Shown: piece after piece, positions 1-64,000 of the stretch
Numbering within the stretch: the first letter of the stretch is position 1
Layout of the letters: each line of letters opens with the position of its first letter
Assembly (NCBI RefSeq): GCF_900109175.1
Contig: NZ_FNZE01000018.1
Coordinates: 1 to 64,000 of the forward strand
Direction of reading: 5' to 3'
Source: Pseudomonas linyingensis
GTDB lineage: Bacteria > Pseudomonadota > Gammaproteobacteria > Pseudomonadales > Pseudomonadaceae
Length of the DNA: 64,000 bases
The notes under the pieces: model-generated
Databases searched by the model: none
What the model was told of the DNA's origin: nothing
What the model saw: only the letters and a program-made list of their open reading frames with translations
Position numbers and translations under genes: made by a program

Positions 1-1
1 T

Positions 2-77
<76 letters not shown>

Positions 78-220
78 ACTTTCGTGAGCGCCTTCACTTG
101 CGAACCAGGTTCGTCGTGAAGACGGGGCGCATGTTAATGGCGACCCGCAAACCCGTCAACACTTTTTTCGATTTTTTCTTAAAAGATTTCGCAAGCAGAA
201 CAAACACTTACCTCAAGCGA

Positions 221-249
221 AGGGATGGCGGGAGTGGCCCGCCATCCCT
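221..249 (-). terminator. Hairpin downstream of gltX
   Basis: A perfect 12-bp stem (AGGGATGGCGGG with its complement) and a 5-nt loop lie just after the gltX stop codon. There is no clean run of T after it on the minus strand, so it may stop transcription only weakly or protect the mRNA end. Confidence 0.6.
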
Positions 250-255
250 TCCGGC

Positions 256-1737
256 TTACTCGATGGCAGCCAGCAGCTTCTCCCACTCCTTGGTTTCCTT
301 CTTCGACACGCCGCCGAGCAGCTCGACGGCCTGGCGCAGACGGAAGCGCGACAGGTCGGGGCCGAGGATCTCCATGGCGTCGAGCACCGATACCGAGCTG
401 GCCTGCCCGCTGATGGCCGGGAAGATCAGCGGCATCAGGTCACGCAGCTTGCAGCCCATGAAGGCGGCGACCGCATTGATGATCGCGGTGATGTTGTCCT
501 TGTTCCACTGGCGCAGCGCCTCCAGCTTCCAGAGGATCAGCTGCAGCGCTTGGCGCACCTGCTCGGGCGACAGTTTCTTGTGCTCGAACAGCTTGGCGTC
601 CGGGCTCACCCCGCCCATGAAGAAGAAGCCGGCCAGCGGCGCCAGCTGGCTGAAGGTCTCCACGCGGTTCTGCACGTGCGGGGCGATCTGCATCAGGTAC
701 TGCGGGTTGAGCGCCCACTTCTGGATTTCGGCAGCGAAACGCTCGACCGGCAGTTCGCGCAGCCACTGGCCGTTCAGCCAGGACAGCTTGTCGACGTCGA
801 AGATCGGCCCGCCGAGCGACACGCGGCTGAGATCGAAGTGCTCGACCATCTCGGCCAGGGAGAACTTCTCGCGCTCGTCCGGCATCGACCAGCCCATGCG
901 CCCCAGGTAGTTGAGCATGGCTTCGGGCAGGTAGCCCATGCGCTGGTAGAAGGTCACCGAGGTGGGGTTCTTGCGCTTGGACAGCTTGCTCTTGTCCGGG
1001 TTGCGCAGCAGCGGCATGTAGCACAGCTGCGGCTGTTCCCAGCCGAAGTACTCGTACAGCTTGATCAGCTTGGGCGCCGACGGCAGCCATTCCTCACCGC
1101 GCAGCACGTGGGTGATGCCCATCAGGTGGTCGTCGACCACGTTGGCGAGGAAGTAGGTGGGCAGGCCGTCGGTCTTCATCAGCACCTGCATGTCCATGCG
1201 ATCCCAGGGGATCTCCACTTCGCCACGCAGCATGTCCGGCACCACGCAGACGCCCTCGGTCGGCACCTTCATGCGCACCACGTGGGCCTCGCCGGCAGCG
1301 ATGCGCTGCTGCGCCTCGGCCGGATCGATGTGCATGCAGTGGCCGTCGTAGCGCGGGGTTTCCTTGTTGGCCATCTGCTCGGCGCGTACCGCATCGAGGC
1401 GCTCGGCGCTGCAGAAGCAGGGGAAGGCGTGGCCCTTGGCGACCAACTCGTCCGAGTACTGCTTGTAGATGTGGCCGCGCTCGCTCTGCCGGTACGGACC
1501 GTGCGGGCCGCCGACGTCCGGGCCCTCGTCCCACTCGATGCCCAGCCAGCGCAGGGCGTCGTAGATCTGCTGTTCGGACTCGCGGGTCGAACGCAGCTGG
1601 TCGGTATCCTCGATGCGCAGGATGAACTGACCGCCGTGCTGGCGGGCGAAGCACAGGTTGAACAGGGCGATGTAGGCGGTGCCGACGTGCGGGTCGCCGG
1701 TGGGCGACGGCGCGATGCGGGTACGAACGGTGGTCAT
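256..1737 (-). CDS. gltX: Glutamate--tRNA ligase
   Basis: This 493-residue protein charges tRNA-Glu with glutamate in the cytoplasm. The class I synthetase HIGH signature appears as [10 protein letters not shown] near residue 12 and the KMSKS loop as SKLSKRKNP near residue 250. A CFCSAERL stretch near residue 105 fits the zinc-binding insert of this family. Length is normal and the ATG start gives the expected N-terminus. The gene is monocistronic: a hairpin follows it and the next gene upstream ends at 1874. It is a housekeeping gene and marks the chromosomal side of the nif region. Identification is secure. Confidence 0.96.
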
Positions 1738-1826
1738 GGCGACTCTCGGACTGAGCGTTGATGCAAAGGCGCGATGTTAGCAGCCACGCGGCCTCCGGCT
1801 CCAGCCGCAGCCGCGTGCGCCACAAA

Positions 1827-1858
1827 CGACGAAGCCCGGACGCGGCCGGGCTTCGTCG
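1827..1858 (-). terminator. Intrinsic-type terminator after the alcohol dehydrogenase gene
   Basis: A 13-bp GC-rich stem (CGACGAAGCCCGG and complement) with a 6-nt loop lies 16 bp past the stop codon of the dehydrogenase gene. On the minus strand it is followed by TTTGT, a short T-rich tail. Confidence 0.75.
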
Positions 1859-1873
1859 ACTTCAGGGCACCCC

Positions 1874-2950
1874 TCAGAACGGCTTGATCGCCACCTTGAG
1901 CACGCCGTCGCGCTGGTGGCCGAACAGGTCGTAGGCCTCCACGATCTGCTCCAGCTTGTACTCGTGGGTCACCAGCAGGCCCAGATCGACCCGCCCGGAG
2001 GCCACCACATTGAGCAGCCGGCGCATGCGCTCCTTGCCGCCGGGGCACAGCGAGGTGACGATCTTGTTGTCGCCCAGACCGGCATGGAAGGCGCCCAGCG
2101 GAATGACCAGATCGCTGGAATACACGCCCAGGCTGGACAGGGTGCCGCCCGGCTTGAGCACGCGCAGCGCGCTCTCGAAGGTCGTCTGCGTGCCGAGCGC
2201 CTCGATCGCCGCATCCACGCCGCGGCCGCCGGTCAGCTTGAGGATTTCGTCGACCACGTCGACTTCGCGGAAGTTGAGGGTGACGTCGGCGCCCAACTGC
2301 CTGGCGATCTGCAGGCGCTCGTTCACTCCGTCGATGGCGATGATCATGCTCGCCCCGCGCAGCTTGGCACCGGCGGTGGCGCACAAGCCGATCGGTCCCT
2401 GGGCGAACACCGCGACGATGTCGCCGATCTTGATGTTGGCCGCCTCGGCGCCGGCGAAGCCGGTGGACATGATGTCCGGGCACATCAGCACCTGCTCGTC
2501 ACTGAGGCCATCTGGCACCGGCGCCAGGTTGGCCTGGGCGTCGGGCACCAGCACGTATTCGGCCTGGGTGCCATCGATGGTGTTGCCGAAGCGCCAGCCG
2601 CCCATCGGCTTGTAGCCGTGGCAGGTGCAGCCGCCGTCCTGGGAGGACAGACCATCCTGACTGGCGTAGGAGTTGAAGCTCGGGCAGATCGCCCCGGCGA
2701 TCACCCGCTGACCCTCCTGGTAACCCTGCACGTTGCTGCCGAGCTTCTCGATGATGCCCACCGGCTCGTGGCCGATGGTCAGCCCCGGCGCCACCGGGTA
2801 CTCACCCTTGAGGATGTGCACGTCGGTGCCGCAGATGGTGGTGGTGGTGATGCGCACCAGCGCATCGTTCGGCCCCACCGGCGGGATCGGCTTGTCGACC
2901 AGCTCGATGCGGCCGGGGGCCACGAATACCGCTGCTTTCATCATCGTCAT
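1874..2950 (-). CDS. Zinc-dependent alcohol dehydrogenase (medium-chain family)
   Basis: The 358-residue protein is a medium-chain NAD(P)-dependent dehydrogenase. The catalytic zinc ligands are visible as CGTDVH (Cys near residue 37), GHEPVG (His near 59) and CPDIMSTG (Asp near 150), the pattern of the secondary-alcohol/isopropanol-type branch. The nucleotide-binding fold follows (GPIGLCATAGAK). Start chosen at 2950 because AAGGAG sits 7 nt before this ATG; longer versions lack a ribosome site. Substrate cannot be told from sequence: secondary alcohols, butanediol or formaldehyde-related substrates are all possible. It stands alone between moeA and gltX and shows no nif regulatory site. Confidence 0.88.
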   Translation of the reverse strand: MTMMKAAVFVAPGRIELVDKPIPPVGPNDALVRITTTTICGTDVHILKGEYPVAPGLTIGHEPVGIIEKLGSNVQGYQEGQRVIAGAICPSFNSYASQDGLSSQDGGCTCHGYKPMGGWRFGNTIDGTQAEYVLVPDAQANLAPVPDGLSDEQVLMCPDIMSTGFAGAEAANIKIGDIVAVFAQGPIGLCATAGAKLRGASMIIAIDGVNERLQIARQLGADVTLNFREVDVVDEILKLTGGRGVDAAIEALGTQTTFESALRVLKPGGTLSSLGVYSSDLVIPLGAFHAGLGDNKIVTSLCPGGKERMRRLLNVVASGRVDLGLLVTHEYKLEQIVEAYDLFGHQRDGVLKVAIKPF

Positions 2951-3054
2951 CGGAACACTCCTTAGTACCAATGGAGCCGGGCAAGCCGGCCTGGACAGGC
3001 ATTCACTCTAGTCCAGCGCCGATGACAACGACATGCCCGAGGTCATGGCCGCGC

Positions 3055-4251
3055 TCAGAACAGCTCGCTGAGCGGAATGAAGGTCACCGCATCGCCCTCC
3101 GCCAGGGTGCTGCCCTCGCGGACTTCGACCAGCCCATCGGCCCAGGCGGCGCTGCGCAGCACGCCGGAACTCTGGTTGGGATGCAGCACCGCCCTGCCCT
3201 GCTCCAGCCGCCCGCGGAGGAATTCGCGACGCCCGCCGGCCTTCGACCAGACGAAGCCGGCCGGCACGCTGAAGCGCAGCGGCTCGAGACGCGTCGCGCC
3301 GAGCCGGCGCAGCAGGTAGGGACGCACCAGCAACCCGGCGGTCACCAGGGTCGCCGCCGGGTTGCCGGGCAGACCGATCAGCGGCGTGCCGCGATAATGT
3401 CCGCAGGTCAGCGGCTTGCCCGGCTTGAGCGCCAGCTTCCACAGGGTCAGCTCGCCCTCCTCGCGCAGCACCTGGCCGAGGAAGTCCGCCTCGCCCACCG
3501 ACACGCCGCCGGTGGAAAGGATCAGGTCGGCCGCGCCCAGCGCCGCGAGGCGCGCGCGGGTCTGCGCCAGATCGTCGGGCAGGATGCCGGCGTCCAGCAC
3601 CTCACAGCCCAGCCGGGTCAGCCAGGCCGCCAGCAAGGCCCGGTTGCTGTTGTAGATCTGCCCGGCACCGAGCGGCTGGCCCGGCTCGACCAGTTCGTCG
3701 CCGGTGGACAGCAGCGCCACCCGCGGCCGGCGACGCACCTCGACCTGCGCCACGCCGAGCGAGGCGACCAGGCCCAGCTCTACCGGCCCCAGACGACTGC
3801 CGGCCTCCAGCAGGACTTCACCGCTGGTCACCTCCTGGCCACGCGGGCGGACGTTCTGCCCCAGGCGCAGCTCTTCGCAAAAGCGCACCCGGCCATCGGC
3901 CAGCACTTCGACGTTCTCCTGCATCTCCACCGTGTCGGCACCCTCGGGCAGCGGCGCGCCGGTGAAGATGCGCGCGCAGCTGCCCGGCTGCAGCGCAACC
4001 GGCGCCTGGCCGGCGAAGATCTGCTGGCTGACCGCCAGCGGCTCGCCGGTCCAGTCGGCCAGGCGCAGGGCGTAGCCGTCCATTGCGCTATTCGGCCAGG
4101 GCGGCAGATCGAGTCCGGCGACCAGCGCCGTCGCCAGCACCCACCCCTCGGCTGCGCCGGCGGGGATGCACTCGGTCTCGACGATCGGCTCGGCCGCGGC
4201 CTGCGCCAGCAGGCGCTCCAGCGCCTCTTCCAGCGGTAGCAGCGCACTCAT
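3055..4251 (-). CDS. moeA: Molybdopterin molybdenumtransferase MoeA
   Basis: This 398-residue protein inserts molybdate into adenylylated molybdopterin in the last step of molybdenum cofactor synthesis. The MoeA signature is clear: [13 protein letters not shown] near residue 50, [14 protein letters not shown] near residue 95, the MoCF core with [11 protein letters not shown] near 185 and [12 protein letters not shown] near 245, and LPGNPAA near 300. The start at 4251 overlaps the moaB stop by ATGA, so the two genes are translationally coupled. This cofactor serves molybdenum enzymes other than nitrogenase, but its place next to nif genes means molybdenum handling is clustered here. Confidence 0.95.
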
Positions 4252-4787
4252 CCGCGCGACTCGCAGGCCGGCGCCTGCTTGAGGTGGGCGACGAAGTTGC
4301 ACGGCCGATGCCGCGCATCCAGCTGGCTGGCGAGGATGCCGTCCCAGCCGGTGCGGCAGGCGTTGGTCGAGCCCGGCAGGCAGCACACCAGGGTGCCGTT
4401 GGCCAGCCCGGCCAGGGCGCGCGACTGGATGGTCGAGGTGCCGATGTCGTCGAAGGATATCTGCCGGAACAGCTCGCCGAAGCCGTCCACCTGCTTGTCG
4501 AGCAGGCAGGCCACCGCCTCGGGAGTGCTGTCGCGGCCGGTGAAGCCGGTGCCGCCGGTGATCAGCACCACCTGCACCTCGTCCTCGGCGATCCACTGCG
4601 CCACCTGGGCGCGGATGCGGTACAGGTCGTCCTTGAGCAGCACGCGAGCCGCCAGATGGTGGCCGGCACCCTGCAGGCGCTCGACCAGCAGGCCACCGGA
4701 GGTATCGGTGTCCAGGCTACGGGTATCGCTGACCGTCAGGACGGCGATGTTCAAGGGAACGAAAACGCTCTCGGCATGCTTGCTCAT
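4248..4787 (-). CDS. moaB: Molybdenum cofactor biosynthesis protein MoaB (MogA/MoaB family)
   Basis: A 179-residue MoCF-fold protein expected to adenylylate molybdopterin. Motifs are [16 protein letters not shown] near residue 18, [17 protein letters not shown] near residue 80 and [13 protein letters not shown] near residue 140. A longer reading frame runs to 4880 but the ATG at 4787, preceded by GGAG, gives the family N-terminus. It is the first gene of a moaB-moeA pair with a 4-bp overlap. Confidence 0.93.
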
Positions 4788-4931
4788 CAAGGGGGCTCCA
4801 CGCGTGATTGGGGATGAAAAACGACTGACCGGTTTATAGCACCAACCTAGCACCAACCGGGCCAACTGCACCCGCAGCACTTGCGCGCCATTCCGGGATG
4901 CGGAAATTTTGATTTTTTTTCAGCTAACCCC

Positions 4932-4959
4932 TTGTGCCCCATAAGTTTTTCTGTAGAAT
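4932..4959 (+). promoter_or_regulatory. Sigma-70 promoter of tRNA-Pro
   Basis: TTGTGC (4932-4937) and TAGAAT (4954-4959) are separated by 16 bp. A GC-rich stretch (GCGCCCC) follows the -10, typical of stringently controlled stable-RNA promoters, and the tRNA begins 15 bp downstream. Confidence 0.7.
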
Positions 4960-4973
4960 GCGCCCCATCAACA

Positions 4974-5050
4974 CGGAGCGTAGCGCAGCTTGGTAGCGCG
5001 TCTCGTTCGGGACGAGAAGGTCGCTGGTTCGAATCCAGTCGCTCCGACCA
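4974..5050 (+). tRNA. tRNA-Pro (CGG anticodon)
   Basis: A 77-nt cloverleaf with encoded CCA end. The acceptor stem CGGAGCG pairs with CGCTCCG, the T arm is GGTTCGAATCC, and the anticodon stem CTCG/CGAG holds the loop TTCGGGA, giving CGG. It has its own promoter and terminator. tRNA genes are common integration targets, but I saw no direct repeat of its 3' end elsewhere in the window. Confidence 0.96.
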
Positions 5051-5090
5051 TATCCCGATTCATTGATCGGCTCGATCGGTGAATCAAACA

Positions 5091-5120
5091 GAAAAGCCCG
5101 CTCAATGCGGGCTTTTCTGT
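5091..5120 (+). terminator. Intrinsic terminator of tRNA-Pro
   Basis: An 11-bp stem GAAAAGCCCGC / GCGGGCTTTTC with a TCAAT loop and T-rich tail lies 40 bp after the tRNA. Being symmetric, it could also act on minus-strand transcripts from nifF, whose stop is at 5214. Confidence 0.88.
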
Positions 5121-5213
5121 TTCTGCACGTCCAATCTCCCCCGCCCAAGTGCTCGCCTACGGTGCAAGCGGCCCGGTCATGGCCCGTGGGCGCATGACCG
5201 GAATCCGTTCGTC

Positions 5214-5759
<546 letters not shown>

Positions 5760-5836
5760 TCACCTCTGACTGCGTACATGTGATCCGAATTCGGGGCTGC
5801 CTGCCTCGGCGCGGGCCAGGCTGGCCCTTACCTACC

Positions 5837-5852
5837 AGCAGGAATCGGGCCA
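5837..5852 (-). promoter_or_regulatory. Sigma-54 -24/-12 promoter of nifF
   Basis: On the minus strand TGGCCCGATTCCTGCT has GG and GC separated by exactly 10 bp, matching the -24/-12 consensus. It lies 81 bp before the nifF start. Confidence 0.85.
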
Positions 5853-5877
5853 CCGCCGATGCCTGCGCGAAAAACAC

Positions 5878-5890
5878 CAAGCAATTGATT
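5878..5890 (-). promoter_or_regulatory. IHF-type site in the nifF promoter
   Basis: CAAGCAATTGATT on the plus strand is the exact complement form of the IHF consensus WATCAA-N4-TTR. It sits between the NifA site and the -24/-12 element, where IHF bends DNA at nif promoters. Confidence 0.6.
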
Positions 5891-5966
5891 CAAAAGGACT
5901 TTATTTCCTTACGGGGCACGCCTTGTCGCAAAACCGACGCGGCGCGACGGCCGCTGCGAGCCGGTC

Positions 5967-5982
5967 TGTCGGCTTTGCCACA
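5967..5982 (-). promoter_or_regulatory. NifA upstream activating site for nifF
   Basis: TGTCGGCTTTGCCACA fits TGT-N10-ACA exactly. It lies 115 bp upstream of the nifF -24 element and directly behind the clpX stop codon. A second near-match (TGT-N10-ACG) begins near 5923. Confidence 0.82.
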
Positions 5983-5983
5983 C

Positions 5984-7315
5984 TCACTGGTCGGCCGCCA
6001 GGCGCGCCGGCTCGGTGCTGGTTGCGACCAGCGGAGCGCTGTCCACCGCCAATGCACTGGCCTCCTCCTCGGCCAGGGTTTCCAGCACCTTGATGCGGGC
6101 ATCGCCCCCCTCCTCGACCAGGTCCAGGGTGCAGACCCGCAGCAGCGGCTGCGACGGCATGTCGAACATGGTCTGCTGCAGGGCCACCTCGAGCACCGCG
6201 CGCAGGCCGCGAGCGCCGGTCTTGCGCTGCAGGGCCTGGTCGGCGATGTGGTCGAGCGCCGCCGCGGTGATCTCCAGCGTCACGCCCTGATAGGCGAACA
6301 GCTGCTTGTACTGCTTGACCAGAGCATTGCGCGGTTCGGTGAGGATGCGCAGCAGGGTGGCGTGATCCAGCTCCTGAAGGAAGGTGATGATCGGGAAGCG
6401 ACCGATGAACTCGGGGATCAGACCGAACTCGTGCAGATCGTCCGGCAACAGCGAGGCTAGCAACTCGTTGATCGACGGCTGCGCCTGGCGCGGCGGCTGG
6501 GCATGGAAGCCGATGCCGCCGGTCTTCGGCTGGATGCGGCTGCAGACCAGCGCCTCCAGGCCGGGAAAGGCGCCGCCGGCGATGAACAGGATGTTGCGGG
6601 TGTCGACCACCTGCTCCTCGCCGTGTTCGCTGCGCCGGCCGGACTTGGCGATGCGCACCTCGGTGCCCTCGACCATCTTCAGCAGGGCCTGTTGCACGCC
6701 CTCGCCGGAGATGTCGCGCACCGCCGTGCCGCCGCCGCTGCGTCGCGCCAGCTTGTCCACCTCGTCGATGTAGACGATCCCCCACTGCGCCTGCTGCACG
6801 TCGCCGTTGGCGGCTTCCAGCAGGCGGGTGATGATGCTGTCGACGTCGTCGCCGACATAGCCGGCCTGGGTCAGGGTGGTGGCATCGGCCGACGCGAACG
6901 GCACGCCGAGGATGCGCGCCAGGGTGCGCACCAGCAGGGTCTTGCCGGTGCCCGACGGACCGGCCATGAGGATGTTGGATTTCTCCAGCTCGACTTCCTC
7001 GCCGAGCTGGCAGATCGGCTCGCGGTCGCAGTTGAGCAGACGCAGGTAATGGTTGAAGACCGCGACGGACAGGGTTTCCTTGGCCGCCTCTTGGCCGATC
7101 ACCGACTCGTCGAGGTGCTGCTTGTAGGCGGCCGGGGTACGCAGCTGTGGCGCCAGCTGCTGCAGCTTGCGGCGCTGCCCCCAGCTGCTCACCACCTGAT
7201 GGGCCAGGTTGACGCAGGCTTCGCAGATGCAGCCTTCGTTGCCGGCGATCAGCGGCACCGTCGGGCTTTTTTCCGCGCCGCAGAAGGAACAGCAGGGTTT
7301 CTCGGTATCAGCCAT
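5984..7315 (-). CDS. clpX: ClpX-like AAA+ ATPase of the nif cluster
   Basis: A 443-residue ClpX homologue. Residues 9-34 form the zinc-binding domain (CSFCG and CEAC). Walker A is GPSGTGKT near residue 120, the pore loop is GYVGD near 150, Walker B is IVYIDEVDK near 183, and the GIGF loop that contacts ClpP is kept near residue 270. The C-terminal AAA subdomain (KTGARGLRAV) is intact. It overlaps nifM by 8 bp and ends the iscA-nifU-to-clpX operon. The nif-linked copy is expected to be a second ClpX beside the housekeeping clpPX gene. Its role may be turnover of nitrogenase assembly proteins; that is known only in outline from related clusters and is inference here. Confidence 0.9.
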   Translation of the reverse strand: MADTEKPCCSFCGAEKSPTVPLIAGNEGCICEACVNLAHQVVSSWGQRRKLQQLAPQLRTPAAYKQHLDESVIGQEAAKETLSVAVFNHYLRLLNCDREPICQLGEEVELEKSNILMAGPSGTGKTLLVRTLARILGVPFASADATTLTQAGYVGDDVDSIITRLLEAANGDVQQAQWGIVYIDEVDKLARRSGGGTAVRDISGEGVQQALLKMVEGTEVRIAKSGRRSEHGEEQVVDTRNILFIAGGAFPGLEALVCSRIQPKTGGIGFHAQPPRQAQPSINELLASLLPDDLHEFGLIPEFIGRFPIITFLQELDHATLLRILTEPRNALVKQYKQLFAYQGVTLEITAAALDHIADQALQRKTGARGLRAVLEVALQQTMFDMPSQPLLRVCTLDLVEEGGDARIKVLETLAEEEASALAVDSAPLVATSTEPARLAADQ

Positions 7316-8189
7316 GAGCCTTCTCCACGGGGGCGGGTTGTTGCAACAGGCGCTCCAGCCATTGCCGCTGGAACGCCTTGCGCTGGCGGTCTTGCAGGCG
7401 GTCGCGCAGGCGCGGCAGGGCTTCCTCGAGCGTCACCTTGGCGGCAGGGGCCACCGCTTCGCAACGCAGCAGGTGCAGGCCCAGCGGCGACTCGAGCAGC
7501 GGGCTCAGTTCGCCCGCGGCCAGCGAGAACAGGCTGGCCTCCAGCTGCGGATACAGCTTGCCGGGCGTGACGTAACCGAGCAGACCGCCCTGCAGCGCGG
7601 TGGGGCACTCCGAATGCTTGAGGGCCTGATCGGCAAAGCGTTCCGGCTTGCTGCGCACACGCTTGGCAATCGCCTCCAGCCGCGCCCGCGCCGCTTGCCG
7701 GGTGTTTTCCGGATAGTCCGGATTGATGGTGATCAGGATATGCCGCGCCTCGCGCGACTCCGGGCGCTGGAACTGCTCCGGGTGGTTGAAGTAGTAGAGG
7801 CTCAGATCGGTGTCGCTGATTTCCGGCAGGCCGGCGCAGATGCGCTCGAGCACCGCCTCGACCTTCAGCGCCCGGGCCAGCGCCGCACGCAGGCCTCCGT
7901 CGTCCAGGCCGTGACTGGCCAGCGCCTGCTGCAGTGCCTGGCCATCGGCATAGCGGCTGGCGATCTGCGCGCGAGCCTCCTCGACCTGCGCCGCGGGAAT
8001 CACCACGCCGCTCGCTTCGCCACTGCGCAGCACGGCATCCTCGATCCGCCGCTGGCGGGCGACGATGCGCCCGGCCTGCCGGAGCTGCTCGGCATCGAGC
8101 TTGTCCGGCTCGCAGCCGAACTGCTCGCGCGCCACCTGCAGCAGGTAGTAGCGCTCGTCAATCCCGTTCGGGAGTGCATCATTGTCCAT
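7308..8189 (-). CDS. nifM: NifM, peptidyl-prolyl isomerase for Fe protein maturation
   Basis: A 293-residue protein whose C-terminal third (about residues 130-230, REARHILITINPDYPE through GGLLGYVTPGKLYPQLE) is a parvulin-type rotamase domain. NifM is needed to make active NifH in Azotobacter and Klebsiella. There is no signal peptide, as expected for the cytoplasmic NifM rather than an exported PpiC/SurA protein. A strong ribosome site (GGAGGTGATC) precedes the start, and the gene overlaps nifZ by 11 bp and clpX by 8 bp. Confidence 0.92.
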   Translation of the reverse strand: MDNDALPNGIDERYYLLQVAREQFGCEPDKLDAEQLRQAGRIVARQRRIEDAVLRSGEASGVVIPAAQVEEARAQIASRYADGQALQQALASHGLDDGGLRAALARALKVEAVLERICAGLPEISDTDLSLYYFNHPEQFQRPESREARHILITINPDYPENTRQAARARLEAIAKRVRSKPERFADQALKHSECPTALQGGLLGYVTPGKLYPQLEASLFSLAAGELSPLLESPLGLHLLRCEAVAPAAKVTLEEALPRLRDRLQDRQRKAFQRQWLERLLQQPAPVEKAHG

Positions 8190-8649
8190 CGATCACCTCC
8201 GCCGACGCATCGACCGCGCCCAGGCTCTGCTCGGGAACCTGCAGCACCAGGCCGTCGCCGAAGTGCACGTGGTACTGAACGCCCTGCGGCAGGTCGCGCA
8301 GCACCTTCATCACGCTGCCCTGGCGGCCCATTTCCACCACCACCTCGCCGCGCAGGGCCAGGCTGCGGGTGGCGACCACGTTGTCGCGGAACTCGAACAG
8401 GCTGGGCACCCAGGGCTCCGCCGCCGCTATCAGCTCCTCCTCGCGACAGCCGACGGTGCGGCCGGACTCGAGAAAGTGCACGCGGTAGATCAACTGGTCC
8501 TGCAGGTAGGTGCCGACGTCGTACACACAGCCCACCGCGCCGCGGCGGATTAGCAGCGTGCCGGTGTCCATGCCCGGATAGGTGCCGTCGTTGCGCACAT
8601 TGCGCACCACGCGCACTTCATCGCCGTACTCGAAAAGCGGCAGGCTCAT
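8179..8649 (-). CDS. nifZ: NifZ, MoFe protein P-cluster maturation factor
   Basis: A 156-residue protein. NifZ acts in forming the second P-cluster of the MoFe protein. The hallmark N-terminus with FEYGDEVRVVRNVRNDGTYPG near residue 5 is present, followed by repeated SH3-like segments (RRGAVGCVYDVGTYL, RQGSVMKVL). No catalytic residues are known for the family. Position between nifW and nifM matches other Pseudomonadaceae. Confidence 0.93.
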   Translation of the reverse strand: MSLPLFEYGDEVRVVRNVRNDGTYPGMDTGTLLIRRGAVGCVYDVGTYLQDQLIYRVHFLESGRTVGCREEELIAAAEPWVPSLFEFRDNVVATRSLALRGEVVVEMGRQGSVMKVLRDLPQGVQYHVHFGDGLVLQVPEQSLGAVDASAEVIDGQ

Positions 8650-8668
8650 GACACTGTCCTCCCCTGGC

Positions 8669-9016
8669 TCAGCTCAGCAGCTGGTCGATGGAGACGAAGG
8701 TGGTCTGCGGCTCGTGCATGCGAAACACCTTGAACACCTTCTCGGTCTGCGCGTCGGAGTCGACGAAGTCCTGGTAGGCGCGGCTGAGCAGCTGGCGATA
8801 GACCGCCTGGCGCACGCTGTCGTCGTGCCTGTCCAGATCGCCGCTCTTGCTCAGGTAGTCGTGGTAGCGCTGCATGATGTGCAGACGATTGATGTGCACG
8901 ACCGTCTGGTCGAAGGGCACGCCGAAGAAGTCGAGGAAGTCTTCGGCAGACACCAGGTCTTCCATGGCCTCGTCCAGCGTCAGGTCGGAATCCGGGGAAA
9001 AGCCTTGTACGGTCAT
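8669..9016 (-). CDS. nifW: NifW, nitrogenase-stabilizing protein
   Basis: A 115-residue protein of the NifW family, thought to protect or help assemble the MoFe protein. The region LVSAEDFLDFFGVPFDQ at residues 21-37 and the segment VHINRLHIMQRYHDYL are the recognisable conserved core. The ATG at 9016 overlaps the stop of the gene before it (ATGA), so translation is coupled. Confidence 0.92.
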   Translation of the reverse strand: MTVQGFSPDSDLTLDEAMEDLVSAEDFLDFFGVPFDQTVVHINRLHIMQRYHDYLSKSGDLDRHDDSVRQAVYRQLLSRAYQDFVDSDAQTEKVFKVFRMHEPQTTFVSIDQLLS

Positions 9017-9552
9017 GGTCGTGTCTCCGCGGTGGCCGCAATAGGGAAAGTGACGATCTCGGCGTTGTTCGCTGCCAGCACATCCAGCAGCAGCCTGGCG
9101 CCCAGGCGGTTGTCCGTATCCAGCTCGACGACCTTGACGAGCATCGCCTTGCCCTGCTCGAAACGGCCCAGGCGCAGGCAGAGGTAGCCGGCGCCCTTGA
9201 GCGCCAGCAGATGGAAGCGCAGCAGGCCGATGCCGCGCGCGGCGGCCATGACCAGCGCGTCCTGGTCGATGTGCCGCCAGTCGGCGGGCAGGCCCAGGCG
9301 CGGCCCGACCACCGCCATCACCCGCAGGGCGATGTGCAGGGCGTCCTGGTAGCGGTGCTGGTAGTAGTAGAAGCGGTACAGGCCGACCAGCACGCTGAGG
9401 TTGTCCGGCGCCAGCGCCTGCGCGGCCAGCAGCGGCGGCTCGGCACCGCCCTCGGCGTACTGCTCGGCGGCGGCGGCGAGCAGGCGGTCGAGCGCGGCCG
9501 ACTGCGGTTCGTCGAAGTACAGGCCGTCGCCGTTGAAGTCCTGCAGATCCAT
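9013..9552 (-). CDS. TPR-like conserved protein of the nif cluster
   Basis: This 179-residue protein has no known function. Helical hairpin repeats are visible (LVGLYRFYYYQHRYQDALHIALR near residue 55 and AGYLCLRLGRFEQGKAML near 130), typical of tetratricopeptide repeats. It lies between cysE and nifW, overlaps nifW by 4 bp, and has a paralogue at 19592-20092 sharing the GLY-R/K-FY-x4-RYQDA motif. A scaffold or protein-contact role in nitrogenase assembly is inference. Start chosen at 9552 as the first ATG; a GTG four codons earlier is possible. Confidence 0.82.
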   Translation of the reverse strand: MDLQDFNGDGLYFDEPQSAALDRLLAAAAEQYAEGGAEPPLLAAQALAPDNLSVLVGLYRFYYYQHRYQDALHIALRVMAVVGPRLGLPADWRHIDQDALVMAAARGIGLLRFHLLALKGAGYLCLRLGRFEQGKAMLVKVVELDTDNRLGARLLLDVLAANNAEIVTFPIAATAETRP

Positions 9553-9563
9553 GGCCGCCCCCG

Positions 9564-10346
9564 TCACTCGCCCGGCAGGCGCCGCCGCGGCGCGCCCAGT
9601 GTCTTGGCCACCGCGCCGCCGGCGCAGTCGCTCTCGCAGATGCTGTTGTCCGCGTTGCAGCCCTGGTAGTACTGCTGCTGGCTGCCGGCGGCGAGCAGGC
9701 CGCCCGCCTCGACCTGCTTCTCCAGGCTGTCCAGGCGCTCGAGCAGGCAAGCGATGGCCTTGCCCACCGGGTCGGGGATCAGGTGATGGTCGAGGTCGAT
9801 GCCGTAGGGATTGGGCTGGCCGGCCTCGCGCAGCCTGACCACCTTGCCGGGAATGCCGACCACCGTGCAGCCGTCCGGCACGTCCTGCACCACCACCGAG
9901 TTGGCGCCGACCCGGGCGCCGGCGCCCACGGTGATCGGCCCGAGGATCTTGGCACCGGCGCCGACCAGCACGCCGTCGCCGAGGGTCGGATGGCGCTTGC
10001 CCTTGCGCCAGCTGGTGCCGCCGAGGGTGACCCCGTGGTAGAGGGTCACATCGGCGCCGATCTCGGCGGTCTCGCCGATCACCACGCCGGCGCCGTGGTC
10101 GATGAAGAAGCGCGGGCCGATGGTGGCGCCGGGGTGGATGTCGACGTTGCTGAGCAGGCGGGCGACGAACGACAGCAGCCGCGCCACATAGCGCCACTCG
10201 GCCCGCCACAGGCGATGGCCGAGGCGATAGAGCATGATCGCGTGCACCCCCGGATAGGTGGTGAGCACCTCGAAGGTGGTGCGCGCGGCCGGATCGCGCT
10301 GGAACACGCAGCGGATGTCGTCGCGCCACTCACCGAGCAGGCTCAT
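9564..10346 (-). CDS. cysE: Nif-linked serine O-acetyltransferase (NifP/CysE)
   Basis: A 260-residue enzyme that acetylates serine, the first step in making cysteine, which NifS then uses as sulfur source. Left-handed beta-helix hexapeptide repeats run from about residue 65 to 165 ([36 protein letters not shown]). The catalytic His is in [13 protein letters not shown]. The C-terminal 30 residues contain three cysteines in a row of short spacings ([14 protein letters not shown]), which ordinary CysE lacks. It overlaps nifV by 4 bp. The nif copy is thought to raise cysteine supply during nitrogenase synthesis. Confidence 0.9.
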
Positions 10347-11497
10347 GCCAGACCTCCTGCGGCCAGGACGGGCGCGCCCTGCTCGCCCAGCTGGCGATGG
10401 AACTCCTCCAACTCGAGCGCCTGCGGGCTGCGCTTGGTCCGGGTGGAGAAGACCCGGATGCGCCCGAGCAGCGCCTGGCACTGCCAGTCGTCCAGCTCGA
10501 TGCCCAGCTCGCGGTAGCGGGTGCGTACCATGTGCGCGCCGGAATGCTTGCCCAGCACCAGGCTGTGGCTGCGCCCCAGCTCGTCGGGATTCAGGCCCTC
10601 GTAGTTGCGCCGGTGCTTGAGCAAGCCGTCGACATGGATGCCCGCCTCGTGGGTGAACACCCCGGCGCCGACCACGCTCTTCTGCCAGGCCACCTGACGC
10701 CCGGAGGCCTGCTCGACCAGCGCCGAGATCGCCGGGATGCCGCGGGTGTCGATGCCGGTATCGATGCCGTGCAGATGCTTGAGGGCCAGCGCGCACTCCT
10801 CCAGCGCCGCATTGCCGGCGCGCTCGCCCAGACCGTTGACCGTGGTGTTGATGTGGGTGGCGCCGCCCAGCACCGCCGCCAGGGTGTTGGCGGTGGCCAG
10901 GCCGAAGTCGTCGTGGGCGTGCACCTCCAGCTCCAGGTCGAGTCGGCTTCGCAGGAAGCGGAAGCGCTCGAGCATGCCGAACGGCTCCATCACCCCCACG
11001 GTATCGGCGAAGCGCAGGCGCCGTGCGCCGGCGGCCTGGGCCGCGTGGGCGACGCGCACGACGAACTCCATGTCGGCGCGCGAGGCATCCTCGCAGCCGA
11101 GACACACCTCCAGTCCGGCCAGGCGCGCTTCGCCGACCAGTCGCGCCACTTCGCGCAGGGCCCAGTCGCGGTCGCGGCCGAGCTTGTGCTGGAGCATCAG
11201 GTCGGAGACCGGCAGCGACAGATCGACCATGCCCACCCCGCTGTCGCGGGCCGCGGCAAGATCGCTCTCGCACAGCCGGCACCAGGCCAGCAGATGCGCC
11301 GGCAGCTTGAGGGCGGCGATGGCGCGCATGCCCTCGCGCTCCTCCTCGCCCATGCTGGGAATGCCGATCTCCAGCTCCGGCACGCCCAGCGCGGCGAGGG
11401 CGCGGGCGATGGCGATCTTCTCCTCGACACTGAAGGCCACCCCGGCGCTCTGCTCGCCGTCGCGCAGGGTGGTGTCGTCGATGATCACGCTGGCCAT
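10343..11497 (-). CDS. nifV: Homocitrate synthase NifV
   Basis: A 384-residue enzyme that condenses acetyl-CoA with 2-oxoglutarate to homocitrate, the organic acid of FeMo-cofactor. The family signature [16 protein letters not shown] begins at residue 7 and holds substrate and metal contacts. The metal-binding HAHDD motif is near residue 193, and GxGERAGNA near residue 220 is the second family signature. A GGAGG site 5 nt before the ATG at 11497 fixes the start over a longer frame reaching 11515. Gene order nifU-nifS-nifV-cysE is the usual one. Confidence 0.95.
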
Positions 11498-11549
11498 GGC
11501 TTCCTCCAACAACAACTGCGGATGGGGCGATCTCCCGCGGGGCGACGAC

Positions 11550-12758
11550 TCAGGCGTAGACCGGCGCGAACGCCTTGCCGGGGTCTTCCACCGGACCGTT
11601 GCCGTTCCAGTACGGCGACAGCTTGCGCAGCTGGGCGACGATCGGCGGCACCTCGCGGATCACGTGGTCGATCTCCGCTTCCGTGGTGTAGCGCGACAGC
11701 GAGAAGCGCACGGTGCCGTGGGCGGCTGTGTAGGGAATGTCCATGGCGCGCATCACGTGGGACGGCTCCAGCGAGCCGGAGGTGCACGCCGAACCGCTGG
11801 AGGCGGCGATGCCGACCTTGTTGAGCAGCAGCAGGATGGCCTCGCCCTCGATGTACTCGAAGGCGATGTTGGCGGTGTTGGGCAGACGGTTGCCCGGATC
11901 GCCGGTGACGAACGCGTAAGGCACCGCCGCGAGGATGGCGGCCTCGAGCTTGTCGCGCAGGCGCTTGATCTCGCTGTTCTCGTGCGCCATGAACTGCAGC
12001 GCGCGCTCGGCGGCCACGCCCAGGCCGACGATGGAGGCGGCGTTCTCGGTGCCGGCGCGGCGCCCGCGCTCCTGGTGGCCACCGCGCAGCAGCGGGCGGA
12101 AGCGCGTACCGCGGCGCAGGTAGAGCACGCCGATGCCCTTGGGTGCGTGCAGCTTGTGGCCGGACAGCGAGAGCATGTGGATCGACGAGTTCTGCAGGTC
12201 TAGCGGCACCTTGCCGACCGCCTGCACCGCGTCGGTGTGGAACATGACCCCGTATTCGTCGGCCATGCGCGCCATTTCCTCGACCGGGAACAGGGTGCCG
12301 GTCTCGTTATTGGCCCACATCACCGACACCACCGCCACGTCGTCGCCCAGCAGCGCGGCGTACTCGTCCAGGTTGAGCCGACCGCGCTTGTCCACCGCCA
12401 GCTTGTGCACGGTGTAACCCTCGGTGACCAGGTAGTCGCACAGGGTCAGCACCGCCGGGTGCTCGACCGTGGTGGTGATGATGGTCTTGCGCTCGGGCTG
12501 GGCCTTGAGCGCCGAGAGGATCGCCGTGGAGTCGGCCTCGGTGCCGCAGGAGGTGAAGATGATTTCCGAATCGTGCTCGGCGCCGAGCAGCTTCTGCACG
12601 CTCTGCCGGGCCTTCTTCAGCGCCAGGCCGACCTGGTTGCCGAAGCTGTGCAGCGACGACGGGTTGCCGAACTGCTCGGTGAAGAACGGCAGCATGGCCT
12701 GCACCACTTCGTCGTCGACGCGGGTGGTGGCGTTGTTGTCGAGATAGACGGCGGTCAT
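11550..12758 (-). CDS. nifS: Cysteine desulfurase NifS
   Basis: A 402-residue PLP enzyme that strips sulfur from cysteine and passes it to NifU. The N-terminus [15 protein letters not shown] is diagnostic. The PLP lysine lies in [12 protein letters not shown] near residue 202 and the active-site cysteine in [16 protein letters not shown] near residue 325. The start at 12758, preceded by GGAGGTG, is one base from the nifU stop, so the two genes are tightly coupled. Confidence 0.96.
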
Positions 12759-12759
12759 G

Positions 12760-13743
12760 TCACACCTCCAGCTGGGCATGGGCGGCCGCGGCGCCGGCGG
12801 CGCTGACCGGGATCACCTTGACGAACTCGCCGAGTTCCTCGATCAGCCGCTGCTGGATCCCGCTGAGGGTCATGCTGGCCATCTGGCAGCCGGTGCAGGC
12901 GCCGGTCAGCTTGACGTAGACGTTCTTGCCGTCGACCTCGAGCAGCTCGACGTCGCCGTGGTCGCGCTGCAGGGTCGGACGGATCGACTCCAGCACGGTC
13001 TCGATGCGGCGGATGCGCTGCAGGTTGGTCATCTTCGGCGCGGCGGGCGCGGGGGCCGCCGCAGGGGCGGGGGCCGGCTCGGCGACCGGGGCCGGGGCCG
13101 GGGCCGGGGCGTTGAGATTGACCAGGCCGGACTTCGACTTGGCCTTGGTCGGCGCAGCGACGAACACCTCGCCGCGGGCGGCCAGCTCCTCGCTGAGCAG
13201 GCGCTCAAGGCCTTCATGGCAGGCCGAGCAGCCGCCGCCGGCCTTGGTGTAGTTGGTGACGTCCTCGACGCTGGACAGGTTGTTGGCGCGGATGGTCTCG
13301 CGCACCATCACCTCGTCGACGGCGAAGCACTTGCAGACCAGCGCGCCTTCCTCGTGGTCGTCCTCGAGCTCCTCGCCGCGGTAGTTGGCCACCGCCGCCT
13401 GCAGGGCCTCGCGGCCCATCACCGAGCAGTGCATCTTCTCCGGCGGCAGGCCGTCGAGGAAGTCGGCGATGTCCTGGTTGCTGATCTTCAGCGCCTGGTC
13501 GACGGTGAGCCCCTTGATCATCTCGGTCAGCGCCGAGCTTGATGCGATCGCCGAGCCGCAGCCGAAGGTCTGGAAGCCGGCATCGAGGATGACGTCGGTG
13601 TCCGGGTCGACCTTGAGGGTCAGGCGCAGGGCGTCGCCGCAGCTCAGCGAACCGACGTCGCCGACGGCGTTGGCCTCGGCCACCGCCCCGGCGTTCTTCG
13701 GGTTGTAGAAGTGTTCTTTGACCTTTTCCGAGTAATCCCACAT
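12760..13743 (-). CDS. nifU: Fe-S cluster scaffold NifU
   Basis: A 327-residue modular scaffold. Residues 1-125 form the IscU-like domain with cysteines in SLSCGDA, TFGCGSA and MHCSVMG. The middle carries a permanent [2Fe-2S] site (CKCFAVDE and [10 protein letters not shown], about residues 137-180). The C-terminal Nfu domain has CTGCQMAS near residue 290. The last two parts are joined by a Pro/Ala-rich linker of about 30 residues, longer than usual and making the protein about 15 residues larger than the Azotobacter form. It builds clusters for NifH, NifB and others with NifS. Confidence 0.96.
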
Positions 13744-13805
13744 GACGGCTGATCTCCGGTGATTCCTGGATCGCCGGTCGTCGCCGGCGACTTCGATTCG
13801 TTGGC

Positions 13806-14129
13806 TTAGCAGGCGAAGGACTTGCCGCAGCTGCAGCTGTTGCTGGCGTTCGGATTGACGAAGGTGAAACCGCTGCCTTCCATGCTTTCCACGAAGTCCA
13901 TGGTCACGCCCTCGAGCAGCGGGGCGCTGGTGTCGTCGATCAGCAGGGTGATGCCGCCGCAGTCGAGCTGCTGGTCGCCCTCGGCACCGCTCTCCTCCAG
14001 TTTCAGGCTGTATTTGAGCCCGGAGCAGCCGCCACCCTCGACGCGGATACGCAAGCCGGCGACCGGCTTGTCCGTGCTGCTGATGAAGCGGGTAACGGCA
14101 CTCTTCGCGCTGTCGGTCATGGTAATCAT
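13806..14129 (-). CDS. iscA: IscA-type Fe-S carrier of the nif cluster
   Basis: A 107-residue A-type carrier protein. The three conserved cysteines are present: GGGCSG near residue 35 and the C-terminal NSCSCGKSF near residue 98-104. It is the first gene of the iscA-nifU-S-V-cysE-W-Z-M-clpX operon, 62 bp before nifU. A-type proteins accept or deliver clusters or iron to targets; the nif copy is specialised but not essential in relatives. GGAG before the first ATG supports the start. Confidence 0.93.
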
Positions 14130-14182
14130 CGGCTTCTCTCCTCGGCTCCGCGGTGGCTTGAGCCAACCGGCAGTACAGCCGT

Positions 14183-14198
14183 TGCAACCGTCATGCCA
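14183..14198 (-). promoter_or_regulatory. Sigma-54 promoter of the iscA-nifU operon
   Basis: Minus-strand TGGCATGACGGTTGCA has the GG-N10-GC spacing and close consensus. It lies 54 bp before the iscA start and should drive all ten genes down to clpX. Confidence 0.9.
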
Positions 14199-14229
14199 CG
14201 CCGAGAAACAAGAGAAATTCCTTTAATTT

Positions 14230-14242
14230 CAATCAGTTGATA
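14230..14242 (-). promoter_or_regulatory. IHF-type site before iscA-nifU
   Basis: CAATCAGTTGATA on the plus strand is an exact reverse-complement match to WATCAA-N4-TTR and lies in an AT-rich patch between the NifA site and the promoter. Confidence 0.6.
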
Positions 14243-14291
14243 AAACCCCCGGGCGCCCGAGGCTGTCGCGAAAAGCACGCCTTGCGGTCAA

Positions 14292-14307
14292 TGTCGGGTT
14301 TGCGACA
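14292..14307 (-). promoter_or_regulatory. NifA site for iscA-nifU
   Basis: TGTCGGGTTTGCGACA is an exact TGT-N10-ACA palindrome 94 bp upstream of the -24 element. The same 16 bases recur before nifE at 25242. A near-match (TGT-N10-ACG) lies at 14264-14279 between it and the promoter. Confidence 0.88.
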
Positions 14308-14365
14308 AGAGCGACGACGACATCCGCGGTACCGCGCAACGACCGCGAGCGGCGCTGTGCGTGTA

Positions 14366-14391
14366 GCGCTATATACAAAACGACATAGCGC
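14366..14391 (+). promoter_or_regulatory. ModE operator between iscA and modE
   Basis: GCGCTAT and ATAGCGC are arranged as an inverted repeat around a 12-bp AT-rich centre (ATACAAAACGAC), matching the ModE box form CGCTATATA-N6-TATATAGCG in its arms. ModE-molybdate is known to bind such sites and repress molybdate uptake genes. It lies 10 bp from the modE NifA site. Confidence 0.78.
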
Positions 14392-14400
14392 CGGCAAAAC

Positions 14401-14416
14401 TGTCGTATCCCGGACA
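14401..14416 (+). promoter_or_regulatory. NifA site for modE-modABC
   Basis: TGTCGTATCCCGGACA fits TGT-N10-ACA exactly and lies 80 bp upstream of the modE -24 element, just beyond the ModE operator. Confidence 0.82.
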
Positions 14417-14452
14417 AACCACGCGCCCACTCGGCAGGCCTGCAAAAGCACG

Positions 14453-14465
14453 CAAACCATTGATT
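14453..14465 (+). promoter_or_regulatory. IHF-type site before modE
   Basis: CAAACCATTGATT exactly fits the complement of WATCAA-N4-TTR, placed between the NifA site and the promoter. Confidence 0.6.
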
Positions 14466-14495
14466 GCAAAGGCGAACACCTGGGAAACCGGGAAC

Positions 14496-14511
14496 TGGTC
14501 GCCTTTTTGCA
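14496..14511 (+). promoter_or_regulatory. Sigma-54 promoter of modE-modABC
   Basis: TGGTCGCCTTTTTGCA has GG-N10-GC with the TTTGCA -12 box. It lies 38 bp before the modE start, so these molybdate genes appear to be nitrogen-fixation controlled. Confidence 0.88.
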
Positions 14512-14548
14512 CTCGTCATCGTCACCAACCGGCCAACAAGGAGATGCC

Positions 14549-15361
14549 ATGAGCGACCCACAGACACCCGGCCCACTGCGCGTGGATGGCCAGCTCTGGT
14601 TCAACCGCGACGAAAAGGGCTACCTGGGCGGCAAGCGCATCGAGCTGCTGGAACAGATCGAGGCCACCGGCTCGATCAGCCGCGCCGCCAAGCAGATCAA
14701 GCTCAGCTACAAGGCCGCCTGGGATGCGGTGGACGCCATGAACAACCTGTCGGAGCGGCCGCTGGTGGTCTGCTCCGCCGGCGGTGCGCAGGGCGGCGGT
14801 ACCCGGCTGACCGACTTCGGCCGCGAGATGCTCCACGTCTGGCGGCGCATGCAGAGCGAGTACGAGCGCTTTCTCGCCCAGGTGGCCCAGGGCATCGAAC
14901 AGTTCGACGACATCGACCGCCTGTTGAGGGCCATCGCCATGAAGACCAGCGCACGCAACCAGTTCCGCGGCCGCATCAGCCAAGTCGAGAAAGGCGCCGT
15001 CAACGGCATCCTGACCCTCGATCTGGGCGATGGACTGAACATCGTCGCCACCCTGACCAACGACAGCATCGACGAGCTGCAACTGGCTCCGGGCAAGACC
15101 GCCATGGCGCTGATCAAGGCCAGCTTCGTGCTGCTCTCGCCCGATCCGCAGGTGAAGATCAGCGCGCGCAATCGCCTGACCGGCACCATCTGCGCGCTGA
15201 TTCCCGGCGCGGTGAACTGCGAGGTGAAACTGCTGCTGCCGGGCGGGCGCACCCTCAGCGCGGTAGTCACCCTCGACAGCGTCAGCGAGCTGGGCCTGGC
15301 CACCGGGCAACCCTGCACGGCGCTGATCAAGGCATCCCACGTCATCATCGCCATCGATTGA
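14549..15361 (+). CDS. modE: Molybdate-responsive regulator ModE
   Basis: A 270-residue regulator with an N-terminal winged helix (about residues 20-115: RIELLEQIEATGSISRAAK and SYKAAWDAVDAMNNL) and two C-terminal Mop/TOBE domains (ARNQFRGRISQVEKGAVN near 130 and SARNRLTGTICALIPGAVN near 205) that bind molybdate. Full length for the family. AAGGAG 5 nt before the ATG fixes the start. It leads the modE-modA-modB-modC operon behind a NifA-type promoter with a ModE operator nearby, which suggests both nitrogen control and self-repression by molybdate. Confidence 0.95.
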   Translation: MSDPQTPGPLRVDGQLWFNRDEKGYLGGKRIELLEQIEATGSISRAAKQIKLSYKAAWDAVDAMNNLSERPLVVCSAGGAQGGGTRLTDFGREMLHVWRRMQSEYERFLAQVAQGIEQFDDIDRLLRAIAMKTSARNQFRGRISQVEKGAVNGILTLDLGDGLNIVATLTNDSIDELQLAPGKTAMALIKASFVLLSPDPQVKISARNRLTGTICALIPGAVNCEVKLLLPGGRTLSAVVTLDSVSELGLATGQPCTALIKASHVIIAID

Positions 15362-16138
<777 letters not shown>

Positions 16139-16157
16139 CCGAACAAGGAGCCGCGGC

Positions 16158-16841
16158 ATGGTCCCGCTCGACAGTGTCGACCTCGCAGCGATCTGGCTGA
16201 CCCTCAAGCTGGCCACGCTGACCACCGTGCTGCTGCTGCTGATCGGCACGCCGATCGGCTGGTGGCTGGCGCGCACCCGCTCGAAGTGGAAGGGCCCCAT
16301 CGGTGCGGTGGTCGCCCTGCCCCTGGTGCTGCCGCCCACCGTGCTGGGCTTCTACCTGCTGGTGGCGATGGGCCCGCACGGCTTCATCGGCCAGCTGACC
16401 CAGAGCCTGGGCCTGGGCACCCTGCCCTTCACCTTCGCCGGTCTGGTGGTGGCCTCGGTGTTCTACTCGCTGCCGTTCGTCGTGCAGCCCCTGCAGAACG
16501 CCTTCGAGGCCATCGGCGAACGCCCGCTGGAAGTGGCGGCGACCCTGCGCGCCGGGCCCGTGGATACCTTCTTCACGGTCGTACTGCCACTGGCCAAACC
16601 CGGCTTCGTCACCGCGGCGATCCTTGGCTTCGCCCACACCGTCGGCGAATTCGGCGTGGTGCTGATGATCGGCGGCAACATCCCGGAGAAGACCCGCGTG
16701 GTGTCGGTACAGATCTACGATCACGTCGAGGCCATGGAGTACGCCCAGGCGCACTGGCTGGCCGGCGGCATGCTGGCATTCTCCTTCGTGGTGCTGCTGG
16801 TGCTCTACACCAGCCGACTGAAACAGGGCTGGCGCGGCTGA
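16158..16841 (+). CDS. modB: Molybdate ABC transporter permease ModB
   Basis: A 227-residue inner-membrane permease with about five hydrophobic spans (for example residues 12-35 and 55-75). The ABC-contact EAA loop is near residue 120-150 ([25 protein letters not shown]). It forms the channel with ModC in the molybdate importer. Confidence 0.95.
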
Positions 16842-16864
16842 ACGCGCTGAATGAAGGAGTCACC

Positions 16865-17992
16865 ATGCACACGCTGACCGAACCCACTGTCGCCAGCGCC
16901 GCCGAGCGCGCCGATGTCGGCATCCACGCGCGCTTTCGCCGGACCTTTGCCGGCTTCAGCCTGGATGTCGATCTCAACCTGCCGGGACGCGGCGTCACCG
17001 CACTGTTCGGCCACTCCGGCTCGGGCAAGACCACCTGCCTGCGCTGCGTCGCCGGCCTGGAGCGGGCCGCCGAGGCGCGCCTGGAAGTCAACGGCGAGCT
17101 GTGGCAGGACAGCGCCAGCGGCGTGTTCGTGCCGCCGCACCGGCGCGCGCTCGGCTACGTATTCCAGGAAGCCAGCCTGTTTCCCCACCTGAACGTGCGG
17201 CGCAATCTGGAATACGGCCTGCGCCGGGTCGACCGAGCGACGCGGCGGGTGGAGTGGGATCGGGTGCTCGAGCTGCTCGGCATCGGCCACCTGCTCGAGC
17301 GCATGCCCGAGCGCCTGTCCGGCGGCGAGCGCCAGCGCGTCGGCATCGCCCGCGCGCTGCTCACCAGCCCGCGCCTGCTGCTGATGGACGAGCCGCTGGC
17401 GGCGCTCGACCTCAAGCGCAAGAACGAGATCCTCCCTTATCTGGAACGCCTGCACGACGAGCTGGACATTCCCATCCTCTACGTCAGCCATGCGCCGGAC
17501 GAGGTGGCGCGTCTGGCCGACCACGTGGTGCTGCTCGACCAGGGCCGGCTGGTCGCCCAGGGCGGCCTGCAGGAAACCCTGGCGCGCCTCGATCTGCCCA
17601 CCGCCTTCGGCGAGGACGCCGGGGTGGTCGTCGAAGCGCTGGTGGCCGGGCACGACGAGGCCTACCACCTCACCCGCCTGGTGTTCCCCGGCGGCGAGGT
17701 GCTGGTCGCCCGCCGTCCGGAGGCGCTCGGCCAGCGGTTGCGCTTTCGCGTGCATGCCCGCGACGTCAGCCTGGCGCTGGCGCGCGCCGAGGGCACCAGC
17801 ATCACCAACCTGCTGCCGGCCACGGTGCAGGCGCTGGCCGCCGCCGACACCCCGGCGCACGTGCTGGTGCGCCTGGATGCCGACGGCACCCCGCTGCTGG
17901 CGCGGATCACCCGGCGCTCCGCCGACCAGCTCGGCATCGCCGCGGGGCAGCGGCTGTGGGCGCAGATCAAGGCGGTGGCGCTGCTGGGCTGA
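16865..17992 (+). CDS. modC: Molybdate ABC transporter ATPase ModC
   Basis: A 375-residue ATPase. Walker A GHSGSGKT is near residue 48, the Q-loop [13 protein letters not shown] near 97, the ABC signature [15 protein letters not shown] near 153 and Walker [13 protein letters not shown] near 173. A C-terminal regulatory Mop-like domain (about residues 300-375) is present. AAGGAG precedes the ATG at 16865. It is the last gene of the operon; about 40 bp later the Nif11 gene's own regulatory region begins. Confidence 0.95.
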
Positions 17993-18030
17993 GCGCTTGT
18001 GCGGATTGCTGCAACGCCCGGCTGTGCGAT

Positions 18031-18046
18031 TGTCGCCAACGCGACA
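18031..18046 (+). promoter_or_regulatory. NifA site for the Nif11 gene
   Basis: TGTCGCCAACGCGACA is an exact TGT-N10-ACA site 43 bp upstream of the -24 element, beginning 38 bp after the modC stop. Confidence 0.84.
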
Positions 18047-18059
18047 AGCATTTCTCACG

Positions 18060-18072
18060 CAAGCCATTGATT
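18060..18072 (+). promoter_or_regulatory. IHF-type site for the Nif11 gene
   Basis: CAAGCCATTGATT exactly fits the complement of WATCAA-N4-TTR and is nearly the same as the sites before nifF and modE. Confidence 0.6.
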
Positions 18073-18088
18073 TACAAGGAATCCCACA

Positions 18089-18104
18089 AGGCATCAATGT
18101 TGCA
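18089..18104 (+). promoter_or_regulatory. Sigma-54 promoter of the Nif11 gene
   Basis: AGGCATCAATGTTGCA carries GG-N10-GC and a TTGCAT -12 box; the first base differs from TGG. It lies 66 bp before the small gene at 18171. Confidence 0.82.
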
Positions 18105-18170
18105 TTGAAGGACGCGGGCAGGTGCCGGTCGAGACTTGCCTTCCGTCAACCGCGACAGAGAGAGAGCAGC

Positions 18171-18389
18171 ATGTCAGTCAAGGAAATCAAAGCCTTCTCG
18201 GATAAAGCCCGCGCCGATCAGGCCCTGGCCGAGAAGTTGAAAGCCTGCGAGAAGGTCCGCGAAGTGATCGCCCTCGGCAAGGAGAGCGGCTTCAGCTTCA
18301 TCGAGGACGCCCTGTATCCGCCGAACGAGCCGCAATTCCGCGAGGAGCAGCTGTCCGAGAAGATGGCCAAGGCGCTGTTGCGCGCCTGA
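18171..18389 (+). CDS. Small Nif11-family protein
   Basis: A 72-residue protein beginning MSVKEIKAFSDKARADQ. The pattern of a short helix with SVKEIKAFSDKARAD, a helix KLKACEKVREVIALGKESGFSF and a C-terminal segment LSEKMAKALL resembles the Nif11 domain, which is found in nif clusters and in leader peptides of ribosomal peptides. No lanthipeptide-type core follows and there is no modification enzyme nearby, so I read it as the nif-linked form of unknown function. It has its own complete NifA/IHF/sigma-54 promoter and is followed by a strong hairpin, so it is a one-gene unit strongly induced during nitrogen fixation. Confidence 0.8.
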   Translation: MSVKEIKAFSDKARADQALAEKLKACEKVREVIALGKESGFSFIEDALYPPNEPQFREEQLSEKMAKALLRA

Positions 18390-18400
18390 GTCCCCGGCGG

Positions 18401-18440
18401 GCAACGGAGCGCTGCACCAGGAAATGCAGCGCTCCGTTGC
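18401..18440. terminator. Bidirectional hairpin between convergent genes
   Basis: A perfect 16-bp stem (GCAACGGAGCGCTGCA and complement) with an 8-nt loop lies between the stop codons at 18389 (+) and 18475 (-). No long T run follows on either strand. Confidence 0.75.
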
Positions 18441-18474
18441 TCCATTACCACGCCAGGCCAGGCCGAGCGCATGC

Positions 18475-19221
18475 TCAGTCCAGCGCCAGCAGCGCGTACT
18501 CCACCGGCCCGGCGAACAGCCGGGTACCGCCGCCCTCGGCCACCACCTGGCGCGCGGCCGGCGCATCCAGCACCCGCACCCCGGCCAGGTAGTCGACGCC
18601 GAACGCCCGCCAGTCGGCGAGCCACGGTAGGCTCGGCCCCATCAGCACCACGCGGGCCTGGCGGGACAGTTCGAGCAGGCGCGGCAGGGTCTTGTTGGCC
18701 AGGCTGCTGGCGGTGACGAACACCCAGTCGGCCTGCGGCAGGACGAACTCGGCGGCGCTGTCCGGCAGGTCGCCGTCCTGCGGGTTGCGCTCCAGGCACT
18801 GGTAGGGGAAATCGTGCCAGAGGCGCTCGAGCCCCGGATAGTGGCCGATCACCACCACCCGCTGCCCGGCCAGCTGCGGGCGAAAATGCGCGAACACGCG
18901 CAGATGGCCGGGCGCCTCGCCGCGCAGCGGCTGGGCATCGCGCAGACAGGAGCCAGCGCCGTTGAGGCTGGCATTCAGCACGGCCAGCCCGACCGCCGCT
19001 TCGGCGCCGTTCCACGACAGCAGCCACGGCCGCAGCTCCGCGCCGGGACGCCCGGCAAGGGTGCCCGCCCAGCTCAGGGTGCGCGGCACCTGACGCGGAC
19101 TGAAGGAGAAACCGAGGCGCTCGTCCACTTCGGCCAGCGTCCAGCTCAGGCCGAGTTGCAGGCGCTCGACCGGCTCGGCTCCGGCCGCACTGGCGAGCAG
19201 CCAGTCATACAGCCCGTTCAT
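18475..19221 (-). CDS. DUF364-type putative metal-chelating protein
   Basis: A 248-residue protein resembling the DUF4213/DUF364 family: an enolase N-like N-terminal part (LGLSWTLAEVDERLGFSFSP) and a Rossmann-like C-terminal part (VVVIGHYPGLERL, DWVFVTASSLANKTLPRLLEL, VVLMGPSLPWL). Family members are suggested to bind heavy metals and occur beside Mo or Ni genes. It is the last gene of the nifE-to-here block, coupled by ATGA to the gene before it. A role in iron or molybdenum delivery to FeMo-cofactor assembly would fit, but is inference. Confidence 0.78.
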   Translation of the reverse strand: MNGLYDWLLASAAGAEPVERLQLGLSWTLAEVDERLGFSFSPRQVPRTLSWAGTLAGRPGAELRPWLLSWNGAEAAVGLAVLNASLNGAGSCLRDAQPLRGEAPGHLRVFAHFRPQLAGQRVVVIGHYPGLERLWHDFPYQCLERNPQDGDLPDSAAEFVLPQADWVFVTASSLANKTLPRLLELSRQARVVLMGPSLPWLADWRAFGVDYLAGVRVLDAPAARQVVAEGGGTRLFAGPVEYALLALD

Positions 19222-19595
19222 GCGCCGAGCGCCGGCAGCAGACGCAGTTCGCTCTTCACCGCCCCACTGCGCCCCCAGGCAGTGGCGGCCTCGATCACCC
19301 AGTTCGCCTTGCGCGGATGCGCCAGCAGCACGTCGAATTCGGCGAAGGCCAGGCCATCGCCGTGCACCAGGATGCTGCCCTGGTAGGCGCCGCCCGGCGT
19401 ACGCCACTCGGCATACAGGCTGTGGCTGCGCGCGTAGGAGTCCTCGCGCAGCTCGGCACGGCTATGGGGCGTACCGGCCACCGCCACGCCCTGCTCGACG
19501 CCGGCCGCCTGCAGGCTGGCCGCCAGCGCCTGCCAGACTTCCGCGAACAGGGGCTGGACCGCCTGCAGGCGCTGTTCCAGAGACAGGATCGTCAT
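19218..19595 (-). CDS. Conserved nif-linked protein of unknown function
   Basis: A 125-residue soluble protein that I do not recognise. It has an N-terminal helical half (LEQRLQAVQPLFAEVWQALAASLQA) and a C-terminal strand-rich half (GAYQGSILVHGDGLAFAEFDVLLAHP). There are no cysteine clusters, signal peptide or membrane spans. It overlaps both neighbours by 4 bp (ATGA), so it is translated as part of the fdxB-to-DUF364 set. Its constant company with ferredoxin genes suggests a nitrogen-fixation role. Confidence 0.78.
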   Translation of the reverse strand: MTILSLEQRLQAVQPLFAEVWQALAASLQAAGVEQGVAVAGTPHSRAELREDSYARSHSLYAEWRTPGGAYQGSILVHGDGLAFAEFDVLLAHPRKANWVIEAATAWGRSGAVKSELRLLPALGA

Positions 19596-20092
19596 TCGTC
19601 ATCCTCGCTGAAGGAACGGGCAATCTGCAGGAAGGCGCCGCCACCGATCTCGTCGACCGGGTCGAGCTCCAGCAGTTTTTCCAGCACGCAGCGGGCCAGC
19701 GCCACCCTGGCGCGGCGCAGGCGGATCACCCCCAGCGCCTTGAGGCTGAACAGGTACAGGCGCTCGCCGCCCTGGCGGCGCGACCAGTCGGCACTACCGG
19801 GATGCAGGCGCCGGTAGTTGCGGTCGAAGCCGGCAACGCCGGCAGCGGCGCGCAGGGCGGCCCAGACTGCCGCCTCCGCGTCCTGGTAGCGGGCCCTGAC
19901 GAAGTAGAACTTGTACAGGCCGATGTGCGCGTCCGGCTCCTCCGGCCAACGCCGCCGCGCCTCGAGCAGCAGCGCCTCGACCCCGTCGGGGGTAGCCGCA
20001 CAGAGCGCGTGGTTGAGCAGGTAGCGCAGCTTGTGCGGCGTGCGTTCGGAGAAGAACGCGCGCTCGCCGGCGAACAGCAGCACCTCGGCCAT
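19592..20092 (-). CDS. TPR-like conserved protein, paralogue of the gene at 9013
   Basis: A 166-residue helical protein. The segment HIGLYKFYFVRARYQDAEAAVWAALR near residue 50-75 matches VGLYRFYYYQHRYQDALHIALRVM in the protein at 9013-9552, and the C-terminal VALARCVLEKLLELDPVDEIGG matches KAMLVKVVELDTDNRLGA there. Both look like divergent tetratricopeptide scaffolds. Start set at 20092 (MAEVLLFAGERAFF), 5 bp after the [2Fe-2S] ferredoxin stop. The function is unknown. Confidence 0.8.
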   Translation of the reverse strand: MAEVLLFAGERAFFSERTPHKLRYLLNHALCAATPDGVEALLLEARRRWPEEPDAHIGLYKFYFVRARYQDAEAAVWAALRAAAGVAGFDRNYRRLHPGSADWSRRQGGERLYLFSLKALGVIRLRRARVALARCVLEKLLELDPVDEIGGGAFLQIARSFSEDDE

Positions 20093-20097
20093 CGCCG

Positions 20098-20421
20098 TCA
20101 CCAGATTTCCGCCGGGGTGAGCTTGTCGGCGTACGGCTCGCCGCCGAGCAGATGCTGCTCGACGATGCGCGCCGCGTCCTCCGGCTCGACCCAGCTGTAC
20201 ATGATCGAACCCGGGTAGATCAGCACGTTGGCGCCGGCCTGGCACGGGCCGATGCAGCCGGTGGTGGTCAGCGCGATGCGGTTGTTGAGGTTGTGCTTGA
20301 TCAGCACCTGGGCGAAGGCGTTGTACAGCGCCTCGCTGCCCTTGGCGCCGCAGCTGCCGCGCGGATGGCCCTCGGGACGCCGCTGGCCGCAGAGGAAGAT
20401 GTGGAATTCGGGTTTGGCCAT
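20098..20421 (-). CDS. Thioredoxin-fold [2Fe-2S] ferredoxin (Shethna-type)
   Basis: A 107-residue protein starting [25 protein letters not shown]. The four cluster cysteines are spaced C11...C24 and, after 33 residues, [12 protein letters not shown], the pattern of the thioredoxin-like [2Fe-2S] ferredoxins such as the Azotobacter 2Fe protein I. It is an electron carrier or redox sensor; the nif copy sits beside fdxB. Start chosen at 20421 because GAGGAG precedes this ATG. Confidence 0.9.
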
Positions 20422-20432
20422 GATCGTTCTCC

Positions 20433-20729
20433 TCAGGCCGCAGCCGCTTCGTGGGTATGGCATTGCTTGGGACAGACCGCCGCGCAGGCCTTGCAGCCGA
20501 TGCAGTCGAGGCCGTTCTGGACGGTCATCACCATCATTTCGTCGTCGTCATCGAAGTCGTCGGCGTCCTCGACCATCTCGGAGCGCTCGACCAGCGTGAA
20601 CACGTCGCGCGGGCAGACCTTGTAGCAGCGCCCGCAACCGATGCACTTCTGCGCATCCAGCGCGGTGACGAACTCAGGAACCCATTCGGCGCCGCCGCGG
20701 GTACGTCCGGTAATCATTGCCTCAGCCAT
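20433..20729 (-). CDS. fdxB: 2[4Fe-4S] ferredoxin FdxB (ferredoxin III type)
   Basis: A 98-residue ferredoxin with two cluster motifs: [12 protein letters not shown] near residue 31 and [12 protein letters not shown] near residue 76. Between them is an acidic insert ([10 protein letters not shown]), which lengthens the protein over simple clostridial ferredoxins and is typical of the nif-specific ferredoxin III. It is expected to supply electrons for cofactor assembly or nitrogenase. Start at 20729 is supported by AGGAG 7 nt upstream. The 390-bp gap before it holds a large palindrome and no sigma-54 site that I could find. Confidence 0.9.
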
Positions 20730-20974
20730 GTTCAATCTCCTGCCCGCCACCTCGCGTGGCGCAGATCAACGGTTGTCGGCAGGGCTGGCCTGCCTGTCGT
20801 TATATGCCCGGCCACGGGGTCGGGGTGCCGCGCAGCCTTGTGGGCCGGGCGCGGCGGGGTGCGCTGCCGCCGGAGCGGCAAGACACGAAATGGGGCTGCT
20901 CGGCAGGCCCCGAATAGAACGGCGCGGGCCTTGTGGGCCAGTGCCGGATCGCCTCAGGGCAATCGCATGCCGGT

Positions 20975-21035
20975 CTGTAGGGGCGAATTCATTCGCCTTG
21001 GCGGGGTGTTTCGGCGAATGAATTCGCCCCTACAG
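20975..21035. repeat. 23-bp palindromic repeat (REP-like)
   Basis: CTGTAGGGGCGAATTCATTC... and its perfect complement form a 23-bp stem with a 15-nt loop. Such GTAGGGGCGAATTCATTCGCC palindromes are repeated in Pseudomonadaceae genomes. It occupies the gap between the small DUF683 gene and fdxB, the only large gap (20730-21119) inside the nifE block. The last bases of the window (GTGTAGGGGC) may begin another copy. Confidence 0.8.
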
Positions 21036-21079
21036 CGGATTGACCAGGCTCGGAAGCCACTCATGCGCTTGCCCGGCGG

Positions 21080-21099
21080 GGCGCCCCGAGAGGGGCGCC
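21080..21099 (-). terminator. Short GC hairpin after the DUF683 gene
   Basis: GGCGCCCC-GAGA-GGGGCGCC lies 21 bp past the stop codon at 21120. With no T run it is more likely a pause or attenuation point than a full stop; it separates nifENX from fdxB. Confidence 0.5.
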
Positions 21100-21119
21100 T
21101 GTGCTCCGCGACTCGCCCA

Positions 21120-21329
21120 TCAACCGGCGCTGGCCTGATCCAGCCGCGCCTTGGCCGCCGCCCAGTCCAGGCAGGCCTGATGGGTGCGCTGGGCCAGCTC
21201 GGGCAGCGTGGCGTAGTCGATGAGCAGGCGATCCTCGACCAGGTCGTGGATCTGCGATGCCCACTCGGTGGCGATGCGCTTCTTCTGGCTGACGTCCTTC
21301 TGCAGGGCCTTGAGATCGTCCTCGCTCAT
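21120..21329 (-). CDS. Small CCE_0567/DUF683-type nif protein
   Basis: A 69-residue helical protein, MSEDDLKALQKDVSQKKRIA through HDLVEDRLLIDYATLPELA. It matches the small conserved helix-bundle protein that follows nifX and the NifX-associated gene in many diazotrophs. Function unknown; a metal or cofactor chaperone role has been proposed only loosely. It is 15 bp from the gene before it. Confidence 0.88.
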   Translation of the reverse strand: MSEDDLKALQKDVSQKKRIATEWASQIHDLVEDRLLIDYATLPELAQRTHQACLDWAAAKARLDQASAG

Positions 21330-21344
21330 GCTCGTCTCCCGGTT

Positions 21345-21827
21345 TCAGAGTTCCGCCACCGCGCGGTGCGCAGCGACCAGGCCGGCCGCCTTGGCCAGCT
21401 GCTTTTCCGCCTCGGCGACCAGCGCGTCCAGCGAGTCGAAGCCGAAGCGGTGGACATCGCGCAGGGTCTTGTCCAGCGCCACCAGCTTGCCGACCAGGAT
21501 CAGCGCGCGACCGAAGCCCTCGTGGCTGATGTTGATCATCGGCACGGCGAGCAGCCCGGTCTCGCGCTCGATCATCTGCGCCAGGGCGTTGTAGTAGGCC
21601 TTGACCCGCGACAGGGTGGTTTCGTCGGGGTCGCCCACCACCGGAATGGCCCGGCGGCGCGCCTTGGTCAGCACCAGCGGATCGAGCACGCGGGCGTCGC
21701 TCCAGGTGTCGTAGGTGCCGTAGCTGTCCATGGAGCGCAGCTGCACCACCATCTGCCGGATGATCGGCTGCTGCAGGGCGGGATCGCCGTCCAGTACCAC
21801 CGCTTGTTGCTCGTCTGCTTCGTACAT
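21345..21827 (-). CDS. NifX-associated protein (DUF269)
   Basis: A 160-residue protein of the NifX-associated family. The centre DSYGTYDTWSDARVLDPLVLTKA (about residues 35-57) and IPVVGDPDETTLSRVKAYYNALAQMIE are family hallmarks, followed by ISHEGFGRALILVGKLVALDKTLRD. No cofactor motif is known. It always accompanies nifX and probably acts in FeMo-cofactor synthesis. Confidence 0.92.
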   Translation of the reverse strand: MYEADEQQAVVLDGDPALQQPIIRQMVVQLRSMDSYGTYDTWSDARVLDPLVLTKARRRAIPVVGDPDETTLSRVKAYYNALAQMIERETGLLAVPMINISHEGFGRALILVGKLVALDKTLRDVHRFGFDSLDALVAEAEKQLAKAAGLVAAHRAVAEL

Positions 21828-21854
21828 GTGCGCTTCCTCGTGAAAATGCGTGTC

Positions 21855-22331
21855 CTACTCGTCCCAGGCTTCGGCCGCCATGGCGTCGAAACGCCGGCTG
21901 TCGCCGCCCCGGGTGCGCTGGATGGCCTTGGCCAGCCAGGTCGAGGGTCCGTCGCGCAGCTCGGCCTGCAGGCTCTCGATCAGCTCATCGATGCGCGCCG
22001 CCTCGGCGACCTTGACCGGCTGCACGCCGACGGCCAGCAACTGGCGCACCGCCGAGGCGCCGCAGGCGCGGCAGTACACCGCGATGCAGCCGTCGAGCAG
22101 CTCGAGCTTGCTGACCAGCTTGTCCTCGTTGCCGTCCTGGTCGAGGTCGCCGAACTCGGCCACCGAGAGCAGCCGGGCCTGCTGCGGGTTGACGCCGTAG
22201 ATGACGAAGGAGCGCGACGAACCGAAGTGCTGGTCCACCGTCTCGCGGTCGGCGGAAGCGAAGGCCACCTTGAGCAGGGTGCCGTCGTCCTCGCCGTCGA
22301 GAATCTGCAGTTGTCGGGTCGGGCTGGACAT
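21855..22331 (-). CDS. nifX: NifX, cofactor-binding protein
   Basis: A 158-residue protein of the NifX/NifB-C-terminal fold that binds NifB-co and VK-cluster during FeMo-cofactor assembly. Motifs are VAFASADRETVDQHFGSSRSFVIYGV near residue 20 and YCRACGASAVRQLLAVGVQPVKV near residue 88. It lies 3 bp after nifN. Confidence 0.94.
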   Translation of the reverse strand: MSSPTRQLQILDGEDDGTLLKVAFASADRETVDQHFGSSRSFVIYGVNPQQARLLSVAEFGDLDQDGNEDKLVSKLELLDGCIAVYCRACGASAVRQLLAVGVQPVKVAEAARIDELIESLQAELRDGPSTWLAKAIQRTRGGDSRRFDAMAAEAWDE

Positions 22332-22334
22332 GGC

Positions 22335-23711
22335 TCAGTGCCTCCTGGGCGGCTGTTCGCTGGCGGGTTTCTGCGCGTAGATCGAGTGATACGGGGCGAT
22401 CCCCTGGTGGTGCTCGACCAGCAGGTTGGCGAGGTCGAACAGCGCCTGCGAGGTGCCGCGATAGCCGATCCAGCAACGCTGGAAGCCGCCGAGCAGGTCG
22501 TACTGCGGAAAGCCCATGCGCAGCAGCGGCACGCCGAGGCGCTGGGCGACGGCCAGCGCATGGCTGTTGCCGAGGATCAGCTGGGCGGCGTGTTCCGCGG
22601 CGCCGTGCTCGAGGTCCTCCAGATCGCCGACCTGGATGACGGCCAGCGGCGAGGCGGCCAGCGCCGGCGCGCGGGCCGGCACCACCGCCGCCACGGTGCG
22701 CGCGCCCATGCCGCGCAGCAGGGCGTCGAAGCCGAGCAGCAGGTCGGGGTCGGCGGCCATCGCCACCCGCGCGTCGCCGAGCATGAAGTGGGTATCCAGC
22801 ATGGTGTCCTGCAGCTGGCGGCGCTGGCGCTGCCAGCGCTCGGGCACCGGGTTGCCGCTGATCTCGGCCAGCGCCAGCAGCCAGGCGTCCACCGCCTCCA
22901 GGCCGAGCAGCAAACCGAAGCGGCGCTCCGGCACGCCGGTGCGCGCCGCCAGGGCATCGGCAGCGGCGTCCAGGCTCTGCCCGACCACCAGGGTGGCGAT
23001 GCTCTGCCCCGCGCTGGCCAGCTCGTCCACCGCCAGTCCGCCGGTGGTCAGCGGGTTGAAGGCCGCCTCGTCGAGGTGGCCGTCGAGCGAGGCGGACAGA
23101 TCCGGAATCAGCAGCGAGCGCAGGCCGAAGCTCTCGATGCTCTCGGCGATGAACTCGAGATCCCCCGGCGTCAGGTTGGCCGAGCACAGCACGTTGACCT
23201 GGCGCAGCCGCTGGCCGACCTGGTCGCGGCGCTCCGGCACCAGGGTCTCGATGAGCGCCTTGACCGTGGCGGCGAAGCCGCTCTCGAAACTGCCGGCGAA
23301 GTCCGGGGTGTTCACCGGGATCACCGCCACGTCCCGGTACTCGGGAAACTCGCTGCGGAACTGGTGCAGCGCGCTGTGCAGATCGCAGCCCTGGGTTTCC
23401 GCCAGCGCGGTGGTCAGCAGGCCGATCACCGCCGGCTTCTGCTTCTCGCAGATCACCCGCAGCGCCTCGACGACGTTGTCGTCGGCGCCCATCACCGAGC
23501 TGACCTGGTCCATCGCCGTGGTCTGCAGCGGCACCGGCTCGCGGAAGTGGCGCACGAAGAACACCTTGGCGAACGCGGTGCAGCCCGCCGAGCCGTGCAG
23601 CAGCGGCATGCTGCGCGCCATGCCGAGGATGGCCAGGGCGCCGCCCATGGTCTGGCTGGCCTTCAGCGGGCTGACGGCCAGGGCTTTGTTGCGGTTGACG
23701 ATCTCGGCCAT
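22335..23711 (-). CDS. nifN: NifN, FeMo-cofactor scaffold subunit
   Basis: A 458-residue homologue of NifK. The NifEN complex matures the NifB product into FeMo-cofactor. The start [24 protein letters not shown] with GAGGAG upstream fixes the N-terminus at 23711; a longer frame to 23804 overlaps nif[23 protein letters not shown] near residue 40 holds a cluster-coordinating cysteine; some of the other NifK P-cluster cysteines are missing, as usual for NifN. It is 11 bp after nifE. Confidence 0.95.
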
Positions 23712-23722
23712 GGCGATGCTCC

Positions 23723-25120
<1,398 letters not shown>

Positions 25121-25162
25121 TTACCCCTCTGGATGCGTCGGTGCGGCATTCGCGAGGGGTGT

Positions 25163-25178
25163 TGCAAGGGCTGCACCA
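25163..25178 (-). promoter_or_regulatory. Sigma-54 promoter of nifENX
   Basis: Minus-strand TGGTGCAGCCCTTGCA has GG-N10-GC and CTTGCA at -12, 46 bp before nifE. Confidence 0.88.
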
Positions 25179-25183
25179 GAGCA

Positions 25184-25196
25184 CAGGCAATTGATT
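25184..25196 (-). promoter_or_regulatory. IHF-like site before nifE
   Basis: CAGGCAATTGATT matches the complement of WATCAA-N4-TTR at all but one position and lies 6 bp upstream of the promoter in an AT-rich patch. Confidence 0.5.
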
Positions 25197-25241
25197 TAAA
25201 AGGATTTTTACTGAAGATGCGTTGTCGCAAAGGCGCCGGGA

Positions 25242-25257
25242 TGTCGGGTTTGCGACA
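25242..25257 (-). promoter_or_regulatory. NifA site for nifENX
   Basis: TGTCGGGTTTGCGACA, an exact TGT-N10-ACA palindrome identical over 16 bases to the iscA-nifU site, lies 64 bp upstream of the -24 element. Confidence 0.88.
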
Positions 25258-25371
25258 ACCGGGTGGCGGGGACGGCGCGGAGAGGATTCAGCCGGACCAA
25301 TCTCTCCGTCCTCGCAAGTCACGCAGATGCATGCCGTCACTCAGCCAATAGGCCCGGCGTCTGCGACGGAG

Positions 25372-25410
25372 AAAAACGCCTGCGGCTGAGCGGATAGCCC
25401 AGGCGTTTTT
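25372..25410 (-). terminator. Intrinsic terminator of the peroxiredoxin gene
   Basis: AAAAACGCCTG / CAGGCGTTTTT forms an 11-bp stem with the A and T runs built in, 9 bp after the stop codon. It can work on both strands and separates this gene from the nifE promoter. Confidence 0.88.
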
Positions 25411-25418
25411 CTGTTGCC

Positions 25419-26072
25419 TTACTTCGGCGCGTGGGTTGTGCGCAGGTAGGGCAGCTTGATGTCGATGCTGCCGTACTTCTCGCGGGCCTGATCGTCGTTG
25501 AGCGATAGTGCGACGATCACGTCTTGGCCCACCGTCCAGTCAGCGGGGGTGGCCAGCGGCACCTCGTAGGTCAGCTGCAGGGCGTCCAGGGCACGCAGCA
25601 CTTCGGCAAAGTTGCGCCCCACGGACATCGGATAGGTCATGGACAGCTTGAGCTTCTTGTCCGGGCCGATGATGAACACGGAGCGCACGGTGGCTGTTTC
25701 GGCGGCGGTACGGCCATCGGGCAAGTAGGCCTCGGCAGGCAGCATGTCGAACGCCTTGGAGACGGCCAACCCTTCGTCCGCAATGATCGGGAAGGCCGCC
25801 TTGGTGCCGCAGAAGCCTTCGATATCGCCTTTCCACTTCTTGTGCGCTTCCACACCATCCACCGACACGCCAATCACCTTGGTGCCACGCTTCGCCCACT
25901 CATCGACCAGTTGCGCGACGGCGCCGAACTCGGTGGTGCACACCGGGGTGAAGTCCTTCGGGTGGGAAAAAAGGATGGCCCAGTCGGAACCGATCCAGTC
26001 GTGGAAGGTGATGGGCCCCTGGTCGGTATCGGCCGTGAAGTTGGGAACGAGGTCGTTGATGCGCAGTGCCAT
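25419..26072 (-). CDS. 1-Cys peroxiredoxin (Prx6 type)
   Basis: A 217-residue thiol peroxidase that reduces hydrogen peroxide and organic peroxides. The peroxidatic cysteine is Cys45 in SHPKDFTPVC, with the conserved Thr and Pro. There is the C-terminal extension of the Prx6 branch (AREKYGSIDIKLPYLRTT). GAGGAGG before the ATG at 26072 fixes the start; a longer frame to 26105 lacks one. Its place next to nifE fits a role in protecting nitrogenase from oxygen by-products, but its promoter shows no intact NifA site. The DNA directly upstream is a decayed nifE leader copy. Confidence 0.92.
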   Translation of the reverse strand: MALRINDLVPNFTADTDQGPITFHDWIGSDWAILFSHPKDFTPVCTTEFGAVAQLVDEWAKRGTKVIGVSVDGVEAHKKWKGDIEGFCGTKAAFPIIADEGLAVSKAFDMLPAEAYLPDGRTAAETATVRSVFIIGPDKKLKLSMTYPMSVGRNFAEVLRALDALQLTYEVPLATPADWTVGQDVIVALSLNDDQAREKYGSIDIKLPYLRTTHAPK

Positions 26073-26219
26073 GGATATGCCCTCCTCGAGCTTGATGAAC
26101 GACAAGCATGGAAGAGCCTAGACGGGATTTGAAACGCCGGGGCCGTGCATCACCGCGGACTTCACAGCCATCCGCTGCTGGCCGTTGTTCATCGGGCGCT
26201 CCTGATGTACCCATTCCCG

Positions 26220-26315
26220 GCCGCTCGGCAAGGTCTTTGGTTGTCATCGCTTACCTCCTCTGCATGCAGAAGTGCGCGATTCACCAGGAGTGTGGCAAGA
26301 GCTGTAGCAGAAGAC
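26220..26315 (-). pseudogene. Decayed duplicate of the nifE leader and first codons
   Basis: On the plus strand GCTCGGCAAGGTCTTTGG... through TCATCGCTTACC... and GTGTGGCAAGAGCTGTAGCAG aligns base for base with the nifE start and promoter (25097-25185). The encoded start MTTKDLAER matches Nif[10 protein letters not shown], after which similarity stops. The -24 GG of the promoter has become GC, so it is probably silent. It lies just upstream of the peroxiredoxin gene. Confidence 0.7.
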
Positions 26316-26388
26316 ATTTCCGGGTGGCAGTCTTGCGTTTCAGCTGGCTGCTTCAGCAGCACGGATTGCTTCCTCTGGAGCCACTTCC

Positions 26389-26907
26389 ATGTTCATTGCC
26401 CACCTGCCCTCCGGCTACATCCTGGCCTCGCTGCTGTTGAAACGCGCCGGGCAGCTTCCCGTCCAGGCGCGAACACTCATGCTGGCCGGAATCCTTGGTG
26501 CCGTGGCGCCCGACTTCGACATGCTCTACTTCTATTTGGTGGACAACCGGCAGACCCATCACCACCGCTATTTCGTGCACTGGCCCATTCTCTGGTTCGG
26601 CCTGGCGCTCGCCTGCACGATCTGGCAGCGGCTGGCGCCGACCTCACGACGCGCTCCTGCCGCCCTGGTGTTCAGCCTGGGCGGCATCCTCCATCTGCTG
26701 CTGGACAGTTTCGTCGGCGACATCTGGTGGCTGGCGCCCCTCGTCGACCAGCCCTTTGCCCTGTTCAGCGTGCCGGCCGTATTCAAGCCTTGGTGGCTGA
26801 ACTTCATCCTGCACTGGTCCTTCGCAGTCGAACTGGGAATCTGGCTGTGGGCGTTGCTGATCTACCGCAGGCAGGACAATAGCTTGGCGCACGGGAACCA
26901 TGGCTAA
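26389..26907 (+). CDS. YdjM/DUF457-family inner-membrane protein
   Basis: A 172-residue membrane protein with about four spans. The motif pattern of the family, DFD near residue 43 (APDFDMLYFYLVD), THHHRYFVHWP near residue 55 and GGILHLLLDSF near residue 102, resembles metal-dependent membrane hydrolases related to YdjM. Histidines and aspartates are conserved, so metal binding is likely; the substrate is unknown. It has no link to nitrogen fixation that I can see and is on the opposite strand to its neighbours. Confidence 0.82.
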   Translation: MFIAHLPSGYILASLLLKRAGQLPVQARTLMLAGILGAVAPDFDMLYFYLVDNRQTHHHRYFVHWPILWFGLALACTIWQRLAPTSRRAPAALVFSLGGILHLLLDSFVGDIWWLAPLVDQPFALFSVPAVFKPWWLNFILHWSFAVELGIWLWALLIYRRQDNSLAHGNHG

Positions 26908-26985
26908 GCGGACTATGTCGAGCAGGCCTCCGGTAGCCGCAGCTCGAAAGAATAAATCGCCCCCTTTCACCCCAAATATTCTCAA

Positions 26986-29493
26986 TTACTGCCAACCGAG
27001 AATATCTTTTATTTCTTTCAGGCAGACCCTTGGCATTTTAAGCCTTGAGACCTCCGTTTCATTCAACACCTTCAGGTAGTCTTCTATTTCTACCGCCCCA
27101 CTCCAATCAACAGCATTTTTAAGCTTAAGAGCGGTGAATCTAGAAAACCCAAGAGACATCAAACTAAGCTCTACCGCAGAGCATGCCCCAAACTCCAAGA
27201 ATGTATGATATTGCGCCTGTTTCGCATCATCATCACTGAATCCTTTAGTGACGAGACAGTACCTTATAATATCCTCATAAGCACTAAAATATTTCACCAT
27301 CTTAAATCGTATCTCGGACTCTATTACCTTTAGCAGTTCCCTTATTACCAGCGAGATACTTATATTTCCGCCACCTTTCTCCTTATAATTAACCCGCTCC
27401 CTAATCAGAGTACTTATTGACTCTCCGGTGATCCATTGATGCGCCAGGAACCCCACCCACTTTCTGAATTTTGGGTTTTCTGCCCATTCAAAAACTTCTG
27501 AAATCAAATTTATAGCGCTTACCATCCGATGGTATCCGCCCTGCTGAAATGGACTGATGAGTGAGAGCACCTCTGTATGCACCATGCTACATAGGCACTC
27601 ATAAAGCTTCTGAAGGTGATCTGGCCTTAAGCTGCTATGGGATTTTAGAATTTCATCAGGCAGCGTAATTTTCAAGTTCTTTATGTGGCTGAGATTATCC
27701 ACCAGGACTTCAAGATTTTCCTTTGTTTCATATCTCGATAGAACTTGGCCATCCCCAAGCGTGACTGTCTCTTGGTACAGCCGACTAAATCCAGCTTCCG
27801 CGAGATCTTTGTCTTCAATGCTTACATTCCCTTTTATAAGATCAAATATTAGTGAGCCACCATCATCCATTAGCCTTTCCATTGAGGCCTTTATTTCCTG
27901 AAGATTATCTCCTACATATGACTCTTCTTTCCAATCACTTGGCCGTACGCACCAAATATTTCCGTGAAACTCATGAAGAAGCCTGCCGGCACGCCCGGAA
28001 AGGTTCAAGAAGTCTGACCGTGACATAGGTGAGTTTCCGCTGTGCGGGTTTTCTATGACGATGTGCTTTGCGGGCAGGTTAACCCCTTGCAATAGAGTGC
28101 TGGTACAGCACAAAAATCTTACCTCCCCACTTTTAAACAGATCTTCAACACCTGCTCTAACAATGGATGGCATATCCCCATAGTGGAAGGCTATTCCGCG
28201 CTCTAACGTCTCTACCAGAGGGTAATCAGGGTGAATTTCCGCCTTAATGAATTGAATAAAATCTTTAACCTCATCGGATACAGTAAATTCTCTTCCTATC
28301 TTTAAAAGCTCACCTGCAACGCTTTCAGCCTCTCCAGGCCCATTTGCAAAAACAATAGTTGACTCGCCACTGAAGGTGATTTCATTAGCAAGATTCGCCC
28401 GTTGTTTTACCTTGGAACCCCTAAAACTGAAGCCAATAGGTGCATTCCCAAGATCTATGTTCTGGTTTGCCGCCACAAGGGAGGCGTTAATTAACTTAGA
28501 CCGCCCTGGAACTTCCGATATAAGAAGAAGATTTTGTGATACAGGGGAGATTGTCTCTGTAAAAAACACCCCCTCATCTTGCCGACCAAATAGGCTGAGA
28601 AAGTATCCCGGATTACTAATTAACGGACTCGCGAAGAGAATGGATGTTTTAGGGTGCAGCGTTAACGCTAGGTCGACTGCGCTTTGAAGCGTAACACCTC
28701 TACTCCCCTTTTGAATTTCATGAGCCTCATCAACAAAAATAGATGTAATCGGCCTCTTGTTGTTTTCCGGCTTTAACAGACTCAGAAAGCGCTCAGGGGT
28801 CAGAACATATATAACACTGGCTACTTTCCGACTCTCCTTTATTGGAAATGGCGCAGTTCTGACTACTGCGCCAGCTATCCCTCTACTCCGTATAGCCGAC
28901 CGCACTCTCGCTGAAACTTCCGATATTAGCGCCCTAGTTGGAACAACATAAACAATATTCTTCTCCACCCCCGCATCTAAGCGCCTTATTAAATCAAGAT
29001 TCAGTATGAATGACTTTCCTGCCGAAGTAGGAGCGGAGATACTCAAGGACTTTTGAGACTCCAGCGATGCGTAAAATTTGTACTGAAAATCCGTTAATAT
29101 AAAACCTTCATCAGTGGTGTTCTCCACCTCTCTTGCCAATCGCTCCAAAGAAAGGGAAAGAGCTGGAGAGGAACCATCCAATTCTTGATATCTCTTTCTG
29201 AGCAAAGCTCTTCCGGGAAAGTTACCTATTCTTGATAGCACTATATCGGCAGCCAGAGCAATGGCTTTTTTGTGGGGCAAATCGCTTTCAACAATCCGGC
29301 TAACTACTTCATATGCGAGCGATAAATCTTCTGGATTGTCAGAGATGGATAGTATAGATGACAGACCTATCAGTCTTCTAACTTCATCTTCAGTCAGCGA
29401 GCTGGCGCCTCGCCGCGCCGGAATCAAATGATCAATACTGTGCCGAAACAGCTTATCCAAATCCGATTTAAACCCTTCTAATTTGATTTCCAT
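26986..29493 (-). CDS. hamB: HamB-like DEAD/DEAH helicase of a Hachiman system
   Basis: An 835-residue superfamily 2 helicase. Walker A is APTSAGKS at residues 154-161, motif Ia is VVPTRALI near 184, motif II is the DEAH box (FVDEAHEI) near 255, and motif VI is NLSGRAGR near residue 490, in the Ski2-like style. It starts 1 bp after the stop of the DUF1837-type gene before it, so the pair is a two-gene operon. HamA-HamB pairs form the Hachiman anti-phage system, in which HamB senses and HamA cuts DNA. The gene is strikingly AT-rich against the GC-rich nif DNA on both sides, which points to recent transfer. Confidence 0.85.
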   Translation of the reverse strand: MEIKLEGFKSDLDKLFRHSIDHLIPARRGASSLTEDEVRRLIGLSSILSISDNPEDLSLAYEVVSRIVESDLPHKKAIALAADIVLSRIGNFPGRALLRKRYQELDGSSPALSLSLERLAREVENTTDEGFILTDFQYKFYASLESQKSLSISAPTSAGKSFILNLDLIRRLDAGVEKNIVYVVPTRALISEVSARVRSAIRSRGIAGAVVRTAPFPIKESRKVASVIYVLTPERFLSLLKPENNKRPITSIFVDEAHEIQKGSRGVTLQSAVDLALTLHPKTSILFASPLISNPGYFLSLFGRQDEGVFFTETISPVSQNLLLISEVPGRSKLINASLVAANQNIDLGNAPIGFSFRGSKVKQRANLANEITFSGESTIVFANGPGEAESVAGELLKIGREFTVSDEVKDFIQFIKAEIHPDYPLVETLERGIAFHYGDMPSIVRAGVEDLFKSGEVRFLCCTSTLLQGVNLPAKHIVIENPHSGNSPMSRSDFLNLSGRAGRLLHEFHGNIWCVRPSDWKEESYVGDNLQEIKASMERLMDDGGSLIFDLIKGNVSIEDKDLAEAGFSRLYQETVTLGDGQVLSRYETKENLEVLVDNLSHIKNLKITLPDEILKSHSSLRPDHLQKLYECLCSMVHTEVLSLISPFQQGGYHRMVSAINLISEVFEWAENPKFRKWVGFLAHQWITGESISTLIRERVNYKEKGGGNISISLVIRELLKVIESEIRFKMVKYFSAYEDIIRYCLVTKGFSDDDAKQAQYHTFLEFGACSAVELSLMSLGFSRFTALKLKNAVDWSGAVEIEDYLKVLNETEVSRLKMPRVCLKEIKDILGWQ

Positions 29494-29494
29494 A

Positions 29495-30421
29495 TCAGCT
29501 TAGGGCCTCATTGAATTCGTTTCTAAACTCTTGGACCGATGGGAACGGCATAAAGAAAATATCGAACCTTAGATATTTTCTCGAAAAACCATTCAACTTC
29601 TTCTCCAGCAAAACTGAGATGCTCTCTACTTCTTTCTCAAATTTCTCCCTAAACTCCATAGCAAGGTCTTGACTCGACTTAAAGCTTTCGTTTGAGTAAG
29701 CATTCCAGTTATATCCGATCAAACAGGCGTGATTGACTCTAGCCCCCGGCCCTGGCTCGCCAAGCATAATATGCTCCGCCACTGCTTCTTGAACCTCCAT
29801 GTCGGCGTACTTAAAATGCTTTGTTATCATTGTAAACTCATGCTTATAGGACTCATCAGCATGAAAACTCTCAATACTTTTAAGCGCTGATGTAAGCGCA
29901 TCGCCGATCTCTCTATACAGCTTCGACTCACCAAAATAGAAATCGACAACCTTGTCATACTCATTCCACTTTGCATGTATCCCATCAGAGCCATTAACCT
30001 CAAGCTTCTTATTTGTCTTAAGCTCCATCTTTGCAACAATTTGTGGAGCTTGAACAATAGATTCCATCAAGAAGAACAGTAGAGCTTCTCCGGCCTCGCC
30101 CGTTTTGTCAGGACTCTCATCGGTTACATCCGGATGGCGAAATAATTTTCGCGCCTCCTTGGTGAATCTGGCCGACTCTTTAGCCGTAAGAGTGGACGGC
30201 CTATTCTTTGCGGCTATACAGTAATGAACTATATATTGATAAAGCAGCTCTGCAAGAGCTTTTGTCATTGGACGCCCATTACCATCAAATCTTAGATGGT
30301 GAAACCTCAGATTTGCTTTCAAAGAACGCACACACTGAGTGTGTTCAATAGAGTCAATGCAGGCTTGGTAATCATCGCGATCGACAGCTATTAGAGACTG
30401 AATATCTGCCAACTTAACCAT
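29495..30421 (-). CDS. hamA: HamA-like DUF1837 nuclease of a Hachiman system
   Basis: A 308-residue protein. The stretch from residue 108 reads GEAGEALLFFLMES, then KMELKTN at 131-137, GSDGIH at 144-149 and FYFGESKLYR at 161-170. Glu112, Asp146 and Glu165-x-Lys167 form a plausible PD-(D/E)xK nuclease site, the known chemistry of DUF1837/HamA. Start at the ATG 30421 with GAGAGG upstream; a TTG-initiated longer frame reaches 30463. It precedes the helicase gene by 1 bp. AT-rich codon use matches that gene. I know the family by motif pattern only; a search would confirm it. Confidence 0.82.
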   Translation of the reverse strand: MVKLADIQSLIAVDRDDYQACIDSIEHTQCVRSLKANLRFHHLRFDGNGRPMTKALAELLYQYIVHYCIAAKNRPSTLTAKESARFTKEARKLFRHPDVTDESPDKTGEAGEALLFFLMESIVQAPQIVAKMELKTNKKLEVNGSDGIHAKWNEYDKVVDFYFGESKLYREIGDALTSALKSIESFHADESYKHEFTMITKHFKYADMEVQEAVAEHIMLGEPGPGARVNHACLIGYNWNAYSNESFKSSQDLAMEFREKFEKEVESISVLLEKKLNGFSRKYLRFDIFFMPFPSVQEFRNEFNEALS

Positions 30422-30608
30422 TCCTTGCCTCTCTTCCTTATAAGCACAACAGCACTTAGCCAATTTTTTTTCAGATTCGTTGTCCGGATTTTTTTGATAT
30501 TTTTTGGCATCACTTAATCAGCAGACAACCAATATCATTGACAAATGAACCTGGCGAAAACCTCGAGATCTCTTATACCGTTCGCCCCTCGCTTGATGCT
30601 CCCCTAAA

Positions 30609-30714
30609 GCCTGTACGAAAAATCAGCCGAGAAAATACCAGGAAAGGCGAAAAGCGACGAGAAAGCGGAGTTTACTATTCCGAACTGCTTATCAACGCTG
30701 CATGGCCGAGCGCT
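30609..30714. repeat. Diverged MITE-like repeat upstream of the Hachiman pair
   Basis: GCCTGTACGA... with AAAGGCGAAAAGC, GAGAAAGCGGAGTTTAC, CCGAAC, TATCAACGC and GGCCGA follows the same order of blocks as the element at 39135-39276 (GCCTGTTCAGG, AAGGCGAAATCGG, AGGAAGCGGAGTTTAC, CCGAAACC, TGTCAACGC, GGCCGACGC). The terminal repeats are eroded. The rest of the 30464-30896 gap holds AT-rich DNA (probable hamA promoter) and a terminator. Confidence 0.6.
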
Positions 30715-30821
30715 GGAATTTTCCATGCAAAGCTTATATACGAAGACAGCTTATACGCCATGACTGCAATTCCCTTGCTTGCGGGGGCATCCAACAAGCA
30801 CAGAGGGTATCGCGCGCGCCA

Positions 30822-30858
30822 CAAAAAAAACAACCGGGACAGCCGTCGCCGTCCCGGT
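30822..30858 (-). terminator. Intrinsic terminator of the nifH-to-lrv operon
   Basis: On the minus strand ACCGGGAC-N10-GTCCCGGT is followed by TTGTTTTTTTT. It lies 38 bp after the lrv stop codon and ends the long nif structural operon. Confidence 0.9.
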
Positions 30859-30896
30859 CCCCGAAGCAAAAAATCCGCTTTTGTCTGCCGACCGCC

Positions 30897-31628
30897 CTAC
30901 CCCAACCGCTCCTCAATCGCCCTCCTCACCTCCGGGTCTTGCTCATCCAGCACGCGCAGGGCATCGAGCGGCGCGTTCTCCACCGCCGCCAGGCGCACGG
31001 TCCAGTCGGGGTCGTGGAGCATGTCAATCACGTCCTCGCCCTTGAGCCGCGAGGCGACGATGCGGCGGATTTCCGGTTCGGCGTCCTGGGCCATCAGGCC
31101 GAGGCTCATCTCCGGCAGGCGCTTGGCGACCAGCTTGCGCACCTGGCGGTCCTCGTCGCGGATGAAGCGGAACAGCCGGCCGGGGGCGATGCGCTGGACC
31201 ACGTAGGCACGCACCAGGTAGTCGGGGTCGTCGGCCATCTGTTCGAGCTGTTCCAGCGGCAGGCGGTCGGCGACGGTGATGCGCACCTCGCGGTCCTCGT
31301 CCTGCAGCAGGGCGACGAGCTGCTCGCGCGGCAGCCGGTAGGCCACCGCGCGGCGCACCACTTCGTCGCTGTCGCGGATCAGCGGGGTCAGCGCCTCGAC
31401 CGGGGCGTAGCGCACGGCGATGGCGCGGCGCTCCCAGAACGGGTCGCCGAGGTACTGCCCGGCCAGCTGCGGGTTGTTGCGGAAGAAGCGGTCGATCTGC
31501 CGGCCGCTCTGCACCGCCACGCAGGCATCGCCCGGGGTGCAGCGGCCGGCCAGCAGCAAGCTGCGGCGGAAGGCGCAGGCATGGCAGTCGCCGATGGGGG
31601 TGTGGTCCGGGCCTTGATCGTCGAGCAT
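30897..31628 (-). CDS. lrv: LRV protein, 4Fe-4S leucine-rich variant repeat protein
   Basis: A 243-residue protein. The N-terminal ~45 residues hold a cluster-binding cysteine set (GDCHACAFRRSLLLAGRCTPGDAC). From about residue 65 to the end it is built of 24-residue leucine-rich variant repeats (RDSDEVVRRAVAYRLPREQL, QDEDREVRITVADRLPLEQL and so on). The Azotobacter vinelandii LRV protein, whose crystal structure is known, has the same layout. Function in nitrogen fixation is unknown. ATG at 31628 with GAGGTG upstream is preferred to a TTG at 31640. Confidence 0.93.
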   Translation of the reverse strand: MLDDQGPDHTPIGDCHACAFRRSLLLAGRCTPGDACVAVQSGRQIDRFFRNNPQLAGQYLGDPFWERRAIAVRYAPVEALTPLIRDSDEVVRRAVAYRLPREQLVALLQDEDREVRITVADRLPLEQLEQMADDPDYLVRAYVVQRIAPGRLFRFIRDEDRQVRKLVAKRLPEMSLGLMAQDAEPEIRRIVASRLKGEDVIDMLHDPDWTVRLAAVENAPLDALRVLDEQDPEVRRAIEERLG

Positions 31629-31636
31629 GCCGCACC

Positions 31637-31906
31637 TCAATCGGGGATGATTTCGGCCAGGACGATGCCGGAGGCGGCGTCGGGGTCGTTGCTCAGTATC
31701 GAGCAGTGATCGCTAGAGTTGACCAGGTAGAGGTTGAAGCGCGGGCGCTCGAACAGGGGCTTGGCGTTGACCATGATGTCGTCGTCCATGCACAGGGTGA
31801 AGTGCACCCCGGGGTTGGCGCTGCGCAGGCGGGCCAGCAGGGCGTCGTCGAGTACGCCCTCCTCGGCCTGGCGAATGACGTCGTCGAGTACGGCTTGGCT
31901 GATCAT
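31637..31906 (-). CDS. Small conserved nif protein between nifY and lrv
   Basis: An 89-residue protein, MISQAVLDDVIRQAEEGVLDD with RLRSANPGVHFTLCMDDDIMV and FNLYLVNSSDHCSILSNDPDAA. It resembles small proteins encoded in the same place in other Pseudomonadaceae nif operons. No cofactor motif is evident, though two cysteines and an acidic loop are conserved-looking. Start at the ATG 31906 with GAGG upstream; a GTG at 31933 is possible. Confidence 0.8.
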   Translation of the reverse strand: MISQAVLDDVIRQAEEGVLDDALLARLRSANPGVHFTLCMDDDIMVNAKPLFERPRFNLYLVNSSDHCSILSNDPDAASGIVLAEIIPD

Positions 31907-31916
31907 GGCTGTGTCC

Positions 31917-32660
31917 TCATCCGGAACTTTCACAAGTGAATCGCACGCGCTGGCCGGGCTCGGCGCCCATGGCCTTGGCCAGCCAGGGCGGTGGCGTGGT
32001 CGCCAGCACGCGCTGCAGCTCCTCGACGATTTCGCGGGCCGGCAGCGCTGTGGCGTGCTTGATCGGGTGCACCCCGGCGCGGATCACCTTGGCCGCCGCC
32101 GGGCCGCCGATGCTGAGGGTGTAGAGCAACTGGCAGTCGTGCAGCAGTTCGGCGCGCTGGGCATTGCGGTCGTCGTCCTCGCCGCAGGGACCCGGTTCGC
32201 GCAGTTCGATCAGGCGGCTTTCGCGCGGCGAGATCTGGTAGATCAGAAAGCGCGCGCAGCTGCCGAAACTGCCGTCCAGGCGCTCGCCGCTGTTGGAGGC
32301 GCAGGCGATGCGCACCGAATCGGCCAGCTCGCCGTCGCGATAGGCCTGCGGCACCGGCAGCGGCTCCTCCGGCATGTGCACGCCGCGGCCCTTGAGCAGG
32401 CCGACCGCGCGCTGCAGCTGACGCTCGGTTAGTTCCGGCTGCGCCGCCTCGTGCGGCCCCGGGGTCAGCAGCGCGGCGCGCAGACGGGCCATGCGCAGCT
32501 TGCTCAGACGGGCTTCGGTGATCGGCTCGCCGGTGACCGCCAGCAGCGCGCGCAGCAGACGTGCGGTATCCACGTCCTTGAGTTCGCGTGCGGCCAGGGC
32601 GATGCGCAGGGCCAGGTGGCCCGGCAGTTGCGCAGGCCTGGTCAGCGGTGGCGTGGCCAT
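31917..32660 (-). CDS. nifY: NifY, apo-MoFe protein and cofactor binding factor
   Basis: A 247-residue protein. The N-terminal helical part (about residues 10-85) is followed by the NifX/NafY-type cofactor domain with VRIACASNSGERLDGSFGSCARFLIYQIS and CQLLYTLSIGGPAAAKVIRAGVHPIKH. The end PPPWLAKAMGAEPGQRVRF is shared with both NafY copies at 48803 and 50097. NifY binds apo-MoFe protein until FeMo-cofactor is inserted. Confidence 0.93.
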   Translation of the reverse strand: MATPPLTRPAQLPGHLALRIALAARELKDVDTARLLRALLAVTGEPITEARLSKLRMARLRAALLTPGPHEAAQPELTERQLQRAVGLLKGRGVHMPEEPLPVPQAYRDGELADSVRIACASNSGERLDGSFGSCARFLIYQISPRESRLIELREPGPCGEDDDRNAQRAELLHDCQLLYTLSIGGPAAAKVIRAGVHPIKHATALPAREIVEELQRVLATTPPPWLAKAMGAEPGQRVRFTCESSG

Positions 32661-32663
32661 GGC

Positions 32664-32885
32664 TCAGGCCTCGCCGGCTCGCTTGGCGCGCAGGGTGATC
32701 GGCAGCTTCGGCGGTGCCGAAAGCGGTTCGAGATAGTAGCTGGAGCCATCGGCCAGGGTGACTTCGCCGCCCCAGCGGTCGGGGCTGTCGAATTCCAGGG
32801 CGGTGACGATTTCCTCCTGGTCCTTCTTGGCGATGTAGAAGGTCAGCTGACCTTTGGCGTTGTGGCGAAGCATGACGCTGGGCAT
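32664..32885 (-). CDS. nifT: NifT, small nif protein
   Basis: A 73-residue protein, MPSVMLRHNAKGQLTFYIAK with EEIVTALEFDSPDRWGGEVTLADG and a strand-rich end. This is the NifT/FixU family, always encoded after nifK; its role is still unknown. GGAG lies before the ATG. The gene is 3 bp upstream of nifY. Confidence 0.93.
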   Translation of the reverse strand: MPSVMLRHNAKGQLTFYIAKKDQEEIVTALEFDSPDRWGGEVTLADGSSYYLEPLSAPPKLPITLRAKRAGEA

Positions 32886-32997
32886 GGGACGTTCTCCAGG
32901 AGCAAGGGGCTGACGGGCGACGCGCAGCGACCGAGGGCCGCCGCGCGCAGGATCGCCAGTGGAAAGGCCGGGGCGGACTGCGCCGCTCCGGCCGGAA

Positions 32998-33023
32998 CCA
33001 TCAACAAGAGCCATCAACAAGAG
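32998..33023. repeat. 13-bp tandem repeat between nifK and nifT
   Basis: CCATCAACAAGAG occurs twice in direct tandem in the 158-bp gap between nifK and nifT. The rest of the gap holds nothing else I can identify. Confidence 0.85.
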
Positions 33024-33043
33024 CCGTCGACAGACAACCGACC

Positions 33044-34615
33044 TTAGCGAACCAGGTCGTAGTTGTAGTCGGTGGTCTGCATGCCACGGGTTTCCTCGTC
33101 CAGACGCTCCAGCACCGAGTTGACGATGGTGGTCAGCATCTGCATGGCACCCTCGTAGCCCAGGGTGGTCTGGCGATGCAGGTGGTGACGGTCGAAGATC
33201 GGGAAGCCGAGGCGGATCAGCGGCACCTCGAATTCCTTGCCCTTGTGCAGGGTGTCGCGCTGGATGAACTTGCCGTAGCTGTTGCCGATCATGAAGTCCG
33301 GCTTGTTGGTGAAGACCAGCGAGCGCAGGTGCCAGAGGTCCTTGCCGACGTACACGGTGCAGTCCTTGCCGTACGGAGAGGCTTCGAGGATCGCATCCAT
33401 GGCCTTCTTCCAACGCTTGTTGCCGTTGTTGCAGAGGATGTGGGTCGGCTCGCAACCCAGCTCCAGCAGGAACTTGGCCAGGCCCATGACGAAGTCCGGG
33501 TCGCCCCAGATGGCAAACTTCTTGCCGTGCAGCCAGGTGTGGGAGTCGGTGATCATGTCGACCAGGCGACCACGCTCTTTTTCCAGGCTGGCCGGGATCG
33601 GCTGACCGGTGATTTCGCTGATCTTCATCAGGAATTCGTCGGTCCAGTCCAGGCCCATCGGGATGCTCAGCTTGGGTACTTCGTGCTTCCAGGTGCCTTC
33701 GACCAGCTTCTTGGTCTTTTCCAGCTGCCACGGCTGCAGCAGCAGGGTGGTGGTGGCGTTCGGCGCGTCCTTGACCTCGGCCTGGCTGGTGCCGCCGGCG
33801 TACATGCGGAACTGGCCGTCGGCCGGGGTATCCAGCACCTCTTCGGGATCGGAGAGGAAGCTGTAGTCGACGTCCATTTCCTTGAGCATGCGCTTGATGA
33901 CGCGGAAGTTGCCCAGGTAGGTCTCGAAGCCCGGAACGATGTTGACCTTGCCGTTGCTGCCAACGACCTTGTCTTCCATGTAGTTCAGGGTGAAGTAGCG
34001 GGCGATGCCCTCGAACATGTTGTCCCAGCCGGTCACATGGCTGCCGACGAAGCTCGGGGTGTGGGCGTACGGAACAGGGTAGTCCTGCTCGATGAACCCT
34101 TCCTTCTTCGAGTTGTTGATGAAGGCGTTGAGGTCGTCGCCGATGACTTCGGCCATGCAGGTGGTGGACACGGCGATCATGTCGGGCTTATAGGTCGCCT
34201 TGCAGTTCTGCAGACCGTCCTTCATGTTCTGCTGGCCGCCGAACACCGCCGCGTCTTCGGTCATCGAGTCGGATACGCAGGACACCGGCTCGCGGAAGTG
34301 GCGGTTGAAGTAGGTGCGGAAGTAGGCGACGCAGCCCTGCGAGCCGTGCACGTAGGGCATGGTTTTTTCGAAGCCCAGCGAGCAGAGCACCGCGCCCAGC
34401 GGCTGGCAGGCCTTGGCCGGGTTGACGGTCAGCGCTTCGCGCGCAAAGTTCAGCTCCTGGTATTCCTGGGTGGTGGTCCACTGGAAGACTTCGTCGATCT
34501 TGTCCTGCGGATGCTTCTCCTCGAAGTCATCGCGCTTGCGGGCAAGCATGTCCTTGTATTCTTCGTCGCGGAACAGCGGATAGCTGGGTTTGATGTTATC
34601 GACTTGCTGGCTCAT
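33044..34615 (-). CDS. nifK: Nitrogenase MoFe protein beta chain NifK
   Basis: A 523-residue subunit that, with NifD, binds the P-cluster which passes electrons to FeMo-cofactor. The three P-cluster cysteines fall at Cys70, Cys95 and Cys153, with Ser188 in place, exactly the Azotobacter numbering. Start at 34615 gives MSQQVDNIKPSYPLF; the longer frame has no ribosome site. Full length and near-identical in style to the Azotobacter protein. It follows nifD by 113 bp. Confidence 0.98.
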   Translation of the reverse strand: MSQQVDNIKPSYPLFRDEEYKDMLARKRDDFEEKHPQDKIDEVFQWTTTQEYQELNFAREALTVNPAKACQPLGAVLCSLGFEKTMPYVHGSQGCVAYFRTYFNRHFREPVSCVSDSMTEDAAVFGGQQNMKDGLQNCKATYKPDMIAVSTTCMAEVIGDDLNAFINNSKKEGFIEQDYPVPYAHTPSFVGSHVTGWDNMFEGIARYFTLNYMEDKVVGSNGKVNIVPGFETYLGNFRVIKRMLKEMDVDYSFLSDPEEVLDTPADGQFRMYAGGTSQAEVKDAPNATTTLLLQPWQLEKTKKLVEGTWKHEVPKLSIPMGLDWTDEFLMKISEITGQPIPASLEKERGRLVDMITDSHTWLHGKKFAIWGDPDFVMGLAKFLLELGCEPTHILCNNGNKRWKKAMDAILEASPYGKDCTVYVGKDLWHLRSLVFTNKPDFMIGNSYGKFIQRDTLHKGKEFEVPLIRLGFPIFDRHHLHRQTTLGYEGAMQMLTTIVNSVLERLDEETRGMQTTDYNYDLVR

Positions 34616-34728
34616 GACTCTTCTCCTGCGCCTCACTCATCTGTGAACGGCGCTAGCGGATATCGGCCGCGGGCATGCCCCGGTTGGCGGGGCCGCCCGC
34701 AGCGGACGTTGCGTACGGTTGCGGACAA

Positions 34729-36210
34729 TCAGGCGCTGACGGCGACTTTCTCGACGGCGGCTTCCGTCTTCTGCCAGGGAGCCTGCAGCCTGCTCCAGCA
34801 CGGATTGTTCAGGGTCATGTCCATGTCACGGGCGAAGATGGCGAAGCCGTCGAAGCCGTGGTACGGGCCGGAGTAGTCCCAGGAGTGCATCTGGCGGAAG
34901 GGGATGCCCATCTTCTGGAAGATGAACTTTTCCTTGATGCCGGAGCCGATCAGGTCGGGCTTGACGCGCTTGACGAACTCTTCGAACTCGTAGCCGGTGA
35001 CATCGTCGTACAGCAGGGTGGCGCTACCCATTTCCTTCATGGTGCGGTCGTAGTCGTCGTTGTGACCGAACTCGTAACCGGTACCGACCACTTCCATGCC
35101 CAGATCTTCGTAGGCACCGATCACGTGGCGCGGACGCAGGCCGCCGATGTAAAGCATGACGCGCTTGCCTTCCAGGCGCGGACGGTACTTGGCGACGACG
35201 GCTTCCCACTCGGCCTGGTACTTGGCAACCACTTCCTCGCACTTGGCCTGGATCGACTCGTCGAACTGGGCGGCGATGGCGCGCAGCGATTCGATGGTCT
35301 TGGTCGGGCCGAAGAAGTTGTATTCCATCCATGGGATACCGTACTTCTCTTCCATGTGACGGGAGATGTAGTTCATCGAGCGGTAGCAGTGCACCAGGTT
35401 CAGCTTGACCTTGGGGGTCAGCTCGATTTCGGCGATGGAACCGTCGCCGGACCACTGGGCCACCACGCGCAGGCCCATTTCTTCGAGCAGGATGCGCGAG
35501 GACCAGGCGTCGCCACCGATGTTGTAATCACCGATGATGGCCACGTCGTAGGGGGTGGTCTGGAAGGAGGTGTCTTCGTCGCGGGCGCCCAGCACCCAGT
35601 CGCGCACCGCGTCGTTGGCGATGTGGTGGCCGAGGGACTGCGACACGCCGCGGAAGCCTTCGCAACGCACCGGAACCACGGTGGTGTCGTGCTCGGCGGC
35701 CTTCTTCTTGGCGACCGCCTCGATGTCGTCGCCGATCAGACCGATCGGGCACTCGGACTGGATGGAGACACCCTTGTTCAGCGGGAACAGGGTTTCGACT
35801 TCGTCGATCAGCTTGGCCAGCTTCTTGTCGCCGCCGAAGACGATGTCCTTCTCCTGGAAGTCGGAGGTGAAGTTCATGGTGACGAAGGCGTTCACGCCGG
35901 TGGTGCCGATGTAGTAGTTACGACGGCCCGCACGCGAATACTGCCCGCAGCCCACCGGGCCGTGGGAGATGTGGATCATGTCCTTGATCGGACCCCAGAC
36001 CACACCCTTGGAGCCGGCGTAGGCGCAGCCGCGGATGGTCATCAGACCCGGCAGCGACTTCTTGTTGGAGGTGATGCACTTCTTCGATTGTTCCAGGGTC
36101 GGATCGTTCGGAGACAGGTGCTTCGCGCGGTCCTTGCGGGCCTTCTCGGGATAGACTTCCAGGACTTCCTGGATGAGGCTTTCGACCTCTTCGCGTGACA
36201 TACCGGACAT
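34729..36210 (-). CDS. nifD: Nitrogenase MoFe protein alpha chain NifD
   Basis: A 493-residue catalytic subunit that holds FeMo-cofactor. P-cluster ligands are Cys62, Cys88 and Cys154; cofactor ligands are Cys275 ([10 protein letters not shown]) and His442 (MHSWDYSG). Counting from the ATG at 36210 gives precisely these family positions. The protein closely follows the Azotobacter sequence over its whole length. It reduces N2 to ammonia in the cytoplasm. Confidence 0.98.
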
Positions 36211-36332
36211 GGGTATGACTCCTCTTGCCTTGCGTTCATATGCGGGTAACGGACCAGTCGCACTGCGCGCCGCGCAGTGCGACTATCCGGCAGGGCCCAT
36301 CTGCCCTGCCCCGTCCTGCTGCAACGGTGCGA

Positions 36333-37394
<1,062 letters not shown>

Positions 37395-37402
37395 TTATCC
37401 GC

Positions 37403-37418
37403 CGTATCAATGGCGACA
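37403..37418 (-). promoter_or_regulatory. Near-consensus NifA site for nifH
   Basis: CGT-N10-ACA on the plus strand (TGT-N10-ACG on the minus) lacks one outer base of the NifA palindrome. It is 100 bp upstream of the nifH -24 element, the usual distance, so it may serve nifH. Confidence 0.5.
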
Positions 37419-37474
37419 ACCCAACAAACTCCCCGAAACCTCGGGAACACTCTTATCAGTGAACTTTGCGCAGT

Positions 37475-37490
37475 TGTGGCAAACACGACA
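37475..37490. promoter_or_regulatory. NifA site between nifH and the SIR2-like gene
   Basis: TGTGGCAAACACGACA is an exact TGT-N10-ACA site, 172 bp from the nifH -24 element and 105 bp from the SIR2-gene one. It could serve both divergent promoters. Confidence 0.78.
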
Positions 37491-37595
37491 ATTGTCGCGA
37501 AGCAACTCGCTCTCTCCAGTCAATTGGCGTCCAGCCAACTTCCCGGCATTCAATAAATCTTTTCAAGATCAAGGAGTTGTGACGATCACGCAAAG

Positions 37596-37611
37596 TGGCG
37601 CGGATATTGCG
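37596..37611 (+). promoter_or_regulatory. Sigma-54 promoter of the SIR2-like operon
   Basis: TGGCGCGGATATTGCG has GG-N10-GC and TTGC at -12. It lies 47 bp before the GTG start at 37658 and faces away from nifH. Confidence 0.82.
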
Positions 37612-37657
37612 ATTGGACTCTGCAGCAGTACGCCCCTATTCCCAGCAGGAGAGTCCA

Positions 37658-38554
37658 GTGAACAGCAGCCAGATAAAGGAGATCCTTGCCCAGCTCGGCA
37701 GCGGCGACATCGTTCCCTACCTGGGCCCCGGCGTCCTCGACGGCGTGGTCGACCGCCTGAGCGGCCAGCCGATCCCCGCCGACAGCGACAGCCTGATCCT
37801 CGCCATGACCGGCGGCCAGCCGATGTCGCCGCGGCTGATGTACGAGTTCCCGCGCGCGGCCATGCATCTGGAGAACAAGAAGGGCCGCAGCTTCATCGAG
37901 CGCTTCCTGACCCAGACCTACGGCGGCGACAACTGGACGCCCTCGCCCGTGCACCAGTGGCTGGCCGATCTGCAGCTGCCCTACATCATCGACTGCAACC
38001 GCGACACCCAGCTGCAGCGCTGCTATGCCGACCGCGCCCACACCCTGGTGGTCGGCGCCGCGCGCCTGGCCGGCACGCCCTACCGCTTCGACCTCTACCA
38101 GGGCGAGGCCGGCCAGTACCGGCCGATCAGCCTGGCCGAGGTGGATACGGCGCTGCCGGTGCTGTTCAAGCCGCTGGGCACGCCGCTGCCCAAGCCCGGC
38201 TACGTCGCCTCGGATGCCGACTTCGTCGACTACATCACCGAGCTGATGGGCGGCTTCGCAGTGCCGGCCTGGGTCAAGCTCAAGCGCCGCAACAAGCGCT
38301 ACCTGTTCCTCGGCATGCCGTTCAACCGCGACACCGAGCGCATGGTGATGAGCGACCTGATCCACGACGCCGCCGAGCCTGCCGGCTGGGCGCTGATCGC
38401 CGAACCGGGCAACAGCGCGCGCAAGCTCTGCGCGCGCAAGCACGTGCAACTGATCGAGGCCGACTGGAGCAGCCTGTTCGCCCTCGGCACCCCCGACACC
38501 GCCGCCCACGTCCCTACCGGCGGCCTGAATCCCTTGACCGACATGAGAACCTGA
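37658..38554 (+). CDS. SIR2-like protein divergent from nifH
   Basis: A 298-residue protein. The N-terminal half resembles the SIR2_2 fold: DIVPYLGPGVLDG near residue 15 for the nucleotide loop, PSPVHQWLADLQLPYIIDCNRD near residue 97 for the NxD segment. The usual GAGxS is GPGV here, so NAD hydrolysis is uncertain. A C-terminal Rossmann-type half follows (RYLFLGMPFNRDTERMVMSDLIHDA). Start at GTG 37658 is set by AGGAG 6 nt upstream. A NifA-type promoter precedes it, so it is probably co-induced with nitrogenase. Similar genes accompany nifH in other Pseudomonadaceae; function unknown. Confidence 0.8.
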   Translation: MNSSQIKEILAQLGSGDIVPYLGPGVLDGVVDRLSGQPIPADSDSLILAMTGGQPMSPRLMYEFPRAAMHLENKKGRSFIERFLTQTYGGDNWTPSPVHQWLADLQLPYIIDCNRDTQLQRCYADRAHTLVVGAARLAGTPYRFDLYQGEAGQYRPISLAEVDTALPVLFKPLGTPLPKPGYVASDADFVDYITELMGGFAVPAWVKLKRRNKRYLFLGMPFNRDTERMVMSDLIHDAAEPAGWALIAEPGNSARKLCARKHVQLIEADWSSLFALGTPDTAAHVPTGGLNPLTDMRT

Positions 38555-38556
38555 CC

Positions 38557-39120
38557 ATGCTGCTGAAAACCTACGAAGCCCAAAACCTGCTGTGCAACCT
38601 GAGCGTCCTCGGCGCCACCAGCCGCACCGACACCTATGCCTTCCGCGGCGACCTGGTCGTGACCGAAGGCGATATCGCCGACGATGCCGGCCGTCGCCTG
38701 CCGCCGACCGCGGTGGTCAAGCAGGCCGTCGTGCTCGCCGTCGGCGACAAGCTGACCATGGTCGCCGGTGGCCTGGTGCACCTGGCCGATCTGCCGCTGT
38801 TCATCGAGCGCTATCGCGGCGATCTGGCCGCCGAGGTCAGCGTGCTGTTCTACGTCGAGGACCTGACCAAGGCGCTCATCACCGAGCTGGACGGCGTGAA
38901 GATGATCCTCCTGCCGCACGAGGAAGGCGCCATCTGGAACACCCTGATGGGCGACCTGCGCCTGGACAAGGAAGACTTCAAGGGCCAGAGCGCCGAAGAC
39001 AAGGTGATCACCCAGTACGAGGCCCTGAAGACCTTCAAGCCGAAGCTGGAAACCATCGCCTTCGAGACCGCCCTGACCTTCGTCAGCAAGATCCAGCGCG
39101 AGCATCGCGGTCCGGTCTGA
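38557..39120 (+). CDS. Conserved protein partner of the SIR2-like gene
   Basis: A 187-residue soluble protein I do not recognise by family. It is rich in short strands (AVVLAVGDKLTMVAGGLVHLADL, VSVLFYVEDLTKALITELDGVKMILL) and ends in helices. It begins 2 bp after the SIR2-like stop and ends in the same operon, closed by a terminator at 39302. No metal or nucleotide motif stands out. The two genes should be made together under nitrogen-fixing conditions. Confidence 0.78.
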   Translation: MLLKTYEAQNLLCNLSVLGATSRTDTYAFRGDLVVTEGDIADDAGRRLPPTAVVKQAVVLAVGDKLTMVAGGLVHLADLPLFIERYRGDLAAEVSVLFYVEDLTKALITELDGVKMILLPHEEGAIWNTLMGDLRLDKEDFKGQSAEDKVITQYEALKTFKPKLETIAFETALTFVSKIQREHRGPV

Positions 39121-39134
39121 TTCATCTGCTCTAC

Positions 39135-39276
39135 AGAGCCTGTTCAGGATCTCGCGAGCTAGAGCCAGGCAAGGCGAAATCGGTTGAGGAAGCGGAGTTT
39201 ACAAGTGGTAAATGAGCATTCCGAAACCGATGTCAACGCAGCCAGGCCGACGCGCAGCAGATCCTGAATAGGCTCT
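39135..39276. mobile_element. 142-bp MITE-like element
   Basis: AGAGCCTGTTCAGGATCT at the left end and its complement with one mismatch at the right end (AGATCCTGAATAGGCTCT) are 18-bp terminal inverted repeats around 106 bp of non-coding DNA. It has no open reading frame. The internal blocks recur, eroded, at 30609-30714. No clear target duplication is visible. Confidence 0.78.
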
Positions 39277-39301
39277 CAGTGTCCCGCTAGGCCGATAAGC
39301 C

Positions 39302-39327
39302 ACTCCCCCGCTCCAGGGGGAGTTTTT
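39302..39327 (+). terminator. Intrinsic terminator between the SIR2-like operon and the XRE gene
   Basis: ACTCCCCC-N6-GGGGGAGT followed by TTTTTC is a compact 8-bp stem terminator on the plus strand. Its complement faces the end of the minus-strand regulator gene. Confidence 0.88.
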
Positions 39328-39338
39328 CTTTGCGCCAA

Positions 39339-40076
39339 TCAACGCGGACGGCGCAACGCGGTAAACGCCCCCAGTTCCCACTCACGCAGCGCCAGCAGCA
39401 GCCCGCAGCCGTGGCGCTTGCCCAGCGGGGCGGCGAGACTCTCCTCGTGCAGTTCGGCGAACTTCTGCCGCAGCTTGCGGATCTCCGCCTGCAGGCGCGC
39501 CTGTGCCGACTCGGTGAGCATGCCGTGGGAGAACGCCAGCACCTCGTCGCTGCCGGCAAAGTCGCTGGCGAGGAAGTCGCCCAGGCCGCGACGGCGGAAG
39601 AACGCGCGGATCGGTCCAGCGGGCAGCCAGTCGAAGTCGCGCGCCACGTTGAGCCGTACGCGGTTGCCCGGCAGCAGCTGGATCAGGCGCAGGCGGTCGA
39701 GGCGCGCCAGGCGCTGGATGCACTCGGCCTCGCTGAGTCGGTATACGCTGAGCATGTCCGCCAAGGTCCACTGGTTGAGCACGCACACCGCCACCAGCAG
39801 CAGCTTCTCGTCGCCGATCAGCTCCTGCTCCTGGTCTTCACTGAGGGTGTGCAGGCGGCTTTCGCCGAGCGCCGCCTCCTGGGTCAGTTCGGCGAGGGTG
39901 AAGCCGAGCAGGTGGCTGATCTCCACCAGCCGTTCCAGACTGAAGCTGCCGCTGGCGAACAGGCGCTTGATGCTCGGCTCGGAAACGCCGAGGGCGCCGG
40001 CCAGGTCGCGGTAGGTCATGCCGTGGATCTTCAGGCGGCGCTTGAGGGTGGCCACCAGCTGGTCGAGTTCGCCCAT
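39339..40076 (-). CDS. XRE-type transcriptional regulator
   Basis: A 245-residue regulator. Residues 8-68 form the helix-turn-helix (LKRRLKIHGMTYRDLAGALGVSEPSIKRLF). The rest looks like a second winged-helix and a coiled-coil (ARLQAEIRKLRQKFAELHEES). It is divergent from the ceramidase-like gene with a 117-bp gap, so it may control that gene or the acyltransferase operon behind it. No ligand can be inferred. Confidence 0.85.
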   Translation of the reverse strand: MGELDQLVATLKRRLKIHGMTYRDLAGALGVSEPSIKRLFASGSFSLERLVEISHLLGFTLAELTQEAALGESRLHTLSEDQEQELIGDEKLLLVAVCVLNQWTLADMLSVYRLSEAECIQRLARLDRLRLIQLLPGNRVRLNVARDFDWLPAGPIRAFFRRRGLGDFLASDFAGSDEVLAFSHGMLTESAQARLQAEIRKLRQKFAELHEESLAAPLGKRHGCGLLLALREWELGAFTALRRPR

Positions 40077-40193
40077 GGAAAAAGTCGCATATTCCGATAC
40101 TTTGCCGGTCAGTCTACGCGCCTTTTTCCGAAAAAGTTCAACCCTGCTTTGCCGGCAGGCATCCTGAGACCGTCCATTTCAGGGAGAAATGCC

Positions 40194-41024
40194 ATGAACC
40201 GCCTGTGCCATCACCTGCCCCTCGTGCTCACCGCGCTGCTGACCGGCGCCGCCCTGCTCTACGGCCCCGTCGCCCAGCTGGCCAACTACCACGCCTTCGC
40301 CGACCAGAGCGAAGTCCTCGGCATCGCGCATTTCACCGACGTGCTGTCCAACCTCGGCTTCGCCCTGGTGGCGCTGTGGGGTCTGTGGCGCCTGGTGCCG
40401 GCGCGCCGCTCGGCCGCCCTCGTCCACGGCTGGCCCGGCTACTACCTGTTTCTCGTCGGCCTGCTGCTGACCGCCTTCGGCTCCAGCTGGTATCACCTCG
40501 ATCCCGACAATGCGCGGCTGATCTGGGACCGCGTGCCCATCGCCCTGGCCAGCGGCGGTCTGCTCGCCGGGGTATGGGGCGACTGCCGGCAGCGCAGCAG
40601 CGCCCTGCTCGCCGGCGCGCTGGCGCTGGCAGCGCCGCTGAGCGTCGCCTGGTGGTACTGGACCGAGCTGGCCGGCGCCGACGACCTGCGCCCCTACCTG
40701 CTGCTGCAGGTGCTGCCGATCGTGCTGATCCCGCTGTGGCAGTGGCTGCACGGCCGCCCGCGTGGCGAGCGCCTGGCCTTCGCCGTCGCTCTGGCGCTGT
40801 ACATCGTCGGCAAGTTTGCCGAACTGCTCGACCACCAGATCGCCGCGCTGCTCGGCCCGCTCAGCGGCCACACCCTCAAGCATCTGCTGTCCAGCGTCGC
40901 CACCGCCGTGGTGGTCGCCCAGCTAGTACGGCGCAGTAGCACTACGCTGCAGAAACCGCGCGCCCCGCTGGCCGCCGACACCGCCGCGGTGGCACCATCC
41001 CGGCACAGCACCCACCATCACTGA
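40194..41024 (+). CDS. Ceramidase-like seven-span membrane protein
   Basis: A 276-residue integral membrane protein with about seven hydrophobic spans. The conserved HFTDVLSNLGF (residue ~43), SSWYHLDPDNARLIWDRVPI (residue ~97) and GHTLKHLL (residue ~230) histidine/aspartate motifs resemble alkaline ceramidase/adiponectin-receptor-like hydrolases that bind zinc. The C-terminus is His-rich (HSTHHH). Substrate unknown; it lies directly before the phospholipid acyltransferase genes, so a lipid substrate is likely. Confidence 0.78.
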   Translation: MNRLCHHLPLVLTALLTGAALLYGPVAQLANYHAFADQSEVLGIAHFTDVLSNLGFALVALWGLWRLVPARRSAALVHGWPGYYLFLVGLLLTAFGSSWYHLDPDNARLIWDRVPIALASGGLLAGVWGDCRQRSSALLAGALALAAPLSVAWWYWTELAGADDLRPYLLLQVLPIVLIPLWQWLHGRPRGERLAFAVALALYIVGKFAELLDHQIAALLGPLSGHTLKHLLSSVATAVVVAQLVRRSSTTLQKPRAPLAADTAAVAPSRHSTHHH

Positions 41025-41039
41025 GGTCAGGGAACGATC

Positions 41040-43214
41040 ATGCTCAAGAACCTCCTGCGCCGCCTGTTCCAGGCCCTGTTGCGCGTCCGCGTCACCGGCG
41101 ATCCCGAGGTGCTGCGCAACCCGCGCACGCTGATCGTCGCCAACCACGAGTCGTTCCTCGACGGCCTGCTGCTCGGCCTGTTCCTGCCGGTCGACGCGGT
41201 GTTCGTGGTGCACACGCAGATCGCCAACCGTCCGCTGTTCCGCTGCCTGCTGTATTTCGTGCCGCACCTGGCGGTCGACTCGACCAGCCCGCTGGCGATC
41301 AAACAGATCGTCAAGCTGGTGGAGAGTGGCCGGCCGGTGATGATCTTCCCCGAGGGCCGCATCACCCGCACCGGCTCGCTGATGAAGGTCTACGACGGCG
41401 CTGCCTTCGTCGCCGCCAAGACCGGCGCGACCATCGTGCCGGTGCGCATCGACGGCGCCGCGCGCAGCTACTTCGGCCGACTGGCCGGGATCTATCCGCG
41501 TCGCGCGCTGCCGCAGGTGAGCATCGCCATCCAGCCGCGCCGCTACATCCCGATGCCCGAGCTGCCGTCGGCCAAACTGCGCCGCCGGCGTGCCGGCGAG
41601 CTGCTGCGCCACATCCTCCTCGACATGCTGGTCGCCACCCGCCCGCAGCGCACCCTGTTCGAGGCCTTCCTCGAGGCCAAAGCCACCTTCTGCGCCAACT
41701 ACAAGCTGGTCGAGGACATCCGCCTGCAGGAGGAGTCCTACGGCTCGCTGCTGAAGATGGCTCTGGGCCTGGCCCGCCTGATGGCGCGCCACAGCGCACC
41801 GGGCGAAGTGGTCGGCGTGCTCACCCCCAACGCCGTGCCGACCCTCGGCCTGGTGCTCGGCCTGTCGTTGTCCGGGCGCATCCCCGCCATGCTCAACTAC
41901 ACCGCCGGCAGCGAGGGCCTGCGCGCCGCCTGCACCGCCGCCAACATCCACACCCTGGTCGCCTCGCGCACCTTCATCGACAAGGCGCGCCTCGGCCCTC
42001 TGCTCGAATGGCTCGACGGCGTCCGCGTGCTGTATCTGGAGGACCTCAAGAGCGAGCTGACTATCGCCGACCGCCTTTGGCTGCTCGCCCACCTGATCGT
42101 CCCGCGCCGCGCCGCGATGCCCCAGCAGCCCGACGATGCCGCGTTGGTGCTGTTCACCTCCGGCTCGGAAGGCAAGCCCAAGGGCGTGGTGCATTCGCAC
42201 AATTCGCTGCTCTCCAACGTCGCCCAGGTGCGCGCGGTGGCCGACTTCACTCCGCTCGACAAGTTCATGATGGCGCTGCCGCTATTCCACTCCTTCGGCC
42301 TGACCTGCGGCGTGCTGCTGCCGCTGGTGTCCGGCTGCAAGGTGTTCCTCTACCCCAGTCCGCTGCACTACCGGATCATTCCGGAGATCGTCTACGACCG
42401 TGACTGCACCGTGCTGTTCGGCACCTCGACCTTCCTCGCCCACTACGGCAAGTTCGCCCACCCCTACGACTTCGGCCGCCTGCGCTACGTGGTCGCCGGC
42501 GCCGAGCGCCTCAACGACGAGGTACGCCAGCTGTGGATCGACAAGTTCGGCATCCGCATCCTCGAGGGCTACGGCGTCACCGAGTGCGCGCCGGTGGTGG
42601 CGGTCAACGTGCCGATGGCCTGCCGGCGCGGCAGCGTCGGCCAGCTGCTGCCCGGCATGCGCTACCAGCTCGAAGCGGTGCCCGGCATCGACCACGGCGG
42701 CGCGCTGCACGTGCAGGGACCGAACCTGATGAAGGGCTACCTGTTGTTCGACCAGCCCGGCATCATCCAGCCGCCGCCGGCCAGCAGCCCCGGCTGGTAC
42801 GCCACCGGCGACATCGTCGAGTTCGACGCCGACGGCTTCCTGCACATCCGCGGCCGCCTCAAGCGCTTCGCCAAGCTGGCCGGCGAGATGATCTCGCTGG
42901 AAGTGGTCGAGCAGATCGCCGCCAGCGCCGCGCCGGGCAGCCTGCATGCCGCCTCGACACGCAGCGATGCCGCCAAGGGCGAGGCGCTGGTGCTGTTCAC
43001 CAGCGCACCGGCGCTGAGTCGCGAGCAGCTGCTCGCCGCGGCGCGCAGCCTCGGCGCCCCGGAACTGGCGGTGCCGCGCGACATCCGCCACATCGCCGAG
43101 ATACCCCTGCTCGGCTCCGGCAAGACCGACTACGTCGCCCTCAAGCGCCTGGCCGAGGCCGGCGCCGAGCGCCCCGCCCTCGCCGCGGACGCCAGCCAGG
43201 ACAGCCCGACATGA
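41040..43214 (+). CDS. aas: Aas-like bifunctional acyltransferase/acyl-ACP synthetase
   Basis: A 724-residue fusion. The N-terminal ~190 residues are a PlsC-type acyltransferase (NHESFLD for the HX4D motif near residue 34, FPEGRIT near residue 104). From about residue 225 it is an AMP-forming ligase (LFTSGSEGKPKGVVHSHNS near residue 372, GYGVTEC near residue 511, TGDIVEFDADGFLHIRGR near residue 590). The E. coli Aas protein, which re-acylates lysophospholipid with ACP-bound acid, has the same order. It is joined by ATGA to the LplT-like gene. Confidence 0.9.
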   Translation: MLKNLLRRLFQALLRVRVTGDPEVLRNPRTLIVANHESFLDGLLLGLFLPVDAVFVVHTQIANRPLFRCLLYFVPHLAVDSTSPLAIKQIVKLVESGRPVMIFPEGRITRTGSLMKVYDGAAFVAAKTGATIVPVRIDGAARSYFGRLAGIYPRRALPQVSIAIQPRRYIPMPELPSAKLRRRRAGELLRHILLDMLVATRPQRTLFEAFLEAKATFCANYKLVEDIRLQEESYGSLLKMALGLARLMARHSAPGEVVGVLTPNAVPTLGLVLGLSLSGRIPAMLNYTAGSEGLRAACTAANIHTLVASRTFIDKARLGPLLEWLDGVRVLYLEDLKSELTIADRLWLLAHLIVPRRAAMPQQPDDAALVLFTSGSEGKPKGVVHSHNSLLSNVAQVRAVADFTPLDKFMMALPLFHSFGLTCGVLLPLVSGCKVFLYPSPLHYRIIPEIVYDRDCTVLFGTSTFLAHYGKFAHPYDFGRLRYVVAGAERLNDEVRQLWIDKFGIRILEGYGVTECAPVVAVNVPMACRRGSVGQLLPGMRYQLEAVPGIDHGGALHVQGPNLMKGYLLFDQPGIIQPPPASSPGWYATGDIVEFDADGFLHIRGRLKRFAKLAGEMISLEVVEQIAASAAPGSLHAASTRSDAAKGEALVLFTSAPALSREQLLAAARSLGAPELAVPRDIRHIAEIPLLGSGKTDYVALKRLAEAGAERPALAADASQDSPT

Positions 43215-45088
43215 GTTCGCCCCTCGACCTGCTCAAGGCGCGCCGCTTCGGCCCGCTGTTCGCCACCCAGTTCCTCGGCGCGTTCAACGACAACCTGTTC
43301 AAGAACGCGCTGGTGGTGCTGCTGACCTTCCAGGCCACGCAGTGGACTACGCTCGGCGTCGGCATGCTGGCCAACCTGGCGGCGGGCCTGTTCATCCTGC
43401 CGTTCTTTCTGTTCTCGGCCACCGCCGGCCAACTCGCCGACAAGTACGACAAGGCCGTGCTGGCGCGCTGGACCAAGCTGCTGGAGATTGTCATCGTGCT
43501 GGTCGCCGGTGCCGGCTTCTGGGCACACAGCCTCGAACTGCTGCTCGCCGCGCTTTTCCTGCTCGGCCTGCAGTCGACCCTGTTCGGCCCGGTGAAGTAC
43601 GCCATCCTGCCGCAGCACCTCCACGAGGACGAGCTGGTCGGCGGCAACGCGCTGATCGAGGCCGGCACCTTCGTCGCCATCCTGGTCGGCACCCTGGCCG
43701 GTGGCCTGCTCGCCGGCGCCGCGGACAGCATGCTGTGGATCACCGCCGGCTGCCTGCTGGTCGCCGTGCTCGGTTACTGGAGCAGCCTGGGCATTCCCCC
43801 CGCCCCGGCGCCTGAACCGCAGCTCAAGATCAACCCCAACCCGCTGAGCGAGACCTGGCGCAACATCGGCTTCGCCCGCGAGAGCCATACGGTGTTCCTG
43901 GCGATCCTCGGCATCTCCTGGTTCTGGCTGTACGGCGCGCTGCTGCTCGCCCAGTTCCCCGCCTACGCCAAGGACGTGCTGGGCGGCACCGAGAGCGGGG
44001 TGACCCTGTTGCTCGGCATCTTCACCCTCGGCATCGGCGCCGGCTCGATGCTCTGCGAGCGGCTGTCCGGCAGGCTGGTGGAGATCGGCCTGGTGCCGCT
44101 CGGCTCCATCGGCCTGACCGTGTTCGGCCTCGACCTGGCCTTCGCCTCGCCGGACATGCCGCCGCCGGCGCCGCTGGCTTTCGCCGAACTGCTGCAGGCG
44201 CCGGGTACCCTGCGCGTGCTGTTCGACCTGTTCGGGCTGGGTCTCTTTGGCGGCTTCTTCATCGTGCCGCTGTACGCGCTGATGCAGTTGCGCTCGGCCG
44301 CCGAGCACCGCGCACGGATCGTCGCCGCCAACAACATCCTCAACGCGCTGTTCATGGTGGTCGGCGCCGGCGCCGCGGCCGGGCTGCTCGCCGCCGGCCT
44401 GTCGATCCCCGAACTGTTCGCCTGCGCGGCGCTGGCCAACGCGCTGGTCGCCGTGTACATCTACCGGCTGGTGCCGGAGTTCCTGCTGCGCTTCCTCGAC
44501 TGGCTGCTGATCCACTCGGTCTACCGGCTGGACAAGCAGGGCGTCGAACGCATCCCCTTCAGCGGCCCGGCCCTGCTGGTGTGCAACCACGTCAGCTATG
44601 TCGACGCCCTGGTGATCGCCGCCGCCTGCCGGCGGCCGATCCGCTTCGTGATGGACCACCGCATCTTCCACTGGCCGCTGCTGTCCTTCGTGTTCCGCCA
44701 CGCCCGCGCCATCCCCATCGCCCCGGCGAAGGAGGACGCCGCGCTGCTGGACAGGGCCTATGCCGACGTGGCGAGTGCGCTGGAGGCCGGCGAGCTGGTG
44801 GCGATCTTCCCCGAGGGGCACCTGACCGACGACGGCGAGATCGGTCCGTTCCGCCCCGGCACCCAGCGCATCCTCGAGTGCAACCCGGTCGAGGTGCTGC
44901 CCATGGCGCTGTCCGGGCTGTGGGACAGCCCGTTCTCGCGCCAGGCCACCACGCTGCTGCAGCGCCTGCGCCAGCTGCACCCGCTGCGGCGCGTCACGCT
45001 GAATGTCGGCGAGCCGCTGGCGGCGGAACAGGCCGAGCCGCAGGCGTTGCGCCAGCGGGTTGTGGAGTTGCGTGGCAGCGAGAAATAA
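43211..45088 (+). CDS. LplT-like lysophospholipid transporter fused to a PlsC acyltransferase
   Basis: A 625-residue fusion. Residues 1-420 are an MFS-type transporter with about twelve spans (FGPLFATQFLGAFNDNLFKNA near residue 12), similar to LplT, which flips lysophospholipids. Residues 430-625 are a second PlsC acyltransferase (NHVSYVD near residue 458, FPEGHLTDDG near residue 535). Together with Aas this gives uptake, flipping and re-acylation of lysophospholipids in two polypeptides. The pair resembles the aas-lplT system but carries an extra acyltransferase. Confidence 0.88.
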   Translation: MSSPLDLLKARRFGPLFATQFLGAFNDNLFKNALVVLLTFQATQWTTLGVGMLANLAAGLFILPFFLFSATAGQLADKYDKAVLARWTKLLEIVIVLVAGAGFWAHSLELLLAALFLLGLQSTLFGPVKYAILPQHLHEDELVGGNALIEAGTFVAILVGTLAGGLLAGAADSMLWITAGCLLVAVLGYWSSLGIPPAPAPEPQLKINPNPLSETWRNIGFARESHTVFLAILGISWFWLYGALLLAQFPAYAKDVLGGTESGVTLLLGIFTLGIGAGSMLCERLSGRLVEIGLVPLGSIGLTVFGLDLAFASPDMPPPAPLAFAELLQAPGTLRVLFDLFGLGLFGGFFIVPLYALMQLRSAAEHRARIVAANNILNALFMVVGAGAAAGLLAAGLSIPELFACAALANALVAVYIYRLVPEFLLRFLDWLLIHSVYRLDKQGVERIPFSGPALLVCNHVSYVDALVIAAACRRPIRFVMDHRIFHWPLLSFVFRHARAIPIAPAKEDAALLDRAYADVASALEAGELVAIFPEGHLTDDGEIGPFRPGTQRILECNPVEVLPMALSGLWDSPFSRQATTLLQRLRQLHPLRRVTLNVGEPLAAEQAEPQALRQRVVELRGSEK

Positions 45089-45186
45089 GGTTCTTCGCGG
45101 GCCGCTCGGCCGGCAGCGGCTCCCCGGCTCCGCAGCCGGAGGTATGCTGACTGCACGGCAACTTCAAACTGGGCGAGGGACTGGAT

Positions 45187-46110
45187 ATGGGACCTCCTCT
45201 GCAGATCACCCGCCGCCGGCTGCTCGGCGCGCTCGCCGCTCTGGCCCTGCTGGGCCCGCGCCTGGCGCCGGCACGGGAGGACGGACCGGCCACCCGGCCC
45301 ATCCCCTCCAGCGGTGAGCGCCTGCCGCTGGTCGGCCTGGGCAGCTGGATCACCTTCAACGTCGGCGACGACCGCGCTGCCCGCGACGCCTGTGCCGAGG
45401 TGATGGCCAACTTCTTCCGCGCCGGCGGACAGCTGATCGACAGCTCGCCCATGTACGGCTCGGCGCAGGAAGTGATCGGCTATGGCCTCGCCAAGCTGGG
45501 ACATCCCGCGCGGCTGTTCTCTGCCGACAAGGTGTGGATTGCCGACGGCGCGGCCGGCCGTAGGCAGATGGAAACCTCGCGCCAACGCTGGGGCATCCCG
45601 CGCTTCGACCTGTTGCAGGTGCACAACCTGCTTGCCTGGCCGGCGCACCTGCCGACGCTGTTCGCGATGAAGGCGGCCGGTCAGCTGCGCTACGTGGGCA
45701 TCACCACCTCGCACGGTCATCGCCATGACGAGATGGCGCGGATCATGGCCAGCCAGCCGCTGGATTTCGTCCAGCTGACCTACAACCTCGTCGACCGTGA
45801 AGTGGAACAGCGCCTGCTGCCGCTCGCCCGCGAACGCGGCATCGCCGTCATCGTCAACCGGCCGTTCCAGCGCGGCGCGCTGCTGAGCAAGCTCGGCCGC
45901 CAGCCGCTGCCAGCATGGGCGGGCGAAATCGACTGCACCAGCTGGGCCCAGTTCGCCCTCAAGTTCGTCATTTCCCATCCGGACGTCACCTGCGCGATTT
46001 CGGCCACCTCCCGCGTCGACCACGTGCTGGAGAATCTGGGCACGGCCACCGGAGCACTGCCGGATCAGGCCATGCGCAGCCGCATGGCCGCATTGGCGGC
46101 CCGACTCTGA
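45187..46110 (+). CDS. Tat-exported aldo/keto reductase
   Basis: A 307-residue enzyme. The N-terminus has a twin-arginine-type signal (TRRRLLGALAALALL). The barrel carries GLGSWITFN, IDSSPMYGSAQEVIGYGLA with the catalytic Asp and Tyr near residues 92-97, and a Lys region (DKVWIADG). The C-terminal AISATSRVDHVLENL is the nucleotide-binding end. Export by Tat would place it in the periplasm with NADPH folded in. Substrate unknown. It is coupled to the next gene by overlap of one base. Confidence 0.82.
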   Translation: MGPPLQITRRRLLGALAALALLGPRLAPAREDGPATRPIPSSGERLPLVGLGSWITFNVGDDRAARDACAEVMANFFRAGGQLIDSSPMYGSAQEVIGYGLAKLGHPARLFSADKVWIADGAAGRRQMETSRQRWGIPRFDLLQVHNLLAWPAHLPTLFAMKAAGQLRYVGITTSHGHRHDEMARIMASQPLDFVQLTYNLVDREVEQRLLPLARERGIAVIVNRPFQRGALLSKLGRQPLPAWAGEIDCTSWAQFALKFVISHPDVTCAISATSRVDHVLENLGTATGALPDQAMRSRMAALAARL

Positions 46111-46784
46111 TGGCGGAGTGGTGGCTCTACGGCCCGCGCGATCTGCTGCTGTTTGCGCCGCGCACCTATTACCGGCTGTTCGAACTCTACAACCTCGAAC
46201 TCTGGCCATTGCAGCTGCTCGCCCTCGCGCTCGGCACGACGGTGCTGGTGTTGTGGCGCCGCGGCGGCGCGCGGGCGGGGCGCGCCATCGCCGCGATCCT
46301 GCTGCTCTGCTGGCTGTGGGTCGCCTGGGGGTTCCACTGGCAGCGCTACGCCAGCATCAACCTGGCCGCCGGCTATTTCGCGCTGGCCTTCGTCGCCCAG
46401 GCGCTGCTGCTGCTCTGGCTGGGCGTGCTGCGCGGCCGGCTCGCCCCGGCACCGGCCACGCGGCTGCAGCAGCGCGCCGGTCTGATCCTGGTGCTGTTTG
46501 CCCTGCTGGGTTTCCCCTTGCTGGGCCCGCTGCTGGGCAGAAGCTGGACGCAGGCCGAGGTGTTCGGCATGGCGCCCGACCCGACCGCGCTGGCGACCCT
46601 CGGCGTCCTGCTGCTGGCCGGCGGGCGGCCGGCGTGGGGTCTGTGGCCGCTTCCCGTGGCCTGGTGCCTGGTCAGCGGCACGACCCTGTGGGCGATGGAG
46701 GCACCCGACTTTGCGCTGGCGCCGCTGGCCGCGTTGCTGGCGGTCGGCCTGGCCGCCGGCGGCGCCGCGAGGCGCTCGAGGTGA
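46110..46784 (+). CDS. DUF6064-like membrane protein
   Basis: A 224-residue protein with about six hydrophobic spans, starting in the stop codon of the reductase gene (TGATG). The N-terminal FAPRTYYRLFELYN and WGFHWQRYASINLAAGYF are conserved-looking in related membrane proteins. No catalytic site is evident. Its tight coupling suggests a membrane partner for the reductase. Confidence 0.72.
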   Translation: MAEWWLYGPRDLLLFAPRTYYRLFELYNLELWPLQLLALALGTTVLVLWRRGGARAGRAIAAILLLCWLWVAWGFHWQRYASINLAAGYFALAFVAQALLLLWLGVLRGRLAPAPATRLQQRAGLILVLFALLGFPLLGPLLGRSWTQAEVFGMAPDPTALATLGVLLLAGGRPAWGLWPLPVAWCLVSGTTLWAMEAPDFALAPLAALLAVGLAAGGAARRSR

Positions 46785-46867
46785 CGCCCCACGCAGTCAG
46801 CTGCCGACGGCCCTATCCGCCGCAGGCATCTTCGCGTTGCGGCTGGCGAGATCACGCGGAGCGACGC

Positions 46868-47101
46868 TCAGAAGCCGAACTGGCCGAGGGCGGCCATCAG
46901 CACCAGCGCCAACACGGCGAGGCCGACGCACTGCACCCAGCGCTCCTCACTGTGGCCACTGCGCCAGCCATGGCGGGGATATCTACCCAGGGTGAACAGC
47001 TTCACCCACGGCCAGCCGACCCAGTAGAAGAAAGTGCCGAGGAAGAAGTCGCCGATGACGTCGACGAGAAGACGCCCAACCAGAGCCAGAATCTGATCCA
47101 T
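46868..47101 (-). CDS. Small membrane protein
   Basis: A 77-residue protein with two likely spans (residues 6-30 and 56-76) and a basic middle (GRYPRHGWRSGHSEERW). I do not recognise it. It stands alone on the minus strand. A ribosome site is not clear, so this call rests on the reading frame and the hydrophobic pattern. Confidence 0.6.
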   Translation of the reverse strand: MDQILALVGRLLVDVIGDFFLGTFFYWVGWPWVKLFTLGRYPRHGWRSGHSEERWVQCVGLAVLALVLMAALGQFGF

Positions 47102-47298
47102 TTTTTACTGACTCCAGCAAATAAATCCGTCCCGTTTTTCTGCCACCGTGCATACGGGACACGTACACGGCGGTTCGATGGATATATTCCTACCGCGCCG
47201 CAATGGCCGGCAGACCCAAATTCTCGATGAACCGCACCGGCAAGGCCAGTACCGGGGTCGTGCTCAACCACCAGCGGCCGACCGCCATGCTATGCGGC

Positions 47299-47727
47299 CT
47301 AGCTTTGCCAGTGATAGACATTCGTAACCTTCTCGCTGCTATCAAAACAGACGCGCAAGTAGTCGGTATCGATCTTCAAACCTGAACAGTAGCCAAGCTC
47401 GTAATCGAAGCAGTTGTTTTTGGCTGTCCGCATAGGCTCACCGATTAGGCGGGTAACCGTTGCCTTGGGTGCTCCAACAGTCAAATGATTTCTCTCCAAA
47501 TCCCGGCACATCGGGCCACGAAGACATGCCATCTCTTTGTCGAAGCAATCATGATCACTCTTGCAGCTCAGCGCGGAAGACCAGACTGCGCTGTCAAAGC
47601 TCTCTCCCATGAATGGTAGATCGTGAAAGGCAAAGCGGAGAATGGGTTTCCAAAATAGAACAAGCAGCAATAACACTGCTGCAGTGAAAATGACAGCCCA
47701 CTTCATGATCTTTAAGGCGCGTGACAT
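47299..47727 (-). CDS. Single-span protein with cysteine-rich periplasmic part
   Basis: A 142-residue protein. One membrane span near residues 8-28 (MKWAVIFTAAVLLLLVLFW) is followed by a cysteine-rich outer part (LSCKSDHDCFDKEMACLRGPMCRDL, NCFDYELGYCSGLKI, CFDSSE). GAGG before the ATG at 47727 supports this start; an ATG six codons earlier is possible. Composition is more AT-rich than the nif genes. The function is unknown. Confidence 0.65.
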   Translation of the reverse strand: MSRALKIMKWAVIFTAAVLLLLVLFWKPILRFAFHDLPFMGESFDSAVWSSALSCKSDHDCFDKEMACLRGPMCRDLERNHLTVGAPKATVTRLIGEPMRTAKNNCFDYELGYCSGLKIDTDYLRVCFDSSEKVTNVYHWQS

Positions 47728-47742
47728 AAAATCCTCAAGATG

Positions 47743-48007
47743 CATAACAATTAAGTCAACAGGCGAGCAAAAGCATAACTTTTGCGAGTCCAGCGAGCGA
47801 AGCAAACGATTTGAATACGGAGCAAGGCCGATAACAATGCTGACCCCCCGTGATCGATTGAGCGCTTGCCCCCGCTGCGCGAACTACAGAATGGCCCGGG
47901 CGGCAACGCCCAGCGAAGGCCGGATATACGAATGCAACCGCACTGACGACAGGGTTGGAACAGGGTTACTCACCACTTGTGGGGAGAGTCCATATACGCC
48001 TTGTTAG
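47743..48007 (-). other. attC-like segment between two small genes (tentative)
   Basis: Read on the minus strand, CCTAACAAGGCG begins a few bases after the stop codon of the gene at 48010, and TTGACTTAATTGTTATGC ends it, 16 bp before the next small gene. Between are inverted repeat blocks (GCAAAAGTTATGCTTTTGC). Ends like CYTAACAA and GTTATGC recall integron cassette recombination sites, but it is long at 265 bp and does not match the core exactly. Confidence 0.35.
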
Positions 48008-48009
48008 GA

Positions 48010-48396
48010 CTACACAAATGCAAGGCTGAGCACCAGTCCAGGCGTGGTGAGAGCTAGAAGGATAATAGCAAGTCTTTTCAGGGCAAATAGAGTGACCTGT
48101 GTAGTGGTGTTTGCATGCATTGGAGATATGAAGCCCCATGCGAAACCGATAATTGGGTAGTGTGCAAATATTAATGCTAGACCTAAAGTTGGTTGGCCGT
48201 GCACGGGCTTCATGTTGGAAAAGAGGTTGACCATTGCATACGGTGATGTAAATGTATTGGAAATGAAGGCGGCAATACCTAGTGTATTGCCATTTATGAT
48301 TAATAAAAATTGAATCAAGGCAATTAGTAGAAAAACCAGAGCTAGGAATGCAGCAGAGCCTATTCTGTGCCCAGGGGGCGGGATTAATAGAGGCAT
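48010..48396 (-). CDS. Small AT-rich three-span membrane protein
   Basis: A 128-residue protein with three to four hydrophobic spans (FLALVFLLIALIQFLLIING near 16-36, LALIFAHYPIIGFAWGFI near 73-90 and a C-terminal span). It matches no family that I know. AGGA lies about 8 nt before the ATG at 48396. Its AT-rich codon use differs sharply from the neighbours and suggests transferred DNA. Confidence 0.6.
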   Translation of the reverse strand: MPLLIPPPGHRIGSAAFLALVFLLIALIQFLLIINGNTLGIAAFISNTFTSPYAMVNLFSNMKPVHGQPTLGLALIFAHYPIIGFAWGFISPMHANTTTQVTLFALKRLAIILLALTTPGLVLSLAFV

Positions 48397-48429
48397 GCTG
48401 GATATCCTAACTATAAATAGACACCAAGT

Positions 48430-48542
48430 GGTGTATGACTCCCCGGACGGGGCTTGTGGATAACATTCCTTGTCCTTCCGTTCATCCCTGTCTAGACCGC
48501 GGCTTTCAGCGGTAGGGTGGTGCCTCTGGGGAGTTATACACC
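48430..48542. repeat. 15-bp inverted repeat pair bounding 83 bp
   Basis: GGTGTATGACTCCCC at 48430-48444 is repeated in inverted form at 48528-48542 with one mismatch. It lies in the 406-bp gap (48397-48802) before the nafY genes. It may be a small transposon end or a long hairpin. The rest of the gap shows nothing I can identify. Confidence 0.6.
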
Positions 48543-48802
48543 AGAGACAGCAAGCGGATGACAGGACGTTAACGGCGATACCCGTGCTTGTCCACCGCAA
48601 GCGCGCATGCGGATATGAGCCATCTGCCAATTGAGAAACCCGACGCAGATTTGGCGTCTGCGCCGGGGCGGGTGACCGGGGAAACAGTGCATAGCCTTTC
48701 GATGCTATTTCGCCAGGTGCCATTCCCCGCCGTAGGCAGGCTAGTCGTGCGACTGACAGGCAGGCAAGGCGCTGGCGGCCAGCAGACGGTGTTCGCTGCG
48801 CT

Positions 48803-49534
48803 TCAAGCCACCTCGTCCGACAGGGCAAAGCGCACCCGCTGCTCGGCGCTCTGCCCGAGCAGCTTGGCCAGCCACGGTGGCGGCGAGCCGGCCATCACGC
48901 GCTGCAGTTCGGCCAGCACCACCTCGGCCTGGTCGCCCTGGGGTTTCTTCAGCGGGTGGATGCCGGCCTTGACCACCTTGGCCGCGGCAGGGCCGCCGAT
49001 GGAGACGACATACAGCACCTGGCAGTCGGCGATCTGCTCGACGCGCCAGGCGTTCTTGTCCTCGGCCAGATCGGCTTCCAGGGTCGAGCGAATGTCGATC
49101 AGCGTCTGCTCGCCGGCGCCGACCTGATAGATCAGAAAACGCAGACAGGTGCCGAAGTGGCCATCGAGCTGCGCACCGTTGTTGGAGGCAATGGCCACGC
49201 GGATCGAGCCGGCCGGCACCTCGCTCAAGGCCGCCGGCTGCGGCAGGTCGTCGGCGACGGTCTCGCCCCAGAGGATGCGCACCGCCTCCTTGAGGGCCGC
49301 CATCGGCGTATCGAGCAGGTCGACGTCCTCCTCGGAGCCGGCCAGGCCGATCTTCAGGTCGGTGACGGTCACCCCCTGCAGGCTCTGTTCGGTCAGCGGG
49401 CCGTTGACCTGCTGGTTGAGGATTTCCAGCAGTTGGCCGACGCTGGTGCCGGGCAGGGCCCGGGCAGCCAGGGCGATGCGCAGCGCGGTTTCGCGGCTCA
49501 TGCTTACGGGATTCATGCTTGCAGGACTATTCAT
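48803..49534 (-). CDS. NafY-type cofactor-binding protein, copy 2
   Basis: A 243-residue protein. Residues 10-85 form the sterile-alpha-like N-terminal domain (SMSRETALRIALAARALPGTSVGQLLEIL). The C-terminal domain carries IRVAIASNNGAQLDGHFGTCLRFLIYQVG and CQVLYVVSIGGPAAAKVVKAGIHPLKKP, including the DGHFG His that binds FeMo-cofactor in NafY. It is about two-thirds identical by eye to copy 1. It is the last gene in the rnf block and begins inside the stop codon of a tiny nafY fragment. Confidence 0.88.
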   Translation of the reverse strand: MNSPASMNPVSMSRETALRIALAARALPGTSVGQLLEILNQQVNGPLTEQSLQGVTVTDLKIGLAGSEEDVDLLDTPMAALKEAVRILWGETVADDLPQPAALSEVPAGSIRVAIASNNGAQLDGHFGTCLRFLIYQVGAGEQTLIDIRSTLEADLAEDKNAWRVEQIADCQVLYVVSIGGPAAAKVVKAGIHPLKKPQGDQAEVVLAELQRVMAGSPPPWLAKLLGQSAEQRVRFALSDEVA

Positions 49535-49674
49535 CAGCGGGCTCCTGGACGACCGCGGCGGTCGTCATGGTCATGGGGTCGAGCATGGGGCAGCGGATCG
49601 TCAGCAACTGGCGCGCGGGTGGCCAGCGCGATACGCAGGGCGGCTTCGCGGCTCAGGTTCGCGGGACTGTTCAT
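49534..49674 (-). CDS. 46-residue NafY N-terminal fragment with a His-rich tail
   Basis: This short frame begins MNSPANLSREAALRIALATR, matching the first residues of NafY copy 2 (MNSPASMNP... SRETALRIALAAR). It then leaves the family and ends in PHARPHDHDDRRGRPGAR. GAGGAGG lies 5 nt before the ATG and its TGA overlaps the ATG of NafY copy 2 (ATGA), so it is set up for coupled translation. It may be a truncated third nafY or a new small peptide. Translation is inferred from the signals only. Confidence 0.5.
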   Translation of the reverse strand: MNSPANLSREAALRIALATRAPVADDPLPHARPHDHDDRRGRPGAR

Positions 49675-49695
49675 CGCTGCCTCCTCGGCCTTGGC

Positions 49696-50094
49696 TTATG
49701 CCTGGTGGTACCCTTCCCCGCCGCACGCATGCTCGTCGTGGGGCTGGCCGGGCGGCAGGGCGTCGGCGAGGAAGGCCTTGACCGCGCGTTCGGGATCGCT
49801 TTCGCCGGTGGTGAGCAGGCTCACGCCGCGCTCGCCGAGACGACGGATCACGCCGTCGCCGGCACTGCCGGCAATCGCCACGTCCACCGCATGCAGCGGG
49901 TGGCGCTCGGGCTGCTCGCAGACATGCCACTCGTGCAGGCAGGCGTGCTCGTCCAATTCGAGGGTGTAGGCGCCGTCCGGTGCCTCGCCCGGCCAGACGT
50001 CGAACACCCGCCAGCGATGGGCCCGCCCGGCGTGGCCGGCCACCTGGCCCTGGCGGTCGATGGCCACGGCGATCAGTCGACGAATATCACTCAT
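49696..50094 (-). CDS. NifX/NifB-type FeMo-cofactor domain protein
   Basis: A 132-residue protein that looks like a lone dinitrogenase-cofactor-binding domain: IRRLIAVAIDRQGQVAGHAGRAHRWRVFDV at the start and VDVAIAGSAGDGVIRRLGERGVSLLTTGESDPERAVKAFL near residue 75. The C-terminus is His-rich (PHDEHACGGEGYHQA). It lies between the two nafY copies. Such domains bind FeMo-cofactor precursors. Start at the ATG 50094, 2 bp after the nafY copy 1 stop; a TTG is 2 codons earlier. Confidence 0.78.
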   Translation of the reverse strand: MSDIRRLIAVAIDRQGQVAGHAGRAHRWRVFDVWPGEAPDGAYTLELDEHACLHEWHVCEQPERHPLHAVDVAIAGSAGDGVIRRLGERGVSLLTTGESDPERAVKAFLADALPPGQPHDEHACGGEGYHQA

Positions 50095-50096
50095 GT

Positions 50097-50819
50097 TCAA
50101 AGCACCTCATCCGAACGGGAAAAGCGCACGCGCTGCTCGGCGGCGACACCGAGCAGCTTGGCCAGCCACGGCGGCGGCGAGCCGGCCATCACCGCCTGCA
50201 GTTCGGCGAGGATGTCCGCCGCCATGCCGCCCTCGATCCGCTTCATCGGGTAGATGTCGGCACGCACCACCTTGGCCGCCGCCGGTCCGCCGACCGACAC
50301 CACGTAGAGCACCTGGCAGTCGCGGATCAGGTCGACGCGAAAGCCGTTGCGGTCATCCGAGAAGTCGGCCTCCAGGGCCGAACGGACATCGACCAGCGCC
50401 TTTTCCTCGGCGCTCACCTGGTAGATCAGAAAGCGCAGGCAGGAGCCGAAGTGGCCGTCCAGGTTCTCGCCGCTGTTGGAGGCGATGGCCACGCGGATCG
50501 AGCGCTCCGGCAGCGTGTCGAGGACCACCGGCTGCGGCAGGTCGCTGTCCACGGTCTCGCCCCAGAGGATGCGCACTGCGTCCTTGATCGCCGGCAGGCC
50601 GACGCTGATGTCCTCGCCATCCTCCTCGCCGTCGGCACTGGCGAAGCCGGTCTTGAGGTTGGTGACGGTCACCGTCTGCAGGCTCTCCTCGGTCAGCGGG
50701 CCTTCGATGCTCTGATGAAGCATCTCCAGCAGCCTGCCGACGCCGATGCCGGGCAGTACCCGGGCGGCCAGGGCGATGCGCAGCGCGGTGTCGCGACTCA
50801 TGTTCATGGGGGTTTGCAT
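50097..50819 (-). CDS. nafY: NafY-type cofactor-binding protein, copy 1
   Basis: A 240-residue protein. The N-terminal helical domain (NMSRDTALRIALAARVLPGIGVGRLLEML) is followed by the cofactor domain with IRVAIASNSGENLDGHFGSCLRFLIYQVS and CQVLYVVSVGGPAAAKVVRADIYP. NafY (gamma protein) of Azotobacter binds apo-MoFe protein and FeMo-cofactor. As in Azotobacter it follows rnfH. Start at 50819 is set by GAGGAGG 6 nt upstream; nearby ATGs lie in frame. Confidence 0.92.
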   Translation of the reverse strand: MQTPMNMSRDTALRIALAARVLPGIGVGRLLEMLHQSIEGPLTEESLQTVTVTNLKTGFASADGEEDGEDISVGLPAIKDAVRILWGETVDSDLPQPVVLDTLPERSIRVAIASNSGENLDGHFGSCLRFLIYQVSAEEKALVDVRSALEADFSDDRNGFRVDLIRDCQVLYVVSVGGPAAAKVVRADIYPMKRIEGGMAADILAELQAVMAGSPPPWLAKLLGVAAEQRVRFSRSDEVL

Positions 50820-50842
50820 CAGCGGCCTCCTCGGCGAGCTAA

Positions 50843-51097
50843 TCAATCGTCATCGTCGTCATCGTCGAGCACCCGCGTGATGCGCTGGTAGATCTCCACG
50901 CGGTCGCCTTCCTTCAACGGACTGTCGAGCTTCACCAACTTGCCGAACACGCCGACCTTCTGTTTTTTCAGGTCGATCTCCGGGCAGAAGCGCAGCAGCC
51001 CGGACTGCTCGATGGCCTGGGCCACGCTACTGCCGTCGGCGACCTGGCAGCTCAGCAGTAACGGCTGGGCGGCGGCATACACCACAGCGACTTTCAT
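50843..51097 (-). CDS. rnfH: RnfH, small ubiquitin-like protein of the Rnf1 cluster
   Basis: An 84-residue beta-grasp protein ([25 protein letters not shown] through [21 protein letters not shown]). It ends in an acidic tail of seven consecutive Asp residues. RnfH is encoded at the end of many rnf operons; its exact role is unknown. Confidence 0.93.
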
Positions 51098-51118
51098 GGT
51101 TTCACTCCTGTGCCGGAC

Positions 51119-51805
51119 TCATTGCAGTACCACCAGTTCGCCGTGACTCTTGATCCGCCGCTCGGCGCGCTTGCGGTCAAGCACGCGCTTGCCGGCGAGC
51201 AGGAAGCCCAGGACGATGAACGCTCCCGGCGGCAGGACGGCCAGCAGGATGCCCTGGAAGCCGGGCAGCACGGTGATCTCCAACCACTGGAAGTGCGGCC
51301 CCAGCAGCGACGAGGCCTGGGCAAACAGGGTGCCGCTGCCGAGGATCTCGCGGATGCCGCCGATCAACACCAGCACCCAGGTGAAGCCGATACCCATGCC
51401 GGCGCCGTCGAGGATCGAGGGAATCACCGGGTTCTTCAGGCTGAAGGATTCGGCGCGGCCGAGCACCGCGCAGTTGGTGACGATCAGGGCGATGAACAGA
51501 CCGAGTACCTTGTACAGCTCGTGCATCCAGGCGTTCATCGCCATATCGATCAGGGTCACCACACCGGCGATCAGACCGATCATCACCGGGTTGCGCACCT
51601 CGGGCGAAATGGTATGGCGCAGCGCCGAGATGATCGCGTTGGTCAGGATCAGCACCAGGGTGGTGGCCAAGCCCATGCCCAGGCCGTTGGTGGCGGTGGT
51701 GGTGACCGCCAGCGCCGGGCACAGGGCGAGCATCTGCACCAGGGCGACGTTGTAGTCCCACAGCGCCGAGGTGAAGTAGTGCCACGGTCGTTTCGCTTCG
51801 CTCAT
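51119..51805 (-). CDS. rnfE: Rnf complex subunit RnfE
   Basis: A 228-residue integral membrane subunit with about six spans, the partner of RnfA in the membrane core. Motifs [27 protein letters not shown] and [14 protein letters not shown] hold the inner cysteine conserved between RnfA and RnfE. ATG at 51805 overlaps the rnfG stop by 4 bp. Confidence 0.94.
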
Positions 51806-52479
51806 GGTTGTGCCTCCTCTTCCGGAGCGGTCAGCCGCGCGGCCTGGCGGACCTGGAACTGCAGGGCCTGCAGCACGCTCTTGACCACCGCGCGCGGGGT
51901 GATGGTGGCGCCGGCGAACTGGTCGAACTGGCCGCCGTCCTTCTTCACCTTCCACTGCGCCAGCGGGGTGTTGGCCAGCGACAGGCCGTCGAACGCCTTG
52001 ATCCAGTCGCTGCGCGAGACTTCGATCTTGTCGGCCAGCCCGGGGGTTTCCTTGTGGCTGAGCACCCGCACGCCGAGGATCTGCCCCTCGCTGCTCAGCG
52101 CGACCAGGTGGAGGATGGTGCCGCCGTAGCCGATGTTGCCGACCTGGAAGGCCACCGCCACCAGGCGGCCGTCCTTGCGCGCCGGATACACCTCGACCGC
52201 GCCCAGCTCGGCGTCCTGCAGGCTGAACGCATCGGCCAGCGGGTTGTTGTCGTACAGCCGCTGCGGCAGCACCTGGCGCAGCACGGCGAGGCGGTCGGCC
52301 TCCTGCTGGACGGCGATCTGCTCATGGGTCAGCTGGTTGCCGAGCAGCAGCGCCAGCGCCACCAGCGCGCAGACCGCCGCCAGCGACAACCCCTGGTACT
52401 CGACCCGCGACCGCCAGCGTTGCAGCCGCGAAGGCGGCGCGACGGCCGCCTGCGCGGGGGTCAGCGTGCTCTCGCTCAT
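51802..52479 (-). CDS. rnfG: Rnf complex subunit RnfG
   Basis: A 225-residue protein with one N-terminal membrane span (about residues 30-52) and a periplasmic domain that carries covalent FMN. The flavin-attachment motif is GATITPRAV near residue 190, with the modified Thr in the second T position. It transfers electrons within the complex. It overlaps rnfE and rnfD by 4 bp. Confidence 0.93.
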
Positions 52480-53576
52480 GGCTTGCCCTCCTGATTGAGC
52501 GGATTGGTTTGCCGCCCGACGGGCAGCGGCTTGCCGCGTGCGTTGCGGCCGTAGGCGCGCGGCCGCCAGTAGCGATCAATCAGCGGGGTCAGCGCATTCA
52601 TGAACAGCACGGCGAAGGCCACCGCCTCGGGGAAGCTGCCCCAGGTGCGGATCACGTAGACCAGCACGCCGCAGCCGGCGCCGAAGATCAGCCGGCCGCT
52701 GCGGCTGACCGGCGAGGTGACCGGATCGGTGGCGATGAACAGCGCACCGAGCAGCAGGCCGCCGCTGGCCAGGTGGTAGAGCCCGCCGGGATAGCGCCCG
52801 GGATTGATCTGGTGGGCGATGGCCGCCAGCAGCAGCACGGCGAGCAGCATGCTCAGGGGGATTTCCCAGTGGATGATGCGCCGCGCCAGCAGCCAGGCGC
52901 CGCCGAGCAGGAGCAGCAGCTCGGAGGTTTCGCCCAGGCTGCCGGCGCTGTTGCCGAGCAGGGCTGCCAGCAGGCTGAAGTCGCCGGCGAGGATCGCCTC
53001 GGCGCTGTGGCCCAGGGTCAGCTCGGTCTTCAGGTGGCCCAGCGCGGTGGCGCCGCTCATGCCGTCGGCCAGCGGAGCGCCGGCGAAGGTGATCGCCAGA
53101 CCCTCGACGAAGCCCGGCGCGCCGGCCGAACCCAGCGGCTGCGGCAGCGCCCAGGTGGTCATCTGCAGCGGGAAGGCAATCAGCAGGGCGACCCGCGCCA
53201 GCATCGCCGGGTTGAACGGGTTCTGGCCGATACCACCGTACAGCTGCTTGCCGATGCCGATGGCGAACACGCTGCCGCCGACGGCGATCCACCAGGGCGC
53301 CCACGGCGGCAGCGACAGGGCCAGCAGCCAGCCGGTGAGCAGCGCCGAACCGTCCTGCAGGCGCGCCAGCGGCTGGCCGAGCCAGCGCAGGCAGGCGGCC
53401 TCGGTGGCCAACGCGCTGGCGCAGGTCAGCAGCCACAGGTTGATCGCCGGCCAGCCGAACAGGTAGAGACCGAACAGGGTGGCCGGTGCCAGCGCCAGGC
53501 AGACGTGGAGCATGATGCGGTTGACCGAGGAACGGTCGTGGGCGAAAGGCCCGGAGGCGATGCCGATGCTGCTCAT
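52476..53576 (-). CDS. rnfD: Rnf complex subunit RnfD
   Basis: A 366-residue membrane subunit with about nine spans. The flavin-attachment segment in this family is the DGMSGATALGHLKTE region (near residue 180), which is present. It belongs to the Na+/H+-pumping NqrB/RnfD family and lies in the membrane core. ATG at 53576 overlaps the rnfC stop. A long out-of-frame reading frame covers the same stretch. Confidence 0.94.
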   Translation of the reverse strand: MSSIGIASGPFAHDRSSVNRIMLHVCLALAPATLFGLYLFGWPAINLWLLTCASALATEAACLRWLGQPLARLQDGSALLTGWLLALSLPPWAPWWIAVGGSVFAIGIGKQLYGGIGQNPFNPAMLARVALLIAFPLQMTTWALPQPLGSAGAPGFVEGLAITFAGAPLADGMSGATALGHLKTELTLGHSAEAILAGDFSLLAALLGNSAGSLGETSELLLLLGGAWLLARRIIHWEIPLSMLLAVLLLAAIAHQINPGRYPGGLYHLASGGLLLGALFIATDPVTSPVSRSGRLIFGAGCGVLVYVIRTWGSFPEAVAFAVLFMNALTPLIDRYWRPRAYGRNARGKPLPVGRQTNPLNQEGKP

Positions 53577-55033
53577 GACTGCACCTCGCTGGTCGGCTTG
53601 TCCGCCGGCTTGCGCTTGGCGGCCTTGACCGCTTCCTTGGCCGCGGCCTCCTGGGCATGGCGCTCGGCGCGGGCCTCGGTCAGCCGCTTGATGTATTCGG
53701 TCTTGCGCTCGGCGCTGCGCCGCTCGTCCTGCTTGCCCATGGCGTACTGGAAGTACTGCACCAGCGGGATGTGCGAGGGGCAGACGTAGGAGCAGCAGCC
53801 GCAGAGGATGCAGTCGCGCAGGCCATAGTCGCTGGCACCGTCGAGGTCGTCGGCGCGCGCGCGGGCGGCCATTTCCAGCGGCAGCAGGCCCATCGGGCAG
53901 GCGTCCACGCAGCTGGCGCAGCGGATGCACGGCGAGGCCTGGTCGTTGCGCAGTTCGTGCGGGGCCAGGGCCAGCAGGCCGGTGGCGCCCTTGATCACCG
54001 GCACCTGCAGCGACGGCAGGGCGACCCCCATCATCGGCCCGCCGAGCAGCAGGCGCTGCGGCTCGAGAGACAGGCCGCCGCAGGCATCGAGCAGTGCCTG
54101 GGCCGGGGTGCCGATCAGCACCTCGAGGTTCCGCGGGTTGTTCACGCAGCTGCCGGCCACGCTGACCACCCGCGAGATCAGCGGACGGCCGTGGCGCAGC
54201 GCCTGCTGGATGGCGTAGACGGTGCCGACGTTGTGCACCAGCGCACCGACCGAGGTGCTGCGCGCCTCGGCCGGTACCTCGCGGCCGGTGACCGACTGGA
54301 TCAGCTGCTTGGCCGAGCCCATCGGGTACAGCGCCGGCACCGCCTCGACCTCGATGGCACCGAACGGCTCGCTGGCCGCGCGCATGGCGGCCAGCGCCTC
54401 GGGCTTGTTGTCCTCGATGGCGATCACCACCCGGTAGGCGCGCAGGATGTGCTGGATCAGCCGCGCGCCGTCGACGATGGCCTCGGCGCGCTCGCGCATC
54501 AGGCGGTCGTCGCAGGTCAGGTAGGGTTCGCACTCGCTGCCGTTGACCAGCACGGTCTTGATCTCGTGGCGGGTGCCCTGCTTGAGCTTGACCGCCGCCG
54601 GGAAGATCGCCCCGCCCATGCCGACGATGCCGGCCTGGGCGACGCGCTCGGCCAAGACCAGCGGACTCTCGTCGAACGGGTTGGCCGGCACGTCCAGCTC
54701 GATCCAGCGCTCCTCGCCGTCGCACTCGAGGACCATGCCGTTGACGGTCAGGCCGGAGGGATGCGGAGCGAGGATCGGGCCGATCTCGACGATCCACCCC
54801 GAGCTGGGCGCATGGATCGGCGCCGACATTTCCGCCGGCGAACCGGCGATCAGCTGGCCCTTGAGGACCCGGTCGCCGACCTTGACCAGCGGCAGCGCCT
54901 CGGCGCCGGCGTGCTGGCGCAGCGGCAGGTAGAGGCGCGGCGGCAGCGGCAGGCCGCCGATCGGCAGCGCTGCCGAGCGGTCCTTGTGGGCGGCCGGGTG
55001 GATACCACCGCGGATGCGAGCGAGATTGAACAT
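53573..55033 (-). CDS. rnfC: Rnf complex subunit RnfC
   Basis: A 486-residue peripheral subunit that takes up electrons. The N-terminal domain begins MFNLARIRGGIHPAAHKD; the nucleotide/FMN part has GMGGAIFPAAVKL near residue 130. Two [4Fe-4S] motifs are near residues 365-415 (CIRCASCVDACPMGL and CILCGCCSYVCPSHI). The C-terminus is an Ala/Lys-rich tail. RnfC links the complex to NADH or ferredoxin. Confidence 0.95.
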   Translation of the reverse strand: MFNLARIRGGIHPAAHKDRSAALPIGGLPLPPRLYLPLRQHAGAEALPLVKVGDRVLKGQLIAGSPAEMSAPIHAPSSGWIVEIGPILAPHPSGLTVNGMVLECDGEERWIELDVPANPFDESPLVLAERVAQAGIVGMGGAIFPAAVKLKQGTRHEIKTVLVNGSECEPYLTCDDRLMRERAEAIVDGARLIQHILRAYRVVIAIEDNKPEALAAMRAASEPFGAIEVEAVPALYPMGSAKQLIQSVTGREVPAEARSTSVGALVHNVGTVYAIQQALRHGRPLISRVVSVAGSCVNNPRNLEVLIGTPAQALLDACGGLSLEPQRLLLGGPMMGVALPSLQVPVIKGATGLLALAPHELRNDQASPCIRCASCVDACPMGLLPLEMAARARADDLDGASDYGLRDCILCGCCSYVCPSHIPLVQYFQYAMGKQDERRSAERKTEYIKRLTEARAERHAQEAAAKEAVKAAKRKPADKPTSEVQS

Positions 55034-55053
55034 GGGGATGCTCCGTGATCGAT

Positions 55054-55578
55054 TCAGACCGCCTGGGGCTTGCTCCAGCGCCAGGTGTCCAGGGTCGGCG
55101 CCTGCGTGACGAGGGCCACGCAATCCTCCGGGCAGGCTTCCTGACACCGGGCGCAACCGGTGCAGGCGTCCCGCAGCACGCTGTGGATCTGCCCGCTGGC
55201 GCCGACGATGGCGTCGGTCGGGCAGGCGCGGTAGCAGCGGGTGCAGCCGGTGCACTGCGCCGCGTCGATCCGCGCCAGCAGCGGCGCGCTCATCTGTCCG
55301 GCGTCCAAGGTCACGCCGAGCAGTTCGGCGAGCTTCTCGGCCAGGGCCACGCCGCCGGGCGGGCAGCAGGTGACGGCGGCCTGGCCTTCGACCAGCGCGC
55401 TGGCGGCCGGGCCGCAACCGGGGAAGCCGCACTGGCCGCACTGGCTGCCGGGCATCAGCCCTTCGATTTCCTTGAGCAGCGGGTTGTCGTCGCTGACCGC
55501 GAACTTGCGCGCCGCCAGGCCCAGGCCGCTACCCAGCAGCAGGCCCATCACCGCCAGGGCCAGGGTTGCCATCAGCAT
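55054..55578 (-). CDS. rnfB: Rnf complex subunit RnfB
   Basis: A 174-residue iron-sulfur subunit. One N-terminal membrane span (residues 3-22) is followed by a first cluster motif (GSQCGQCGFPGCGPAA near residue 46) and two ferredoxin motifs (CTGCTRCYRACP near residue 113, CTGCARCQEACP near residue 142). RnfB is thought to deliver electrons to ferredoxin or flavodoxin for nitrogenase. Confidence 0.95.
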   Translation of the reverse strand: MLMATLALAVMGLLLGSGLGLAARKFAVSDDNPLLKEIEGLMPGSQCGQCGFPGCGPAASALVEGQAAVTCCPPGGVALAEKLAELLGVTLDAGQMSAPLLARIDAAQCTGCTRCYRACPTDAIVGASGQIHSVLRDACTGCARCQEACPEDCVALVTQAPTLDTWRWSKPQAV

Positions 55579-55621
55579 CTCGCTCTCCTCGCCGGCAACT
55601 GCCGGCCATCGCAGTTGCAGG

Positions 55622-56194
55622 TCAGATCAGGCCGCCGAAGCCCATGAACGCCAGCGCCAGCAGGCCGGCGGTGACGAAGGCGATCGGCGGGCCGGAAAAC
55701 GCCGCCGGCACGCTGGCCAGCGCCAGGCGCTCGCGCAGGCCGGCGAAGATGGCCATGACCAGGGTGAAGCCGACGGCCGAGCCGAAGCCGAACAGCGCGG
55801 CCTGCAGCAGGTCGTGGCCTTCGCGCACACTGATCAGCGGCACGCCGAGCACCGCGCAGTTGGTGGTGATCAGCGGCAGGTAGATGCCCAGCGCGCGGTA
55901 CAGCTCCGGGCTGGCCTTGCGGATGATCATCTCGATCAGCTGCACCATCGCGGCGATCACCACGATGTAGGCGAGGATGCGCAGGAAGCCGATGCCCAGC
56001 GGCAGCAGCACGTAGTGCTCGAGCAGCCAGCTGCTGATGCCGCCGAGGGTCATCACCAGGGTGGTGGCCACGCCCATGCCGATCGACGGATCGAGCTTGC
56101 CGGACACGCCCATGAACGGGCACAGGCCGAGAAAGCGCGCCAGCACCACGTTATTGACCAGCACGGTGCCGATCAGAAACAACAGATAGTCCAT
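55622..56194 (-). CDS. rnfA: Rnf complex subunit RnfA
   Basis: A 190-residue membrane subunit with about six spans. The segments [24 protein letters not shown] near residue 19 and [16 protein letters not shown] near residue 108 hold the two conserved cysteines that place a [2Fe-2S] cluster in the membrane with RnfE. It starts the rnfABCDGEH-nafY operon behind a sigma-54 promoter. The Rnf1 complex is the route by which NADH drives low-potential electron supply to nitrogenase. Confidence 0.95.
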
Positions 56195-56215
56195 TGCCCC
56201 ACCCCACTCGGTTGA

Positions 56216-58204
<1,989 letters not shown>

Positions 58205-58222
58205 CCCATGGAGCGCAAGCCG

Positions 58223-59788
<1,566 letters not shown>

Positions 59789-59903
59789 TCCCGCGCGGCG
59801 GTGCCCAGCCGCCGCCGACGCCCCTCCTCCCGCCTCCCCCGACCATCGACCGGCCACCGCCTCGCGCGGCGGCTGGTTGCTGCCCAGCGATGGCGCAGCG
59901 CTT

Positions 59904-59919
59904 TGTCGCATGTCCGACA
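59904..59919 (+). promoter_or_regulatory. NifA site 2 for nifB
   Basis: TGTCGCATGTCCGACA is an exact TGT-N10-ACA site 97 bp upstream of the nifB -24 element. It lies 43 bp from the second site, about four helical turns. Confidence 0.85.
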
Positions 59920-59946
59920 CGCTCCCGCCGCCCGAACGCCGCGGGT

Positions 59947-59962
59947 TGTCGGCTGCCCGACA
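59947..59962 (+). promoter_or_regulatory. NifA site 1 for nifB
   Basis: TGTCGGCTGCCCGACA is an exact TGT-N10-ACA palindrome with fully symmetric arms (TGTCGG/CCGACA), 54 bp upstream of the promoter. Confidence 0.88.
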
Positions 59963-60015
59963 AAACGCAGCCGACGGAAACCAGTAAATCCTTTTAAAAC
60001 AACAGCTTGTTGATT

Positions 60016-60031
60016 GGGCACGGGGATTGCT
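60016..60031 (+). promoter_or_regulatory. Sigma-54 promoter of nifB-fdxN-nifOQ
   Basis: GGGCACGGGGATTGCT has GG-N10-GC with CACG after -24 and ATTGCT at -12; the first base differs from TGG. It is 38 bp before nifB. Confidence 0.88.
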
Positions 60032-60068
60032 CAATCTCTGGTGACTTTCTCTTTCCCGGAGACCGACC

Positions 60069-61580
60069 ATGGAACTGAGCGTACTTGGGCAAAACGATGC
60101 GGAGCAGCACAGTGCTGGCGGTTGCTCCTCTGGATCCTGCGGCAGCACGGACGATCAGCTTTCCCAGCTGCCGGAACACATCCGCGAGAAGGTGCACAAC
60201 CATCCCTGCTATTCCGAGGATGCCCACCACTACTTCGCGCGCATGCACGTGGCGGTGGCGCCGGCCTGCAACATCCAGTGCCACTACTGCAACCGCAAGT
60301 ACGACTGCGCCAACGAGTCGCGCCCCGGCGTGGTCTCCGAGGTGCTCGATCCGCTGCAGGCGGTGAGGAAGGTCAAGGCGGTGGCGGCGACCATCCCGCA
60401 GATGACCGTGCTCGGCATCGCCGGCCCCGGCGATCCGCTGGCCAACCCGCAGCGCACTTTCGAGACCTTCCGCATGCTCAGCGAGGAGGCGCCGGACATC
60501 AAGCTGTGCGTTTCCACCAATGGCCTGGCGCTGCCGGACTGCGTGGACGAGCTGGCCAAGCACAACATCGACCACGTGACCATCACCATCAACTGCGTGG
60601 ATCCGGAAATCGGCGCCAAGATCTACCCGTGGATCTACTGGAACAACAAGCGCATCCGCGGCGTCAAGGCAGCGAAGATCCTCATCGAGCGCCAGCAGAA
60701 AGGCCTGGAGATGCTGATCGAGCGCGGCATCCTGGTGAAGGTCAACTCGGTGCTGATCCCCGGGGTCAACGACGAGCACCTCAAGGAAGTCAGCAAGATC
60801 GTCAAGTCCAAGGGCGCCTTCCTGCACAACGTCATGCCGCTGATCGCCGAAGCCGAGCATGGCACCTTCTACGGTGTGATGGGCCAACGCAGCCCCGAGC
60901 CGGAGGAGCTGCAGGACCTGCAGGACGCCTGTGCCGGCGACATGAACATGATGCGCCACTGCCGCCAGTGCCGCGCTGATGCGGTCGGCCTGCTCGGCGA
61001 GGACCGCGGCGACGAGTTCACCATCGACAAGATCGAGGAAATGGACATCGACTACGCGGCGGCCATGGTCAAGCGCGCCGCCATCCACGCCGCGATCAAG
61101 GAAGAACTCGACGAGAAGGCGGCGAAGAAGGCCCGCCTGGCCAGCCTGTCGGTGCCCAGGTTCGACGCCCCGTCCAGCAGGACCCATCGCCCGGTGCTGA
61201 TGGCCGTGGCCACCAGCGGCGGCGGCCTGATCAACCAGCACTACGGCCATGCCACCGAGTTTCTCGTCTACGAGGCCTCCGCCAACGGCGTGCGCTTCAT
61301 CGGCCACCGCAAGGTCGATCAGTACTGCGTCGGCAACGACAGCTGCGGCGAGAAGGAAAGCGCGCTGGCCGGCAGCATCCGCGCCCTCAAGGGCTGCGAG
61401 GCGGTGCTCTGCTCGAAGATCGGATTCGAGCCGTGGGGGCTGCTGGAGGAAGCCGGCATCCAGCCCAATGGCGAGCACGCCATGGAGCCCATCGAGGAAG
61501 CGGTGCTGGCGGTCTATCAGGAAATGCTCATGGCCGGGCGCCTGGAGCAGGCCGAAACGCCGCTGCGGGCCAATGCCTGA
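60069..61580 (+). CDS. nifB: NifB, radical-SAM FeMo-cofactor core synthase
   Basis: A 503-residue enzyme that fuses two [4Fe-4S] clusters with a carbon from SAM into NifB-co, the core of FeMo-cofactor. The radical-SAM motif is Cys67-x3-Cys71-x2-Cys74 (ACNIQCHYCNRKYDC). The body contains AGPGDPLANP near residue 118 and the cluster-ligating CxxC near residue 300 (HCRQCRAD). From about residue 375 a NifX-like C-terminal domain follows (VATSGGGLINQHYGHATEFLVY). Full-length two-domain form. Confidence 0.97.
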   Translation: MELSVLGQNDAEQHSAGGCSSGSCGSTDDQLSQLPEHIREKVHNHPCYSEDAHHYFARMHVAVAPACNIQCHYCNRKYDCANESRPGVVSEVLDPLQAVRKVKAVAATIPQMTVLGIAGPGDPLANPQRTFETFRMLSEEAPDIKLCVSTNGLALPDCVDELAKHNIDHVTITINCVDPEIGAKIYPWIYWNNKRIRGVKAAKILIERQQKGLEMLIERGILVKVNSVLIPGVNDEHLKEVSKIVKSKGAFLHNVMPLIAEAEHGTFYGVMGQRSPEPEELQDLQDACAGDMNMMRHCRQCRADAVGLLGEDRGDEFTIDKIEEMDIDYAAAMVKRAAIHAAIKEELDEKAAKKARLASLSVPRFDAPSSRTHRPVLMAVATSGGGLINQHYGHATEFLVYEASANGVRFIGHRKVDQYCVGNDSCGEKESALAGSIRALKGCEAVLCSKIGFEPWGLLEEAGIQPNGEHAMEPIEEAVLAVYQEMLMAGRLEQAETPLRANA

Positions 61581-61621
61581 AGCGGTATCCGGACAGTACG
61601 AGTGATTCGTGGAGGTACAAG

Positions 61622-61900
61622 ATGGCGCTGAAGATAGTGGAATCCTGTGTCAACTGCTGGGCCTGCGTCGACGTCTGCCCGAGCGAGGCGATCTCCCCGG
61701 GAGGTGCGTACTTCAAGATCAGTGCGCACAAGTGCACCGAGTGCGACGGCGACTTCACCGAGCAGCAGTGCGCGAGCATCTGTCCGATCGAGGGCGCCAT
61801 CCTGCTCGCCGACGGCAGCCCGGCCAATCCGGCCGGCTCGCTGACCGGCATCCCGCCGGAGCGCCTCGCCGAGGCCATGCGCGAAATCCAGGCACGCTGA
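61622..61900 (+). CDS. fdxN: FdxN, ferredoxin of the nifB operon
   Basis: A 92-residue ferredoxin with two [4Fe-4S] motifs: CVNCWACVDVCPSEA from residue 9 and CTECDGDFTEQQCASICP from residue 38. The second has an eight-residue insert between the second and third cysteines, as in the Azotobacter FdxN, which is needed for NifB activity. It follows nifB by 41 bp. Confidence 0.94.
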   Translation: MALKIVESCVNCWACVDVCPSEAISPGGAYFKISAHKCTECDGDFTEQQCASICPIEGAILLADGSPANPAGSLTGIPPERLAEAMREIQAR

Positions 61901-61910
61901 GGGCCGCACC

Positions 61911-62351
61911 ATGACTGCCGTTGTCTTCTACGAGAAAACCGGCTGCGCCACCAACAGCCGGCAGAAGCAGCTGCTGCGCGCGGCCGGCATCGACCTGCAG
62001 GTGCGCAGCCTGCTCGACGAGCCGTGGAGCGCCGAGCGCCTGCGGCCATTCTTCGCCGGGCGGCCGGTGGTCGAGTGGTTCAACCGTGCGGCGCCGGCGG
62101 TCAAGTCCGGCGCGGTGGACCCGCAGCAGCTGAGCGCCGAGCAAGCCCTGGCGCTGCTGCTGGCCGAGCCGCTGCTGATCCGACGCCCGCTGATCCAGTG
62201 GGACGCGGCGCACCTGCTCGGCTTCGATCTCGCCGCGCTCAACGCGCTGCTGCCGGCGCAGCAGCAACTGCAGGCAGCAGCGGGCGGCAGCGACGGCTGC
62301 TCGCGCGAAGCCCACGGCCACGCCGCCTGCCAGCCGCCCCGGGAGAACTGA
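61911..62351 (+). CDS. nifO: NifO, ArsC-like protein
   Basis: A 146-residue protein with a thioredoxin-like ArsC fold. The N-terminal loop FYEKTGCATNSRQKQLL carries the catalytic-type Cys near residue 12, and RPLIQWDA near residue 91 holds the Arg motif. NifO is found in Azotobacter nifB operons and has been linked to molybdenum flow between nitrogenase and nitrate reductase. The last 20 residues are Cys/His-rich (SREAHGHAAC). Confidence 0.9.
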   Translation: MTAVVFYEKTGCATNSRQKQLLRAAGIDLQVRSLLDEPWSAERLRPFFAGRPVVEWFNRAAPAVKSGAVDPQQLSAEQALALLLAEPLLIRRPLIQWDAAHLLGFDLAALNALLPAQQQLQAAAGGSDGCSREAHGHAACQPPREN

Positions 62352-62353
62352 CG

Positions 62354-62938
62354 ATGACCGCCCAGGCCCTGCAGCGCAGCGACGCCGCCAGCGCGCCCGC
62401 CCGGCGCAGCCCCAACGTGGAGTGGCTGGAGCGGATTCTCCTGGCCCAGCGCAACGGCCACAGCTGCCTGCCGCTGCATCTCGGTCTGGACGCGCAAACT
62501 CACGCGGCCTTGATCCAGGCCAACTTTGCGAATCTGGCCCGACAGTACCCTAGCGCTCCGGCGCTGGCCGGGGAATGCGATGCCCTGCGCGCCGAGTTGC
62601 TGGAGCTGCGCCGCGACGAGTGGCAGGAACTGCGCGACCTGCTGCTCGGTGCGCGGCGCGGCGTTGATGCACATGAACCGGCGCTGGCCAGCATCGTCGC
62701 CGCCGCCTGCCTGGGCGGTGGCCACCTATGGCATGACCTCGGCCTGAGCTCGCGCGAGCAGCTGCGCGAACTGCTGGAGTACAACTTTCCCCAGCTCGCT
62801 GGCCGCAACGTGAACAACATGCGCTGGAAGAAGTTTTTCTACAAACAGCTGTGCGAACAGGACGGCGGCTACGTCTGCCGCTCGCCCAACTGCGAAGACT
62901 GCCCCACCTACCATGACTGTTTTGGAGAAGAGCTATGA
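62354..62938 (+). CDS. nifQ: NifQ, molybdenum donor for FeMo-cofactor
   Basis: A 194-residue protein. The C-terminus ends with the NifQ metal-cluster motif Cys-x4-Cys-x2-Cys-x5-Cys (CRSPNCEDCPTYHDC), which holds a [Mo-3Fe-4S] cluster passed on to NifEN. The preceding NNMRWKKFFYKQLCEQDG is also conserved. It starts 2 bp after nifO and overlaps the next gene by 4 bp. Confidence 0.95.
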   Translation: MTAQALQRSDAASAPARRSPNVEWLERILLAQRNGHSCLPLHLGLDAQTHAALIQANFANLARQYPSAPALAGECDALRAELLELRRDEWQELRDLLLGARRGVDAHEPALASIVAAACLGGGHLWHDLGLSSREQLRELLEYNFPQLAGRNVNNMRWKKFFYKQLCEQDGGYVCRSPNCEDCPTYHDCFGEEL

Positions 62939-63294
62939 GCGACTTCAAGCGCATCAGCGTCGAACACGCCGAGACCTTGCTGAGCGGAGGGGAGAACGTG
63001 ATGCTGCTGGACATGCGCGACGCGCGTGCCTACTGCCAGGGACATGATCCGCGCGCCATCCACCTCAGCGACACCACCCTGCGCTCGCTGGTCAAGTTCA
63101 CACCGCGTCAGGTGCACCTGATCGTCTGTGGCGACGAGCCGCGCAGCAGCCAGGAAATGGCGCGCTATTTCAGCGACTGTGGCTTCGTCAACAGCTACAG
63201 CCTCGACGGCGGCTACGCAGCCTGGCAGGCGCGTCGCGACCAGAAGAGCAAAATGCCGCGCCGCGCGGCGCTGTCCATCGCCGCCCACGGCTGA
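62935..63294 (+). CDS. Rhodanese-domain protein of the nif operon
   Basis: A 119-residue single rhodanese-like domain (LLDMRDARAYCQGHDPRAIHLS, VHLIVCGDEPRSSQEMARYFSDCG, SYSLDGGYAAWQAR). The catalytic-loop Cys appears as VCGDEPRS near residue 63; it is a sulfur-transfer fold and may hand sulfur to cluster assembly. ATGA overlap with nifQ. Corresponds to the rhodanese gene (rhdN) at this place in Azotobacter. Confidence 0.9.
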   Translation: MSDFKRISVEHAETLLSGGENVMLLDMRDARAYCQGHDPRAIHLSDTTLRSLVKFTPRQVHLIVCGDEPRSSQEMARYFSDCGFVNSYSLDGGYAAWQARRDQKSKMPRRAALSIAAHG

Positions 63295-63307
63295 AAAGGA
63301 AAAGATC

Positions 63308-63637
63308 ATGCAGGTACTGGATACTGAAACCCGCATCCGCAAGCAGATCGCCGACAACCCGGTGATCCTCTACATGAAGGGCACCCCCGAGGCGCCGGAG
63401 TGCGGCTTTTCCCGCGCGGCGGTGGGGGCGCTGCACAAGATCGGCAAGCCCTTCGCCTTCGTCAACGTGCTGACCGCTCCGCACATCCGCGAGAAGCTGC
63501 CGAAGATCTCCCAGTGGCCGACCTATCCGCAGCTCTTCGTCAACGGCGAGCTGGTCGGCGGCTGCGACATCATCCTCGGCATGGAAGCCGACGGCAGCCT
63601 GCCACGACTGCTGGCCACGGCAGGCTGCGAAGCCTGA
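63308..63637 (+). CDS. Monothiol glutaredoxin of the nif operon (Grx5-like)
   Basis: A 109-residue monothiol glutaredoxin. The active site is CGFS (APECGFSRAAV) near residue 32, with the glutathione-binding WPTYPQLFVNGELVGGCDII further on. CGFS glutaredoxins carry a [2Fe-2S] cluster and pass it to targets. It ends the nifB-fdxN-nifO-nifQ-rhodanese-grx operon. AAAAGGAAAAG before the ATG serves as ribosome site. Confidence 0.92.
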   Translation: MQVLDTETRIRKQIADNPVILYMKGTPEAPECGFSRAAVGALHKIGKPFAFVNVLTAPHIREKLPKISQWPTYPQLFVNGELVGGCDIILGMEADGSLPRLLATAGCEA

Positions 63638-63648
63638 CCCGGTTACCG

Positions 63649-63694
63649 GCACCCGGCGGCCGGCGTCACTCCCCGGGCGCAGGCCGCCGGGTGC
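63649..63694. terminator. Hairpin between convergent genes at the nifB operon end
   Basis: A 13-bp GC-rich stem (GCACCCGGCGGCC and complement) with a 20-nt loop lies 11 bp after the glutaredoxin stop and just before the convergent gene's stop at 63699. No long T run follows. Confidence 0.65.
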
Positions 63695-63698
63695 TGCC

Positions 63699-63989
63699 TT
63701 ATGCCTCGACTTGCCCCGGCTGGACCAGGCCCAGAAACAGCGCGATGTCGGCTGCCGCGAACGGCCAGCCCAGTTCGGCGCCAGTGTCCAGGCGACGCAG
63801 TACGGGAATGCGCAGGCCGTAGGCCTCGACCCACTCCTCGCGCTCGGCGATATCCACCACTTCCACCTGAAGACCCAGGCCGACGAAAGGCATCAGGACC
63901 TCCTCGGCCACTTCGCACAGGTGGCAACCGAGGGTTCCGAACAGCTGGCAGGCAGGCAACGTGACATCGATCGGCATGACATCGCTCAT
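63699..63989 (-). CDS. Small glutaredoxin-like protein (DUF836 type)
   Basis: A 96-residue thioredoxin-fold protein. The motif LFGTLGCHLCEVAEEVL near residue 17 gives a CxxC redox pair, followed by VEVVDIAEREEWVEAYGLRIPVLRR with the cis-Pro segment (IPVL). It matches the small DUF836 family, which reduces or binds metal centres. Start at the ATG 63989 near the window end; its upstream region, beyond 64000, is not seen. It has no evident nif control. Confidence 0.85.
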   Translation of the reverse strand: MSDVMPIDVTLPACQLFGTLGCHLCEVAEEVLMPFVGLGLQVEVVDIAEREEWVEAYGLRIPVLRRLDTGAELGWPFAAADIALFLGLVQPGQVEA

Positions 63990-64000
63990 GGTGTAGGGGC

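Follow-up and report, generated by a model that had tools for sequence, protein, structure and literature searches.

A Hachiman operon inside the nif cluster of Pseudomonas linyingensis probably took over an integron dock

We analysed a stretch of 64,000 nucleotides from Pseudomonas linyingensis (contig NZ_FNZE01000018.1), here called the window, in which two genes, hamA and hamB, lie inside a nitrogen-fixation (nif) cluster. The two genes are adjacent on the same strand, and hamB starts 1 base past the stop codon of hamA. The features of the locus and of a second spot in the window are collected in Table 1.

Table 1. Features of the nif slot and of the second integron spot in the window
Feature	Position	Strand	Basis and remarks
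nifE	23723..25117	-	Slot flank opposite lrv; NCBIfam TIGR01283, 724.5 bits (cut-off 505.1)
Peroxiredoxin gene	25419..26105	-	Best NCBIfam peroxiredoxin model 171.8 bits, under cut-off; kept in G004
YdjM-like membrane protein gene	26389..26907	+	Adjoins the insert; Pfam YdjM, 7.7e-15
AT-rich insert	26959..30738		hamAB with about 317 bp upstream and 27 bp downstream; composition and homology breaks
hamB	26986..29493	-	835 aa; Ski2-like SF2 helicase of Hachiman; PADLOC and Pfam profiles
hamA	29495..30421	-	308 aa; PD-(D/E)xK nuclease of Hachiman; Pfam and PADLOC profiles
attI scar	30742..30785	-	Left 44 bp of an orphan attI unit; beside Hachiman
Hairpin, then T-run	30834..30857	-	Probable terminator of the nifHDK-lrv transcript; by eye, unscored
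lrv (LRV / 4Fe-4S protein)	30897..31640	-	Slot flank on the nifHDK side; Pfam LRV 3.5e-33, LRV_FeS 8.6e-12
nifHDK	33044..37220	-	nifH 36333-37220, nifD 34729-36210, nifK 33044-34636
Two small AT-rich cassette-like genes	47299..48456 (about 47299-47748, 48010-48432)	-	G+C 0.48, 0.44
attC site, right part, second spot	47741..47828	-	Covariance model R1, 54.8 bits, E 2.8e-11
IS110/IS1111-type element remnant (about 190 bp) inside attC site	47815..48012	-	Repeat matches across the genus
attI core without integrase, second spot	48408..48469	-	85% identity to attI query

Our profile searches showed that HamA matches the Pfam family PF08878 (HamA) with 156.5 bits (E = 1.3e-45, cut-off 25) and the PADLOC profile HamA1 (PDLC00168) with 426.7 bits (E = 1.4e-128). 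HamB matches the PADLOC profile HamB2 (PDLC00199) with 1049.3 bits over residues 8-832 and contains the Pfam domains DEAD and Helicase_C. The best PADLOC profiles differ in type, the one for HamA being labelled type 1 and the one for HamB type 2, which makes the subtype ambiguous. The first-pass annotation had described the pair as the DUF1837-type nuclease and the SF2 helicase of Hachiman, and these strong matches confirm that description. The residues and motifs that it named were also found, namely Glu112, Asp146 and Glu165-Ser-Lys167 in HamA, and APTSAGKS at 154, DEAH at 255 and SGRAGR at 499 in HamB. The motif region of HamA is kept in three homologues with 54-55% identity. Judged from its sequence, the stretch 26959-30738 carries a complete Hachiman operon, with a HamA (DUF1837) nuclease, a nuclease active-site motif and an adjoining HamB helicase.

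Among solved structures, the best match of HamB is PDB chain 9wh1_B (E = 4.4e-59, residues 111-791); the phmmer matches of HamA were weak, with 9wh1_A at 0.0063 and a Cas3 chain next at 0.087. The window pair resembles the Hachiman systems of E. coli ECOR31 and others in its adjacent hamA and hamB, in the nuclease domain of HamA and in the Ski2-like HamB. However, HamB of ECOR31 (8vx9_B) has 1174 aa, and its best match spans residues 423-511 of the window HamB. The latter is shorter, at 835 aa, and comes closest to 9wh1_B (853 aa). The location inside a nif cluster is a further difference from known Hachiman. According to PMC12278908, HamB restrains HamA in ECOR31, and DNA ends set off the degradation of DNA and resistance to phages; E138 and K140 are named as active-site residues of the nuclease. 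By family resemblance, nuclease and defence activity may be expected of the window pair: HamB would survey DNA and keep the HamA nuclease inactive, loading of a DNA end would drive HamB and free HamA, and freed HamA would degrade phage and host DNA, so that the infected cell would die before producing phage.

The flanks of the insert belong to the nif cluster. NifE, NifN, NifK, NifD and NifH all score above their NCBIfam cut-offs (TIGR01287, TIGR01282 and TIGR01286 for nifH, nifD and nifK). The claim that the pair interrupts the cluster between nifE and nifHDK holds in so far as the insert lies inside the cluster. However, the GC-rich YdjM-like and peroxiredoxin genes lie between nifE and about 26959, and the insert therefore does not directly adjoin nifE. 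The YdjM-like gene is also found beside lrv in two relatives (G007 and G002). The genes lrv and nifE, which bound what we call the slot, share a contig and are no more than 12 kb apart in three of the seven nif-bearing genomes of the genus (the window genome, G006 and G007), at contig ends facing each other in three, where they are presumably linked (G003, G004 and G005), and 2.4 Mb apart in one (G002). The gap between them is 229-275 bp in seven genomes of two other genera (g10 and g17), where the slot is almost empty. Rfam, applied at gathering thresholds to the window and six loci, found nothing at the slot. Elsewhere in the window, it found two tRNAs and one Bcj11 sRNA.

The G+C content of the insert is 43.7%, against 67.0% in the remaining window, and no 3780-base stretch outside the insert falls below 0.601. 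At third codon positions, G+C is 0.42-0.45 in hamAB versus 0.87-0.94 in nifD, nifK, nifE and lrv. Homology to the nearest relative (G004) ends at 26958, a left edge taken from this single relative, and right-side homology to five relatives (G003-G007) ends at 30739-30749. No direct or inverted repeat of at least 8 bp is common to the two insert ends in the 141-base stretches compared. In G004, an apparent transposase fragment, named by eye, adjoins the left-edge position.

HamA is present in one of the eight genomes of the genus and absent from the seven others, and HamB at E ≤ 1e-100 occurs in 3 of the 390 genomes of the order, its own included, the other two having 49% identity. By these counts, acquisition of hamAB is well supported. 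The proposals of the first-pass annotation that base composition shifts sharply at the pair and that the pair was probably acquired are thus borne out, since it is not conserved in relatives and its composition differs from that of the nif genes. HamB matches in phages (1 of 50,697 records at E ≤ 1e-30, with 25% identity) and in plasmids (21 of 72,556 at E ≤ 1e-60, every one below 60% identity) were all distant, so that no near source was found among them. It may be explained otherwise that hamAB is an old gene pair of odd composition, kept here and lost in the sister species, and its position in an otherwise syntenic cluster would agree with this. We find this hardly credible, because the third-position G+C differs from that of the nif genes, the pair is absent from all the other genomes of the genus, the slot holds almost nothing in two other genera, and a scar beside the operon shows earlier, other content.

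This scar matches positions 1-44 of a 162-bp attI unit with 95% identity (E = 2.1e-13). The attI core is absent at Hachiman, where just these 44 bp of the left arm remain, and no attC was detected in 25100-31000 with filters off (best score 10.3 bits). Accordingly, hamAB has neither an attC directly after the gene nor an attI or attC core directly before it, as an integron cassette would.

Behind lrv, an attI without an integrase gene was found in five of the six nif-bearing sister species (G003, G004, G005, G006 and G007); G002 is split. Past this attI, the five sisters carry differing AT-rich genes, several with attC sites. Slot attC sites at E < 1e-5 were detected in four of them; the attC model was untrained on those of G004, G006 and G007, and that of G003 was in the training set. 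The same model found no attC in eleven outgroup loci. A sister slot thus holds a cassette array, that is, an attI and genes with attC, although not each cargo gene carries an attC. In G005, an attC-associated insertion-sequence end follows the stop codon. Some slot genes of the sisters resemble defence genes (Shedu, PDC-S21 and PDC-S59), and 5 of 14 slot proteins matched a PADLOC model at E ≤ 0.01, one of them weakly and partially (13.9 bits), a count that does not by itself show an enrichment of defence genes. No tested cargo gene is common to two slots (E ≤ 1e-4). The gene that leads the G004 slot shares 66% identity with the first cassette next to the G007 integrase, which suggests a single cassette pool. 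The first-pass annotation, correct on the Hachiman identity, nif position and acquisition, had overlooked both the apparent integron dock of the sisters and the scar in the window.

Hachiman could have entered the slot attI in the form of an integron cassette, with the attI half and the attC deleted later. It shares its slot, its AT-richness and its orientation, pointing away from lrv, with most cargo genes of the five sisters, and the scar shows that an attI was once present. However, the search of 25100-31000 gave no attC, both flanking sites must have been lost, and two genes in 3.5 kb are large for an integron cassette; we consider this route unlikely. Because the attI scar is kept and the attI core and attC are absent, Hachiman most likely replaced the integron dock by another recombination, and its entry is not visibly one of attI with attC. 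We therefore favour, with good confidence, the explanation that an acquired Hachiman operon took over an integron dock in the nif slot and left the attI scar. The pair would have been gained after the species diverged from the closest sister with a sequenced genome, and its insertion point would have been a variable slot within the nif cluster. This slot would already have been an integron dock in the genus, with an attI without adjoining integrase gene behind the lrv terminator and with cassettes accumulating. The attI core and any cassettes would have given way to hamAB, and about 44 bp of the attI unit would have stayed behind.

A wider idea of the first-pass annotation was that a defence system in the nif island may promote persistence of the island. 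Physical linkage is in accord with this, and so is the resemblance of some sister slot genes to defence genes. However, the pair occurs in one of the seven nif-bearing genomes of the genus, and we judge the idea quite improbable.

The second integron spot of the window holds a lone attI core, an attC that was not among the R1 training sequences, and two cassette-like genes for which neither Pfam nor PADLOC gave a match at E ≤ 0.01. The block 47818-48008 was rejected as an attC, since a longer alignment identified it as an IS110/IS1111-type end sitting in attC sites; the true attC was defined from the array beside the G003 integrase and others. The automatic attC consensus structure has only 6 pairs, which leaves the model dependent mainly on sequence. 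The remnant has 31 matches in six of the eight genomes, some of them partial, and longer copies continue into a transposase (Pfam Transposase_20 and DEDD_Tnp_IS110). Such insertion-sequence ends sit in many attC sites, with the copies just after the TAAC core.

An integrase above the TIGR02249 cut-off was found in five of the eight genomes, in none of them beside the slot; the match of the window genome sits on contig C17. Full-length integrases occur in G003, G004 and G007, G005 and G006 have a fragment alone (residues 1-55), and the match in G002 covers residues 1-193. Nineteen of the 25 attI cores in seven genomes lie away from any integrase match, with up to six per genome. Many of these lone units have a common left arm, with significance reached only in this genus, which suggests spread and not many separate deletions. 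Lone attI cores occur elsewhere in the genus and family. That they are restricted to this genus was rejected, because 12 of 15 cores in eight genomes of four other genera were also lone, no integrase match (E ≤ 1e-15) lying closer than 50 kb on the same contig.

One chromosomal integron may serve these scattered attI docks in trans, and the dock in the nif slot may let defence and other cassettes swap harmlessly, Hachiman having taken this slot. The lone docks would then be functional, in the genus and probably in related genera. We hold this view tentatively, being almost evenly divided about it. The lone attI units could also be dead relics of lost integrases and the slot cassettes old leftovers, as the integrase fragments of G005, G006 and G002 and the insertion-sequence ends in many attC sites might indicate. 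However, full-length integrases persist in three genomes, no tested cargo gene is common to two slots, and the common left arm points to spread over separate deletions; this is possible, but we rather doubt it.

Chromosomal and mobile integrons with anti-phage cassettes (references 91-93 of PMC12444791) likewise have attI, attC, a genomic integrase and some defence-like cassettes. In contrast to them, many attI cores here have no adjoining integrase gene, one lies in a nif cluster, and Hachiman carries no attC. The slot clusters have in common with the cassette clusters defined in PMC12444791 and PMC9892861 that they lie away from an integrase gene, but they start with a recognisable attI core and a left arm common to other lone sites. 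PMC12901181 describes cassettes with partial attI, in which attI sequence has likewise moved off the integrase. Those cases are in resistance cassettes of mobile integrons, whereas ours are chromosomal, occur in environmental relatives and have a left arm that is conserved; the two sets may overlap more than this comparison indicates. IS1111-type insertion sequences targeting attC (PMC11187229) also have an IS110-type transposase and copies just after the attC TAAC core; the window holds a remnant of about 190 bp. Among titles and abstract openings, mostly outside subscription papers, we found no description of scattered integrase-less chromosomal attI sites, nor of integron cassettes or Hachiman within a nif cluster.

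The Hachiman pair alone is a further member of a known family, and the slot is more unusual. An integron is usually described as one integrase, one adjoining attI and one array. If the lone attI sites work, they could direct cassettes to fixed positions in the chromosome, among them the permissive end of a core operon. This, if true, would give a concrete and testable reason for the presence of defence genes inside metabolic clusters.

HamA matched Pfam HamA at 156.5 bits (cut-off 25) and PADLOC HamA1 at 426.7 bits, and HamB matched PADLOC HamB2 at 1049.3 bits as well as the Pfam families DEAD and Helicase_C. The Hachiman-type nuclease and helicase of the first-pass annotation are thus confirmed, and all of the active-site and helicase residues that it listed were found in the translated proteins. 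The best PDB matches of HamB were chain 9wh1_B, over residues 111-791 (4.4e-59), and 8zue_B, which bears the name anti-bacteriophage protein B; HamA matched 9wh1_A, labelled a HamA protein, at 0.0063 and a Cas3 chain at 0.087. The best PADLOC profile was of type 1 for HamA and of type 2 for HamB, so the subtype labels disagree for the pair at 26986-30421. Hachiman here is a further member of an already known family.

Coordinates of the Hachiman pair, of lrv and of the second integron spot in the window
Feature	Position	Strand	Description
hamB	26986-29493	-	835 residues; adjoins hamA
hamA	29495-30421	-	308 residues; adjoins hamB
lrv	30897-31640		LRV / Fe-S protein
attI core without integrase	48408-48469		second integron spot, nif region

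The NifE, NifN, NifK, NifD and NifH proteins of the window all exceed their NCBIfam cut-offs, which bears out the reported location of the pair inside a nif cluster. The G+C content is 43.7% in the insert (26959-30738) and 67.0% across the remaining window, where the lowest stretch of equal length (3780 bases) has 60.1%. The shift is abrupt at either end, as the first-pass annotation had described. Third-position G+C is 0.45 in hamA and 0.42 in hamB, compared with 0.87-0.94 in nifD, nifK, nifE and lrv. HamA was present in only one of the eight genomes of the genus, the window's own, and HamB was found at E ≤ 1e-100 in three of the 390 genomes of the order, its own counted (among the matches listed, two candidates per genome; this cut-off excludes remote Hachiman systems). 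The other two HamB-bearing genomes belong to other families (49% identity), and a Gallionella MAG carries HamA at 54%. Therefore, the distribution of hamAB is patchy and the pair is foreign-looking; it is neither conserved in all relatives nor similar in composition to the nif genes.

We then compared the slot that holds the pair, the gap between lrv and nifE. Within the genus, lrv and nifE occur in the same seven of eight genomes. Among 148 family genomes searched, a close nifE (E ≤ 1e-150) was found in 12 further genomes outside the genus; the slot was inspected in 11, the twelfth (G044) having nifE at a contig end. The spacing is 229-275 bp (distance between tblastn ends) in seven genomes of two other genera (g10 and g17), 460, 1189 and 1473 bp in three g15 genomes, and 1190 bp in one g8 genome; an IS200-like Y1 transposase lies inside the 1473-bp gap. 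In the window itself lrv and nifE are 5.8 kb apart, and in its relatives G006 and G007 6.2 kb and 11.9 kb; an assembly break falls inside the gap in G003, G004 and G005 (G002-G007 being nif-bearing sister species of the same genus). In the one-contig genome of G002 the cluster is divided precisely here: nifE is found at 275 kb, and lrv 2.4 Mb away at 2653 kb.

A block of about 110 bp past lrv, shared by the window with G003-G007, extends to roughly window position 30742. Beyond it, G003-G007 share a further 120-150 bp or so reaching ...TATTTATAGTTA, the final bases differing in G003 and G004, after which gene content differs genome by genome. Judged by its sequence, this conserved stretch in the sister species is an attI site: its core of about 60 bp recurs immediately ahead of the integron integrase gene in three genomes (G003, G004 and G007), of a partial integrase in G002 (residues 1-193), and of integrase fragments in G005 and G006. 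The core gave 25 matches in seven of the eight genus genomes; by coordinates, six have an integrase gene or a piece of one alongside, and the other 19 do not. A longer query added two sites, one in the G003 nif slot and one in G005. Many of the lone copies have a left arm in common. The core occurs in 21 of 148 family genomes, and in eight genomes of g8, g10, g15 and g17, 12 of 15 cores have no integrase match (E ≤ 1e-15) within 50 kb (such copies occur in G038, G023, G049, G014, G016 and G032). These copies rule out the core alone as a genus-specific feature. Matches extending into the left arm were found in the window's genus only (148 family genomes, at most five candidates per genome scored).

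A covariance model of attC was built from 14 aligned sites, from the array beside the G003 integrase and other arrays, and run over 24 sources (417 kb, E ≤ 5). It gave nine matches in five sources: 75.1 bits in the G003 slot (a site of the training set), 54.8 bits at window 47741-47828, 51.3, 47.2 and a weak 18.1 bits in the G007 slot, 35.0 and a weak 16.0 bits in the G004 slot, and 34.7 and a weak 18.9 bits in the G006 slot. The same search found no attC in eleven outgroup loci. The slot sites overlap the stop codons of cargo genes or sit at most 45 bases 3' of them, and some cargo genes have no attC. In G005, an IS end found in attC sites elsewhere lies 3' of the single cargo gene.

The cargo includes a Shedu-like protein in G006 (Pfam SduA_C 27.8 bits, cut-off 27; PADLOC SduA 3.2e-11); a DUF4917 / PDC-S21 protein (1.9e-66), an AAA protein matching PDC-S59 (5.9e-23), a macro-domain protein, a cytidylyltransferase and others in G007; a T5orf172 (GIY-YIG type) protein (PDC-S57, 29.3 bits) and a Mrr-like protein scoring under the Pfam cut-off in G004; and LprI in G005. 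The G003 cargo had no domain or defence-model match in Pfam or PADLOC. PADLOC matched five of 14 slot proteins at E ≤ 0.01, one weakly over 43 residues (raw count). No cargo gene was common to two slots among those tested; the first G004 slot gene has 66% identity to the first cassette beside the G007 integrase. Between lrv and the attI unit, G007 carries a heavy-metal P-type ATPase and, by eye, an apparent MerR-type regulator (L013:10536-13440), so the slot also received GC-rich non-cassette genes. The corresponding stretch of G006 (L012:7548-9280) encodes an inositol monophosphatase, seen by eye also in the G005 and G007 slots, together with a HicB-like antitoxin (Pfam) and, by eye, a probable HicA.

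In the window, positions 30742-30785 have 95% identity to positions 1-44 of the orphan attI unit, a 162-bp stretch without an integrase gene beside it (E 2.1e-13, family search). The remainder of the unit, including the recombination core, is missing, and the AT-rich hamAB stretch starts there. A search of 25100-31000 for attC sites, run with every filter disabled, came up empty (best score 10.3 bits), and the two insert ends have no repeat of at least 8 bp in common. Thus, the window slot is most likely a former integron docking site that was later replaced by hamAB, and the pair probably entered by a process other than attI × attC recombination.

The second spot, at 47299-48470, comprises an attI core and, after it on that strand, two small AT-rich genes of unassigned function together with an attC and the remains of an IS110/IS1111-type element. 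The integrase over cut-off in this genome lies elsewhere, on contig C17, where the contig start truncates it. We also noted an inverted repeat of about 61 bp at 20940-21110, which looks like a REP-type repeat and has 92% identity over 108 bp to a stretch in the G006 slot; a gene divergent from nifH at 37595-38554 that matches SIR2_2 weakly (18.9 bits, under the Pfam cut-off); and Rfam Bcj11 (Burkholderia RNA 11) at 43860-43981 (50.9 bits, gathering score 49).

The storage of anti-phage cassettes in integrons is already known (references 91-93 of PMC12444791, as cited in an excerpt of that paper), as are partial attI sites on cassettes of mobile integrons (excerpt of PMC12901181). Among the papers listed by our literature search, judged by title or opening of the abstract, none describes integrase-less attI sites scattered in a chromosome or integron cassettes within a nif cluster. 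According to an excerpt of PMC12278908, HamB of Escherichia coli Hachiman is the sensor helicase and HamA the effector nuclease, an active-site mutation in either abolishes defence, and DNA-end entry leads to activation and degradation of both phage and host DNA. Because the required motifs are present in the window HamAB, our best guess, by analogy, is that the pair would act in the same way.
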